Below, piece after piece: positions 1 to 64,000 of a stretch of DNA of 64,000 nucleotides. The position numbers were made by a program, and so were the translations under genes. The notes beneath the pieces are model-generated. The model saw nothing but the letters and a program-made list of their open reading frames with translations. It was not told where the DNA came from and made no database searches. The stretch comes from Bolinopsis microptera (Eukaryota; Ctenophora; Tentaculata; Lobata; Bolinopsidae). The stretch is taken from assembly GCF_026151205.1 (NCBI RefSeq), contig NC_087078.1, positions 7,332,675-7,396,674 of the forward strand, given 5' to 3'. Each line of letters begins with the position of its first letter. Position 1 is the stretch's first letter.

Positions 1-474
1 GTGGTGAGAAATGCTGAAAATTTCGGTTCGCTTAGCAAAGTGGTGGACGAAGCGTTATTTGCGAGCGAGGTCTCAGAAAACTCAGAACTAGTGGAGATAA
101 TATCAGATAAACTAAGAGATATGAACCCAGATCAAGTACACGACTTCCTGAGAAGTTTCATGGCAGATTGGAGTAGCCTCTCCACAGAGCAGCTGAAATT
201 TGCGATAAAGGTGTCAGAGGAGGGGGAGATATCGAACTTATTGAGGATCCTGAAGTATAACATCGAAGTAACCGGGGTATTTGATGAGACCTCCAGATTC
301 ATATTACAGAATATTGATGTGTCTAAGTGTTTGAGAGAGAATGCTAAACTTTATAATGAGATATTTGGGATGTTAGTAGATGCTGGGCTTGACTCGACCA
401 TATGTTACAAGGGGCAAACTAGCAAGGTTCAGGAGATATTCGATTACATTTTCCGACCTTGCACTAAATTCTGA
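1..474 (+). CDS. 3' end of an unidentified protein gene (partial, last exon)
   Basis: An open frame enters from the left edge and ends at a TGA at 472-474, giving at least 157 residues. The sequence is mostly predicted helix, rich in Leu, Glu, Asp and Ser, with no cysteine cluster, transmembrane stretch or catalytic motif that I recognise. The first codon in the window is GTG, so the true start lies upstream, and this is probably the terminal exon of a larger gene. Normal amino-acid composition and the length of the frame in AT-rich DNA argue that it is real coding sequence. A helical-repeat or ribosome-biogenesis type protein is possible, but I cannot name a family. Confidence 0.55.
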   Translation: MVRNAENFGSLSKVVDEALFASEVSENSELVEIISDKLRDMNPDQVHDFLRSFMADWSSLSTEQLKFAIKVSEEGEISNLLRILKYNIEVTGVFDETSRFILQNIDVSKCLRENAKLYNEIFGMLVDAGLDSTICYKGQTSKVQEIFDYIFRPCTKF

Positions 475-2988
475 TCATTAAATATATGCTTGCTGATTAG
501 ACAGTATAGTTGGCCCCTAGACTTGATTAATTATTTAGCGATGTTCATCGGAACTATGTCATGTTAAGTGAAAATACCACACAAATATAAACTGATATTG
601 ACTTACCAAAATTGTTTTTGCAGTATGATTCCTGTATAGCCAATCTTGGACAGTGTGGACAACCTGTAATATTGATTAATGTGATTACTATAATCGCTAA
701 TGACAACCAACGCCCGAACGCCGTATATTGATAATTGATTCATCACTCAAAAACTTTGGTTATATAACAAAATTGATTAGATTACGAGAAATATTAGCGA
801 GAAATTGTGCATAACCGCATGGAACTAGCTACATAATCGAGGGCGCGCGCGCGCGTGTTGAGTCAAGTGGTGCGCGCGTATCGTCCCACTGCAATCATTG
901 TATAGGAACCCGCGCGTTACTGAATTTACATATCGAGTGGTACAAAAGAATCGTTTTCAGAGGCTGACAGCCAAAATCTAGAAAGCTTCAAATGGGGTGA
1001 GATCCAAGATTAAACGTTCCTGAACTAACCAGCTCGTCGTCCAGATATTTTCACGAAGCTGGAAACCAGCTCACAGCTGAAAGTGTACGGACATTTGTCT
1101 CTCCGACAATTAGATCGACGTCGTACACAAATCTTGGGATGTCTTCCTTGAGGGCAGGTAACCAACTAGAGGTAATTAAGAGTAATTAAGAGTAATTGGG
1201 GGTAACTAGAGGTAATTTAATTGAGTTGGAGATATCACCAGAATGATTTTTCAGTTATTTTTACACTCGGTCGCTTGTCAAGGCATGTACAGGAGAATTT
1301 TCTTTGTAATGAAATTATGTACCACTTTGTGCAACAATTTGAAAGTTGATCGACAAACAAGATCAATTTTAATTGGATCACAATTAATTATTTAAAGGCG
1401 ACTTTTAAAATTCTGTACTCACCGGGCAGGGGTTGAACTCGTCATCTGAAATACAGGAGTTATTGACGGTGACGTAATAAAGGCCTCCTCAGTCCTCGTG
1501 GACCCCTCAATGCGTTGTGTCACAGGGGGGGGGGGGTGGATTATGCCGTGTTTAAGCCCTTTTAACGAAAAATCATCCAAATTTATTTAATTAACAGATA
1601 AATTTATGCGTTTCTCAAAGTTGAAGCGAAAAATTCTTTAGGGGTAGAAAAAGCTGCCACAATATATACAGTACGACTTATCAAAAATAGAAAAATCTGA
1701 TTTTTTTTTAATTTGTTAAAGCCTCAATTGTCAATATCAAGTCTCAATGACCGAGTTTTACCAACTTTTAAAACCAACCAAATTCTTTGCTGGGTCCGAT
1801 TTACTGTTTTTATATACGTTTATTTTACGTTTTCATATTGCGCTGAATTGCCAACAGGGCCATTTCCCGTTAACTCAATTACAACTTTGATTTGACAAGT
1901 TGTGTTTAATACTTGCTTGCCCATACTCAACAATTATACCCACGGGACTAAATCTAGCTAGACTTGTACTTACAGTTGCAGTTTCTGGTTTCAGTGCTCA
2001 TTTTTCACCTCTAATTTGTAAATTCCTTTGATACTTGATATTGTTGGAAAATCTTAGGGACTTCTAAAACAGTTTTCAAAGGGCTGAAGTAGCATCATTA
2101 CATACGTATCAGATTTTAAATAAGTTTTGAGTACCAATTCTAAGCCCAAGAATAAATAATAAAATGGCGGCTAATCTTATCGGACCTAATAATAACTGCT
2201 AATAATAGCTGAACATGACCTCCCAACTTTATCTTGAAAAGAACTAGCGCAGACAGCTACAGAGTGACAGTTTTCAGATTGGACTGTCATGATTCTAGCC
2301 CATAAAAACGGAGTAATTTGATAATCTGTCAAACTTGGTATTCGGGTTGAAAAACGGAACGTCCATAAACGGAATACTCCCCTTAGATTTGATAACAATT
2401 ACAGTCGCACCTTTAAAATCCCAATTCCACTATATTGTTAGGTTTCTCTCTTAGAAATTCGGTATTCTGTAGAATTGGAAAATTTCAGCATCTTGTTGGG
2501 GGATAATTAAATTTTTAAATTTCATAAATTACATATCAAGATCTGGTTTTAAAAAGAGGGCAAAATCATTTAAGGTCCAATTTTTTAAAACACTAAGTTT
2601 TAAAATTTACGGATAACTTAGCTAGATCATAATTTCGAGAGCTTGGTGAGATTTGAGAATGAACCGCATGGATGATCGTTACGCCGGCGTGATATTATGT
2701 AAAAACTTCTCAATACTTCAATACTTAGGGAATGTTTTCGTTACATAATTGATATTTAATTTACGAGTGGCAGTCCGGCAGTCTCGAGGGGGAGGGGGGC
2801 ATAAAATTGCATAAAATGGAGACTTTTTCTATGGAAAAAATGGAAAAACCCTTGAGTAATTCTCCATTTTATGCCATTTTACGCCATTGCCCCCCCCCCC
2901 CCCCCCCCCCCCAGCAGTCCCTGTTTGATGCTTTACACTTACAGATTAGCAGGGTGGTATAACAAAATAATTTAAAAGGTTAGAAAGA
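475..2988. other. Intergenic region, no gene seen
   Basis: No spliced gene could be supported here. The stretch holds an alternating CG tract at 843-855, short TAATTAAGAG-type direct repeats near 1175-1220, a poly-G run near 1527-1537, and a G/C-run-flanked inverted repeat at about 2788-2912 that belongs to the MITE family seen at 5214 and 43150. Confidence 0.5.
2788..2912. mobile_element. MITE-like inverted repeat bounded by G and C runs
   Basis: A G-rich left end is followed by GCATAAAATTGCATAAAATGG. After a short spacer comes the inverted match CCATTTTATGCCATTTTACG and a long poly-C run. The spacer words (TGGAAAAA, GTAATTCTCCATT) recur at 43150-43200, which shows a dispersed family. The boundaries are approximate. 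Confidence 0.5.
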
Positions 2989-5901
2989 CTAAAAATATAA
3001 ACCTACGACGCAGGAAGGACGCTTCTTACAGGGCAATACAAGGCAGTTCTCTAACTTCACCGACTCACACTTGTAGCCCTTACTGCACCTGTGACCCTGA
3101 AACAGGCCAAATATTACAAATCACTAAATTACAACCCTAATGAATTAGTGAATGAAATAGCCCTGAACCTAGAGCGCAGTCACCCTGAACCCCGAACCTC
3201 AGCCAAGATAACAACGCTAAAAACATTAACAATCTGGTCTGGAATTTTATCAAATATTTCCGTTATATCGTTACAATAGTTTAACAGGTACAAGTGTCTC
3301 GTTTACTAGCCCAAAGTACGTGTCTGTTATCACAAACAGTTATATTTATGAAGGAGTAAGTGTGTCTGTTATTACAAACCTGGCAGACATCGCGCTCAGC
3401 AGCACCACATGCGCTGGCTGGTACGTAGACATTAGTAGGAGGGAGGCAGCCATCTTCTGCAATAAGACAACAGGTAGTGTCACAGGAACCATGGCAGTAC
3501 TTGGTGGAGATGTGGGCAGGGTTACAGATGGGGTTGTATTGGGCTGCTACACAGGACGGGTACACGGCTGGTACGCCGCTCTCTGCGGGGGAGGAGGGTT
3601 ACTGATAACACGTTAGGTGGGGTTATTGACATTTCACCAGAATAGAAACACCTGTTTTGGTAGGGTTTATTTGATAAGGTTTAAATTAGGCAGGGCCGTC
3701 CTGTTTAAGTAAATATGAGTCAAAACACCTGTGGGCAGTTCTGTAGAATGGACAAGACCTTGTTCACTAAACGTTACTAATTAGGTTATAAGGGCCAGAA
3801 CATTCTAAATTAGGAACATTCCAGCATTGGCCCTTCTTATCTTAATAAGCAAAGAAAGATAAGATTTATTAAATTTTGAGAAGTGGATATTGTTGCAGTC
3901 ATCTGGAATGCTGAGTCCAACTAGATAATAGTTAATCTTAGTATTACAGTATAGTATTATAGTAGTATTACAGTAGTATTATAGTAGTATTACAGTAGTA
4001 TTATTAGTAGTGTTATAGTAGTGTTATATTAGTATTACAGTAGTATTACAGTAGTATTATTAGTAGTGTTATAGTAGTATTACAGTAGTATTACAGTAGT
4101 ATTATAGTAGTATTACAGTAGTATTATAGTAGTATTATAGTAGTATTATAGTAGTATTATAGTAGTATTACAGTAGTATTACAGTAGTATTATAGTAGTA
4201 TTACAGTATAATATTACAGTAGTATTATTAGTAGTGTTATAGTAGTATTACAGTAGTATTACAGTAGTATTATAGTAGTATTATAGTAGTATTACAGTAG
4301 TATTATGATAGTATTACAGTAGTATTATAGTAGTATTATAGTAGTATTATAGTAGTATTATAGTAGTATTACAGTAGTATTACAGTAGTATTATAGTAGT
4401 ATTATAGTAGTATTACAGTAGTATTACAGTAGTATTATAGTAGTGTTATAGTAGTATTATAGTAGTATTGTAGTAGTATTATAGTAGTATTATAGTCTAG
4501 TATTATAGTAGTATTATAGTAGTATTATAGTAGTATTACAGTAGTATTATGGTATATTATTATAGTATCAAATGTTGGAGTAGTTCGCTGTTTATTAGTC
4601 TCGTATTGAAATACTGATAGTTGGATAATATGCAGTTGAGAGAGACAAGGACAAATGAAACAGGAAGTTAGGAATGTAGGCAAATTTTCGGCGTCAACGC
4701 CATCTTCAGGCTCAAATTATTTGTCATATAGTAGTGTTGAAAGTATTAAAAAAGTTTTAATAATTTCAACACTACTATATAACAAATAATTTGAGCCTGA
4801 AGATGGCGTTGACGCCGAAAATTTGCCTACATTCCTAACTTCCTGAATTCTGTTTCATTTGTCCTTGTATCTCTCAACCGGATATTATCCAAAGATCCAA
4901 CTATCAGTGTTATTATAGTAGCAGTATTTATATTATGACTATGAAATATGAATAGCAGTGAATTGCCACCCCCAATTACTCACCCTGGTTTGAAGTAGGT
5001 TTGAATAGCTCGCTCTTGCAGTGCTGTATGTTGTTAAACAGGAATGTGTTGTAGCAAGAGTCAATAGTCCTCCCACATACACACCTCCCCTCATCTATAT
5101 CACACCCTTCGTACAGTACAGTGCAGCCGTGGTAGATATCTGGAGTTGTAGCTTAGTGTAAGTAGTTTCGTTTGCTCTGTCCAAAATTATAATAGCTCCT
5201 AATACATAGGGCCGGGGTCGTTCACATAATATTACGTAATCACTTTTTGGCCCATTTTTAACCCCCTCCCCCATCCGTAACCAGTTTCACACATAGCTAT
5301 TGTGTTAAAGTGTTAAAATAACGCTAGCGTATTTATTTAGAAACCCTGTCCCTCCCCCTCAGTGATAACGTAATATGAACGACCCCATATTTAGTCGAGC
5401 ACTTTGCAACGTTGGAAACTTTGTAATAATGATATAAGTAGTGTGTAACTTAGTGGTAGATATCTCAAGCAAACTTGACTATTTATCAGGTAAACTTGCT
5501 CTCTTTAAAGGATGAAGTACATTGTCGGTATCAGAGCACACAAATAAGGTAAACAATTTAAACTAATTTAGGGAGTGATAAGGATCCGGAATACTATTCA
5601 CTAGAATTAACTGACATATTAATGTAATTATTATTATTATTATCATAATAATAAGAATCATGAGTTATTCCTCATTTGGCAACGAGGAAAAATAATTCGA
5701 TATCTATTATCTAGTCATCTGAAAACTAATTAAATATAAATTATGTAACTAAACAAAAGCAAAACTAACAGCGGGAAAAGCGAATGAAAACTAACGCTAA
5801 CAGCAAAAGCAACAACAACATTAACGTGACTTACCTTTGAACTGAAGGGATACTGGCAGTAAATGTAGGATACAAGTTACCAGAAGCAGAAGTGTTCCCA
5901 T
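2989..5901 (-). CDS. Secreted cysteine-rich protein (4 coding exons)
   Basis: Coding exons are 5835-5901, 4984-5139, 3380-3582 and 2989-3096 on the minus strand, giving 177 residues. All junctions are GT-AG and in phase (donors GTAAGT, GTGAGT, GTTTGT). Exon 1 starts at ATG 5901 and encodes a textbook signal peptide (MGTLLLLVTCILHLLPVS). The mature part has 20 cysteines: six in exon 2, with a CxCG motif and a C-x11-C tail; nine in exon 3, with CHGSC and TTCC motifs; and five in exon 4, where the pattern C-x5-C-x7-C-x4-C-x5-C resembles the end of antistasin, WAP or CRIM-type modules. I cannot assign a named family. The role is presumably extracellular binding or inhibition. Introns contain a MITE, a foldback and an 11-bp minisatellite. 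An alternative is that exon 3 reads through its donor to a stop at 3281-3283, which would give a shorter C-terminus. Confidence 0.72.
3945..4560. repeat. 11-bp minisatellite, unit AGTATTAYAGT
   Basis: About 55 near-identical head-to-tail units alternate between AGTATTATAGT and AGTATTACAGT, with occasional AGTGTTATAGT. The array lies within the second intron of the secreted cysteine-rich gene. Confidence 0.95.
4613..4908. mobile_element. Foldback element (two ~135-bp inverted arms)
   Basis: The left arm begins ACTGATAGTTGGATAATA and the right arm ends with its inverse near 4900. The arms also share the inverted words GCCTGAAGATGGCGTTGACG and TTCAACACTACTATATAACA around a loop of about 20 bases near 4743-4762. 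It is intronic in the secreted-protein gene. The inner 31 bases recur at 47577-47608, beside the retroelement ORF1 remnant. Confidence 0.85.
5214..5386. mobile_element. MITE, 173 bp, TIR GGGGTCGTTCAYATTACG
   Basis: The ends GGGGTCGTTCACATAATATT and its inverse (AACGTAATATGAACGACCCC) form terminal inverted repeats of about 27 bp around a non-coding middle. It sits in intron 1 of the secreted-protein gene. The subterminal words GTAATCACT and CCTCCCCCTC link it to fragments near 2800 and 43200. Confidence 0.75.
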
Positions 5902-5951
5902 AGTAATAGTACAGACATTTCCTGTAACATTTACTGCTGCAAGTTTGTAAT

Positions 5952-6290
5952 ACCGGCCTCTAATACCGGCCTCTAATACCGGCCTCTAATACCGGCCTCT
6001 AATACCGGCCTCTAATACCGGCCTGTAATACCGGCCTGTAATACCGGCCTCTAATACCGGCCTCTAATACCGGCCTCTAATACCGGCCTCTAATACCGGC
6101 CTCTAATACCGGCCTCTAATACCGGCCTCTAATACCGGCCTCTAATACCGGCCTCTAATACCGGCCTCTAATACCGGCCTCTAATACCGGCCTCTAATAC
6201 CGGCCTCTAATACCGGCCTCTAATACCGGCCTCTAATACCGGCCTCTAATACCGGCCTCTAATACCGGCCTCTAATACCAGCCTGTAATA
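5952..6290. repeat. 13-bp minisatellite, unit AATACCGGCCTCT
   Basis: About 26 tandem units, nearly perfect, with a few CCTGT variants at both ends and near 6025-6045. The array begins about 50 bp upstream of the start codon of the minus-strand secreted protein, so it occupies the likely promoter or 5' UTR. Confidence 0.95.
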
Positions 6291-6299
6291 CCTCGTCAC

Positions 6300-8862
6300 C
6301 GTGACACAAAAACTGTGTACCCTCTATTATAGTACATTACAGCTCTATTTACCAAATATTTCAGGTACATCCGCCCAATATATATAGTTACAATGTAAAT
6401 CAGATTATTGCACAACAAGTGTACTTTAGGGCTAGTAAAACGTATATGTCAATATATTAAAGATTTGACAAATTTGACAAACGAACCATACTCTGTACGT
6501 GAACCATATTACTCTGTAGTCTGTATACGTGAGGGTGGAAATATGGAAACAGCTGGAACCATTTTATTTAATAGTGTTAAATGTCGGTAATCTCGTTCTT
6601 TCTTAACCTTATTTTCTGTCCGGGTTTTAAGTTCCTTATCTTTTTCTGGTCCGGAATTTGATATTTCACTGTAATCTACTGGTATTTCAAAATAGTGTAG
6701 TAGTGAGCATTAGTTACGACCGCCACCAGGCACACTTTTAATTTTCGGTTCTTCAAACAGATGTCATTCCATTTGATATTACAAACGGCACTGATATATC
6801 AAAATAAAAAAGTCGTAGTTTACAAGAAAAATTGAAGTTTTGTTTACATTAAACTATTCAACAAACAGCACATAAACTTACAAAATATTAACAAAAATAT
6901 TACATTCCTAGAAAGATTTCAGGCGCTTTTAAAATTATTGGGAAGGGGCGTATAACAAAAGAGTGTGAAGTCATCTGCATTGCAGCTGATATTAGTACTT
7001 TATCGGCCCGTCAATACCTATAAAAATCACGCAAATCCAATTACGGTGACAAATTTAATATCGTTAAATGCGTTATACTTTGAAGGGTACGTCAAGTCAA
7101 CATTGTAAATTAAGGATAAATGTTATTAACTTTTCTGGCAAGTATCCACGCCTTTAATTATCAATGGACTCGCAATTAGGGCACTTTTCCAGGAAAGTTA
7201 TTTTCGTAACCGTTAAAATTTCAATAGAAAATTCACAAGTCGTGAGCCGTAAAATAGCACAGTTCGTTAATCATGGGGATCGCCTAACTTTTTAACAATA
7301 TTTAGCCTTAAAATCCACAACAGCGTAAAGAATTTATCATAATAGGGTTACCCGAGAAAAGAATTCCTTCAACGGAAAATCTAATAAAAATTGCGTTCAC
7401 TAAATATATTCAGACAGTGAAGCGTCAAACTGATATAATATTTAATACGGTCTCACACAATGACCTGGACCAACTGGCTAACATTGTCTCAAATAAACAA
7501 ACAACCAGCTTACCAGGTACCAACAAACTAACTCATCAATCAGCCAAAATAGCCGACAATTTATACGAATTATCAAGAATTTAAAAACGTTTCAGGGTAG
7601 GTTTTGCGATATTTTCTGGGATCTGCGCTTAGATTTACATAGTTAATTGGGGACATCGGAATGTTTAATGCAGTTGCATACAGTCTTAAAGACTATAGTT
7701 TAAGAATTAATGAGTGAATCCGTTAACTAGTACGTGGGTTGATGTTTACATTTTTCAAATTTTAAAAGCTAATTAAAAAATAGCCGCGTAGAATGGAAAG
7801 AAATGTTGATAAAAGACGGAATGTTGGGGCCGTTGTTGCTGATCTACGTTATTTACGGGAACCATAGTAACAGTCCTATCACATGATATAGATAATGGAG
7901 AATGAGGGAAATACCAAGGAATTATAGCGGTGACTTCCATTCTAAATCAGCTTCATCCTTCATTCCTCTTGGAAACTCAATAACATTCTTCCGAAGTTTT
8001 CGTTTTTGGCAAGATCTTGGTTTGAGGTGGCATGTTATATTAGCAGAACTCAGTTAGCTATGTGTTATCAGGGCCATGAAGTAAAGTTGCGTGGTCTAGT
8101 AAACCTCTTTCAAAACATCCAAACAGAATCGTGCCAAATCGGGTGACGGTGACTTATAGGTGGGGAGCTGGAATTTTAACACAGTTATTTACCAATCAGT
8201 CGTATGTTCCGCCTCTCTACCCGGAATTAATTATATCTTAAATAAAACTCCAATTTTTTCGAGCTCGGTTTGTCGCTGACGTTTTTTACAAATTCCCCGC
8301 TTTAAAACAGAAATAGTGGTCGCAAAGCTAGCGTGCCCCTTTTTCAACAGAGTCGCCAATTGGCAAGCCTGTAACCAGTAGAGGGGTTGGTACCTCCTAA
8401 ACTAAATCGAGGGGGCAATGCACCCTCTGCAACATAAAGTCTCAATTTGCCACCGACCCTCCTCATTGAGTTACATATGTCGGGAAATTTGCAACCGAAC
8501 GATAATAACCCGCGTACGTTACAACCACAATTAAAATAAACTTAAAACATCGCCAAAAATCCTTTTTTGACCAGAAAACGCCATTAAGTAAACGTGAACT
8601 AGTGATCGTTGACACTGTAACCAGATTACGACGCATTAAACCAGACTTATTTGCAGTCCAATAGGGTTACGGATATATGAGTCCAACTCTAAAACAACCG
8701 AACTAATAAACAATAACCTCATCAAAGTGACAGTTGTCCTTAATAACAGCGACGCAACACATCAATAAATCAAGTTAAAACAACGATCTGTCAATATGAT
8801 CAAGTAATTACGAGTAAATATCAGTAAATATCAGACGACACCTTTCACTTCAACAGTGGTTC
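6300..8862. other. Intergenic region, nothing recognised
   Basis: AT-rich DNA without a spliced gene model that I could support on either strand, and without long repeats. Short open frames here have no family resemblance and no consistent splice sites. Confidence 0.45.
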
Positions 8863-10696
8863 CTAATTCTGATTCCAGTGGAGACCCCCCTCAAGATGGG
8901 AGCTGGTACAGGGTTCATCCCCTGCTCTCGTACTGCAACCATCTCCGGCAACTTTGAGTTTTTCTTCTTTATCTGGTAGATTTATAGTGAGAGAGGATAA
9001 CACGTCGCGTTGGAGGTCACGTGGGGGACTGGGGGTCGTTTGATCATCGTATGATTTTATCAGCATTTTCACAGTGCCGTCATACTCATACGCGTTATTG
9101 TGATATATTATTTAATCGAAAGTTCTATATCACATTCTATATCACGTAGTAGAATGTTCTTAATTGGATGAAGTCATTGAAGCAATTTGGAATTTGCAAA
9201 GGCTATTTCTAAAACTGCACATGACACAATAGTTCCTGCCATAGTGACAGATTCTAGAACTAAAAACAGCGTCTCAAAACCCGAAACCAACCTCGGAGGT
9301 ATCAATGTCGAGATAGCTCCACAGGGTGCTGGGTATGGGTTGAAGAGCTATCACCTCACACAAGAACTCCTCCAGTGCTGTGCGGCGTGACTCGATAAAG
9401 CGGGGGTGCTGGTTGTTGGCGACGATACGGCGATTGGGAAACGGTAGGTTCTTGTGCTGAAATAGGAGATGTTTTAAAAGCGACCGCGCAGGGATTATGG
9501 GTAATGGTGACGTTAATGTTAGGTGACTAGACCGTAGGGTGACTAAATCAAGCGATGGAAAACAAACTGTTACCATGTTAGGTTAGACGATATTATTATA
9601 GATGTTGTGATTTACGGTGTGATTAGAAACACTTTTTGCTCTATAAATCGTTAGCCAAAAATGTCTTCTCATTGCTCTTAACGGAACACATGATGCAGTA
9701 TTCTCAAAAGTCTCTTTAAATTACATAACTAAACAGCCGTGAGTTTTTAGAGAGAATCAGGTTCAAAATGTGAATTCTGATATAAAGGTAGGGCATATTT
9801 TTTTGACACGTGACACTTGACAGTAATTAACTAATCAGCTGAACCACTATTGACCAATCCAAACCCAGATTCACAGTGACGTATCACATCTATTATCTTC
9901 AACACACATCGCATGATATAGAAATGCGTGCAATAAATGAGGGGACTATCTGTATGAGGGGACCATTTGTATCATGAGCACAGATTACCGCATCAAGGTA
10001 TTAATAACTCAATAATTTAGGCTGCACAATCCCGTTGAATGATAATAATATGATTGCTCAGTTGTTCATGATTTGTACTACTACTAATTTATACTATGCG
10101 TTAGAAGAAGGTGGGTTATTTTGCTGAATAAATGAGTAATTCGCCGACGAAACTTTTCTACAGAATATTTTCGTTTAACCCTACCTTTACACTGAGTTTC
10201 TTATGTAGATCTCTGAATGTACTGTAACGTAGTTTTCTGGTGTAGTGATCTTCGTCCAACTGTGAGAGAATGCTGGTTAATTAGTTAATTATAATAATTA
10301 ATCACAGCGATTAATAATTATTAATATTGACATGTTATGTTCATAACGTGTTTCATTGATCTTATCTATCTTTTCCATAAAACGGAACGTGCAGCTGTCT
10401 GCAGACTGGTCCACAAACTACTCGTGACGTCATGATGGTAAACAGATCATATGAACGGTATCTTGGATGCAATTAGTTACAATTACCATTAATTGATATG
10501 CTGGTATATCCTGTCCTGCATGACGCGCTTCTGACGACAGAAAACATTCTAACTTTGCTCCTCCTGTCCCGTTAACGTTATTAATTTATAGATTATTTTA
10601 AGATCTTACCTGTATTTGAACCTCATATTGAGTGTAAGCCTTTTCTTTCTCCGAAGTCTTAGTGTACCAACTTGGGATTCTTATACTTATCCTCAT
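8863..10696 (-). CDS. Short PX-domain sorting nexin (SNX22/SNX24-like)
   Basis: Minus-strand exons are 10610-10696, 10185-10259, 9292-9456 and 8863-9084, all phase 0, giving 182 residues. The N-terminus MRISIRIPSW and the YTQYEVQI strand match the first part of a PX domain. Exon 2 carries RKLRYSTFRDLHKKL, the phosphoinositide-binding R-Y-S-x-F-x-x-L motif. Exon 3 carries LPFPNRRIV and FIESRRTALEEFL, the PX proline loop and the following helices. Total length and a single PX domain at the N-terminus fit the SNX22/SNX24 group, which binds phosphatidylinositol 3-phosphate on endosomes. The last exon's acceptor lacks a clear pyrimidine tract, so the 73-residue C-terminal tail is the least certain part. 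The first three exons have strong splice sites. Confidence 0.78.
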
Positions 10697-11324
10697 TATC
10701 CTTCTTATTGTGTCTCACATGTCAGAGTATCATTCACCTATATTATAACGACAGGGATCAGAATAACAAGACAGCACCGTAGTAGTTATATTAATTCAGC
10801 GTAATAATTGTAATACATAGACGTGATACTGGAAGAAGCAGCCCATGACGGTATATAACATCAATGTCATGACTGCATGCGGAGGCCAGAAAAACTGACT
10901 ACTTGTACCTTCAGCAATCAGCAGATCGAACGGTGGTACGATTTAAGAATTTTACGATTTTAAATATCGAATGAACTCCAGCTTGATCCTCAATTTACAA
11001 TAACATTTATTCTACATTTAAGAGCACTGGTTAAAAATGTAATTGTCATTTTTAATTAAATCTTGTAGTTATGTTCCTAATGATTGTTGTCTAACTTGGA
11101 ACTTTAAGTACTAGGCTAGATTTTTAGTATAATTTCGTTTCAATTCCAGATCTTAAAAAAAGATTATAACCAAATAATAATGCAATTTCGATAATAAATA
11201 AATCAGCGTTCATTATATATTGTTAGATTGTCACAAGAATTGATGTCCCAACCAAGAACAAGAAATTTATTCGGCTTATCTAATAGAAATGTAAATGGAT
11301 TTTAAAAACTTTAAAATATTAAAA
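10697..11324. other. Intergenic spacer
   Basis: The spacer lies between the start of the sorting nexin and the stop of the NOL7-like gene, both on the minus strand. It is AT-rich and no gene or repeat was seen. It should contain the sorting nexin promoter. Confidence 0.4.
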
Positions 11325-12655
11325 TTAATCCCGTTTGACTAAAAACTGAGCTGCAGGACCAAGTTTCACTTTGCTGAATTTAGATTTTTTAACAGCATAC
11401 TTTTGTACAGTTATAACGTCTTCATTTAGCTCATATTTGCTGTGCAATGATTTTAATGATACTGCTCTGATTCTAGGCACATCCACCTCTGCTTCTGTGC
11501 CTATTGACGAATAAACTTCTTCTTTCTCTCCATCTGATTGTTCATTTTCTGAAATCACAGACAAATTAGTCACAAATTGTTTGGTGTTTGATGACTCCAG
11601 AATTTTCAAACAAGGTCCAGATATAATCAATAGCAAATTTAAAAGTTGTGATAAACAAACCCACCTTTAAATTCTTGTTTAGAAACAGCTGATAGAACAG
11701 TCGAGGATAATACACGCCTTTTCTTATTGACTCTTAAAAACTCTTTAGCGTTCCTAAAAACATTGTCAGTTTGATTTATGCTTATTGGTAACAAGAATTC
11801 ATTTTTGATGATAACTTATTCCATAGAAAGCATATTGCAGAAGCATATTATATACTTTAGTCGGTAATATTATGGGGGGTCTAATTTGGTCCTTTTCGGG
11901 CCACAGAACCATATTTGTAACAGTCCATATTTTTAACACCCATAATTTTCCCACCCATAATATTACCGACTAAGGTATAGGTATTACGAATTGTGTTAAA
12001 ATATTACGTAATTATCGAAAGCTGGTATTGTAGAATAAAAACCTTATTGCATCTGACTCTTCCATGAATACTTCTTTTGACTTTGCAAAAGATACCTCCT
12101 CTGGTGTTTCACTCTCACTATCTGAACTTTCATTTCCTATCGAAATATTTATGTCTTTTTTCTCATCGAGGTTTTGCTCCACCTGTAGGTCAGCGCTGTC
12201 ACAATCCTGCAATTATGCACGTTAAAACTTTAAATAATACAGAATTATACAGCAACACACCTGTATAAAAAACAATGACGACAAAGAATGTTCAGGTTGA
12301 AAAAATGCTCAGGCCCAGCTGCAGCTGGTTAGGGCAGGCAAAAGTAAATAGGACTGTGCTATATGATTGAGAAATGGGAAAACCAGTCACTCCATGTTAG
12401 AGCACACTTGCTCTGAATTCTTACTCCTACCCCCATGCATCATTATATCAATTACTTTTAATTTTCTAGAGCAGGACCAGTGGATAAATATTAGATTAGT
12501 TTAGAAATTACGCCTAAAGAATGGTGTAAAATGTAAATAGAACACACCTCCACTTGACTTTGACTTGAGCTAGTTACTTCAGCCACTTGAATACTCCCAT
12601 TCTCCTCGTTACAACCAGATTGGATTCTAATTCGAGCAGACCTTCGAGTAGTCAT
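11325..12655 (-). CDS. NOL7: NOL7-like nucleolar protein
   Basis: Minus-strand exons are 12548-12655, 12043-12206, 11665-11753 and 11325-11548, with all phases consistent, giving 194 residues. The start is MTTRRSARIRI. Exon 2 is acidic and serine-rich and ends with the TPEEVSFAKSKE motif that resembles the PE-x-VSF signature of NOL7. Exon 3 is basic (KKRRVLSSTVL). The C-terminus is basic and ends PAAQFLVKRD, close in form to the AAVQFL end of NOL7 proteins. NOL7 is a nucleolar protein involved in early small-subunit processing. The protein is shorter than the vertebrate form of about 257 residues. The donor of exon 2 (AAG|GTTTTT) is weak. The family call rests on short motifs, so it is moderate; the gene structure itself is better supported. 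Confidence 0.6.
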
Positions 12656-13139
12656 CTCTACCTGATAATGAAGAACTTAATTTCAAATCCTAAAAGGTTC
12701 AGAATATATAAAATAGGGTTTCTTTAAGTATCAGTAAATAGTAATATTAATTTCAGTCAAGTCATACACAAAACTTTGTGTGTGGTTCCCTTCGATGACA
12801 GACGAACCGTCCTAAAGAGAAACATTCTTATCTTTGTTGTCAGATGTCTCATAACATCAGAATATTGTTCTTTACTCTTATCAGCAATTTTATAATCAGC
12901 GTGTTGGAGGGTCCTGTGACATGTAATATCTGAACTTAGTATACCCACCAGATTTACAGATTAAGGACTGATTAATATACTTTTCAAATCCACATGCTCA
13001 GTGTAAAAGCATGTTCTTTATCCTCCAACCTCCAACCATATCTAATATGTTCTACAGTGTTCGTTGTTCCCTGCATATACTATAGTATCGATAACTAAGG
13101 CCAGCAACGGTTAAGGTATTATATCACACATTCTTCGCC
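12656..13139. other. Upstream region of NOL7-like gene, nothing else seen
   Basis: About 480 bp without recognisable coding or repeat content. A 63-codon minus-strand frame at 12757-12948 has no splice context or family features. Confidence 0.35.
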
Positions 13140-13199
13140 CATGGCTCCGCTGTATTGATCATGTAGTACAGCTCCTCATTTAACCCTCACACACGATTT

Positions 13200-13385
13200 C
13201 TCGAGCATTCAGCTGAGTAGACCGGGGGGCTGCAATTGCATAGGTCCATCGGAACCCTTAGCAGAACGGCAACGCCGCTCACGCCATGGCTAGTGACACA
13301 GGCAAGGATCGAACCCGCAACCTCATGATTGAGCAGCATATCACGAGTAAGGCAGGTCGACTAACGAACTGCGCCACTAAGCCAT
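13200..13385 (-). mobile_element. tRNA-derived SINE
   Basis: Read on the minus strand, 13384 downward gives a tRNA head. A box A-like TGGCTTAGTGGCGCAGTTCG is followed by a box B GGTTCGATCC (13306-13315) at the spacing of an RNA polymerase III internal promoter. The body continues toward 13200 and its end is uncertain. The flanking sequence does not fold as a complete functional tRNA, which is why a SINE is preferred. Confidence 0.65.
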
Positions 13386-13757
13386 AGTAGCAGACGTTTC
13401 AGATTTGTTAAAGTTTGCTAACTGTCATATCAGCCAAATCTTTTAAACTTTGTCTTGTTGTTATTGGGCTTTTAAAAAAGGGGGGGGGGGACCCCCAACC
13501 CATGTAGCTGAGACACCTCACAGCAAGTGGACCAAAGTGGCTCTTGCTTGTGAACAGTGCATCAACTACCCGCCGAAGCGGTGGGTTGGGAGTCCCCCCT
13601 GGGGTCATTTCGTCCGTAAAATTGTATACAATATAAAATAGTACAGTAAAATATCTACAAAATTTAGATAAACAAATATAGGAGACCTCAAAGCTCGTTT
13701 TCTGGGGGATGAGGTTTGAAGGAAACGTCTTGCAGTTCAAGATGCTGAAATTTTTGT

Positions 13758-14175
13758 TTAACTGATATGATTTTTGACTTGGCTCTTGGCTTCTTTTTTG
13801 TGGTCAGCTATCATCTCAGAGACACGATCTACAAACAAAGTGCAGAGCGGTATTATACCTCCGAAGGTTGTGAAGACTAGAGGGACAAAGGATCCTTTCT
13901 CTGACTGAAGTACTCTCTCTTCATACAAATCTTTCTTTTCTTTCTCATGATCTCTATAGATCTTATCTAGTGACCTTGATGTCAAAGAATGTTCTTTCAA
14001 AGGGTTCATACAATCCGACAACTGCAACATCAAGACGGGCTTCATCCTGGGTGTTGGTCTTCCTTGAGAATGAGCTTGGTTGGACTGTCAGGAGTGCTGG
14101 TTCTATCCTTACGTCTTTACACTTTGCTTCTCGGAGGAAGAAAGCAGCAGTGTCTCTTATGACATTGTGGCGCAT
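13758..14175 (-). pseudogene. Decayed nuclease-like domain of a mobile element
   Basis: Two overlapping minus-strand frames (13963-14175 and 13758-14045) form one protein broken by a frameshift near 13975. The order of motifs is RHNVIRDTAAFFL, then an E-P pair, ARLDVAVVGL, FFDIKVT, a charged helix (DHEKEKKDLYEERV) and FVPLVFTTFGG. E...D...D-x-K is the layout of a PD-(D/E)xK nuclease fold. Domains of this form are common in repetitive proteins of cnidarian and other invertebrate genomes. No reverse transcriptase lies next to it, so it is a fragment. The family name is inference. Confidence 0.5.
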
Positions 14176-14640
14176 GAAAACGTGTTATTGGGCTAATCAC
14201 TCAATATTAAAGAATAAACCCTATATAAAACCAACCCATTTAAAAACTCAATATATTCTCTCAAATATTGGGAGAAACAAAATCACCCTTAACCTTGTGG
14301 CTCCAAGTTCAAATCTAGACTATCTATATTATCACTATCACTCAATATTCATTTTTGTTTCAATGAGTTTGAGTCTTGAGGTCAACAGAGAAAAATCTAT
14401 GTTGGGTCACTGCTTTTGTAAAATATTGAAAAATGAACTGTTGTATGTACAAGTTCTGGAATTTGAAATCAACAACCATTCGTATTTATATGCTCAGGCA
14501 GACGACGTTCTATAAGTCAATTTGGACAACAACGCGACATAGCATAATTTTACAATATAGACAAAGGATCTTAGATTTTAAAACTCGTTAAAGACGCTCA
14601 ATTTTTTAAGTAAATAACAACAACAACAACAACATGGCGA
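14176..14640. other. Non-coding stretch
   Basis: AT-rich sequence ending in a short CAA repeat. Apart from an open frame antiparallel to the nuclease remnant, nothing is supported. Confidence 0.3.
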
Positions 14641-14885
14641 ACCTAGCAAGCTAGAAACGAGGGGCCGATCTCCTTTTCGTGTAGCGCTCGGCCACGGTCC
14701 TTTCGGTACAGATTTCCCTGCAGCATAGTCGGGACGCTGGCCAAGGCATATGCACTCGTGTTATTTTCGCAGCTCTAATGAAAGCCACTACCATTCACAC
14801 CATGGTTTGGTGAGCTGCCCTTCAGTTTTTGAGATTTTGGCCCAACTGGGTTTCGAACTCGCAACCTCCAGGCCAGTAGACAAGT
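14640..14885 (-). mobile_element. Possible second SINE (box B only)
   Basis: On the minus strand a box B-like GAGTTCGAAACCC lies at 14848-14860, preceded by GGAGGTTGC as in the SINE at 13.3 kb. The box A region is not clear, and the GC-rich body extends toward 14640 and ends at a (CAA)n tract. Weak evidence. Confidence 0.35.
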
Positions 14886-15625
14886 AAATAACAAATAAGT
14901 AAAAATATGCGCGGCGCAGGAAAATTAAAATCTGTATAACTTTACTTTTTTCAGTTTCAGTTGCAAAAACTATTTTATTTTCGAATACGATGATTTCAAT
15001 ACATTGTAAATGATCTAAAACCACAAAATTATTGAGGTTTCCAATCAATGATAAAGTTTGTAGCGCGATGCACTACTTACTACTACTAACTGGGCCGCGC
15101 CGCGCATCAAATAATGTTTCTTGCAACATATCGGTAGTTAGGCAAAATCTGCAAAACCAGTAGATTGGCAAAATGCACTATTGGGCCTCGCCAAAGGTTT
15201 GAAATCGTGAATTAACAGTAGACCATTTTCAAATATTAATTTTTATCGCCCATAATTTAACTATTTTGACTCAAAAGTGCAAATGATCTCATTGTGAATG
15301 GCGCAAAACACAATTGAGGTATTCAACGTTGTATTCCCAAAGAGAGCTTTGATTAACGGAAAATCATTCAAGTAAAAAAGAGATTTTTGAAGATTTTTGA
15401 AAAAAGCTTTTCTGCTGTCCCTTTGAACAAAATTTTTGGGGTTTTGACTTGTAGGTTTATAACTTACCAGGACGTGCGCCGAGTTCAGAGTTGGACTCGT
15501 GATCGTCGACGGTCCTATTTGGTAATATTTGGAACAAATATTTACGAGTATCAACCGTTAAGTTTTGACTAAAATTTTGACCGCATGAGTGATGACAGAT
15601 GAGTGACCAATCAGTGAGGTCGATG

Positions 15626-16484
15626 TAGTAGAGGCTCTTACGGGCATTGTCTGCTCGATACGCTAGGGACCCCAGATACACCTTACTAGACGTATTTTTG
15701 ACCGTAGAATCGATTAAAAGTAGTTTTAAGATGATTGGACTGACTTTTTGGGGGTAAAATCGCAAAAAACCGATTTTTGGGCAAAAAATAGGCCAAAAAA
15801 CCATGTTTTTTGATATTTTGAACAAGTTAATTTTGTTGGCATGTCGGCAAAACTTGCATGGAGATAGCTAAAACACAGCCGCACAAGATGGTTTAAAATT
15901 TGAAAAATCCCTCTATTTTTTTGGGGGTAAAAATCCAAAAAAGTGGTAAAAATTTTGACTTTTTTGCTTGAAGTTTGAATAATTTTTTGCAGTTGTATTA
16001 AATCAACCCAAAAATAGTCACATCGTGTTTGCCTAAATTTTTCCTTTCCGAGAAGTACCCACTTCATATACTTTATCGAAGTTTGAATATTGTCACTCCG
16101 CAAGCGTTTTTGCCAAATTTTCGACGCGCACTACGCGCAAAAGCATTTAGTTGTTATCAATTGGCATCCGCGCGTTCATCATAAATTTCAAACAGCTATA
16201 ACTCAGCGAGATTATGTCCGTTCTAGCTCATATTTTCACACCAAATAGAAAACAATGTAATCTTATTGCTGACAAAATATGAATATAATTACTTTATTTG
16301 CCTTAGAGTAATAGACTGTCAAAGTTTAAAACGTGCATTGGTATAGCACGTGACTAATAAAGCCAAATTTATACTTCTTAACATATTATCGATTCTTAGA
16401 CATCATACTATTGTGTCCAATTAGCGGTAAAGTCTTTAAACTCGTAGCAGAAAACACGTCTTTTTGCCCGTAAGAGCCTCTACT
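15626..16484. mobile_element. Non-autonomous DNA transposon, ~860 bp
   Basis: The termini TAGTAGAGGCTCTTACGGGC at 15626 and its inverse at about 16465-16484 form a TIR of about 20 bp. The interior has no transposase frame. It includes poly-T/poly-A-rich strings such as GGCCAAAAAACCATGTTTTT. A diverged second copy in the opposite orientation is present at 53870-54131. Confidence 0.75.
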
Positions 16485-16654
16485 AATGAGAGTGACACAA
16501 GTCGCCATGCACCATTAAGGACTGAAAGCAGTATATATCCAGAAAAAACTTTGATGCAATGAAAATTTTGAATGTGTCCTACTGGTACTAGTAGGACATG
16601 TTCAAATTTTACCTGGGGACCTCAGGCTATCATGTTCATAAATAGTGAAACAAA

Positions 16655-16745
16655 TTTAGTGAAACAAATTTAAAATTTTCTCCTTTATTTTACAATCATA
16701 ATATAATAATATTTATAAGTCTCCGTTTTGAAAGTTTTAAATTTT
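16655..16745. repeat. Dispersed repeat shared with the loop of the 24.4-kb foldback
   Basis: AAACAAATTTAGTGAAACAA through TCTCCGTTTTGAAAGTTTTA recurs inverted at 24361-24470. The segment just before it (16600-16640) matches 24716-24750. This shows shared flanking sequence around the two family A LINE copies. Confidence 0.7.
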
Positions 16746-16776
16746 AATATATTCACATTTCTATTTGTATTTAAAA

Positions 16777-17870
16777 GTAAGTATGTCTCGGTATTAGGTG
16801 AAGAATCCGAGAAACTTCCAGTAGTCTATGGAGTGCCGCAGGGGAGCTGTCTTGGTCCCTTACTTTTTATTATTTATATTAATGACATCCGTAACTCATC
16901 AATTATAGGAAAGTTTATACTATTTGCCGACGACACTAACATATTTATAGAAGACACATGTGTCAAAAGACTATACGAAAAAGGAAATGAAGTTCTATCA
17001 TTTGTGTACAAGTATATGAAACTAAACTTATTACATATTAACATTAAGAAATGTTGTTTTATTCATTTTAAACCCTCACGGGCCAAAGAGGAAGTAGAAA
17101 ATGACGAGAACATACTAACTTTAAATAATGTAGTTATTAAAAGAGTTCAAGAAGCTAAATTTCTAGGCGTTATTATTGACGACCAACTTAACTGGAAATC
17201 ACATACGCAGTCACTTAACTCAAAACTTAAATGCGAAGTAGGAAAGCTGTGCAGAATACGACACATTGTCCCAAAGCAGTATTATAAGGATTTATATCAT
17301 ACTCTATTTGAATCACATTTAGGATTTGGAATATCTGTGTGGGGTGGTATTAGCAATAACCGACTTGAACCTATCTTTAAAACACAGAAAAAGTGTATAA
17401 GAATTCTGTTTGGGGATAGAGAAGCTTACCTAGAGAAGTTTAAAACGTGTGCCCGAACACGACCTGTTGATAAGCAAAGACTGGGGTTGGACTTTTACCA
17501 AAAAGAACACTCCAAGCCCTTGTTTAAAACCCACAGGTTGTTGACGGTCCACAATCTGTACAAGTACACTTGTCTCTTAGAACTATTCAAAATTAATAAG
17601 TTAGAGGAACCATTATCACTGTACTCATCATTTAACAGGTCACCACGACGAGAGGATTATTTCATTACATCACAACCATCCTCACAATTCATCTACCAAT
17701 CATCCTACATGTGGAACAGCTGTCGACAAACATCAAGTAAGATAAGTTTTAATACTCCATCAAACGGGTTTAAGAATATATTGAAAATTGCCTTACGAGA
17801 ATTGCAATTCAAGCATGATACACTTGATTGGTGTGAGCTTAATTTTGCCACAAATGAGCTCAAGTTCTGA
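16777..17870 (+). pseudogene. CR1-like LINE family A, 5'-truncated reverse transcriptase (copy 1)
   Basis: The open frame holds only the back half of a reverse transcriptase. It begins at VSVLGEESEKLP and passes through the GVPQGS block and the catalytic FADDTNIF box, then the thumb and connection region (LGVIIDDQLNW, LYHTLFESHL) to a stop at 17868-17870. The PHD finger, endonuclease and first RT blocks are missing. The protein is nearly identical to the minus-strand copy at 28.9-30.0 kb. Homology to that copy begins at AGTATGTCTC near 16779, so the reported frame start at 16728 is not part of the element. This is a typical product of incomplete target-primed reverse transcription. Confidence 0.85.
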
Positions 17871-19040
17871 TTTATGTGAGTTACTAAAATGACCATATAT
17901 CTTTTCTCATACATATAACCACTGCACTCCAACCAAAAACATTACTTACACCATACTCCACAAATGATATATATATATACACAAACACACTAGTACCGAG
18001 CAATCGCACTGTAAAACATGCTCACGATACACTCAAAATTGGAAATATTCAACGGCTTGTATATGAAACTTACACTTACACTCAGTGTACACCCAGTGTT
18101 AACTAGTATTACACACTGGTAAACTCTACGTAACGCGCGAAAATAATAATTCTATGGCGTTTTCATTGTCACATTTCACGTCGACGGGATTAAACGCGCG
18201 CGCGCGCGCGTAACATCTTATCTTACTGCTATCTCAACGAATAAACACACAACGACTTTGACAATTGACCGACGACTTAACGATTGTGAGTTATGACGGA
18301 CTTAACTGTATGGGTCAACTACTAAAACTGCATTGTATACTATCTTAATCATTATACTGGACATGAGATGACGAAGTATCTTGAGCAGCACTTTATACCT
18401 CCACTTAGAACTTGATTAGTCACGAACAATAGAATCATTATAAATCAATACAATAAAACATCTTGATCAATAAATGCCTAGCAGCACCAGACAGCAGCCG
18501 TGTACCTTTTTCGACTCCACGGAGTCCCTGATGGACTTTTGTTTACTTTTGTTAATAATTTGACCGCAACCTTTCTTTCTCGAAACACAAATCCTACTGT
18601 ACTTCATTACAGTATTAAGATAATATAATATAAAGCAAATCATGTGAATATATGACTACGAAATAGATCTATAGACTTGTCCATAATATTTAATACCGTA
18701 TTGATGGTTTTGAATTTTGTATATTGAATTTTAATGTGAAGCGTTTACTCTTCCCCCTCGGCAATTAATTAGAAAGTTAGATTAATGACAATAATTGCCA
18801 AATGACGTAGTAGATATAGATGTTCAATGTTGTAGAGTGATTTCAAGAGTAGTGGTCCACAGGGGCCCGAAAAAGCCGTACAGGCACTTGGGTCCTTATC
18901 CTTGTCACTAGTCCCAATTGGATTCACTTTACACAAAACATGAACGTTTACAATTTAGACGTACACATTGGCACGATATTTATTAGAAAGCAAACAGTAT
19001 AAAATAATACGTGCGTGCGCGGCTTGAGCCGCGCCGCATA
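17871..19040 (+). mobile_element. LINE family A 3' region (copy 1)
   Basis: Non-coding sequence downstream of the RT stop, matched in inverse by 27420-28240 and 24800-25215. Shared landmarks include the alternating CG tract (18195-18211), the GACTCCACGGAGTC palindrome (18514-18530) and the GC-rich GCGCGGCTTGAGCCGCGCCG near the end. It is treated as 3' UTR of about 1.1 kb. Family B sequence begins at about 19041. Confidence 0.7.
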
Positions 19041-20005
19041 ACAATTTTATTTATTATAACTCCATCCTAATAAACTACTACCCTCCCTCAGTTGATACCA
19101 CCACTAGTAGCAAGCTCCCTTTTCACTCTGACGATGAGTCTGAGATTATTGCTAACTCAGAAATTGCTACTATCAGCATAGGCGACGTCAGGAAGGTGTG
19201 CTTTAAGTGCATCTATGAGACCGGAAACGAAGCCTCAACTGAGTATGTTCATAGTGTAAGTCCAGAATCTAACTCAGTGTATGTGATGACACGATCGTCA
19301 CAAGCCTGGTATCGTCACGGTATTGATGAAACAGGTCCTGCTGAAACTCAGTCTTCTGTGCAGACAGGAAGGTTCTCCATCACACTGAGAACTGTGAGCA
19401 AACAGTTTAGCCGGAGCTGCATCATCATGGGCGACTCTAACACCAAGCCCATCAAGTTCGGTGTCGGTACTGGAACCCTTGGACAGTCCTTCCCAGGTGA
19501 ACGTGTTAAAGCCAACAAGGTCAGTGCAATAGACCCTAAGCTCTGCATTGGTTATAGCAACGTCATCTTAGTTTGTGGGACCAACGATCTACGAGTTGAA
19601 AATGTGCAGTCACCTGGTGATATACACCAGCTGGTAGACATTCTCCACCTGAAAATCCAGCAGATCCAGAAACTGTGCCCTAAGGCGAAGTTGTTTGTCA
19701 CAGCAGTTTTACCGTCTAGACTCCCTAAGATGAATAAAAACATTATGGCATTCAACAGCTTGGTTGATGAAATGTTGTACTCTAGCTTTAACCAGACTGT
19801 ATGGCACCTTGGTGTTGGCCACTTTTTAGACGGTAAAGGGTTGCTTGCTATGAAACTCACGAGAAATGGTGATGAAATCCATCTCGGAGAGCTTGGTATT
19901 GCTAAATTTGTGAGATGTCTGAAACAGTGGGTGTATGTGAGGGAGAGACAGGAGAGAGTAAGACAAAGGAAGGCCACCCGACCAGTGGGAGTTTATCCCA
20001 CTTAG
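19041..20005 (+). CDS. LINE family B ORF1: AlkB-like dioxygenase + SGNH esterase (5'-truncated)
   Basis: The frame is open from about 19032, so the GTG at 19196 is not the true start. Upstream of it the frame encodes NYYPP and the HxD iron ligands (LPFHSDDE). The region from 19196 supplies the second histidine (WYRHGID) and the R-x-S-x-T-x-R arginines (RFSITLR), completing an AlkB-type 2OG-Fe(II) dioxygenase core. An SGNH hydrolase follows, with block I GDSN, block III CGTNDL and block V DEIH. The stop is TAG at 20003-20005. SGNH esterases in ORF1 are known from CR1-clade LINEs. The N-terminal part of the AlkB domain is lost at the element junction. The dioxygenase may protect or repair nucleic acid intermediates; that is inference. 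Confidence 0.8.
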
Positions 20006-20011
20006 TTTATC

Positions 20012-23000
20012 ATGATTATGAAACTTATTAAAGATGTGTGCGACCCCTGTAGTAAATACATTAATATTGGCCAGCCACTCTTAGAATGTGAAAATTGCAG
20101 CAAAGTTGTTCATACTAAGTGCTTCAGATCCGCGAAATTTACAAGCAAAAACGGTCTATGGATGTGCAGTGATTGCTGTAGTACAATAGAAGATAGGTAT
20201 TGCCCATTTCCAAGCAGCCAAAGATATGATGATTCAGATAAATTCTATGATACAAACAACCAGGAAGATGTCACCATAGCTAAATTCTCTTCAATACTTG
20301 AAGACTGTAAGCGTTACACAAAACAAGAACTAGCAAACTCAATCAGCAAACTTTTTCCTGAGAAAAATAAAAATTCTGCTTATCTGCCCGCTCTGTTTTG
20401 CAATATAGATGGGTTTGCTAGTAATTTTGACAGCTTTTTAATAGAACATAAGACCCTCCCGTGTAATTTTGATGTCATTGGATTGGCTGAGACCAACATC
20501 GATCCAAGCCAACAAGGCTTATACCAAATCCCCTCCTATACAACATTTTGTCAAGTACCATTCCCTGATAAGAAAAAAGGAACAGGAGTATCCTTATATG
20601 TCTCTGATCGCCTGAATGCTGTAGTAATCGAAAATCTATCTCACTGTACAAAAGATATTGAGTGCTTATTTGTTGAAATTACTCTTAGCTCGGGTGATAA
20701 ACTGACATATGGGGTTGCTTATCGTCCTCCAAATGGCTGTAGTGAGACCTTTTGTCAAACTCTTGAGGATATATCTAAGCAGTTGGCTGGTAAAAAGTTC
20801 CATATTCTTGGCGATTTTAACTCTAACCTCCTCAATGTACAAACCTCCAGCCAGCTATTTGAGGACACGTTACTTCGTAACAATATGTATCCTACTATAT
20901 CACTTGCTACCCACTTCCGTCCTAACTGTAAAAACTCATGTATTGACAATATCCTCACATCAGAGATAGATCATGTACTTCTCTCCGGTGTATTGAATGA
21001 TAGGATTGGTGACCATGCCTTTATATTCACCTTCACGTCAATTCCTACCGAAAACAGTACTGAAAAACTTAAACATGTTCGCTACTATGATTATTCAAGT
21101 TCCAAACTCACTAATTTTGTTAATGAACTCGAGGTGAAGGTGAATGACTTGACTCCCTCGGTAAACTTCAATGAGTTCTTGGACTGCTTCAATGAAACAC
21201 TTGATAAACACTGTAAGCTTGATGTACCAAAAGTTACCAAAAGGACTCCCAAACTCAACCCGTGGATTACCGATGGAATCATTGTCTCAGTTGAAAGAAA
21301 ACATGAACTCTGTAGAGACTGGTCAAGCACTGTAACAAATAGAAACCCTGAGGGTAATGTACTGCTCTATAAAGTCTTCAGTGACTACCGAAGAATGCTT
21401 AAAAGTATTATCAAGGTCGCCAAACGATCGTACTACTGCAATGAAATCCATAAAAATATAGAAAACAGCAAAAAAAACGTGGCAGATAATCAATGAGCTC
21501 AGGGGCAAGAAAAAGAAGCAAACTAAGCCTCCCTTTATCATAAACAACGAACGAATCATGAATCGTAGAGTCATAGCCAATGGATTCAACTCTTACTTTG
21601 TTTCTATTGCCCCTAAGCTCAATGAAACACTTAGTAGCAGTGAGGCCTCTGGTTTACCAATTCTCCCTATAAAAACATTCTATGATTTCCTTGGAAAGAC
21701 TAATGAAAAATCGATTATGTTAGAAGACTGTACACCTTATGAGATAACGGAAATAATAAAAGGATTTGAAAATGGAAAAGCAAGTGATATTCCTGTTAGT
21801 GTAATCAAAAGATCATCTCACGTAATTACACCGATCCTTAGTCGATACATCAACATCTTAATGTCTAATGGCACGTTCCCCGACGTTCTAAAGACTGGTA
21901 GAATAACTCCTGTATTTAAGAAGGGAAACCCTGAAGAGATAGAAAACTACCGCCCAATCTCTACTCTCTCTATATTTGGTAAAATCTTTGAAAAGATCAT
22001 TTACTCAAGAATATATTCGTTTGCTAGCTCACAGGGTATAATATCTAAAACACAATTTGGCTTCAGGCAGTCACACTCTACTTCACATGCAGTTAATCAC
22101 TCAGTAAACCTTATAACTGAATCTCTAAAACTTAAGCATCATGTCTTAGGCATATTCATAGACCTAAGCAAAGCTTTTGATACAATAGATCATGGTACAT
22201 TACTTGTCAAATTACAGGGCTATGGGATACGTGGGGTGGCAAATGATCTTATAAAAAGTTACTTAACAAATAGATCACAATATACTGAAGTTGTTGGTGA
22301 GAAATCTGACGCCTTGAAAATACAGTTTGGAGTCCCTCAGGGTTCGATTCTTGGACCTCTCTTATTTCTCCTATATATTAATGATATCGCCAACAGCTCC
22401 AATTTGGGATCATTTGTCACCTTCGCTGATGACACCAATATATTTGTGACTGGGAAATCTAAAAAGGAGGCATATATGCGTGGTAATTCTCTTTTAGCTA
22501 GTTTATATTCCTACATGCGAGCAAACAAACTCCATGTCAACTTGTCTAAATGCTGTTTCATTCACTTTAAACCAGCATCGTCCTCCCAGACTGACAATAA
22601 TTCTGAATATACTCTAACCATTGATAACTTTCCAATAAAACAAGTTGCATCTGCTAAGTTTCTGGGAGTCGTCATCGATGAAAAGCTAACCTGGGAAGAA
22701 CATATAAAATCACTTAGGCGTTCTCTCAGCCATGCAACATCAACTCTCTGCCGCCTACGCTGCTCCCTCCCAGATTTCTTACACCGCCAGTTGTATTACA
22801 CTCTATTTGAATCACACCTCTCCTATTGTATCACGGTTTGGGGTGGGGCAGCCAAAACTCGTATAAGTTCTGTATTCAAAGCACAAAAATATTGTCTCAG
22901 GGTACTGTTTGGCGACAGGGAGGCATACCTAGATAAATTTAAGACCTGTGCTCGTGCTCGACCGTTTGGCAACCAAAATCTGAACAAAAAATTTTTCTTG

Positions 23001-23408
23001 AAAGAGCACACGAAACCTTTGTTCAAGGAACACGGAATACTTGCCGTCCAAAACCTGTACACTTACCATTGTTTCCTTGAGCTCTATAAAATCATGAAAT
23101 TCCGTGCTCCGATTTCCCTCCATGAAAATTTCACCTGCTCAAGTAGGAAACCCACCCTTATACTAAGCCAAGCAGACCCCCCTGACAACTTCAATAGCAG
23201 AACGACTCGTATTTGGAACGTAATTGTGCCTAAGCTTGGTATACGTGACTACTGTCTAAGTGTGGCCTGCCTGAAGTCTAGGATGAAGCAATCACTGCTC
23301 GTCAACCAGCATAACCATGCTGATCTTGATTGGACAAACAAAGATTTCGAATGCTCTAATCTAAATTTTGACATTAAGTCTACCCTAGGGTCCACACATC
23401 CAAAATGA
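20012..23408 (+). pseudogene. LINE family B ORF2: PHD finger, AP-type endonuclease, reverse transcriptase (one frameshift)
   Basis: ORF2 begins at ATG 20012, in the same frame as ORF1 and six bases past its TAG. Residues 10-55 form a PHD finger (C10, C13, C26, C29, H34, C37, C52, C55). Residues of about 125-345 form an EEP endonuclease (LAETN, VAYRPP, LGDFNSN, SCIDNIL, GDHAF). The frame breaks at an A8 run (21470-21477), where one extra A shifts it to a TGA. The second frame, from 21558, carries the full reverse transcriptase (YRPIS, FIDLSKAFDTIDH, GVPQGS, FADDTNIF) and the C-terminal domain to 23408. Otherwise it is intact, so the element may be young. RT relatedness to family A is clear but distant. 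Confidence 0.88.
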
Positions 23409-24084
23409 TTATCTTGAAATTGAAAATTAGCTGGGTGTGCATTTTCCTTCCTGTCTTACTAACGTGTGTGAGCGCAGTGTAGTGAGAAAGTGTTTTTAAC
23501 AGATTTATTATTAGACTTAGGATTATGATTTTTAATATATTACATTGATAAAAGATTTATTTTTGATAGGTACTTAATAAAGTTGATGAATTTCCCTCCC
23601 TATTAAAATTTTAAACCCATTTAGTGAAAATTGATAAACGAAGATCTAGATATTGATACATATTATAACCAACATTGCTTATATTCTGCCTTGTAAACAA
23701 AGAGCAAATCTTCTTAATGCCTTCTTCCTGTCCTAAAACTAAAACTTCATCCTATTAAAGTAAAGGCCAGTTGTTACCACAAGCTATTATACCGTCCCTC
23801 TCAAAAACATACCTCAGCCTCCATCAAAAACAATTTTAGTTTTCAGTCCTTCTAGTTTCCAAAAATCTACCGAGCTAGTGTTCTGGTGTGCACAAAAGCC
23901 CCTAAGCCCGTGCATTCCTTGCCCCGCTAGCTGCCAGTCCTTGACAAACTTCCAATAGCAAAGATCAACTAGTCATTTACAAATTGAGCACTATACAATT
24001 TTAATTGTTTTAAATATTTGACTTTGTAAAATGAGCTAAAACATTGATTTATTAGTTTCATTGATTTATTAGTTTCATTGTTTA
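23409..24084. other. 3' region of LINE B and spacer
   Basis: Non-coding. The LINE B 3' UTR begins here, but I could not place its end because no poly-A or microsatellite tail is evident before about 23600. No other feature was recognised. Confidence 0.4.
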
Positions 24085-24090
24085 GGGGCT

Positions 24091-24718
24091 GGAGTACGCG
24101 TGTTTACAGATTAATGAATTGTTGCATTGTAAATATTTAAAGTTGACGATATATTATGATTTAATAGTAAATTTTTCAAAGCTGGCTTTGGACTTAGGTA
24201 AAATTATAATTTATTTATTTAAAAGAAAAAACCACGGATAGTTTTTAATTTACATAGTCGTATAACTATAATCAAGTTAATCCTGTTTTCAAGAATGCGC
24301 GGCTTTGGCGGCCAGTTATTGACTTGTACATAAAATTGAATTTTAAATAGAAATGTGAATGTATTAAAATTTAAAACTTTCAAAACGGAGGCTTATAAAT
24401 ATTATTATATTATGATTGTAAAATAAAGGATAAACTTTTAAATTTGTTTCACTAAAATTTGTTTCACTAAAATTCAATTTAATGTATAAGTCAATAACTG
24501 GCCGCCAAAGCCGCGCATTCTTGAAAACAGGATTAAATTGTTTATGATTATACGACAAAGAGAAATAAATTTAAACTATCCGTGGTTTTTTAAAATAAAT
24601 TATAATCTTACCTAAATCCAAAGCCAGCTTTGTAAAATTTACTATTAGATCATAATATATCGTCAATTCTCAATATTTACAATGCAACATTTCATTAATC
24701 TACATACAAGCGTACTCT
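24091..24718. mobile_element. Foldback element with ~240-bp arms
   Basis: The left arm (24091-24345: GAGTACGCGTGTTTACAGAT, GCGCGGCTTTGGCGGCCAGT) is the inverse of the right arm (about 24478-24718). The loop at 24361-24470 matches 16655-16745. The outer end GGGGCTGGAGTACGC at 24085-24099 also matches the 3' terminus of the adjacent LINE A copy in inverse (24797-24811). Confidence 0.8.
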
Positions 24719-24762
24719 TACCTGAGGACCCCAGGCTATTATGTTCATTAACATATAGATTT

Positions 24763-24795
24763 GGCGGAATGACAGGCTGAGCGCGGCCCAGTAAG
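24763..24795. repeat. 33-bp direct repeat, left copy, flanking LINE A copy 2
   Basis: The sequence starts GGCGGAATGACAGGCTGAGC and is identical to 34058-34090. The two copies bracket the whole family A LINE (24796-34057) in the manner of a long target-site duplication. Confidence 0.75.
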
Positions 24796-25214
24796 CGTAC
24801 TCCAGCCCCTGCACGCATCCGTTCTTATGCGGCGCGGCTCAAGCCGCGCACGCACGTATTATTTTATACTATACTTTTTGCTTTCTAATAAATATCGTGT
24901 CAATGTGTACGTCTAAATGTTCATGTTTTGTGTAAACCGAATCCAATTGAGATTAGTGACAAGGATAAGGACCCAAGTGCCTGTACGGCTTTTTCGGACC
25001 CCTGTGGACCACTACTCTTGAAATCGCTCTACAACTATTGAACATTTATAACTGTTATATAATATATAACGTCATTTGACAATTATTATCATTAATCTAC
25101 AATCTAACTGTCTTGCTGAGGAGAAGGATGAAGGAGTAAACGCTTCACAAACTAAAATATAATACTTACAACATACAAAATTTAAAACCATCAACACGGT
25201 TATAGTTAATATCA

Positions 25215-27420
25215 AGGGCCAATTTGGTATACCGCTATTTCGTTGTAATATCTATTATCACACTTTCGAGCCAAATTTGGCAGGAAAGCAGAATTGATAT
25301 TACATGCCCCGATAGGGAGCACTGGCTCTCACCCGGGGGCATGAAATATCAATCAGTTGCTCAGAGAGAGTCCGATATTCCCATAGGAACAAGGAGCCCA
25401 CTCACAACAACTGTTCTACTACTGTGAGGTACTCATTTAAATAAAGATTTAAATCAATAACCTGAAGTAGTCTATGACCGTAAATGCAATGATCAGATAA
25501 ACTTTCCAGATTTAGGAAAAATATATATTTATACCTTGTTTTAAAAACATTTCCTTGCGTTTGAGATGTGTTAAGCAAAATACAATTTTTTGTTGTAAAA
25601 CTTTTTCAAGCTGTTGCTTTTTTACTGCACTTCATAGTTCAAAACCTAATTAGGCTTCGGATGATGAAACAAAGTAAAAACTTCCTGGTTTGTACGAGTT
25701 TCAAGCGACTTAAGGTTACTGAAAACGAGATCAAAGTTTACAAGCAGACTTGAAAGTTGCACAACGTTTTGGTACTTGTCAGCGATACAATCAATCAGGC
25801 TTATTAATTTCCTTAATCGCTTACTTGAAATTAAAAAGGAAGTGTCAGAACAAACTACAGTCACCCTCACAAAAAGTAGTAGACACAGAAACGATGTTTG
25901 ATCTATTCGAAGGAAGAAAACACACAAAACAAAGCCAGATTTCAGCCATTTCAGACCTGAATTTTAACCCCCTCTGATCCCTTCTTTGAGCCATATTCCA
26001 TATAGAAATTGTGCAGAAATTATACTTGGCTTTTCCATTTTCCAAACCGGTTTCGCCTAGATTAGCTTGCGAAATTCGTGGCTGATCTATAAACAGAGAC
26101 TTATAGATTCTGTACAATAAAGAGCGAAAATTCTATCCCAGGACTAGTTTTAACTGAATTTTAGTTAGTGCAAATAAGTGCAATAAAAACATCCTATAAA
26201 ATATATTATCTATATAAATATATCAAGGGACGAATGACGTAACTTAATCAGCTAATCTGGTTATAAATTAGTCTGGGCACTGGGGCAAACAGGTCCGATG
26301 ATTAATGTGCTGCCATTCTTTAGACAATTCAATATTGGTAACAGTACGGGTGAACTACCTGGCCATGACCAGTCACCAGGGTGGTTATAGGCTGGTGGAG
26401 TACTGCGTTCTAAAATGTTGAAGAGATACATTTGAATATTACAAATGTTCTGATAATTTCCAGTTCAGATAATTTCTAGCTCGAAGCAGATAATGGCAAA
26501 TAATGGCAAGTAAAGATGGATACTGACTAAGAACTAAGCAGAATACTCGATAAAATTCTAAGTCAACGATAACAAGTTGCATTAAATCATTCTGAAATAA
26601 CAGACAATCAAGAATCAAGACGGACGATAATATTGTTGATGTAAATTAGGGAGTGTAGTGTATAATGTGGACTGATAAATAGACACTAATTATGACCCCA
26701 CAGCTCTATTCAAATACAAGAACTAGGAAATTCTTTCACCCCATCGCAGATACAGATTATACGATAAGGACTGTGATGTATAATCAACACTTAAACGGAT
26801 GTTCTATACATTATACATCTACAGTTTTAATGACTCTAAAAATATCTAATAGAAATAAAGTATTATAATCACCTCACATCGATTGATTTGCAGGATGTAA
26901 TTACGTATCAAACGCGCTCGCGGCGGAATATTCTAGACTCATAAGTACAAGACCCATAGGCGGAAAACACATTAATATCGCATGCACTAGGTAGCAGTAC
27001 AAAGCAAATTCAGCGCGGCACACAGCATTCACTGTGTCATAAATGTGAAACGCGAGATTCTAATTTTGACGTATTGTATCTTTAATATCTGAAATACTAA
27101 CTTATCGAGAGCTATATATAGCTTGGACATTATAAACATAAATAAGTTAGACATGTCTAGTTTTGCTTTGGTGAGATTTATAACTAACGTTTGATCAAAT
27201 TCTGCTTTCCCGGCCAAATTTGGCTCCAAAGAAAGTGTGATAAAACATTAATCACATGCCTTCTCATGCGATATCAACATTTTCAAAACTCGGCAAGCCT
27301 CGTGATTGAAAATGTCGATATAACCCTCGGCAAGCCTCGGGAAATATCGAAACTTTCGCTAACTCGGCAAGCCTCGTGGGCGAAAGTTTTGATATCGCAT
27401 GAGAAGGCATGTGATAAATG
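25215..27420. mobile_element. Composite insertion with inverted ends inside LINE A 3' region
   Basis: LINE A homology stops near 25215 and resumes near 27420. The inverted pair 25253-25298 / 27194-27243 (CCAAATTTGGC core) brackets about 1.9 kb. A hairpin with CATGCCCC/GGGGCATG arms lies at 25294-25358, and a cloverleaf lies at 27251-27415. No transposase frame is visible, so this is probably a non-autonomous DNA element. Confidence 0.6.
27251..27415. repeat. Cloverleaf: three stem-loops with identical loops inside a perfect 27-bp stem
   Basis: The outer stem 27251-27277 pairs perfectly with 27389-27415. The inner stems are 27277-27286/27306-27315 (10 bp), 27316-27321/27344-27349 (6 bp, with a further CCC/GGG) and 27350-27359/27380-27389 (10 bp). 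Each loop carries the same 14 bases CTCGGCAAGCCTCG (27289-27302, 27326-27339, 27363-27376). Confidence 0.9.
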
Positions 27421-28248
27421 TATAGTATATCTTTACATTTTAATACAATAATGAAATACAATAGGATACATGTTTCGAGAAAGAAAGGTTGGTCCGATTA
27501 TTAACAAAAGTCCATCAGGGACTCCACGGAGTCGAAAAAGGTACACGGCTGCTGTCTGGTGCTGCTAGGCATTTATTGATCAAGATGTTTTATTGTATTG
27601 GTTTTTGATGATTCTATTGTTCGTGACTAATCAAGTTCTAAATGGGGGTATAAAGTGCTGCTTAAGATACTTCGTCATCTCATGTCCAGTATAATGAATA
27701 AGATTGTAAACAATACAGTTTCAGTAGTTGACCCATACAGTTAAGTCCGTCATAACTCACAATTGTTTAATCATCTGTCAATTGTCAAAGTCGTTGTGTG
27801 TTTAGTCGCTGAGTTAGCAGTAAGATAAGTTGTTACGCGCGCGCGCGTTTAATCCCGTCGACGTGAGATGTGACAATGAAAACGGTACAGAATTATTGTT
27901 TTCGCGCGTTACGTAGAATTTACTAGTGTGTAATACTGGTTAACACTGGGTGTACACTGAGTGTAAGTCGCTAAGTTTCATATACGAGCCGTTGAATATT
28001 TCCAATTTTGAGTGTATCGTGAGCATGTTTTACAGTGCAATTGTTCGGTACTAGTGTGTTTGTGTGTATATATATATATATATCATCTGTGGAGTATGGT
28101 GTGTGGACTGTGGTAAATAATGTGTTTAGTTGGAGTGCAGTGGTTGCATGTATGAGGAAATATAAGTGGTTATTTTAGTAAATCACATTAATCAAAACTT
28201 GAGCTCATTTGTGGCAAAATTAAGCAATTTTCAATGTATTCTTAAACC

Positions 28249-28838
28249 CAGAGGCGGCTCGTGGGAGCTGGCTGGCAGTTTTGTTGGGGTCCAATCGATG
28301 GACTGGGGGGGGGGGGGAGGGGGGCTTGGGAGCCGGCTCAAGCTGATCCCTCCAAACTACCGATTACATTACACACAGGGCCTTGTAAATGTAATGTGTA
28401 ACACTTTACAGGCGACAGCAAACAAACACAAAAACTTATAACATGGGTGAAACAGGACACCAGTCCACACGTGTACGATCTCAGCCGCGCAGAATCATAT
28501 AGCAGTCAAATTGCAAAGGGTCCTGGACCCCCAAATCGAGGCAAATCATAATAGATTACCTATAGTGGGATGCGCACGATGTGCTTTGTAACGTTTACAA
28601 TTAACTATGTATTAAAACTGCGCGGCTGAGTGGTCCAGGACTCCCTACAACACAAAATTTCACGAAGATCACGCGTGCGCTTACATTAAAACGTATGATA
28701 GTAAATGAAGACCTTTATATTGCGATTTGTTATTTCCTAACACTATTACTAATTACTATTTCTATTTTAAGCACCAGCCACCAGATAATAATTTTAAGGC
28801 GTCCACAGACGCCTGGACGCCCTCAATAGCCGCCTCTG
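28249..28838. mobile_element. hAT-type non-autonomous element, 590 bp
   Basis: Terminal inverted repeats CAGAGGCGGCT...AGCCGCCTCTG are flanked by an exact 8-bp target duplication CTTAAACC (28241-28248 and 28839-28846). An 8-bp duplication with CAG-starting TIRs is the hAT signature. It interrupts the LINE A coding end; matching sequence continues on both sides. A G-rich run (about 28304-28322) lies inside. Confidence 0.88.
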
Positions 28839-28849
28839 CTTAAACCCGT

Positions 28850-29986
28850 TTGTCGGAGTATTAAAACTTATCTTACTTAATGTTTGTCGACAGCTGTTCC
28901 ACATGTAGGACAGGGACAAAAGGATTTCGCGGCATGTACGAAATCGCGAAATTTCCCATTCTCCGCGACAAATTTTATGTATAGTTTAATGTATAGCCTG
29001 TTAAATTTCGCGGTACCGCGATTTTTGGCCAAAATAATCGCGAAATCCTTTTGTCCCTGATGTAGGATGATTGGTAGATGAATTGTGAGGATGGTTGTGA
29101 TGTGATAAAATAATTCTCTCGTCGTGGTGACCTGTTGAATGATGAGTACAGTGATAATGGTTCCTCTAACTTATTAATTTTGAATAGTTCTAAGAGACAA
29201 GTGTACTTATACAGGTTGTGAACAGTTAACAATTTCTGATTCTTAAACAAGGGCTTAGAGTGTTCTTTTTTGTAAAAGTCCACACCTAGTTTTTGCTCAC
29301 CAAATGGTCGTGTCCGGGCACAAGTTCTAAATTTTTCTAAGTAAGCTTCTTTATCCCCAAATAGAATTCTTATACACTTTTTCTGTGTTTTAAAGAGAGG
29401 TTCGAGTCGGTTGTTGCTAATACCACCCCATACAGATATTCCAAATCCCAAATGTGATTCGAATAAAGTATGATATAAATCCTTATAATACTGTTTAGGG
29501 ACAATGTGTCGTATTCTGCATAACTTACCTACTTCACATTTAAGTCTTGAGTTAAATGACCGTGTGTGAGTTTTCCAATTAAGTTGATCATCGATAATGA
29601 CACCTAGAAATTTAGCTTCTTGGACTTTTTTAATGACAACATTGTTCAAAGTTAATATGTTCTCGTCATTTTCTACTTCTTCTTTGGCACGTGACGGTCT
29701 AAAGTGGATAAAACAGCATTTCTTAATGTTAATATGTAATAAGTTTAGTTTCATATACTTTTAAACAGATGCTAAAACTTCATTTCCCTTTTCGTACAGT
29801 CTTCTGACACATGTTTCTTCAATAAATATGTTAGTGTCATCGGCAAATAGTATAAACGTTCCTATAATTGATGAGTTTCGGATGTCATTTATATAGATGA
29901 TAAACAGCAAGGGACCTAAACAGGACCCTTGGGGCACTCCGTAGACAACGGGCAGTTTCTCAGAGTCTTCACCTAATACTGAGACA
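28850..29986 (-). pseudogene. LINE family A reverse transcriptase, back half (copy 2)
   Basis: This continues ORF2 after the nested insertion: VSVLGEDSEKLP, GVPQGS and FADDTNIF. An in-frame TAA near 29758-29760 then replaces a tyrosine codon that copy 1 retains. The thumb and C-terminal region follow, until a 149-bp hAT-type MITE at 28911-29059 interrupts the frame. It is nearly identical to 16777-17870, and the nonsense codon plus the insertions make it inactive. Confidence 0.85.
28911..29059. mobile_element. hAT-type MITE, 149 bp
   Basis: The TIR CAGGGACAAAAGGATTTCGC and its exact inverse at the other end are flanked by an 8-bp target duplication ATGTAGGA (28903-28910 and 29060-29067). It is inserted into the RT C-terminal coding region of LINE A. 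Confidence 0.92.
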
Positions 29987-30345
29987 AGGATACAAGGATA
30001 CAAGGATACAAGGATACAAAAGTGATAATTATTTTATTGAGTTCACAATAGTTATAATTCTGAAATAATTTAAGTTACACACTTCTAATCATTTACAAAT
30101 GTGTAGGGATAAAATAGAAATGTTATAATATAATGCTATTTTCTTTAAGTAAATCAAATTTGTATGGTTCATGAGTTTATTTTGAGTTCCTAGAGCATTA
30201 TGCACTTGCCAGTATTTGAGTGGAAATCTGGGCTCTTATAATAGGCTGTATATTGTTCGTTCACAGAGAGAATTGAATGGATTGCTCTTGCTGTGGCAGT
30301 AAATTTGGTAGGATCTAGATTTTTGTTGGAGAGCATACTGAGACA
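29987..30345 (-). mobile_element. Nested 5'-truncated CR1-type insertion with (AGGATACA)4 tail
   Basis: A 359-bp insertion flanked by an 11-bp duplication ATACTGAGACA (29976-29986 and 30335-30345). On the minus strand it ends in four copies of an 8-base repeat (TGTATCCT), the microsatellite-type 3' tail typical of CR1/L2 elements. The beginning could encode the last residues of a LINE protein. It splits the LINE A reverse transcriptase just before the GVPQGS block. Confidence 0.88.
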
Positions 30346-32716
30346 TACTGGTATCTATTCGACAGGTAACTTGCTATAAGGTTGTTTGCATTTCCACGGA
30401 TCCCATAATTTTCTAACTTATGCAGTAACTTTTCATGTGAGATTGTATCAAAAGCTTTGCTAAGATCAATAAATATTCCAAGTACGTGTTGTTTTTTCTT
30501 GAGACGTGATTCTATGTGGTTAACTGAGTAATTTAAAGCATAACTAGTCGAATGATTTTTACGGAATCCGTACTGGTTTTCATACAAGGAATTCTGTGAA
30601 TGAAAGAAGCTATATAATCTGTTGAATATAATTTTTTCAAATATTTTACCAAATACTGCAAGTGTCGACACAGGTCTATAATTTTCAAGGAGTTCCTGGT
30701 TATCTTTCTTGTAAATTGGACTAATCCTTCCAATCTTAAGGTCATCTGGGAATATGCCATCTTTCATACATTCATTGTACAGTACAGTAAGTAGAGAAGT
30801 GACTATTTTTGAGGACTGTTTTACAACATGAATTGGTATATCACTTGCCTTACCGTTCTTAAGTTCAGATATGATTTTGCTAACCTCGTCTGTTGTGCAG
30901 TCATGCATGTAAATGCTGGAGGTGTTTGAGAGCGGTAAATAGTCATAGAAACTAGGTAGATTGTTTATGTTCATTTGACCAAGTTCATTGTAAGCAGTAT
31001 TTAAGTCAGAGGCCAATGATACGAAATACTTATTGAATTCGTTTGCTATGATCCTCCTGTTTGTTATCTTAACGTTGTCTATGGTGAACAGCGGCTTTAT
31101 TTCACGCCGCCGTTTTCCTCTTATACTATTTATTAGTTCCCAGGTCTTTTTACTATTCCCGCTATTTTCTGCAAATTTACCAGAGAAGTAATCTGTTTTC
31201 ACAGTTTGACGTGTTTTCTTTAGGACTTTTCTGTATTCTTTGTAGATAAGGTAGCGACTACGTTTTAGTGAGCATTCAGGGCACTGGCAAATCCCGCCCT
31301 TGTTATCAGTTTCCCCGAGTTTACATTTTCTATTTCTTATCTCAACCCAATTTTCGTAGAGTTTATGCTGATTATTAATTGAGCAAATGAGACCGGGAGT
31401 TATCCAAGGGTTAACCTTAGTAACAGTTCTCTTAGAGGTTTTCGGGGTTTCTAGTTTAAACGATTTTTCGATGCAGTTTTTGTAAGTGTCATGGAATTCA
31501 GTAAAGTTATGGATTATTTTAGTTTTAAGCTCATCTTCAAGATCCACTAGGAAGCCGTTAACATTTGATTGACAGAAATCGTAATACTGTTTAATAGAAG
31601 TTTTTCCAGAGTTGACTTCAACATTCCAGTTAAATGTGTTAAAAATAGGCGAGTGGTGAGTTATTCGTTCTTTTAGGGTGCCTGAAGTAATAAAATTCTC
31701 AATGTCGTTGGTAATTATGTTGTCTATGCAAGATGCTTTACAGCCTGGTTTTTCGTGAGTAGCAATAGATATTAACGGACAAAATCCTTTACTGAACAAT
31801 ATTTCTTCATATTTTTGTACATTTTTGTTATCTTTATCATGAAGATCGATATTAAAGTCTCCAGCTAGATAACTGAACTTCGGCATGTGATCAAGAAGGT
31901 TAGAAAGTTCAACTAGAGCTTGGGAAATACAGCCACTTGGTGGACGATACAAAACACCTACATTAACAGGTTGATCTTCGTTACTTAATGATAAGACAAG
32001 TATTTCTAGATGTTCTGTGACTTGTGATATATTTTCAATTACTGTAGCATTTAATCTATCGTCAACATAAAGGGCTACTCCAGTGCCCTTTTGTTTGTTA
32101 GGTGCTGTGTCCTGATAGTAACTATTATAACCGTCGAGCTGAAATAGATTGCTTAATTCTTTTCCAGTGTTGGTTTCAGCTAGGGCTATTACGGAGAATT
32201 TTGTTTTGTACCTATTGGTTTCAATGGCAAGGTTGTCAAAATTTGATTTATTTCCATCAATATTTTGAAAGAGAATAGATGATTGTTTCTTTACTTGGTT
32301 GCAGAGAATATTGGTAAGGTCAGATGCAGTGTATGAGTTACAATTATTTAAAGTATTCGAGATTTTGGTTGTGTATTCGTCTAGGTTGTTGTCGTTGTCG
32401 TCATCGTCAGTGAGTAGTTTAAATGGGTTATATTTAACCTTGTCTAAATGGATACAACGAGTACAGTAAAACTCATTAGATTGGCTATTTGTATTGGATT
32501 TGCGATAGCATTTATGGTGCATTATGCAGTCACAGTGGAAACATTCAACTATTGTTTGGCCGATGACTATGTTCTTAGAACAGACAAGACATACCTCCTT
32601 AATGAGGGGAGTCATGTGACCCTGACTAGCAGCAGCAGGAACAACAGGACCAGTTTCTCTTCCAGCAGTCACATCCCTGAAGGATCTACTGTCTACCCTT
32701 GTGGACCTCCTCTTCC
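30346..32716 (-). pseudogene. LINE family A ORF2, front half: PHD finger, endonuclease, first RT blocks (copy 2)
   Basis: One continuous frame. The PHD finger begins MTPLIKEVC, with C-x2-C, C-x2-C, H-x2-C and C-x2-C pairs. The EEP endonuclease shows LAETN, LYRPP, AGDFNIDL and SCIDNI. A Cys/His-bearing linker follows (CQCPECSLK), then RT blocks with YRPVS and FIDLSKAFDTISH up to the nested insertion at YQYVSV. The frame is also open upstream of the PHD finger, joining the C-terminal part of the ORF1 region without a stop. In family B a single TAG separates the two. Confidence 0.88.
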
Positions 32717-34057
32717 TTTTGTCGATACCACCGTTAATCCTGAGAAGAACAGTGTTACGAATAAATTGACCTAACTTTGCTAGTCCCCTCCAGTTGAGGT
32801 GAAGGAAGTCTGGTTTTTGGTGTTTGTTGAGGTCGCGAGAGAGAGAGAGCGGTCAAGTAGACCATCTCTATCACAGAACTCATCAAATCCATCCACATAA
32901 CTGACACCAAAATTGGACGGGAGCAGCCTACGTCGAATCAAACTGTTAAAATATATAAGTTTTCTATTTAAGTCAGCACGTTTAGAGGAAATTGCTGGAC
33001 AAACAAAAACATGTATACACGGATTGACAGATTGTATCTGTGCAATCTTTGAAGCTAATGCATTATAAATAAGTTCAATGTCATGTTGGTTCTTGACCTC
33101 TTCGTTTTTGAGGTCGTTGACCCCGCACAATATTACACAGTTTCTATACCCCAACGTGACATAAGGATCTATACTATCAATGACCGGAGCGAAGATGCGT
33201 TTGCCAGGTAACCACTTGCCGAATGACTTAGCAGGATCAGTACCAAATTTCAAGCCTCCAGTGTTTGAATCCCCGATGATGCATGTGGCATTTCTGTTCA
33301 ACGAATTCACGGATCTAAGTGTGATGCTGTAACGTAGCCCTTCTATATCACCTGCATCAATACGATGGTTGAACAGTGCTTGGCTATGACGTGTCATAAC
33401 ATAAAAGGAACGTGGGTCACATTGCTGCTTGTGCTTATCAGTGCCTGTGTGAGAGTCCGAGAAAGAAACCTGACATGCAGAACCAAGCGAGACAGTGAAT
33501 ATTTTAGACTCTGGATGGATGGTCGGCTCATCATCAGAGTGTCTAGGTAGCTTGCTGTCTGTTCCTTCAAACCGATTTACTAAGCAGCTGTTGATCTGAG
33601 GTAGATCACCCTGGCAGAACTCATTATTGATTTTGTCAATGAGTTCCTTGAGAACCGATGGTATTGCCTGTGGCTTTTCAGATGACTTGGAACCTGGGTA
33701 ATCATACCTTTCCCCATATGTTAGGCAGGAGCGGTCGTTCTCAACTTTGAAGTGACCACTGTCCTTAACAAAAAGTTCACCTAAATCATTTGCTGTTTGC
33801 TGATCATTGTAGTCATTTTTGAACATTTCCACAGGTTTCTGCTCATGATTGGGTAGCTGCACAGGGACTGTAGGGACTGGAGAACGAAGGTGCTGAGTAG
33901 GAGGTCCTGGATGCAATGAGGTGGGAGGAATGCAGGGGCCAGGATTATGCAATGGCTGTAATGAGTCTAAGGATTGTTTCAATTCACTTATGCCTGCAGC
34001 TGCAGTGTGCTCATTGGCACAGAGTACAGTGAGCTGTTCAGAGATTGTTAGAGATTA
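32717..34057 (-). pseudogene. LINE family A ORF1: AlkB-like dioxygenase + SGNH esterase (copy 2)
   Basis: A Pro-rich N-terminal region precedes an AlkB-type domain. Numbering from the TTG at 33982, the iron ligands are H148-x-D150 and H206, followed by R217 and R223 in RYSITLR, with the strand NSCLVNRF before them. An SGNH esterase follows with GDSN (237-240) and CGVND. A two-base change in a CT repeat (about 32837-32851) shifts the frame before the last SGNH block. That block, with D-x-x-H (PDFLHL), is found in the other frame, which then runs without a stop into ORF2. The N-terminus is cut at 34057. Confidence 0.82.
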
Positions 34058-34090
34058 GGCGGAATGACAGGCTGAGCGCGGCCCAGTAAG
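34058..34090. repeat. 33-bp direct repeat, right copy, flanking LINE A copy 2
   Basis: Identical to 24763-24795. See the left copy. Confidence 0.75.
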
Positions 34091-35226
34091 TTCGAATTCA
34101 GATTTCTGCGACCCAAATTGCAAATTTCACTGTTTTGACTGAATTTTTCTTGAATCACCATCTTAGCTTACAAGGTCACTGATGATGGCACAAGACACGA
34201 TTGCAATAGTATAATGTATATTGCATTGAAGTTCAGTTTATATATTATTATGTTATAACCGTGCTGGTATAAAAAGTAGGTATAACTTTAGCTGCACTAT
34301 GCACACATCGAAATCTTGAATTGCGTCTGAAATCGCATCATAAATTGAATTGCAAATTGCAAAATCATGATTTATAATTATAAATTAACGATGGAAACTC
34401 GTGCATTACACATGGTTATATAATTGCAGCATCAATATAATCCACCTATCACATTTTTGTGATTTATTCCAATGCTTTATATATAATGTAATTTTCGGCT
34501 GGTACGGTATAATAATATGACAGCTCAAATGGCAAAACGTACCTCCCATCATATCTAGCTAGCTGCCAATGCAATGACCACATGCTGTTGATTTTATTAT
34601 GATGTAATCAAACATTATACTAAGTACGTCCGACGCAAACTCTTTTTAGAGATATTAGGTCTACATGTGTGCGCAATGAATGCGCAGCGTTTCAATCGCT
34701 TTTGGAGACGTTTGACTACTACCGGTGACGATTAGCTACAAGTAAATACAAATGGCAGGGTTAAGCGACGTTTGATCGAAAACCTGGTTTCAGGCCCCCC
34801 TGTGATTGAGGTTCTCAAAGTTTTATTCCCAAAGAAACCTTTAGATTTTATATAAACGAACTTGGCACACAAAAGATTATAATGCGGAGGTTGGCTGGCT
34901 CTTCTATAATAAATACGACACTCCAATTTACAGAATGCTTGCTAGAGATAAAACAAAATATTATCAGACTATACATGCAGCATGAGTAACTGGTGGATAA
35001 GCCTTCGGTAAAAACGGATCCGGAAAAGTCAATGCGGCACTCGGGTCCTTGGTATTGTCGTCGGTATACTGTCCATTATCTACGTTCTGCTTTCATAGTT
35101 TAAACAATAGTGAGTTCTAAGTATACAGCTTTAAACTGATTAAGTATGAATGAATGAAATACCTGACAATCCGCACTCCTATAATTCAAAAGCATGAGTA
35201 ACTCTTAGTGATGTATGATTTCTAGA
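34091..35226. other. Intergenic region, nothing recognised
   Basis: AT-rich, with no consistent coding exon and no long repeat. It lies between the LINE A insertion and the MULE. Confidence 0.4.
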
Positions 35227-35574
35227 AACTAATTGGGAGGCCGACAAAGGGGGGCCCTCCATTATTAGAGGTCAGATCATATGACGTATAATTAGTGATG
35301 TGACGTATAATTAGTGATGTGATCCATCCATGTGATCCATCAGTAGACCCAGAAATGAGCTAGATATAGGGTAGAGTTCACATGTCAATTCTGTAAATCA
35401 TAGCTGTACATTAAGAAGTAAACATGATCTGACTGCTCGACTCGTAGATCACATAAGGGACGGGAGCTCTTGCTAAAGGGGGTTTTCGTATCAAGGGATG
35501 TGAGACGTACGTGCCAAAGGCATGCAAGGAGAGTGAGCCGATCAAGTGTTCTTAGGTATATTATATACTGAAAG

Positions 35575-36213
35575 ATGAAAGACAATAGTATCGCATTCTT
35601 ACATTCTATCAACATGCCTACCTTCTCCAAATTCATCTCTGGTCGGACAGGATCTCAACAGCTACTTGACTCTGACGGATTCATCTACTGTCGGAAGAAG
35701 AACAAGGATTCAGCCCTCACATCTTCCTGGCGGTGTTGCAAGCACAAACTCCCTACGAAGTGTTCGTGTCCAGTGGCTGATGTCGAGGAAGTCTTCTACG
35801 AAATAACTTACTATATACAGACAAACTATCCTAAGCTAATGTCTATAGTGAATTATTTTGAGAAGACTTACCTTGGGTCAGTCATTGTGGACAGTGAGGT
35901 GAGGCTTCTCCCTGCATATCCCTTAGGATTCTGGAACCATTTCGCCAGAATCATTCGGGATCCGGAGTTCCCTCGAACCTCGAACATGGTTGAGGGCTTT
36001 CACAGAGGATTTAAGTATGTGAGAGCTATCAAAGAGCAGCAAGTCATCACTGACTTTCACATCGACAGGTTGAGTGTTGGCAAGACACCCGCTAAGAGGC
36101 GAAGGAATTGCCATACCCAACTCCACGATATCTGTTCATTTTACTCCACATACTCTAGCAAGATCGAGTATTTGTTTTCTGTAGCCTCAGTTTTTGGGCA
36201 CGATATGTATTAA
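35575..36213 (+). pseudogene. MULE transposase remnant: FLYWCH-type finger joined to the C-terminal domain
   Basis: 212 residues. Positions of about 14-70 (DGFIYCRKKNKD, SSWRCCKHKLPTKCSCPVA) fit a FLYWCH-type zinc finger of Mutator-like transposases. From about residue 72, YYIQTNYPKL, YFEKTYLGS and RTSNMVEGFHRGFK match the region after the catalytic core. The central DDE-containing domain of several hundred residues is missing, so the protein cannot transpose by itself. The start ATG at 35575 is the first in frame; M at residue 14 would also fit. The frame is free of stops, which is notable for an internally deleted copy. Confidence 0.72.
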
Positions 36214-36226
36214 ATTATAATTAATG

Positions 36227-36425
36227 TATTCAGTATTCAGTATTCAGTATTCAGTATTCAGTATTCAGTATTCAGTATTCAGTATTCAGTATTCAGTATT
36301 CAGTATTCAGTATTCAGTATTCAGTATTCAGTATTCAGTATTCAGTATTCAGTATTCAGTATTCAGTATTCAGTATTCAGTATTCAGTATTCAGTATTCA
36401 GTATTCAGTATTCAGTATTCAGTAA
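36227..36425. repeat. 7-bp minisatellite (ATTCAGT)n
   Basis: About 28 perfect tandem copies lie between the transposase remnant and the right TIR of the MULE. Confidence 0.97.
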
Positions 36426-36756
36426 ATTTGATTAGGGGTAGAGTTCACATGTTCTGTAAATCATAGCTGGTGGATCACATCACTAATTATACGTCACATC
36501 ACTAATTATACGTCATATGATCTGACCCCTAATAATGGAGGGCCCCCCTTTGTCGTGCAGCGAACTAATTTATTTAAAATCTTTAATTAATAAATTGGAA
36601 GATTTTTTAATATAAACTTTTTCCTGAAAGCTTACAGTTTTGACTGAGTTATTTATAATATAAATAGATATTTTACAGACTTTTTGTCGAAAATTTCTAT
36701 TGACATTGAGGTTCTGTTGTCAAATCACAGCAGATTAATCCATTCCACTATAGAAA

Positions 36757-39700
36757 ATGAAGATGTCATTATCAGAAGAAAATGATGCTGTATTCAGAAA
36801 AGCTAGTCAGTTTGTAAAATCTTGCACGAAACAACTACAGAATATCCAACATTCAGAAAACAATGTGGCATTAGTAAGTCTCTGTCAATTTTTGATTTAC
36901 AGCTCCAATTGCTTACTTCGCTAAAACCTCAATATCTGTAGTTTTTTAAATAGTTTCAATACATAGACAGTACAACCTGATTGTCCGTTAGGTTGAAGAA
37001 ATGCTGAATAAAGCACAGCTTCATCTACGAGAAGTGGAAAAAAGACAAAAAATAATGCAAGAATCAGGAAACAAGGCGGAAGTGAACAGATTAGAGAACA
37101 TAAAGGTCCCCCTCATTACTCTAATCGACAAACTCAAACCAAATGAGGACGAAGCTGATTATTTCAGATCTGTCAAGGCAGAAGAACAAGATTTGTCGGT
37201 AAAAATGTTTGCTTATTTAATATATATGTTATATTATTTTGTTGACAATAAGATAATGATAATTAAATGTTTTTTGTTTCCATAACTAACATGAAATTAT
37301 TGTTCCATAGAATTGCTCCATTGAATTATTGCCCAGCTCCATTGAATTTTGAATCGCTGATCATATGCTCTACACTCCAGGAGGGGGAAGAGGAGAGTTT
37401 AGATTATGAAGATGAAGAAGATGAAGAAGAAGATGACGAAGAAGAAGAAGAAGATGTCGATGAAGAAGATGATGACGATTATGAAGATGGTAAGACCTAA
37501 TCGAGTTTGCTATTAGTGAATATTTCACTTATCTTAATTAATCAAGAGTGTAACAAACCTTTACACACTTCAGATGTGGAAGAAGAGGAAGAAGAAGAGG
37601 AATACACTGAAGATGAGGATACAGAAGATCTGACAACAAGCACATTACCTAGCATTGCTTGCGAGGCTGTTGGAAATTACACTGCATTGGTTAGTCGTGA
37701 TAAGAACTCACATCCACCTTTTCATGGCATTTCCCCGTAATTAATTGAGTTGTTTATTAATTGATCAAGTTATTTAAGCAATGATATTCTAATTTTTGTG
37801 AGTTAGTAGATTCAAAAGTGTGAATGAATAATTCTGTTATTATAAATTACATTATTCCTCATTAACTCATTTAGATTTTAAGTAATAAAATTATTCGTAA
37901 TGTGTTTACTGTTTACCATATTCTTAATCGGACAGGAGTCAGGGGATTTGTCGTTTAAGAAAGGAGACAAGTTCGCAGTGAGATCTCAGAGAAGAGACGG
38001 GTGGTGGGAAGCAGATAATCTGGAGAATGGAGAGTCGGGCATGATACCCAGTAACTTCATGAAGGTAATAATTTCCTAGATTCGTGTTATATATTTATAT
38101 AGGAAACACGCTTTTTGGTCCTATGCTGTTTGCTAAGTTAGGATACTAAGAGGGCTTAGGTGGAGCGAACAATGGCACTATGGGGCTACTATTCTGCTGC
38201 CACTATGAGGTAGTACATATTTAGATAGATTATCAACATAACTTCCTCCAGGTGAAGACGTTAGAGGAGTCCATGAGGGAGAAGAGGAAGCCGAAACAAG
38301 TACGGGACATGTTAAAAAACGTAAAGTTTGAACAGCTCCGATCTGCATTGTTACTCAACACTGGTTCTCGACCTTCTACTACTATGAGGTTTCTTCGAGG
38401 TAGTTATTCATTAATGAGTATTTTAATTAATTAATGGGTATTGGGTATTTTAATCACTGATTGTAAGATCAAACTCACATAGATCCATTGTCTTAAATCT
38501 TGCTTTCTCCCTTAACAAGTTCAATAAACATTTCTAAAACTTGATTCAAGCGAGTGAATTAATAATTGCATTCCTCTTAGATAACTCAACATATCTGTTG
38601 AGTACATGGCTTCATCCCAGACTTTCTGCGACCTGTATTTCATATAAAGATCTTCACTGGGATATGAGGAACAATAACATTGTACCTGTGGCTAGTATTA
38701 ACAGGTCAGTTTAACAGTCTCTCCATTTTCTTTGTTTATTTGAAAATAAACATGTTCTGATTTTAAACAGTTGTTTTAAGCATCAAAGTAGCTGACTACT
38801 AGTGTCTAGTCTATATCGGTTATCACAATAGGAGAAGACGACTTCTTTTAAACCTTACAATTTACACTCTACTCACCTGAAAATTGCTCATTTTTCTTAG
38901 AAACATTCATGAATATAAATGTTCAGGATTATTACCGTTAACATGGTCAGAAACTTGCCCCCTCCTAAACCAAAAGCTCTCATAGTCGCCAGAAGGGTAT
39001 GGAAACCAAAACATTAGTTTTAAACCTTCAAAATAATTGGTTTTTCCTAATTCTTGTGCTACTGTATGATTACTTTTACGATGAAGAAGAAAAATATATT
39101 TGTGACATCGCTAAGTTAGTTGATTGATTGATAATAAACTATAACTCAGGTGCACATGGCAATAACCACCAAGATGTCCAGTCAAGAGTCTCTGCTGAGT
39201 AACGCTCACACGATAAACTGTGTGTGGAACGCGGCTGACCCTAACACGTGGAAGTTCGTCAGGAACAGCGGTTGTTGGTTTACTCCTAAAGTTATCTGTA
39301 GGATCGAGTCCAGTGATGCTAATGTCGGACTTCTTATTGAGGTAAAGCGTCAGTAACTGAGGGTACAAGGTGCAAGGTGAATTATTCTGCAGCACAGTTT
39401 GAAAAAGTCGCAGATCAAAAAAGCACTCAAAATTATGTATTTGGAATTTAGAGTTGGACTTTCCGTTCCATATGTTCCGCGGAACGATATTTGACGAAAG
39501 TCGATTATCTTGAGATCTGACTGATAGATTTTCTTTAAACTTTGGGACAAATAAATTCGCCCAAACTCGCACAGATTATCCGTCTTATAGCCATGTAACT
39601 ATCTGGACAGTTAAAGAAACTTCTGTCGGTCAGATCTCGAAATATATGCCTGCGTTCCGCTGAAACCGCCAATTTGGAGATATTTTCTTGTGTTTGAAGA

Positions 39701-41761
39701 CATATCTCAAGTTTGGCACATAGAAATTCGACCAAACTCGCACAGATTATCCGTCTTATAGCCATGTAACTATCTGGACAGTTAAAGAAACTTCTGTCGG
39801 TCAGATCTCGAAATATATGCCTGCGTTCCGCTGAAACCGCCAATTTGGAGATATTTTCTTGTGTTTGAAGTCATATCTCAAGTTTGGCAAATAGAAATTC
39901 GACCAAACTCGCACAGATTATCCGTCTTATAGCCATGTAACTATCTGGAAAGTTAAAGAAAATTCTGTCGGTCAGATCTCGAAATATATGCCTGCGTTCC
40001 GCTGAAACCGCCAATTTGGAGATATTTTCTTGTGTTTGAAGACATATCTCAAGTTTGAAACATAGAAATTCGATTAAACTCGCACAGATTATCCGTCTTA
40101 TAGCCATGTAAAACTATCTGGAAAGTTAAAGAAAACTCTGTTGGTCAGTTCTTGAGAAAATCAAAAATGTATTCTAAGTTATTTACTAAAACACTCGATT
40201 TTCGAACTTTTTATTTGGAACAGATTTGTCGAAAGATTCATCTATTAATTTGGAGAGCGCATGGTAAAATTGTTGATTAAATGACCTTTTTCAGCAGCTA
40301 GTTTATTACTTTTCGCGCGCGCGCGCAACGTGTTACTTAACATGTTTTTCACCTGGCTAGTGGCTGGCCACTGGCCATCTTGCAGTACCAGACCAGTTCT
40401 AGCTACCGTAACAGACAGAACTGGACACAGGCTGGGACTGAATGAAACATCAATCTTCACGATATTAGTCCCATGCTTGAAAATACTTAGCCCTATGTAG
40501 CTAATATAATTTCATTTGCCAGGCCTGCTGTGTTTACAAAAACGAGGAAACTTCAGATCTAGTGGAAGCTTGTGTTGGATGGACGTTTCTCCCTCTTTTT
40601 CAATCTAACGGTGCTCCTGTTCCCAACAAGACACAGGTATAGGGATAAGAACCAATTAACTAAATGTGATATAATGTACTCAAATAAAAGTGATCAAATT
40701 CAGCAGATTTACGTCCATACAAATTTGACCATTTCTAATATCACTATAAATTTTATCAGATTAAAAAGGCGGTGGTTTTACAATTATAACTTTGCCTCAG
40801 TCTCTGCCGCTGTACGGAGGTTTACCATTTGAGGCTGGTATAGATGTAGACGAAAACTGGCCTCCCCGGCGTACGTTTGGGCGGCCCAGCAAACCTCAGA
40901 TAAACATCAGTGTGTCGTCTATATCACGTTTTAAAGAGCAGGTTTGTTTTGTAGAATTGTTGTACTTGGTTATATTTCTACCTCAGTCATATGTTTACCA
41001 TATATTCACAGCGTCTAAAGTATCCTCTATCCAGGGCTTGACGACTACTTGTGATTATTTCAGGACCGTTTAAATTGTAACCATAATTGAAACCACTCAT
41101 CACTAAAATGCTGCACTCTCCAGGAGGTAGCGAGATTGCCTAGCACCATCTTAACCAGTACACTCAACATCAAAACAATTGGACTATTCCGGCGAGAAAT
41201 TGCAGAGGCCCTCCTCAAAGAAACAGATTGCAGTCAGAATGGTGTTCGGTTTAATCCTACGATATCGTTGATGCTTCAGATGGCTGACCAGCCTGTTCTA
41301 ATGGACTTGTTTAAACGAGTGTTCGCTGAGCGGACAAAAGAGCTGAGAAGAGCAGATAAGAATGACCCAAAGTTCATGAAAAAGCATCTGGAGGATGTTC
41401 TGAAGTCTACTATCTGGCCGGTAAGGGAGTAACTTATAAATATAGCAGGGGAATTATTTATGCAACGTTTACTCCTATATTTACGGTTTATCACAGTTTT
41501 GAACTTGAATTATTTTTGAGGGTTAATAGTCGTTTCCCGACCTAATCACTCCGTTCCTCCCAGATGGTAACAGGGAATGCTCCACAGCTGGCTCACGATC
41601 CTGTGACACGTGTTCAAATTAATGACAGACTAAGTCTAGCGAACGGGGTCGCTGCTCAAGGAGCACTGGCGATATTCTCCAAAGAGGGGCCTCATGTTCC
41701 GTTTGACATTTCCGAACTCAGCTATGTTCCAATTTATCGGCAGTATTTCTTGAACGTCTGA
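36757..41761 (+). CDS. NPHP1: Nephrocystin-1 (ciliary transition-zone scaffold)
   Basis: Thirteen exons: 36757-36873, 36992-37198, 37381-37489, 37574-37689, 37936-38064, 38252-38399, 38581-38704, 38928-38997, 39150-39341, 40523-40636, 40801-40941, 41124-41420, 41564-41761. All junctions are in phase, giving 653 residues (the human protein has about 730). Domains: an N-terminal coiled coil (residues 1-105), a Glu/Asp-rich stretch (about 109-166, split over exons 3 and 4), an SH3 domain (about 172-226, with DGWWEADN and GMIPSNF), then the nephrocystin C-terminal region (FRRE, VPFDISE near the end). Nephrocystin-1 works with nephrocystin-4 and RPGRIP1L at the base of cilia and at cell junctions. 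ATG 36757 is followed by MKMSLSEEND. The gene is tail to tail with the IRF gene. Intron 9 carries a 171-bp tandem repeat. Confidence 0.93.
39540..40140. repeat. 171-bp tandem repeat in NPHP1 intron 9
   Basis: The word ACAGATTATCCGTCTTATAG starts at 39571, 39742, 39913 and 40084, a constant 171-bp period over about 3.5 copies. Because 171 is 57 codons, the minus strand shows an open frame repeated in register. No codon-level evidence supports it as a gene. Confidence 0.95.
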
Positions 41762-42497
41762 TGAATTGTTTGTTTTAGTTAAGATGATGATTAGATAATG
41801 CGATAAGATGTTCGAACTCTTTGATATCTTAAGGTTGTTATTAATCTTTACTTCCAGAACTACTGACTTCTTTGACTTCGAATTTATGTGTGAACTTGTT
41901 GATGTAAGGTTGTAATCTATTTTTGCTGCCAGAACTACTAACTTATTTGACCCTAAATTCAAACTATTAATCGTTACAACTCTTTATTATTTCTTGGTGT
42001 CACGCGTTAACTGCAGATTCTAAAGAATGAAAACGATGTTCTGTAAAATTATTTTTTATTCGATATGATAGAAATGAGTATAAACTGAATAAGCATAGTG
42101 CTGGAATACATATTAAGTTAGTTTTAGCCTAGTAACGATTGCACTTAAGCGGTAGTCGGAAATCAAAATTAAAATAGCAATGAAATATAAAAATAAACTA
42201 AATAAGCACAGTACTGAAAAACATATTTGAATCAAATGGAATCAAATGAAAACTATTCATTTAAATCAAATAAAATCTAATGAAATCTGATTGCATAAAA
42301 ACAATAGCATATACTTTTTAAGAGAAAATAAGGTCATCGTAAAATCAAATGAAATCTAAGAAAATCTTGTTGCATACAAAAATAATTTTCTTGCTTTTTA
42401 AAGGAATTAAGGTCATCAAGACGTAGCCGATTAAATAATCGTAAAGATGAGGAGAGTTTTGGCAAATATTTTCGTATTACAAAGCGTAGTTATCTAA
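41762..42497. other. Convergent 3' spacer between NPHP1 and the IRF gene
   Basis: No coding content. It includes a pair of imperfect direct repeats (CCAGAACTACTGACTTCTTT / CCAGAACTACTAACTTATTT, 41856-41955) and the poly-A signal of the IRF gene. Confidence 0.45.
42055..42060 (-). promoter_or_regulatory. Candidate poly-A signal AATAAA of the IRF gene
   Basis: TTTATT on the plus strand reads AATAAA on the minus strand, about 440 bp past the IRF stop codon. Confidence 0.4.
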
Positions 42498-45400
42498 CTA
42501 TCTAACCGACAAAGGTTCGTCCACACTCACTCCACAATTTCGCAGTATTTCTGTAAATTCCATATTGGTCTCAAAATCAACGTCCGGCATCTCGGAGGTG
42601 ATTTCGTTTAACATTTGGTCTGAAAGGAGAGAGGGGAACGAAATGAGTTAGTGTTTTAGGGAGACTTTAGTTATGATGGGTGAGACGGGACATTCCTTCA
42701 GCTATTAACTTCATAATATCTGAAGTTGAGTGATCACATCAAAATTAAACAGCTTCCAACAGAAATGTAGCTGGAAGTGAAATGTAGCGAATATTTAGTT
42801 AGACACAAAATTCAGCCAGCAGTACTTGTCTTGAGACAAAATCCCCGGCCGCTTGAATATATCAGAAATCAAAATAAGGACTACAAAATATGTACCATCA
42901 AATTCCACAGCAGCAGCTTGTCTAGTATCAAGACTATTTGTAATGCTAACAACAATCCCAGACGTGTGATTGCTTGTTTCCTGGTTGAAGTTGAGGTTTG
43001 CTTGCTGGAAGTTGTTTGCTCGCTCGTGCTTTATCTGAGAATAGTACTATACTATCTGAGAATAGTACTATACAGGGATAATCAGAGTTGAAAAGATTTT
43101 CAAGAAATAGTTCCGGACGAATAATAGGTTTTGCAAACTGTATGCAATGGTAGAAAATGGAAAAAACCTTTGGGTAATTCTCCATTATATGCCATTGGCC
43201 CCTCCCCCTCCCTCCCTCCCAGTGATTACGTAAGAAAGGAGTTTCCCACCCGGAAACGAACCTCAATAAAAAGCGGGAGCTCTTGAATTGGTTTACTTGG
43301 TGTCCACTCCTTTCCGACAGCTATATACGTTATAGCTGTTGGTCTGTCTGACTCGTTCGTGGGTCTTCCTACACGCTTCATGTTCATCAACTGAAATCAT
43401 TTTCTATTTGTGTGCAAACATTGGAATTATTTGTGCAAGATTGAAGATTAATTTACACGAAAGTGATATTTTTGTTTTGAGGACAGAATAAAAAACACCT
43501 TATCTGTTAGAAACTCATAAGCTATAGAAGTTCCGACCAAATGCAAAACTCTTTATCCAAAAGAAGAAGGAGGACTGAGGATGAATTAGGAGCTACTTAC
43601 GTAACCAGCCATTTCGAGGAATGATATGTAGCTGTAAACTGGATTGATCGCCCAGTTTTGATCTTTTGGCCTCGGCATTTGCTTTGCTCCTCCGTGATTA
43701 CTGTGTCCAAAGTAAGGCTGAATAAAATAATAATAATTATAACTCGTGCAAGTCCGAAATGGGCTGAATAAAATTTAATAATTAATCCAGTTGAAATATA
43801 GTTCACTAACTTAAAGTGTGAGAGAATACACTAGAATATTGTGCAGTTGCTTGTGCAGTAGATCAACTTGGTTTAAAATGATACGATGTTTTATTTATAC
43901 TCCGAAATTATAGATAAAATTGAGCCCCGCCTTCCATACGCGCACAACGAATAAACACTTACGCGCGCGCGCGCGTCAAATACACTATTACAATAACGTT
44001 TTGATACTTCTATACAACATAGTCATTCAGTATTTGCGCTCGCGGGTAAGTAAATTTTAGGTAAATTCGTATGTACATCATTTTTATATATATTAGACCT
44101 TTTTAGTCAGTAATTCTTTACAATACTCCCTATAGCACATGCACGTATTTCACCACAATTCTCCATGCAAAAAATCACGGAGTAAAGCATAAGTTAAATT
44201 ACTGCCGCAATCAACGTCGGGTTTTACAAAACCAAAAGTAGGCCCTTAAGAGAAATATGTGAGTTATGTCACTAAGATGCCGAAACACACTACATTTGCC
44301 GAGAGGTCTGATCACAATTAAATTCGCGGCCAAAACTAGTCGCTTTTGAACACTGTTACCATGGTTAACCTGCAGCTTCCTACTTCTCATCAAATTTGCA
44401 GGTGGGTGGTCGTACAGACAGACAGAATAATTTTGTAAGTCAAATATTTTTTCGGTTTTCGAAGTTCGCGCACCTACCCTTCAATATACGATTTTGGACT
44501 CGAGGGTCCCCCTTTATAATGCGATCTCGGAAGCCAGGCCTCCCCTTCGCAATACGAGCTCGGAAGCGGGAGCTCTGCCTTCAGAGGTACGTATCGAGAA
44601 TGACTCGGACCGAACATTTTCTAAGTCAACATTTTTCTGGAAACTACTTTTGTTCATGTTTCATGCTACCCTGATCATTATGAGCCGAAAATATTGTGTC
44701 CAAATCATGTGCGAACAATTCTCATAATTTTTGTCCCGCCAATGTCCGCCAATGTCCGCCAATGTCCGTCTGAGCCCACCAATGTCTGTCAATGTCCGTT
44801 AATGTCCCCAAAAAACACGTCCGTTGTCTCATAGAATCCCATATTCAATTTTATCCTCATTAAGTGAGAAATTTGACACCCGTAAAACAACCACTTCAAG
44901 ACAAGAGCTGGCCAGGTTCCCGTACTGTAGTGCGACACGTACCATAGTTCGAAACATACCCTAGTGCGAAACCTTCAAGATCAACACTGTCGTACTAGAG
45001 TACGCTACCTGGATCGTAGTGCGACACGTACTGTAGTGCGAAAGAGGGTGTTTTTTTCGGACTTCGCACTAGAGTACTTGCCGCACTAGAGTATGTGTCG
45101 CACTACAGTACGATCACCAGCTGGCCAATACCCAACTTAAACTTCTCTCTTATAACTTGTGAGTGAAGCGACCTCTTGACTTCAACTCATACGACAAGAG
45201 ATTGACATTTAAATAATCTATAAGGACTACAGAAATTCTATCAAGGATCTCTTAGGTAACCAAATCATGAAATCACTGTAATGGCTAAGAAATGTGAGTA
45301 ACAAGTACTAGAACAGCAGTTTAGGCATAGGTCAGGGGAGGTGTCTTTATAACATGACCACTTTATGTATACCTTGTAGCTATACATAAAGCTGTGATAA

Positions 45401-48400
45401 AGGAACATACAATTGCGAGGGAAAAAGAAAGTCAGTTTACGATGTAACGTTATTGTACCAAATTTCGCAATTTATAATTTAGCAATTTAATTTTGTAAAA
45501 CAGGGGGGGGGGGGGTAAAAGTCAGTACACATCACCCAATCAACATTGAATCGCTTATGCTCGTGTTTGTGAAGATGCTAGAAACTTTTAACATATTATC
45601 ACAGTAGGTCATTAAATGTGTAATATGATCTGAAAAGATGACGTAAAACGGAATCAAGTTATACCAGGAAGAATTATAGCTGCCGGACAATTTCACCCAA
45701 TGTCAATGAGCACTAAGTGACAGAGAAATAAGCCCCAATTTATGTGTACTGACTTTAATTAGCCTCCCCTGTATATGAAATAATTTTCTTTATAATCTGT
45801 TTTCATATTTGTTATCTTATTTTTCATCTCATTTGTTATCTAACAATGTAAGACGGTTTTAAAACATATTAACCCTCAAAGAACGCCAAAATGCCCCAAA
45901 ATACCCTCAAAGAACGCCAAAATCCCCAAATACCCTCAAAGAACGCCAAAATACTTGCCCGAACAGCGCAGAGTCTCTCAACAAGAATGTTGTAGAATGG
46001 ATCACTGGACAGGACAATCCCTCGGTTGAAGTTCCTTAGTGCTTGGTACAGTTCAGTATCTCCCGATGTTAGCGTCTGGGGAATATAATCACTTATTAAC
46101 ATATTATAATTATACGGTCATTAATTAAAACACTACAACCTGCTATCTTCGATAATATGATGAGATAAAAACCTGGCAGAGATCTTGGAATAATTATGTA
46201 CTACCCGTAGTAAAAATTCAAATATGAAATCACCATAATGAACTACCGGTTGCGGTAGCATATTTTCAAATATAAAGTTTACTAAATCAAAATTTCACAG
46301 TTATGACGGAATATTTTTCCAGTAACCAATTAGTCAGTTAACTATGGACTATGGATGCCATATTGTCACTTTTAAATCCATGATTTGTGAATTCTAATTG
46401 GATACTACAACATTGCACACACATTTCAGCATAACGATAAAAGATAGTATCTAATGACATTTTCCTGTCATTAAGTCTAGTGTTAGGGTGAGACAACGTG
46501 ACCTTTTCTTGATGATCTGAGATAAAGTTACCTTTTCTTGATGATCTGAGATAAAGTTACCTTTTCTTGATGATCTGAGATAAAGTTACCCTTTCTTGAT
46601 GATCTGAGATAAAGTTACCCTTTCTTGATGATCTGAGATAAAGTTACCTTTTCTTGATGATCTAAGTTACCTGCGATATGAACAGTTTATCTGCGTTTCT
46701 AGAGCCTCTCCCGTAAGTCTCATTACATTTCTCCTCCGTCAACATGTTAAAGTCTACCTCGCTTGTATCGCTGAAAATTTCAGGGATTTTGATATTACCC
46801 ACAACTCACAAGGACTGGAAGAGAGAAAAGGAGAGGGAGAGGGAGAGGGAGAGGGAGAGGGAGAGGGAGAGGGAGAGGGAGAGGGAGAGGGAGAGGGAGA
46901 GGGAGAGGGAGAGGGAGAGGGAGAGGGAGAGGGAGAGGGAGAGGGAGAGGGAGAGGGAGAGGGAGAGGGAGAGGGAGAGGGAGAGGGAGAGGGAGAGGGA
47001 GAGGGAGAGGGAGAGGGAGAGGGAGAGGGAGAGGGAGAGGGAGAGGGAGAGGGAGAGGGAGAGGGAGAGGGAGAGGGAGAGGGAGAGGGAGAGGGAGAGG
47101 GAGAGGGAGAGGGAGAGGGAGAGGGAGAGGGAGAGGGAGAGGGAGAGGGAGAATTTACTCGTAATCTGTTGTTCATCACAATATTTCAATATTTATTGAC
47201 TATTACCCTGAACATCAACTCTGCAGAATACATTAGAAATACAAATAATAATGATAATTAATAATTAATAATTAACCTGTAAATAAGGAGGCCGTTTTGG
47301 AGGTCTGCTTGTTTGTCACAAATCAGACGTCCTCTACTCCACACTGATATGAATACTGAAACATTTCTGTATTTAATATTTATAACGGAGAGTTGAAACT
47401 AATGTTTGACTTGATATAATAATGATATAATATTCCTTGCATCAGATTCGATACAAAACTATAATATAATATTAAGGATTGCGTAACTAACAGTTACGCA
47501 ACGATAATATCATAGTTACTAACTATGATATTATCATTGTTGAACTTTATTCGAGTTTCATTATTCAGTTTTAATTCTTTCAACACTACTATATAACAAA
47601 TCATTTGAGTAGCCATTGCATGGCTACTGTTAACGACAAGGAGTTGGAGGATCTGCTCGGGAAATGTTCTGCTTGGATACCAAAAGCGATGGAACAAGTC
47701 GGGTGCACTGCTCCAGCTGTCGTGACGTCAGCATTGTGTAAACGTGCGATGAAGGACACTTTGCATTATTGTTTTCTGAATCGTTCCACTTTGTGCGGTT
47801 TCAGGCGAAAAAAAAATGTTTTAATTTAAAAAATATGAAACAGCTGAAGGCTGAGCTGAGCTCCATCAAGAGCCAGCTAATCGAGAATCAGACGTGGGTA
47901 ATCAGCTTCCAGGAGCAGATTATCGACAACAACTTGGACAAGCAGCTCGACGCAGTAAAGACTGTGGTCAAGTCTTCGGCGGAGAGCAACTTGAAAGAAC
48001 AGTTCAAGTCATACAGTGAAGCTGCTGCGGAGAGCGGTATGGTCTGCCAGACTGATAGTTTGGCAGATCCGGCTGCACTGAAGAAATTGGTCAAGTCCGT
48101 CGTCCAAGAGGAGAATCAGAGCAGGAACGTTGTATTATTAGGACTGCCAGAACAGAAGGACGAGAATGTTGAAGAGCGGGTACATGAGGTATTCCAGGAG
48201 ATAGGACTAAAAGTAAAACCAGCTTTGCAGGCTACTAGAATAAGAAAGATTCGTAAAGAGAATCCGAAGCGCCCAGTCAAGGTTTCGTTATCAAGTCACA
48301 GCTCTGTCGGCTGTCCATCAAGTGCTATGTCAAGTCAAGAAGCTGCGCCACTCAGCGACTTTCAACAAAGTGTATGTGAGACCAGATCGCTCCGAAGTAG

Positions 48401-51400
48401 AGCGATCTCAGGAGAGGCTTCTGGTTCATGAACTGGTGAAGAAAAGATAAATGGAACCGGATAAACTGCATTACATACGATCGGGGACAAATATTCACTC
48501 AAACGACAAGCCAATCGAGTGATGATCTGTGTTGTGGATGTGGTATGTGTGCGGTTTTTTTAAAAAGATGGTGAATGTTTAAGCATACCACCTTGCACTA
48601 GCTTTTCTTGTTTTCGCTCCATATGAGGCATGAGCACACAAAACTTCATAGTTTTCGCAATATTTTGGTTTGATTTCATTTTAGGCTATTGAAGTGTTGG
48701 AATGAGTTCATACTAAACATGAACCATATAGTGTGCACTGTGCAGTACCCTGAACAGAGGGATGATTATTCACTGTTATTTTATATGTTTTAATTGGTCA
48801 TTAGAACCACCTGGCACCGTCCAGCTTTCAATGCAAAAATGTATTCAAAAAATAGGTTAGAATCTGCTGCACTATTCGAAAAATATGTTATCTTGCATAA
48901 TTAAACCATAATTATATAAGGTCTTGTATAGGCTATAGCAGATGTAAGAAGTACACAGAGTAAAGACCACACACCATTGCACGAATAGTCGGTAACTCTC
49001 TGCTCTTGTCTGAGCATCTCCTGTGCCCAGCTAGGCGCAGTCGTCATGTCAAACGGAGACCCTTCCCAACTAGAGGTCCGGCTGGTCTGTGAGTGTGAAC
49101 CTACCGATCCTGAAACAATGAGTAGAAAACAAGTAGCTCACCAACACGACAGCATAATTAAAAGTTTAAAATCTAAAACCTTATCAAATATACTTAATTA
49201 ATGCTAAGAAATATCCAGCAACTCTAAGCCAGGAAGTTCACCCACCATTTCCGTGTAAGATAGGACTGGAGTTAACCGAGGAATGTCCACTAGGCCACAT
49301 TCCTGGTTGGGAGGGCGAGGGGAGGTAACTAGGTGAGGCTACTGGTGTCTTTTGAGAATCTGGTACAGTGCAATCTGTCGAGCAGGAAGTTTAGTAAACT
49401 ATTCCATTAACATGAGAGCAATGAATAAACCTATAAATTAAAAACTTTTTAAAGTTAAAGACTAACTTATCTGGATGTGAATCATGTTTTCCTCATCGCG
49501 GAGCTTTGTAATCTCGTCTCTTGAATTAATGATGGCTCGGAAAGTCCCTGTTAAAGGTTTTGATACAATTTGTTCGTCCACCTCCATCAATTTTTTAACA
49601 ATAATCTCTAGTGTCAAGCAATTAGTAATTAACTAATTAAGAAATGAAGTGTTCCAATGTAGTGTGTGGCGTGTAGTTTTGATACGCGCTGTTTTTGAGC
49701 TCTCTTATCTCATCTCTTATCGCAATTTAACGACGACTTAGCTGCTACTTTGTGTCTGGTGCTATACAATTCTGAGTACATTATGGAACATGTGGAGCGG
49801 GACTCTTCAATGTGGTCAAGTGAATAATATATGGGCTAGTTTATACTGATGCTGCTAATGATCTCGGTTGTTGGGTTAAGGAAGTGATGAAGACAATAAA
49901 CTATGATGAATTAAGACATATATTAGACAAGTTCAAGAAACCAAACAAGGACGTTTTAGTAAAGCACCTTTTTGATGCGTTTCAGGGTATTGTTGGACAT
50001 AAAGATCTCTTCCTAAAAGTGACAACAAAATTAGAGGAAATGAAAAGTTAAATTACTAATGCTCAGAAATCAGTTATTCAGTTGCAAGGGAAACTCTTAG
50101 ATATTAAGACTAAAAAGCTGGATTCAGTCCAGAGAACTGTTAAACACTGTTAAAACCGCTGTAGAGAATACTGTTCAAGCTGAGATTCAGTCTTACAGTG
50201 CTGCTGTGTCAAAACATTCCCCCAGCTCTACCTCCACTTTCACGGCAGAGAACTTGAAGAAAGTAGTTCAGAATATTGTAGCTGAAGAAGATCGCAGCAG
50301 AAATGTCTTGAATTTTGGTCTCAAGGAGGATGCAGGAGAGAAACTCGGCGATAAAATTGGTGATGTGTTTGAACAAATGGCAGAGAAGCCACGCTTCGAA
50401 GCTGCTAGAATTGGGAATATATCTGCTGAAAAACCTAGAGCTGTCAAAGTATCATTTGGAAGCTCTAGCACCGTTCATCAGATACTGATAAAAGCTAAAG
50501 AACTCAGACTGTTTCAGTGTTTCAAAACTGTGTTTATTTCACCGGATCGGTTGCCGGAGGAGCGTGCAATACATAGACAATTGGTTCTAGATTTAAAGAC
50601 GAAAGTCAAGGAAGATCCTAATAAACATTATTTTATCAGAAGTGGTAGAATTTGTGAGATGAGCGAGATGTAAGTGTTTACTTCTTATTTAATAAAATAG
50701 ATATTACATATTTATATGAACTCTAACACATTACATTAACTGGGAACACACATGCATTCTGGAGTTTAAATTATCACTTTTGTCGCCATGCCAGCTGCTT
50801 TGGAGTCGGCAATTTTTATTTAAAGAATATTGGTTGCTTTATAAGCGGGATATAAATGCTTTATTTCATTTCATTTCAACCTTTCAAAGTACTGGGTGAT
50901 TTTCTCTCATATAGCTTTGTAATCTCGTCTCTTGAATTAATTATGACTCGGAAAGTCCCTCTTGAAGGTTTTGATACAACTTAACAATAATCTTTAGTGT
51001 CAAGCAAGATAACTAATTGAGAAATGAAGTGTTCCAACCTTTTAAAGTACTGGGTGATTTGCTCTGATTGTAGTTGTCCCCAAATCTGTACTTGTGCCAG
51101 CAGTATATGACTCCCAATTCCTCCATAGGCAAGTTTTCTGAAGTCCAAATAATTATTTGATATTGATGGGGGGGGGGGGGGGGGCAACCCCATCAATACC
51201 CATACCCATTCGGCCAAACTTTGAGGAATAAAAAATTGATATTTCTAATGCCATATTCTACTGAGCTGAAATGTGGCTCCACATCGGCGAACACGACGGT
51301 GAGACAAATTAAATTTTGTCTATGAAATGAAGTCCGGTTTGAATTTAAGATGAAATCTTGTCTGCATTTTGAATGTTTATCTTACCTTTAGCTCGTGGCC

Positions 51401-52222
51401 AAGGTATGCAGGCGATTTTTTGACTCGCATCAATCCATTCTAAACCTCTGTGATGTCCAGTATTTATCTGAATCGGATAAGTAAGTCAACAAAATGTAGG
51501 ATGTAATTTTCATACCACGTAGACTAACACTAATTTTGAGTTTTGTCAAATATATCACATTGTATACAACTTTATCCCTTGCCTCGAATGGAAACTTTGA
51601 ACATGAAACTTAACTCTCACAACATTATGTGAAGTCGCAATGCTAAGAGTGGAGCGGTGCAATATGTAATCAAGAAATGCCTCTTGTGTAGAACAACTCA
51701 AAGTAAGGTTTTATTCAAAGATTTTTTGAGAAGTCTGCCAGCAGTCTCAAAAACGAATAGAATCATTCTCCCTCTTCAATGTGTGACGTGTGCATACTTT
51801 AGTTATATCAGATAAAATTAAAAACCTACTGTGAACTCTGTTAAGTGTGAGTATTCTCCTAAATGAAATTTCTACTGAATCATCTTTACAATGCTCGTTT
51901 AAGTTTCTGATTACTCTACTAGATTGTCTACCAAATAATCACTAAATTATACATTGTACCTATATTCGATATTGTCTTATTGGGAGAATAAAGACAAACG
52001 AAATTGTTTAAAATTAAAATCAGCATTAAATTAGTGCTTTGGTACAAATATGCGAGTATTTGTACCAAAGCGGGTGGGCCCTAGTGGCTAGGAGTACCAG
52101 TTGTATTCAAGTATGTTGATTATTTATACTTTAGTTCATTACCAAACTTTATAACTTACCTCGTTAATCAACCAAGGTATGAAGGTTACTTGATTTTGAT
52201 TTCGTGGCTGTGCCGGCCTCAT
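42498..52222 (-). CDS. Interferon regulatory factor-like transcription factor (12 exons)
   Basis: Minus-strand exons: 52160-52222, 51386-51467, 51039-51137, 49467-49607, 49246-49374, 48975-49109, 47277-47355, 46671-46770, 45959-46075, 43601-43717, 43297-43390, 42498-42619. Every phase agrees; 425 residues. The DNA-binding domain shows W17 (IPWLINE), W32 (GLEWID), W44 (IACIPW) and W62 ([10 protein letters not shown]). Spacings of 15 and 12 are exactly those of IRF tryptophans; the fourth of the canonical five is absent. [13 protein letters not shown] matches the recognition-helix region. A Ser/Pro-rich linker (about 145-215) follows. The IRF-association domain has [18 protein letters not shown] with [15 protein letters not shown] and AVGKEW, the last like the GEEW motif. 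IRFs bind GAAA-type elements and drive innate immune genes. The intron after exon 9 has a GC donor. Confidence 0.87.
43140..43235. mobile_element. MITE fragment, same family as 2788 and 5214
   Basis: TGGAAAAAACC, GTAATTCTCCATTATATGCC and CCCTCCCAGTGATTACGTAA repeat words from the other two members. It lies directly downstream of IRF exon 11 (43297-43390) in transcript direction. Confidence 0.55.
44730..44812. repeat. Short tandem repeat, unit ~CCGCCAATGTC
   Basis: Six to seven degenerate copies of an 11-base unit (CCAATGTCCGC / CAATGTCCGTT) within IRF intron 9. Confidence 0.75.
44908..45132. mobile_element. MITE-like cluster of TAGTGCGA motifs in both orientations
   Basis: At least eight copies of TACTNTAGTGCGA-type words occur in alternating orientation. 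The outer pair GTACTGTAGTGCGACAC (44922) and its inverse (45094-45110) could form a long hairpin. It is intronic in the IRF gene. Confidence 0.6.
45871..45958. repeat. ~30-bp tandem repeat abutting IRF exon 9 donor
   Basis: Three copies of ACCCTCAAAGAACGCCAAAA at 45871, 45903 and 45931. The last one touches the GC donor of exon 9 (45958-45953). Confidence 0.85.
46501..46665. repeat. 29-bp tandem repeat that copies the splice donor of IRF exon 8
   Basis: Six copies start at 46501, 46530, 46559, 46588, 46617 and 46646. In transcript direction each unit contains AAAAG|GTAACTT, the same bases as the real donor (46670-46665), and also TTTATCTCAG, which looks like an acceptor. Confidence 0.92.
46831..47152. 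repeat. Hexanucleotide repeat (GGGAGA)n, ~54 copies
   Basis: 322 bp of perfect purine repeat on the plus strand in IRF intron 7. In the IRF transcript it is (UCUCCC)n ending about 60 bases before the acceptor of exon 8. Long open frames on both strands here are artefacts of the 6-base period. Confidence 0.98.
47479..47535. repeat. Two consecutive perfect hairpins
   Basis: TTGCGTAACT/AGTTACGCAA (47479-47501) is followed at once by GATAATATCATAGTT/AACTATGATATTATC (47503-47517/47521-47535). They sit just 5' of the retroelement remnant at 47577. Confidence 0.8.
47577..48540 (+). pseudogene. Retroelement ORF1 (RNA-binding type) remnant, frameshifted
   Basis: The reading runs through three frames. 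The first carries an N-terminal region, the second from about 47840 a coiled coil and the core [20 protein letters not shown] ... KRPVKVSL, and the third from about 48310 the C-terminal YVRPDRS...LHYIRSG block. This order (coiled coil, RRM-like, C-terminal domain) is that of L1-type ORF1 proteins, which bind RNA and chaperone the LINE. No ORF2 follows. It is intronic in the IRF gene (between exons 6 and 7) and in antisense orientation. Confidence 0.7.
49673..50880 (+). mobile_element. ORF1-only retroelement insertion in IRF intron 3
   Basis: The coding remnant (about 49850-50672) has two stops in its first half and then a clean frame of 155 codons (50206-50673): [54 protein letters not shown]. 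It is related to the remnant at 47.6-48.5 kb. A 3' region of about 200 bp ends in a TTTCA repeat at about 50858-50877. No reverse transcriptase is present, so it resembles ORF1-only (HAL1-like) elements. It lies between two partial copies of an IRF exon region. Confidence 0.7.
50885..51038 (-). pseudogene. Decayed tandem copy of IRF exon 4 with the end of exon 3
   Basis: 50915-51010 repeats most of exon 4 (49467-49607) with substitutions and a deletion of about 25 bp (the part encoding KLMEVDEQ), and 50885-50908 repeats the last bases of exon 3 with its donor. The order exon 3, exon 4', exon 3' end, retroelement, exon 4 indicates a tandem duplication of roughly 150 bp later split by the retroelement. 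Confidence 0.8.
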
Positions 52223-52264
52223 GACTGTCTATAATAAGAGGGTATTAGAAGTATATAAAGTAGG

Positions 52265-52995
52265 TTGGAGAGAAATGTGACCTCCAGATCAGTAAAATAA
52301 GGTGCTCTGGGGGAGCTGCATAGAGTCCACTAGTATTTAATATTAGCCTGTACTGGCTCAATAAAATGTGACCTCCAGATCAGTTAAATTAGATGCGCTG
52401 GGAGAGCTGCATAGAGTCCACTAGTATTTAATATGAGCCTGTAATGGCCCAATAAAATGTGACCTCCAGATCAGTTAAATTAGATGCGCTGGGAGAGCTG
52501 CATAGAGTCCACTAGTATTTAATATTAGCCTGTAATGGCCCAATAAAGTGTGACCTCCAGATCAGTAAAATAAGGTGCTCTGGGGGAGCTGCATAGAGTC
52601 CACTAGTATTTAATATTAGCCTGTACTGGCCCAATAAAATGTGACCTCCAGATCAGTAAAATAAGGTGCTCTGGGGGAGCTGCATAGAGTCCACTAGTAT
52701 TTAATATTAGCCTGTACTGGCCCAATAAAATGTGACCTCCAGATCAGTAAAATAAGGTGCTCTGGGGGAGCTGCATAGAGTCCACTAGTATTTAATATTA
52801 GCCTGTACTGGCTCAATAAAATGTGACCTCCAGATCAGTAAAATAAGGTGCTCTGGGGGAGCTGCATAGAGTCCACTAGTATTATTTAATATTAGCCTGT
52901 ACTGGCTCAATAAAATGTGACCTCCAGATCAGTAAAATTAGGTGCGCTGGGAGAGCTGCATAGAGTCCACTAGTATTTAATATTAGCCGGCTGAG
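52265..52995. repeat. 91-bp tandem repeat upstream of the IRF start codon
   Basis: GTGACCTCCAGATCAG recurs at 52277, 52368, 52459, 52550, 52641, 52732, 52823 and 52917. The period is 91 except the last, which is 94 because of an extra ATT. The array begins about 45 bp upstream of the ATG of the minus-strand IRF gene. Confidence 0.96.
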
Positions 52996-53869
52996 CGCCG
53001 CCCAATAAAATTGAACGGGGAATCGTTTAACTAGATCACTTTTGAGGCACTTCGACAAGAACTACTCGCGATATTGTGCTTCTGATCTCACGGAGAAATA
53101 TATCAGTAGCGTTTTGAGCTTGTTAAGTTATTATTTTGGGTACTCCACATCAATAAAATATATGAAAACACAGTTAGTAATCAAATTGCACAAAATACAA
53201 ATCAAAAAAATCAAAATATAATGACACAAACATCATCACACATCATTAAAAATATATCCACTAAAGTTTAAAAATTATTTTAAATCTATTGGCTTAGACA
53301 ATCAAGTTAAAATGAATTTAATTTAATTGACGATGTCAATTCATCTCAGCTCGGCGCGGCACAGTAGCGCATCTCGCTAGGAGAAGCCTCATTGAGTGCG
53401 CGGCACAGTAACGCATTGCGCTATACAAAAATCTAATTTACATACTTTCCACTACTATATAAGTTGATAAAGCGTTTTTTAGTAACATGAGGATTACACA
53501 CAAAATAAACAAAATAGTGTAAAAACCGAATAGTGTGAGAAGGAGTTTTGAAATGCAACAACAACACTAACTGCTAAAGTATTTTTGTAAAAATATGACA
53601 ATATTTGCTTTAGCGCTTAACTTTCAAACAACGGTGTAAATTTTTGAAAATATGCGCGGCGCACCTAAAATTTTGGTTCCATTTAAAATTAATTTTTGTT
53701 CAGAATTATATTTAATATATGTAAATTAGTCGGTATCACAAAACATATGAAAAAATTCAAAATATAGCACCTATATACCAAAAATGAAGTGCGCGCAACA
53801 AAGCTTAGATTTCTACCCCTTTTTGGATTTGTACCCAAAGAAAATTTAAGGAATTTGTGTTATCTTTGT
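52996..53869. other. Spacer with diverged repeat sequence
   Basis: AT-rich, with two GCGCGGCACAGTARCGCAT words (53354 and 53401). Parts resemble the interior of the TIR element at 15.6-16.5 kb, but the far end of this second copy could not be found. Confidence 0.35.
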
Positions 53870-54131
53870 ACCACGTTGTGCGGCTGTGTTACAGCAATCA
53901 TGCAAATTTTTTCGACATACCAACAAAGTTAATTTGGTCAAAATATCAAAAAACATGGTTTTTTGGCCTATTTTGGGCCCAAAATTCGGTTTTTTGCAAT
54001 TTTACCCGGGGAAACTCAGTCCAATCATCTCAAAACTACTATTAATTGATTCTACGATCAAAATACGTCTAGAAAGGTGTATCCAGAGTCTCTAACGTAT
54101 CGAGCAGAAAATGCCCGTAAGAGCCTCTACT
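53870..54131. mobile_element. Partial second copy of the 15.6-kb TIR element
   Basis: Inverse match to 15628-15880, with the words ACCATGTTTTTT (as AAAAAACATGGT), ATCGATTCTACGGTC-like and GAGCAGAMAATGCCCGTAAG. It ends with the TIR GCCCGTAAGAGCCTCTACTA at 54112-54131. Confidence 0.75.
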
Positions 54132-54168
54132 ACTATTATACGAATCGAGCGCTACTTTTTAAAAGTTA

Positions 54169-55326
54169 TTGTGCTTCTGCATAAATATAGAAGACATGAA
54201 CCAAACTGCGAAACGTCACTGCCCCCGGAGCTATATTTACTTCTTAAAGACTATGATCACCTATCTCCGAATGAAAGCTCAGATGTCAGAGCCTGAATCT
54301 TCATTGCTGAACATGTTAGTTCAAAGACATCACCAGGTAGACCCCTCTGCCTACGTAGATTACAAGTTTTCTGCAGGAGCTCACCAATTCAAATCTGCCA
54401 AGAATCCAGATCAGGGGGAAACGAAAGATCAGGATGAAAGGAATGATCAAGAAAGGAAGAATCAGAAGAAGGGGGAGAATGAGAAAATAAATGGGGATCA
54501 GGAGAAAGAAGAGCAGGAGAAATATGATCGAAAGCTCCTGGAGTTAGAGTCCCTATATTCATTTCTAAAAGACTTTGGGGGATCGCCCATGATCACCCAT
54601 CTCCGAATGAAAGCTCAGATCTCAGAGCCTGAATCTTCATTGCTGAACATGTTAGTTCGAGGACCTCACCGGCTAGATCCCACTGCCTACGTAGATTACA
54701 AGTTTTCTGCAGGAGCTCACCAATTCAAATCTGCCAAGAATCCAGATCAGGAGGAAACAAAAAATCAGGATGAAAAGAAGTATCAGGAAGAAAGGAAGGA
54801 TCAGGAGGAGGATGAGAAGAAAAATGGGGGTCAGGAGAAGAAAAATCAGGAGAAAGATGAAAGAGATCTCCACCGAGCATGCTCTATAACCTACGCCGCT
54901 TGCACGTTTTCTGCTGGAGCTCACCAATACAAATCTGCCAAGAGTTCAGATCAGGAGGAGGAGAAAGATCAGAAGAAGAAGAAAGATCAGGAGAAGAAGA
55001 AAGATCAGGAGAAGAAGAAAGATCAGGAGGATACAGAGGATCAGGAGGAGAAGAAAGATCAGGAGGATACAGTGGAGAGGGAGGGGAGGGAAGATCAAGA
55101 GGTAAAGGACCCGGAGAAGGGGGAGGATGAGATGAAGAATGGGAATCAGGAGAAGGAAGATCAGGAGAAAGATGATAGAGAGCTCCACCGAGAGAGAGTG
55201 CTGAAAGAAATAGAAAAGGAGATTGAAAAGAAGAATGCTACTAGCTGGGTTGCTCAAAGACTACTGAAAATGTATAAAGTAGATACATCTAGATCTAAGA
55301 TAGATTGTAAATGTCTAGTAAAGTAA
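54169..55326 (+). CDS. Repeat-built, highly charged uncharacterised protein
   Basis: A single open frame of 385 codons. Residues 29-82 and 141-194 are near-identical modules (MIT-x-LRMKAQ, SEPESSLLNMLV, AYVDYKFSAGAHQFKSAKN), spaced 112 residues. A third, shortened copy keeps FSAGAHQYKSAK at 247. Between and after them lie Lys/Asp/Gln/Glu runs built on KDQE units, and the C-terminus is a basic-acidic helix. No family is recognised. DNA upstream of module 1 (54111-54250) encodes LPPELYLLLKD, similar to the lead of module 2, in a different frame, so a frameshift or an unseen splice may affect the start. It could be a lineage-specific gene or a recently decayed one. It starts right beside a transposon end. 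Confidence 0.5.
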   Translation: MCFCINIEDMNQTAKRHCPRSYIYFLKTMITYLRMKAQMSEPESSLLNMLVQRHHQVDPSAYVDYKFSAGAHQFKSAKNPDQGETKDQDERNDQERKNQKKGENEKINGDQEKEEQEKYDRKLLELESLYSFLKDFGGSPMITHLRMKAQISEPESSLLNMLVRGPHRLDPTAYVDYKFSAGAHQFKSAKNPDQEETKNQDEKKYQEERKDQEEDEKKNGGQEKKNQEKDERDLHRACSITYAACTFSAGAHQYKSAKSSDQEEEKDQKKKKDQEKKKDQEKKKDQEDTEDQEEKKDQEDTVEREGREDQEVKDPEKGEDEMKNGNQEKEDQEKDDRELHRERVLKEIEKEIEKKNATSWVAQRLLKMYKVDTSRSKIDCKCLVK

Positions 55327-55522
55327 AGCATGTGATAATAATTTTTAGAAAGTAGAATAAATTAGGGATTTAGTGAAAGACGATTCTTCTAAAAGGGAAA
55401 GACAAGACCTTTGAATTACATGATGTTTGTGTCATTATTATTTGATTTGATTTATTGATATCCAGAAGTTTCCCTGTGTTTTAACTGCACAGTTTTTAAA
55501 ATAATTTTTCCTCTCTTTAGTC

Positions 55523-58500
55523 ATGACGTTTCAGCCACACATAATTATCCGGGCTCCAACCACGCTACCAATGCAGATGCCCATACACATGGGTATTCCT
55601 ATCGGTATCCAACCTGTGATGACATTTCAAACCCATCATAGGGTAAGGGTAAGCGTGCCCTTCATTTGTTTCATTTACATGTAATATCTTAACCTCTCAT
55701 ATACCACATGTCAGTGATGCAACATTGTTACTCATTTTATGTGTTAGTAACATCACTTGTGCTGCATTTGTATGTGTGTTTCATGTATTTACAGCAGAAA
55801 CCAAATGGTATTTTAACCTTTCATACCATCCGATAGGATTTGACGATTCTCTTACAGCCGCACTACAACAATCACAACAACAACCCCGGTGTTGTACAGC
55901 CCATACCTGGACAGCCAACTACAACTGTGTTTATCGGGAATATTAGTGAACGAGTCCCTGATAACCTCATCAAACAAGTTCTAATTGTAAGTAGCAAGTT
56001 TCTAACTTAAATATCGGTTATGATCACCAACGTCTGCAGTCTTTGCCTCTAATTTTCCCTTTAAATGTTGATGGTCGTGATGCAAATGGTCGTTTATACT
56101 TGTAATACTAGTATATCTAGAGTCAAATGGAGTTTTTCAAAACTACCATTCAAGACCGTTAAGGGGGCCGGGGGGGTCTTCATCAAAATTCTCTCGAAAT
56201 TGACTTTATAGTTGTTTCTGATAGAGGGGAGTGATATCTATCAGCTGTTTTTGGTCCCATGGAAAAATATTGTTCTTAGCTGAAATTATTGCCGGTCAAA
56301 GGTCAGCGCTTATGTGTAATTGTATTGCGCGAGCGATTTTCAGTCGCGCGCCCTGAAAAACGAGTCTAAAAATCTATCTTCTCCTACATTTTTTGAGCAA
56401 TCACCCTGAAACTTTCAGGATATGTTCTAAGGACCATTTAGAAGAGATTGTCGGGCCAGAATTTTGAGATAGGCCTTAGAACATTTTTTATTCAATTTTG
56501 AAAATCTTGGACCTCGTTTTTTGAAGATTTTTTCAGGTCCAAGATTTTCAAAATCGAATAAAAAATGTTCTAAGGCCTATCTCAAAATTCTGGCCCGACA
56601 ATCTCTTCTAAATGGTCCTTAGAACATATCCTGAAAGTTTCAGGGTGATTGCTCAAAAAATGTAGGAGAAGATAGATTTTTAGACTCGTTTTTCAGGGCG
56701 CGCGACTGAAAATCGCTCGCGCAATACAATTACACATAAGCGCTGACCTTTGACCGGCAATAATTTCGGCTAAGAACAATATTTCTCCATGGGACTAAAA
56801 ACAGCTGATAGATATCACTCCCCTCTATTATATCAGAAACAACTATAAAGTCAATTTCGAGAGAATTTTGATGAAGACCCCCCCGGCCCCCTTAACAAAC
56901 GATTGTTGGGACTCTGGAGCTTTGTGAGTTTATATCCGTTTTGTTAAATGATATTTTGTTTCAGAAATGTGGTCCGATCATCTCTTGGAAAAGGGTACAA
57001 GATGCGTCTGGCAAAATGCAAGGTAAGACCATATTTTTATAAATGGCGTCGGCCTCACTGAATTGTTTTAGATTAAATAAAGTTACGAAATGATGGAACA
57101 ACCTTAATTGAGAACATCAGTGAGTGTTCTTAACTAACGATTATATTTTTCAGCGTTTGGTTTCTGCGAATACCGGGACCCTGAAGCTACTCTAAGAGCA
57201 TTAAGAATCTTGAAGGACCTGGAGATAGCCAATAAAGCGCTTCTTGTTAAGGTTAGTTAAAACTAGAGCATTGTAAGCACCATGATCAGTACGATTTTTT
57301 CCTCGCTGTTAAATGTATCGTAATGGATTCAAATTTTAAAGTTATCCTCCTTAATGTTTTGATGCCAATTATCAATCCAAGTACATACCTTACCCGCTAT
57401 AATATTCCCGAGTAAGGTAGTACACACTTTAACCACCTAAACTGACAGGTTGATCAAAAAACAAAAGATCTGCTGGACGCACATATCAAGAAGAAGAAAA
57501 GTAAGCTGAAGATGCCAGAAAATGACAATGCCCTGGATGAGCGTACCAAGGTTGGTTTTGTGCGATAACTGGTTGTTCAATTCTTTATTCCTGCTGTCCA
57601 GTGTATTTAACTGTAATTCTTGTTCCGTGTGTTTAAGATTTCGGAAATAAACTGACTGAAAATTGTTCCAGAAAGAAGACCAGCATGTACTGAAGGAGAT
57701 AAACGCGATGATAAACGCTAACAAAGACTTGTTCACGAAGGAGGAGGATAACCCCGACTCAACTGCCAACGTGCTCGCTGACAAGGCACTCAAGCGTATT
57801 ACTGGGCAGCGCGTCGAGGGGGAGGTGAGAACCATTAATTTGCTTAAGTTAAGATAACACTCACAATTTACAAAATCATAGTTATTTATGAGTAGTGATA
57901 ACGGTTTTTTGGCAGCTTTCTTTATTGTTTGCCTGTCGCTTTATGATCATGATACCTGAAGAGTGAATATATGACCTGATCACTAAGCACTGATTAATCC
58001 TCAGACCCAAGACAGCAACGTTAACCTGGAGGCGGAACGTGAGAGTCTAGTTGAGCGAGAAATTCGCAGTTTTAGGGACACTTACAAGGTGAGTCACACC
58101 CACTCCAGGCCCACTACCACTCACCACTTCATGCATGTTGCCATGACAACTGTTGCCGTGGTTACCATTTAGCGTTTCCATGACGACCGATGTGGTGGCA
58201 ACCATCACACTATATGATTTAAGAGATGTGATATTGGTGGACTGTTTGCCACGCTCGTGTTGGCAGATCCGAAGTCTTTGTTTGATAGGTCAGTGGAAAT
58301 CACAATCTTCTCCCTCAAAAAGGGCATAAAATTCCTTCTGACTGTAAAATTCACAATCTCGTGTGTGTATTCATACATTTGTGATTTCTGCAGACTTCTT
58401 TTTCCTCCGACTCACCCAACATCATCTGATCAAGACATCTGTGAGTAAACATTTAAATAGGAGTTAGAGTTAAGGGTAGAACTTGTATTAGACCTGACAA

Positions 58501-61500
58501 TGAGAAGCGACCTGCTTTATCAGAGAAACTTGTGTTCCAACTATACTTTTTTAAATCATAGTGCAGTGTAATGCTTTCATCGTCGGTTTTCATTGTACAG
58601 AATTAATTTATTATAAATTATTTTAATTATTATCATAATTATGTTAGGAAGTGCTCGTGAGATAGCTGTTGATGGATAGTTGAAGTAAATAGTTGAAGTA
58701 TATGGGTATCTTAAAATGAAATGCACAAGCATAAGTCAATTGAACCGCCAGCAATACTGACAATACATGGTGGAGTTCCTTTCAACAGCTCCTTAGTGAC
58801 ACGAATTGTAGCACAGTGCAAATTACCACGAGTGTAAGAACACTCTTTGTACTACCGTGTGCTGTGTTATAAAGATTAGCGCTACTGTCGCTACACAACC
58901 GGCTACATATTGCACAGACCACAACTGTTAATAGCACCTAAAAGTGTATTTATTTTTAATTACTTCAAGCATTTTCGGTTTTTAGTTTTTTAGTTTAATT
59001 TTAAATTAGTTTTTAATGTTTAAAGGTAAGGGTAGTTAAAAAAGGTGGTTTAAATTTTGGTCCCGTGTAAAGGTTTCAAAGATAGGAAGTGAAACAAGAA
59101 AGTTGATGAAGGAGTAACAATAAATAACACATGTCAGGGCGTGCTGTGGAAAAGCCGCGCAGTGCTGCAACAGTCCCTGATCTCAGTCGTATGTACAACT
59201 TTGTGTGTAACATTCTGCGCATTCTTTTGTTCCCATACCTGGGTGTGTAAGGATGATTTAAAATCACGCACATTCTGCCCTAGAACTGAAATTAGATCAT
59301 ACCTTCGGAAAAAACTAAAATTTTTGCATGTGCCCTGGCCCTGTATTCCAAAACGTGGAAGGGCACTAAATTATCTTACATGTTGCCTGAACAAAATAAA
59401 CAGTAGGCAATTAAAAGGACAAATCATAAGCAAAGGTATCAACTGACCTAGAAAATTTCTAAAATAAAACATCTCTTGTACCGTGTCCTGAACGTTAAAT
59501 GAATGTAGTATAAAAGGAGGTGTGTTTCCGTGAAAGTATCTTAAAACTTATTAGATTTACCCAACACAGCTCATAAATGTGACTCTCCGCGGTCCTCCTG
59601 GGATGGCTACCTGACCCCACCTACCTAGTAAGTGAGAACGCAACCCACTAAACTTTTCTGTAAAACTCACTCTCATTATAATGTGTTACGATATGCACCA
59701 AACTGACACTGGTTGATATCGTGTGTTCTATTTTGTAGGATGTAATTTCAATTTATACATATCTTTCACTACAGCTTTGATTTAATAGTACGCTGACATG
59801 TACACAACCGCTTCATATGTATACATTTATATGCCGTTATTTTTCACAATTTGGGATTTATCTAGTCAATCATGTGCACGGCTTAATCTTTAAATGATTT
59901 CCAATACTTTGCAATATTGAACGAAAAAATAAAGCCCCTCTTGCAGTGTATAAATGATAATGTAGCAGAGTTTCTGCTACCGTCCTGGCTTGTTCTGACT
60001 CTACCTTCTCTTAGGACAAGCAGGAAGATAGACCGAAAAGAGGGGGAAGACGTGGTTCCCGCGACGATTCAAGAGAGCGGAGTCGCGAGCCACGCTCGCG
60101 CGAGAGGAGCAGAGATCGCAGCCAGCGACCCCGCAGTCCCCCGAAGAGGGTGGAGGAAAGGAGAAGAGAGAGAAGTGAAGATAGGAGAAGGAGGAGGAAG
60201 TCTCCTTCTAGAGAGCGTTCTAAAAGAGGTGAGTACGGTTTTTGTTGTTGTTGAGTGCACGGTTTTTTTATCCATCGAATTATACTTTTCGCTGGATGTC
60301 CGACTCATCCTAGGCATGTGAAATGTGAATTACGTTATCGAAGGAGTCCATTTCCGGAGACTATTCCGTGCCATGTACAAATTTAACTCTGATTATATGA
60401 CCCTACTGATCCTGTAATACTATACTCGAGCTTGAAACTTAACTCAATCCTGGCCAATTCTAAACCTCACTTCAACTCGATTATCTCCACCCTAATCTTA
60501 ACGATTAAATTTGTTAGTGTTGAAAAGCTAAGACCTTTGGCAATCCGCTTGAACAACATGAATCATAAAGGTAAAGAATTAAGGAAGGCCCCTCTCCTCT
60601 TGTCACAATCGTTCATAATGTTACGGATTTATCTACCAAATACTGGTATTTTATCACCATCTCTCATACAAAGCAAACAACCATGCTGCTCGCGTCAAAT
60701 CCTTCGGCGCGCGCGCGCGTGCATCTATGTACGCAATTATTTTCAGCTTGGATGTATAATAACAATTAACCTTATCGAGTGTGCGATGTACATTACGTCA
60801 TACAATTTGTACTCAACTCCCTAGTGTAGTATTACACGGATATTGTCTAATGATAATTATCCATCAGGATACGAATCAGGCGGGTCGGACGACGAAAGGA
60901 GATCTGAGCGAAGAGAGTGAGTTTGCTTAGTTCTTATTCACTCTTCTCTTGAAGCCAATTATTGTTTGTCAAAGGAGTTTCTCGACAATTAATTACTTTA
61001 TCAAAGTTTTATAAAGTATGCTCAAACGCTGATACCCTAGTGAACCCAGTGACGAAGCTCAAATTAGAAAAAAGTTGGAGAAGAAAAAGAGAGCACGATA
61101 CGACGCGTACAGGAAGAGACTAGACGGCTGGGAACTGAGGGAACGCCAGAAGAGGCGAGAGTACGAGGCGTACGAGGACCACGAGGCTGAGAGGAAAGAA
61201 GAGCAGGCAAAGGAGAGGAAGAAGATCGCTGCGTTTCTTGAAGATTATGAAGATGAACGTGACGATGAAAAATACTACAGAGGTATGTTGAAGTTCGATT
61301 AATATAACAGTTAACATGAAACCTTATTTGTGAATTGGATTTAACGCGAACTGTAGGCTACTGATAACACCAACATGTGTTATTCCATTGTGTATGAAAG
61401 TTATTTATTCTATATTTATGCAGGTTCGGCACTGTCGAGGCGTATTCGAGACAGAGAAAGGGAAATAGAGTCAGACGAGAGGGACAGGAAGAAGGAGAAG

Positions 61501-63021
61501 GAAGAAGTAGAGGAACTGAGACGCAGACTCCAGGAGGAATACCCTGATAAGGATCCTGATGAGCTGATCGCTAAATTAAACAAAGCAGAAGAGAGTGGAT
61601 CTGAGGAGTCACCTGATTCCTCGCCAGTCCACGCTGCTAAACCCCTCGTTCCAAACCTTTCAGAAATCTCACTTCCAGCTCAGATAATCGAACCACCCTC
61701 CAGTGACAGGCCCTCCAGAGATAGGCACTCTATCGATAGATACTCCCGAGACAGACATTCCAGAGACAGACATTCCAGAGACAGATCTGTCACTCCTAAC
61801 ATGCCTCCTGCTCCTCCAGCCACCATAATCATTAAACAACCTGCCATGAAGGCTGTTCCTAATGCTTCCCCAGCTGCAAACTCTAATAATGGCCCTGTTT
61901 TTGGTTTCCAGATGAAAACCGGAAAATCAGTAAGTTGCATCTGGAATCTCAATTTGCATATTATATACTCTACTGGATATTTATGACTCTAATCAGCCTT
62001 TATCATATCCCATTATTTTCACCATGTTTGTTTGTTTTGTTAACCTATTGTTCTTGCAGTCCGAGTCGACGACAACCATACAATTAGGCGGTAAACGTAA
62101 GAAGCTGGAGGTGAGCAATGTCTTCAATCAAGACGAGGACGAGGAAAACAATGACAACTCTCGAAAATTAAAACTGTCACTACCTTCAGCGGAGGACAAG
62201 AGGGTAAGTTTCTTCACTTTTACCATGACCTTGGAATGAACGTTCTGAATCTTGTTAGTTTTTAAGCTTTACAATCATAGCAATTGTTAACATTCCAAAT
62301 AGCTGTTAATGCTAATTCAAATTTCAGTTGACGGATTCTCTGATAAAGAACAACCCACTTTCGGGAAAATCTAATCCTCTCCCTCATTCTGCTGACACAC
62401 CTGAAGAAAAACCTACCATCAGTGCAGAGGATAAGCGGAAAAGCATAAAACAGCTAATTGACAAGTACGTATTATATATTTAACATTACTTTAATGTGAC
62501 CCTTGCTATATTATTTCAACAACATATTACTCCATTTTAGTTACCATTTACAATTAATATTCCCAGGATTCCCACACAAAAAGAGGAACTGTTCGCTTAT
62601 CCTTTGGACTGGTCCGTACTAGACAAGGATCTGATGGAGCGCCGAGTGAAGAGTTGGATAAACAAGAAGATAGTGGAGTATATTGGGGAGGAGGAGCCCA
62701 GTTTGTGTGGATTTATCTGCAGCAAAGTTCTCGCTCAATCTCAGCCTGAAAACATTCTTCAAGATGTCGCTATTGTAAGTTTCATGCTACTGTATCAAAC
62801 GTAGCATCTTCAATGTTCATATCGGTCTGTTGGTGTTGAAAATTCAATAGATTTGTCTTTGTTTGTGACTTATATTATTAGTTTATACAGTTTTTTTTGT
62901 AACGGTGATTGAATTAATAATCTGACAGGTGTTAGAAGAGGAGGCAGAGGTGTTCGTTGTCAAAATGTGGCGACTTCTCATCTACGAGACAGAAGCAAAG
63001 AAACTAGGTCTTGTGAAATGA
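55523..63021 (+). CDS. RBM25: RNA-binding protein 25, RRM + RE/RD-rich + PWI splicing factor
   Basis: Fifteen exons: 55523-55642, 55858-55986, 56965-57022, 57154-57251, 57449-57550, 57672-57824, 58005-58088, 60015-60228, 60868-60916, 61041-61282, 61424-61929, 62060-62203, 62328-62464, 62567-62774, 62929-63021. All in phase; 778 residues (the human protein has 843). Domains: a Pro/Met-rich start, an RRM at about 64-145 (VFIGNISERV, SWKRVQDASGKMQAFGFCEY), an Arg/Glu/Asp/Ser-rich middle (RERSRE, EKYYRGSALSRRIRDRERE), and a C-terminal PWI domain (about 679-778: FAYPLDWSVLDKDLMERRV, KMWRLLIYETEAKK). RBM25 is a nuclear spliceosome-associated factor that influences 5' splice-site choice. Intron 2 holds a large foldback element. 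AATAAA occurs at 63700. Confidence 0.95.
56163..56891. mobile_element. TTAA-flanked foldback element, 729 bp, in RBM25 intron 2
   Basis: Arms of about 360 bp (from GGGGGCCGGGGGGGTCTTCA inward to about 56522, mirrored from about 56535 to 56891) are nearly identical in inverse. They meet at a short spacer near 56523-56534. TTAA occurs exactly outside both ends (56159-56162 and 56892-56895), the target duplication of piggyBac-type elements. No coding frame. Confidence 0.88.
58089..60014. other. RBM25 intron 7, long, nothing recognised
   Basis: 1.9 kb between exons 7 and 8. AT-rich, with no repeat array or supported gene on either strand. Confidence 0.5.
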
Positions 63022-63846
63022 AACCTGTGTGCTGCCGAGCCGTGTGCTGCCACATTTATAGTTTTCCCGTGAAATTGTCAGAAAGATCAGAAGGTATGGG
63101 TAAGTTGGAGTGTTTTTCTCTTCAGTTTCAAATGAAATGAGTACAAGAAAGTGATGTATACTTGACTGTGGGGCGGGCTTTCAGTTGCTTAAATTATATC
63201 GATGGACAGTTTTTATTTTCGTTTAATCAAAATCGCCAATTGTCTTTTAAGGATAGGGTAGTCAGTACTAGTATGCAGTGCCAAATGAATGATGAATCTG
63301 CCCACCCCCATCTGCCGTACTATAAATAAGTTTCCAAAATATAAAACTGCATGAAATGTTGTTTATGTGATCCTACTTTAGATTGGCACTGCAGAATATA
63401 ATAATGTGTATTTAGGGTAAACTTATGACAGTTCGCACTTAATAGTAATAAGTTAAAATTGAATTACCCTATATATGTTGAATAATTTATGTTAGCATAA
63501 AATATCTATGAAGCTGTTTTATTCTGAACGAATTTTGTCCAATTCTTACATATGATTCTGTTTTATTGATATTAGAAATTGTTCTTATTTGTTAAACTAA
63601 CAATGGCCCTAGTAGTAGTTGCTAATAATAGTTGGCATTCTGCCCGCTACAGATTAGCTAGGGCAGATAAGATAACTGCCGATTTAAAGTTAATAGTACA
63701 ATAAATATGCCTAAAATAACTGCCAATATCAGACAAAGATGTTGGTCAATGTTCCGGATGAAAAAAATGTGCATCTATCACCACATCTACAGCCAAATTT
63801 TCTGTGGTTACTATTTTTAATGAGTTAAAATAACCAATGGAAACAG
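63022..63846. other. RBM25 3' UTR and spacer
   Basis: Non-coding, AT-rich, with the poly-A signal at 63700-63705 near its end. Confidence 0.5.
63700..63705 (+). promoter_or_regulatory. Candidate RBM25 poly-A signal AATAAA
   Basis: AATAAA lies about 680 bp past the stop, with no earlier canonical hexamer noticed in the 3' UTR. Confidence 0.45.
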
Positions 63847-64000
63847 GTCAAGAACTTCGTCTTTGCAACATTCAAAGTTCTCTTCAGAGACGAGAGAGCC
63901 GCTCGTCCTCGAATGGTAATCCTTTTGCGCCTCTTTACCTTCTCTATGTTTCTATGGGATTCAACATCCCTGGTATTGATGACTTCTTTCCTTCCTACCT
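63847..64000 (+). CDS. Possible exon of a membrane transporter-like protein (partial)
   Basis: After an AG at 63845-63846 a frame stays open to the window edge. It starts VKNFVFATFKVLFRDERAARPR and then turns hydrophobic (MVILLRLFTFSMFLWDSTSL). A basic loop followed by a membrane helix looks like the central loop of an MFS carrier such as the SLC46 group, but this rests on only 51 residues. The acceptor has a weak pyrimidine tract, and the frame is also open a little upstream. Confidence 0.3.

Follow-up and report, generated by a model that had tools for sequence, protein, structure and literature searches.

The window, a 64,000-nt stretch of the genome of the ctenophore Bolinopsis microptera (NC_087078.1 7332675-7396674), carries copies of two LINE families, A and B, in opposite orientations. 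The family A element lies on the plus strand (19058-23408) and the family B element on the minus strand, running from 34045 to 28839, with 3' sequence in common as far as about 27426. Each copy has lost its 5' end and carries frameshifts: A starts inside the AlkB domain (first match at 19058) and B near the end of the coiled coil (34045), and the frame is broken in ORF2 of A and in both ORF1 and the reverse transcriptase (RT) of B. An Rfam search gives 0 matches. The features are as follows.

19058..19390, plus strand: family A ORF1 AlkB domain, 5'-truncated, from the N-S-I-L-I-N-Y strand on (tblastn of protein P0111 starts at 19058; Pfam 1.4e-06; ligand columns)
19124, 19130 and 19316, plus strand: codon starts of the family A iron ligands H, D and H; 19370 and 19388, plus strand: codon starts of the 2OG arginines
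19391..20002, plus strand: SGNH esterase domain of family A ORF1; Ser, Asn, Asp and His all share one frame
20012..21496, plus strand: family A ORF2, part 1, encoding an EEP endonuclease behind a PHD-like finger (in Pfam, Exo_endo_phos passes its cut-off at 1.7e-05 and PHD, at 2.1e-04, falls below its own)
21558..23408, plus strand: family A ORF2 part 2, RT after the frame break (Pfam RVT_1 6.4e-36; by tblastn, the B frame aligns before and after the break)
32840..34045, minus strand: family B ORF1, 5'-truncated, with the coiled-coil end, AlkB (about 33745-33311) and most of SGNH (92% identity to P0111 residues 256-656; Pfam 1.7e-14; model pLDDT 90)
32613..32846, minus strand: C-terminal piece of family B ORF1, in another frame, holding the esterase D-x-x-H (87% identity to P0111 residues 654-731)
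30318..32615, minus strand: family B ORF2, comprising a PHD-like finger discerned by eye, the endonuclease and the beginning of the RT; frame open from 32672 (Pfam RVT_1 1.2e-19; Exo_endo_phos 1.3e-04, under cut-off)
28839..30030, minus strand: remaining family B RT, broken frame (tblastn)
about 16740..18632, plus strand: close family-B relative, 5'-truncated, RT C-terminus and 3' UTR (935 nt are 89% identical to the minus strand, with more shared blocks down to 27426; RT piece 91%)

The earlier note had read both elements as a dioxygenase fused to an esterase, followed by a PHD finger, an endonuclease and an RT. This order holds, but the domains do not form a single run: AlkB and SGNH constitute ORF1, and the finger opens a separate ORF2, whose first ATG in A lies 6 nt past the ORF1 stop. 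Because the RT pieces of A and of B-type copies are just 46-57% identical (36% over the first ORF2 part, tblastn), the two families are clearly distinct, as the note had also stated.

The first of the two ORF1 domains is an AlkB-type 2OG-Fe(II) dioxygenase, fused upstream of the SGNH esterase. Both copies contain the core expected from the first reading, with all motifs present and the ligands intact: H-S-D-D-E, a second His (LFNH or WYRH) and R-[YF]-S-I-T-L-R. The Pfam profile 2OG-FeII_Oxy_2 matches family B at E=1.7e-14, above the gathering score, and family A, where the domain is 5'-truncated, at 1.4e-06, with a score that falls just short (29.1 bits vs a cut-off of 31.2). A confident structure model and fold comparison place the domain in the AlkB fold, and the positions of the iron and 2OG ligands align with those of ALKBH2 and ALKBH3. 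The five ligands (H-x-D...H, R...R) are intact in 134 of the 135 sequences, out of 142, that have letters at all five positions; the exception is a fusion, P0029. This retention bears on whether the fold might simply stand in for a missing RRM, with catalysis secondary. Esterase-type ORF1 proteins are described as lacking structural RNA-binding domains (PMC3905857), and a catalytically dead orchid AlkB keeps RNA binding (PMC9289625). However, a mere binder is unlikely to need ligands that are kept in 134/135 sequences although the relatives are often only 30-50% identical, and a role of this kind seems improbable.

The GDSN and G-x-N-D blocks of the esterase are found in both families, as the note had reported. 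The catalytic Ser, Gly, Asn and Asp-x-x-His are present together with the fold of the SGNH hydrolases and LINE esterases; the D-x-x-H is in frame in A and, after a frameshift, in another frame in B. Pfam matches to the esterase are absent in A (at 1e-3) and under cut-off in B (2.8e-04), though profile and fold tests back the assignment: the ORF1-family profile matches the structure of the ZfL2-1 esterase (4c1b) at 7.4e-05. In the VIA fold comparison, 4c1b is not among the 50 matches listed, which is uninformative either way.

The finger behind the esterase is weaker. In A it is matched by Pfam PHD under the cut-off (2.1e-04), in B it is discerned only by eye, with no Pfam PHD match, and an HMM of ORF1 PHDs matches the ORF2 finger of neither. 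A further PHD occurs at the ORF1 N-terminus of many full-length relatives, a part missing from both window copies. Among 49 proteins at least 640 aa long, an HMM built from this same set detects a PHD-type finger in 37 and in none of the other 12; the eight N-termini inspected by eye look different. PHD structures are weak matches (0.0028-0.0077) of another family profile. Between the N-terminus and AlkB, a coiled coil is predicted from reading the sequence and by analogy.

The elements are probably APE-type, CR1/L2-like LINEs, judging by the ORF2 domains and the 3' repeats, with a putative ORF1p of the form (PHD)-coiled coil-AlkB-SGNH. Both A and B have the EEP endonuclease and RT in an ORF2 located 3' of ORF1 that define an APE-type LINE. 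In LINEs of the CR1/L2 group the 3' end consists of short tandem repeats and not of poly(A); here, 11 of the 14 copies inspected end in two units such as AAATTTGTTTCACTA, the other 3 in one unit, and no poly(A) is present. Target-site duplications are weakly assessed in these 14 copies, whose ends come from pairwise alignment: the longest exact end repeat is 6-10 nt, misplaced in 11 and absent in 3.

A single query locates AlkB-SGNH relatives at at least 104 places in the Bolinopsis microptera genome (264.65 Mb, 232 contigs; 104 of 939 first-look candidates scored), and by hand count the matched stretch is stop-free at 94 of the 104, the window's own copy included. Twenty copies from three families, chosen for long open frames, were fetched. 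ORF1 (678-751 aa) is open in 20/20, which is not a genome-wide rate because of that choice, and a FADD-bearing ORF2 of 869-1141 aa lies open close 3' of it in 18/20. In three copies (L009, L016 and L025) the ORF2 frame has its first ATG within the last ORF1 codons, in another frame, and one copy (L014) is without the GDSN block. Locus L029 of this genome begins with the N-terminus of P0135, a Bolinopsis microptera protein, in keeping with a ctenophore host and not with the cnidarian one that the note's wording implied. Where uninterrupted, the aligned elements are about 7.2 kb long. With one reference copy taken for each family, the aligned stretches match it at 96.7-99.9% identity, except for the 90% matches of L013, apparently to a neighbouring copy. 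The group is young, with many near-identical open copies.

Relatives number 108 with the window protein as query and at least 144 with a profile (best 7992 candidates scored), and include P0014, P0015 and P0041 of Mnemiopsis leidyi. In 61 chosen members (about 580-860 aa), Pfam finds AlkB in 60, Lipase_GDSL_2 in 38 and PHD in 15 at E<=0.01. These searches, aimed at AlkB-SGNH proteins, show no close relative lacking AlkB. No relatives appear in viral or prokaryotic contigs by tblastn (viral scans and one genome scan with few short patterns, which distant relatives would escape). Taken by themselves, the broken and 5'-truncated window copies would fit an artefact of reading frame, a host gene that happens to adjoin a LINE, or capture by chance. 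Against this stand the relatives in other genomes, the 104 or more genomic places, the open ORF1-ORF2 pairs and a dN/dS far under 1; together with the profiles and the fold, these rule out chance and artefact, and the probability of such an origin is close to nil.

The AlkB domain is under purifying selection. Between families 1 and 2 its dN/dS is 0.135 and 0.172 (two pairs), values that are approximate because AlkB dS is about 1; the same comparison gives 0.10 for SGNH, 0.08 for ORF2 and 0.21-0.23 for the N-terminal part. These values and the number of genomic places speak against chance capture, as the note had proposed. Its interpretation as a whole is supported in part. For window A vs B, and for family 3 vs families 1 or 2, synonymous sites are saturated and yield no estimate, and the copy at 16740-18632 compared with family B gives 0.07 over 232 RT codons. 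Pooled uncorrected pN/pS between families 1 and 2 is 0.26 for both AlkB and the N-terminal part, and 0.14 for SGNH. Within the three families, where changes are few and pooled pairs not independent, it is 0.205, 0.186 and 0.135 for AlkB, 0.485, 0.096 and 0.144 for SGNH, and 0.32, 0.57 and 0.65 for the N-terminal part.

A cassette of coiled coil, AlkB and SGNH is swapped between families. Families 1 and 2 are mosaics of each other: the first 600 aligned bases are 96-98% identical, followed by about 1.0 kb at 73-79% (shoulders 87-89%) that comprises the coiled coil, AlkB and most of SGNH. Identity then returns to 96-99% at the end of ORF1 and the start of ORF2, with 86-97% in later ORF2 and 78-94% in the 3' UTR. 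The comparison of 66 proteins gives the same picture. P0111 and P0132 are 92% identical over the first 190 aa vs 55% over AlkB-SGNH, and P0119 and P0123 93% N-terminally vs 52%; P0110 and P0111 are the reverse (94% over AlkB-SGNH vs 39% N-terminally). AlkB and SGNH are largely co-inherited. For 123 sequences, the AlkB and SGNH trees have 35 and 46 splits with support of at least 0.95, of which 24 are common and two AlkB splits conflict; at 0.8 the numbers are 77, 81, 42 common and 20 conflicting. Distances in the two trees correlate with r 0.77, a value reached in 0/999 permutations.

Sequence profile matches of the AlkB domain are led by ALKBH2 (8.3e-20) and ALKBH3 (5.7e-18), followed by ALKBH8 (2.7e-14) and E. 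coli AlkB (3.2e-06), and this ranking and the fold model suggest that ALKBH2 and ALKBH3 are its nearest kin. The leading interpretation, which we hold with about even confidence, is that the ORF1 AlkB clears RT-blocking or damaging methyl groups from RNA or cDNA of the LINE itself. ORF1p would multimerise through its coiled coil and coat the LINE RNA, and an ALKBH2/3-like AlkB would oxidatively strip Watson-Crick-face methyls (m1A and m3C type, whether placed by enzymes or caused by damage) from the template RNA or from single-stranded cDNA as it is being made. Since such methyls stop RTs, their removal would aid target-primed reverse transcription. According to PMC11506809, m3C stops reverse transcription by high-fidelity RTs and ALKBH2/3 demethylate m1A and m3C in RNA. 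A reverse-transcribing element would gain directly. The esterase may anchor the RNP to lipids or membranes, a role put forward for ZfL2-1 (PMC3905857), and the PHD may read chromatin, as suggested for LINE PHDs (PMC4120745).

Other substrates have to be weighed against the same matches. AlkB might act in counter-defence, erasing host m6A (or m1A) marks for silencing or decay from the LINE RNA, as proposed for an orchid Gypsy element whose AlkB has in vitro m6A demethylase activity (PMC9289625). ALKBH5 and FTO do score high in the fold comparison, but among the sequence-profile matches ALKBH2, ALKBH3 and ALKBH8 come first and neither ALKBH5 nor FTO is listed at E<=0.001, and we consider this reading rather unlikely. 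LINE ORF1 proteins are known mainly for packaging RNA. This speaks against a DNA substrate, whether AlkB were to repair alkylation damage in target DNA or in cDNA during integration or to strip 6mA from the DNA of the element, even with ALKBH2 as the best profile match and a DNA N6-methyladenine demethylase among the matches of another profile of the AlkB-SGNH family; a DNA role of this kind seems unlikely. For the preferred role in clearing the element's own RNA or cDNA, a wider scenario can be proposed only tentatively: a LINE lineage may have captured an ALKBH2/3-type enzyme into an RNP that edits its own template, with AlkB and esterase as a recombining cassette, perhaps in an arms race over methylation.

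If true, a LINE with its own nucleic-acid demethylase raises the directly testable question of whether methylation or alkylation limits reverse transcription of animal mobile elements, and suggests that some jumping genes may cleanse their own genome before it is copied. The near-identical open copies within one genome make the system experimentally accessible. The AlkB fold, known from RNA viruses and one LTR lineage of plants, gains another setting, and the LINE ORF1s gain a type with two enzymes and, in many members, a PHD finger.

Human ALKBH2 and ALKBH3 are stand-alone host repair enzymes that have the same fold as the ctenophore domain, with iron and 2OG ligands at aligned positions, at only 20-22% identity over the aligned fold. 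Among LINEs, the ZfL2-1-type ORF1 (type IV; PDB 4c1b) likewise has an SGNH esterase behind a coiled coil, but is without AlkB as described (PMC3905857). The esterase by itself is not new, being known from many animal phyla and from CR1, RTEX and Penelope elements (PMC3905857), whereas a survey of 448 Jockey-superfamily elements places esterase ORF1s in two vertebrate groups only (PMC4120745). Several CR1/L2 subgroups carry an N-terminal ORF1 PHD, and L2 subgroup 5 has one at the probable start of ORF2; in Table 1 of that survey, however, the PHD occurs with RRM, CCHC or transposase-22 or alone, never with esterase or AlkB (PMC4120745). The combination PHD+AlkB+SGNH is absent from the domain sets given there for ORF1 types I-IV (type V being unclassified), as is any AlkB, and counts, against these sets, as a new LINE ORF1 type. 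In the available text of these sources, 'AlkB' and 'oxygenase' are missing from PMC4120745 and 'AlkB' from PMC3905857 and PMC5408684. By title and abstract start, the papers listed in the literature search contain no AlkB-bearing LINE, and AlkB in a retrotransposon only in orchid Gypsy elements. The plant Flexiviridae are also RNA-based selfish elements with an AlkB, thought to shield RNA from methylation (PMC544882), but are positive-strand RNA viruses with AlkB in replicase polyproteins (fold matches) and no esterase noted. The orchid Ty3/Gypsy elements are alike in that a retrotransposon encodes an AlkB protein, there with demethylase activity in vitro, but are plant LTR elements in which AlkB forms an additional ORF close to m6A demethylases (paALKBH5-like; PMC9289625). 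In the ctenophore LINEs, by contrast, AlkB is a domain of ORF1, is joined to an esterase and appears nearest to ALKBH2/3.

Between two genomic LINE copies whose ORF1 encodes AlkB and SGNH domains, L009 and L016, the coiled-coil/AlkB/SGNH cassette shows only 73-79% identity, with shoulders of 87-89% (about 1800-3000 of the L009 copy), and is flanked on either side by sequence that is ~97% identical. A diverged cassette set between such similar flanks indicates that LINE families have recombined. Judging from protein comparisons, families have also swapped N-terminal PHD modules and AlkB-SGNH blocks of ORF1, a shuffling visible in the relative pairs P0111/P0132, P0119/P0123 and P0110/P0111. With an HMM built from the same set, PHD was not recognisable in 12 of the 49 long AlkB-SGNH proteins (640 aa or more); eight of these were inspected (P0044, P0045, P0051, P0058, P0067, P0073, P0074 and P0083) and all carry other N-termini, and four more complete the group.

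The esterase serine block also varies: P0135, from B. microptera, reads GDSH in place of GDSN, and GDSN is absent from the ORF1 frames of the copies L029, L030 and L031.

Further features lie in the window:
46744-47199, long GA-type simple repeat, with an open frame reading Arg-Glu
36226-36430, the heptamer GTATTCA repeated in tandem
35575-36213, a 212-aa open frame
By eye, this last frame resembles a FLYWCH/MULE-type transposon protein, for which it is a candidate.
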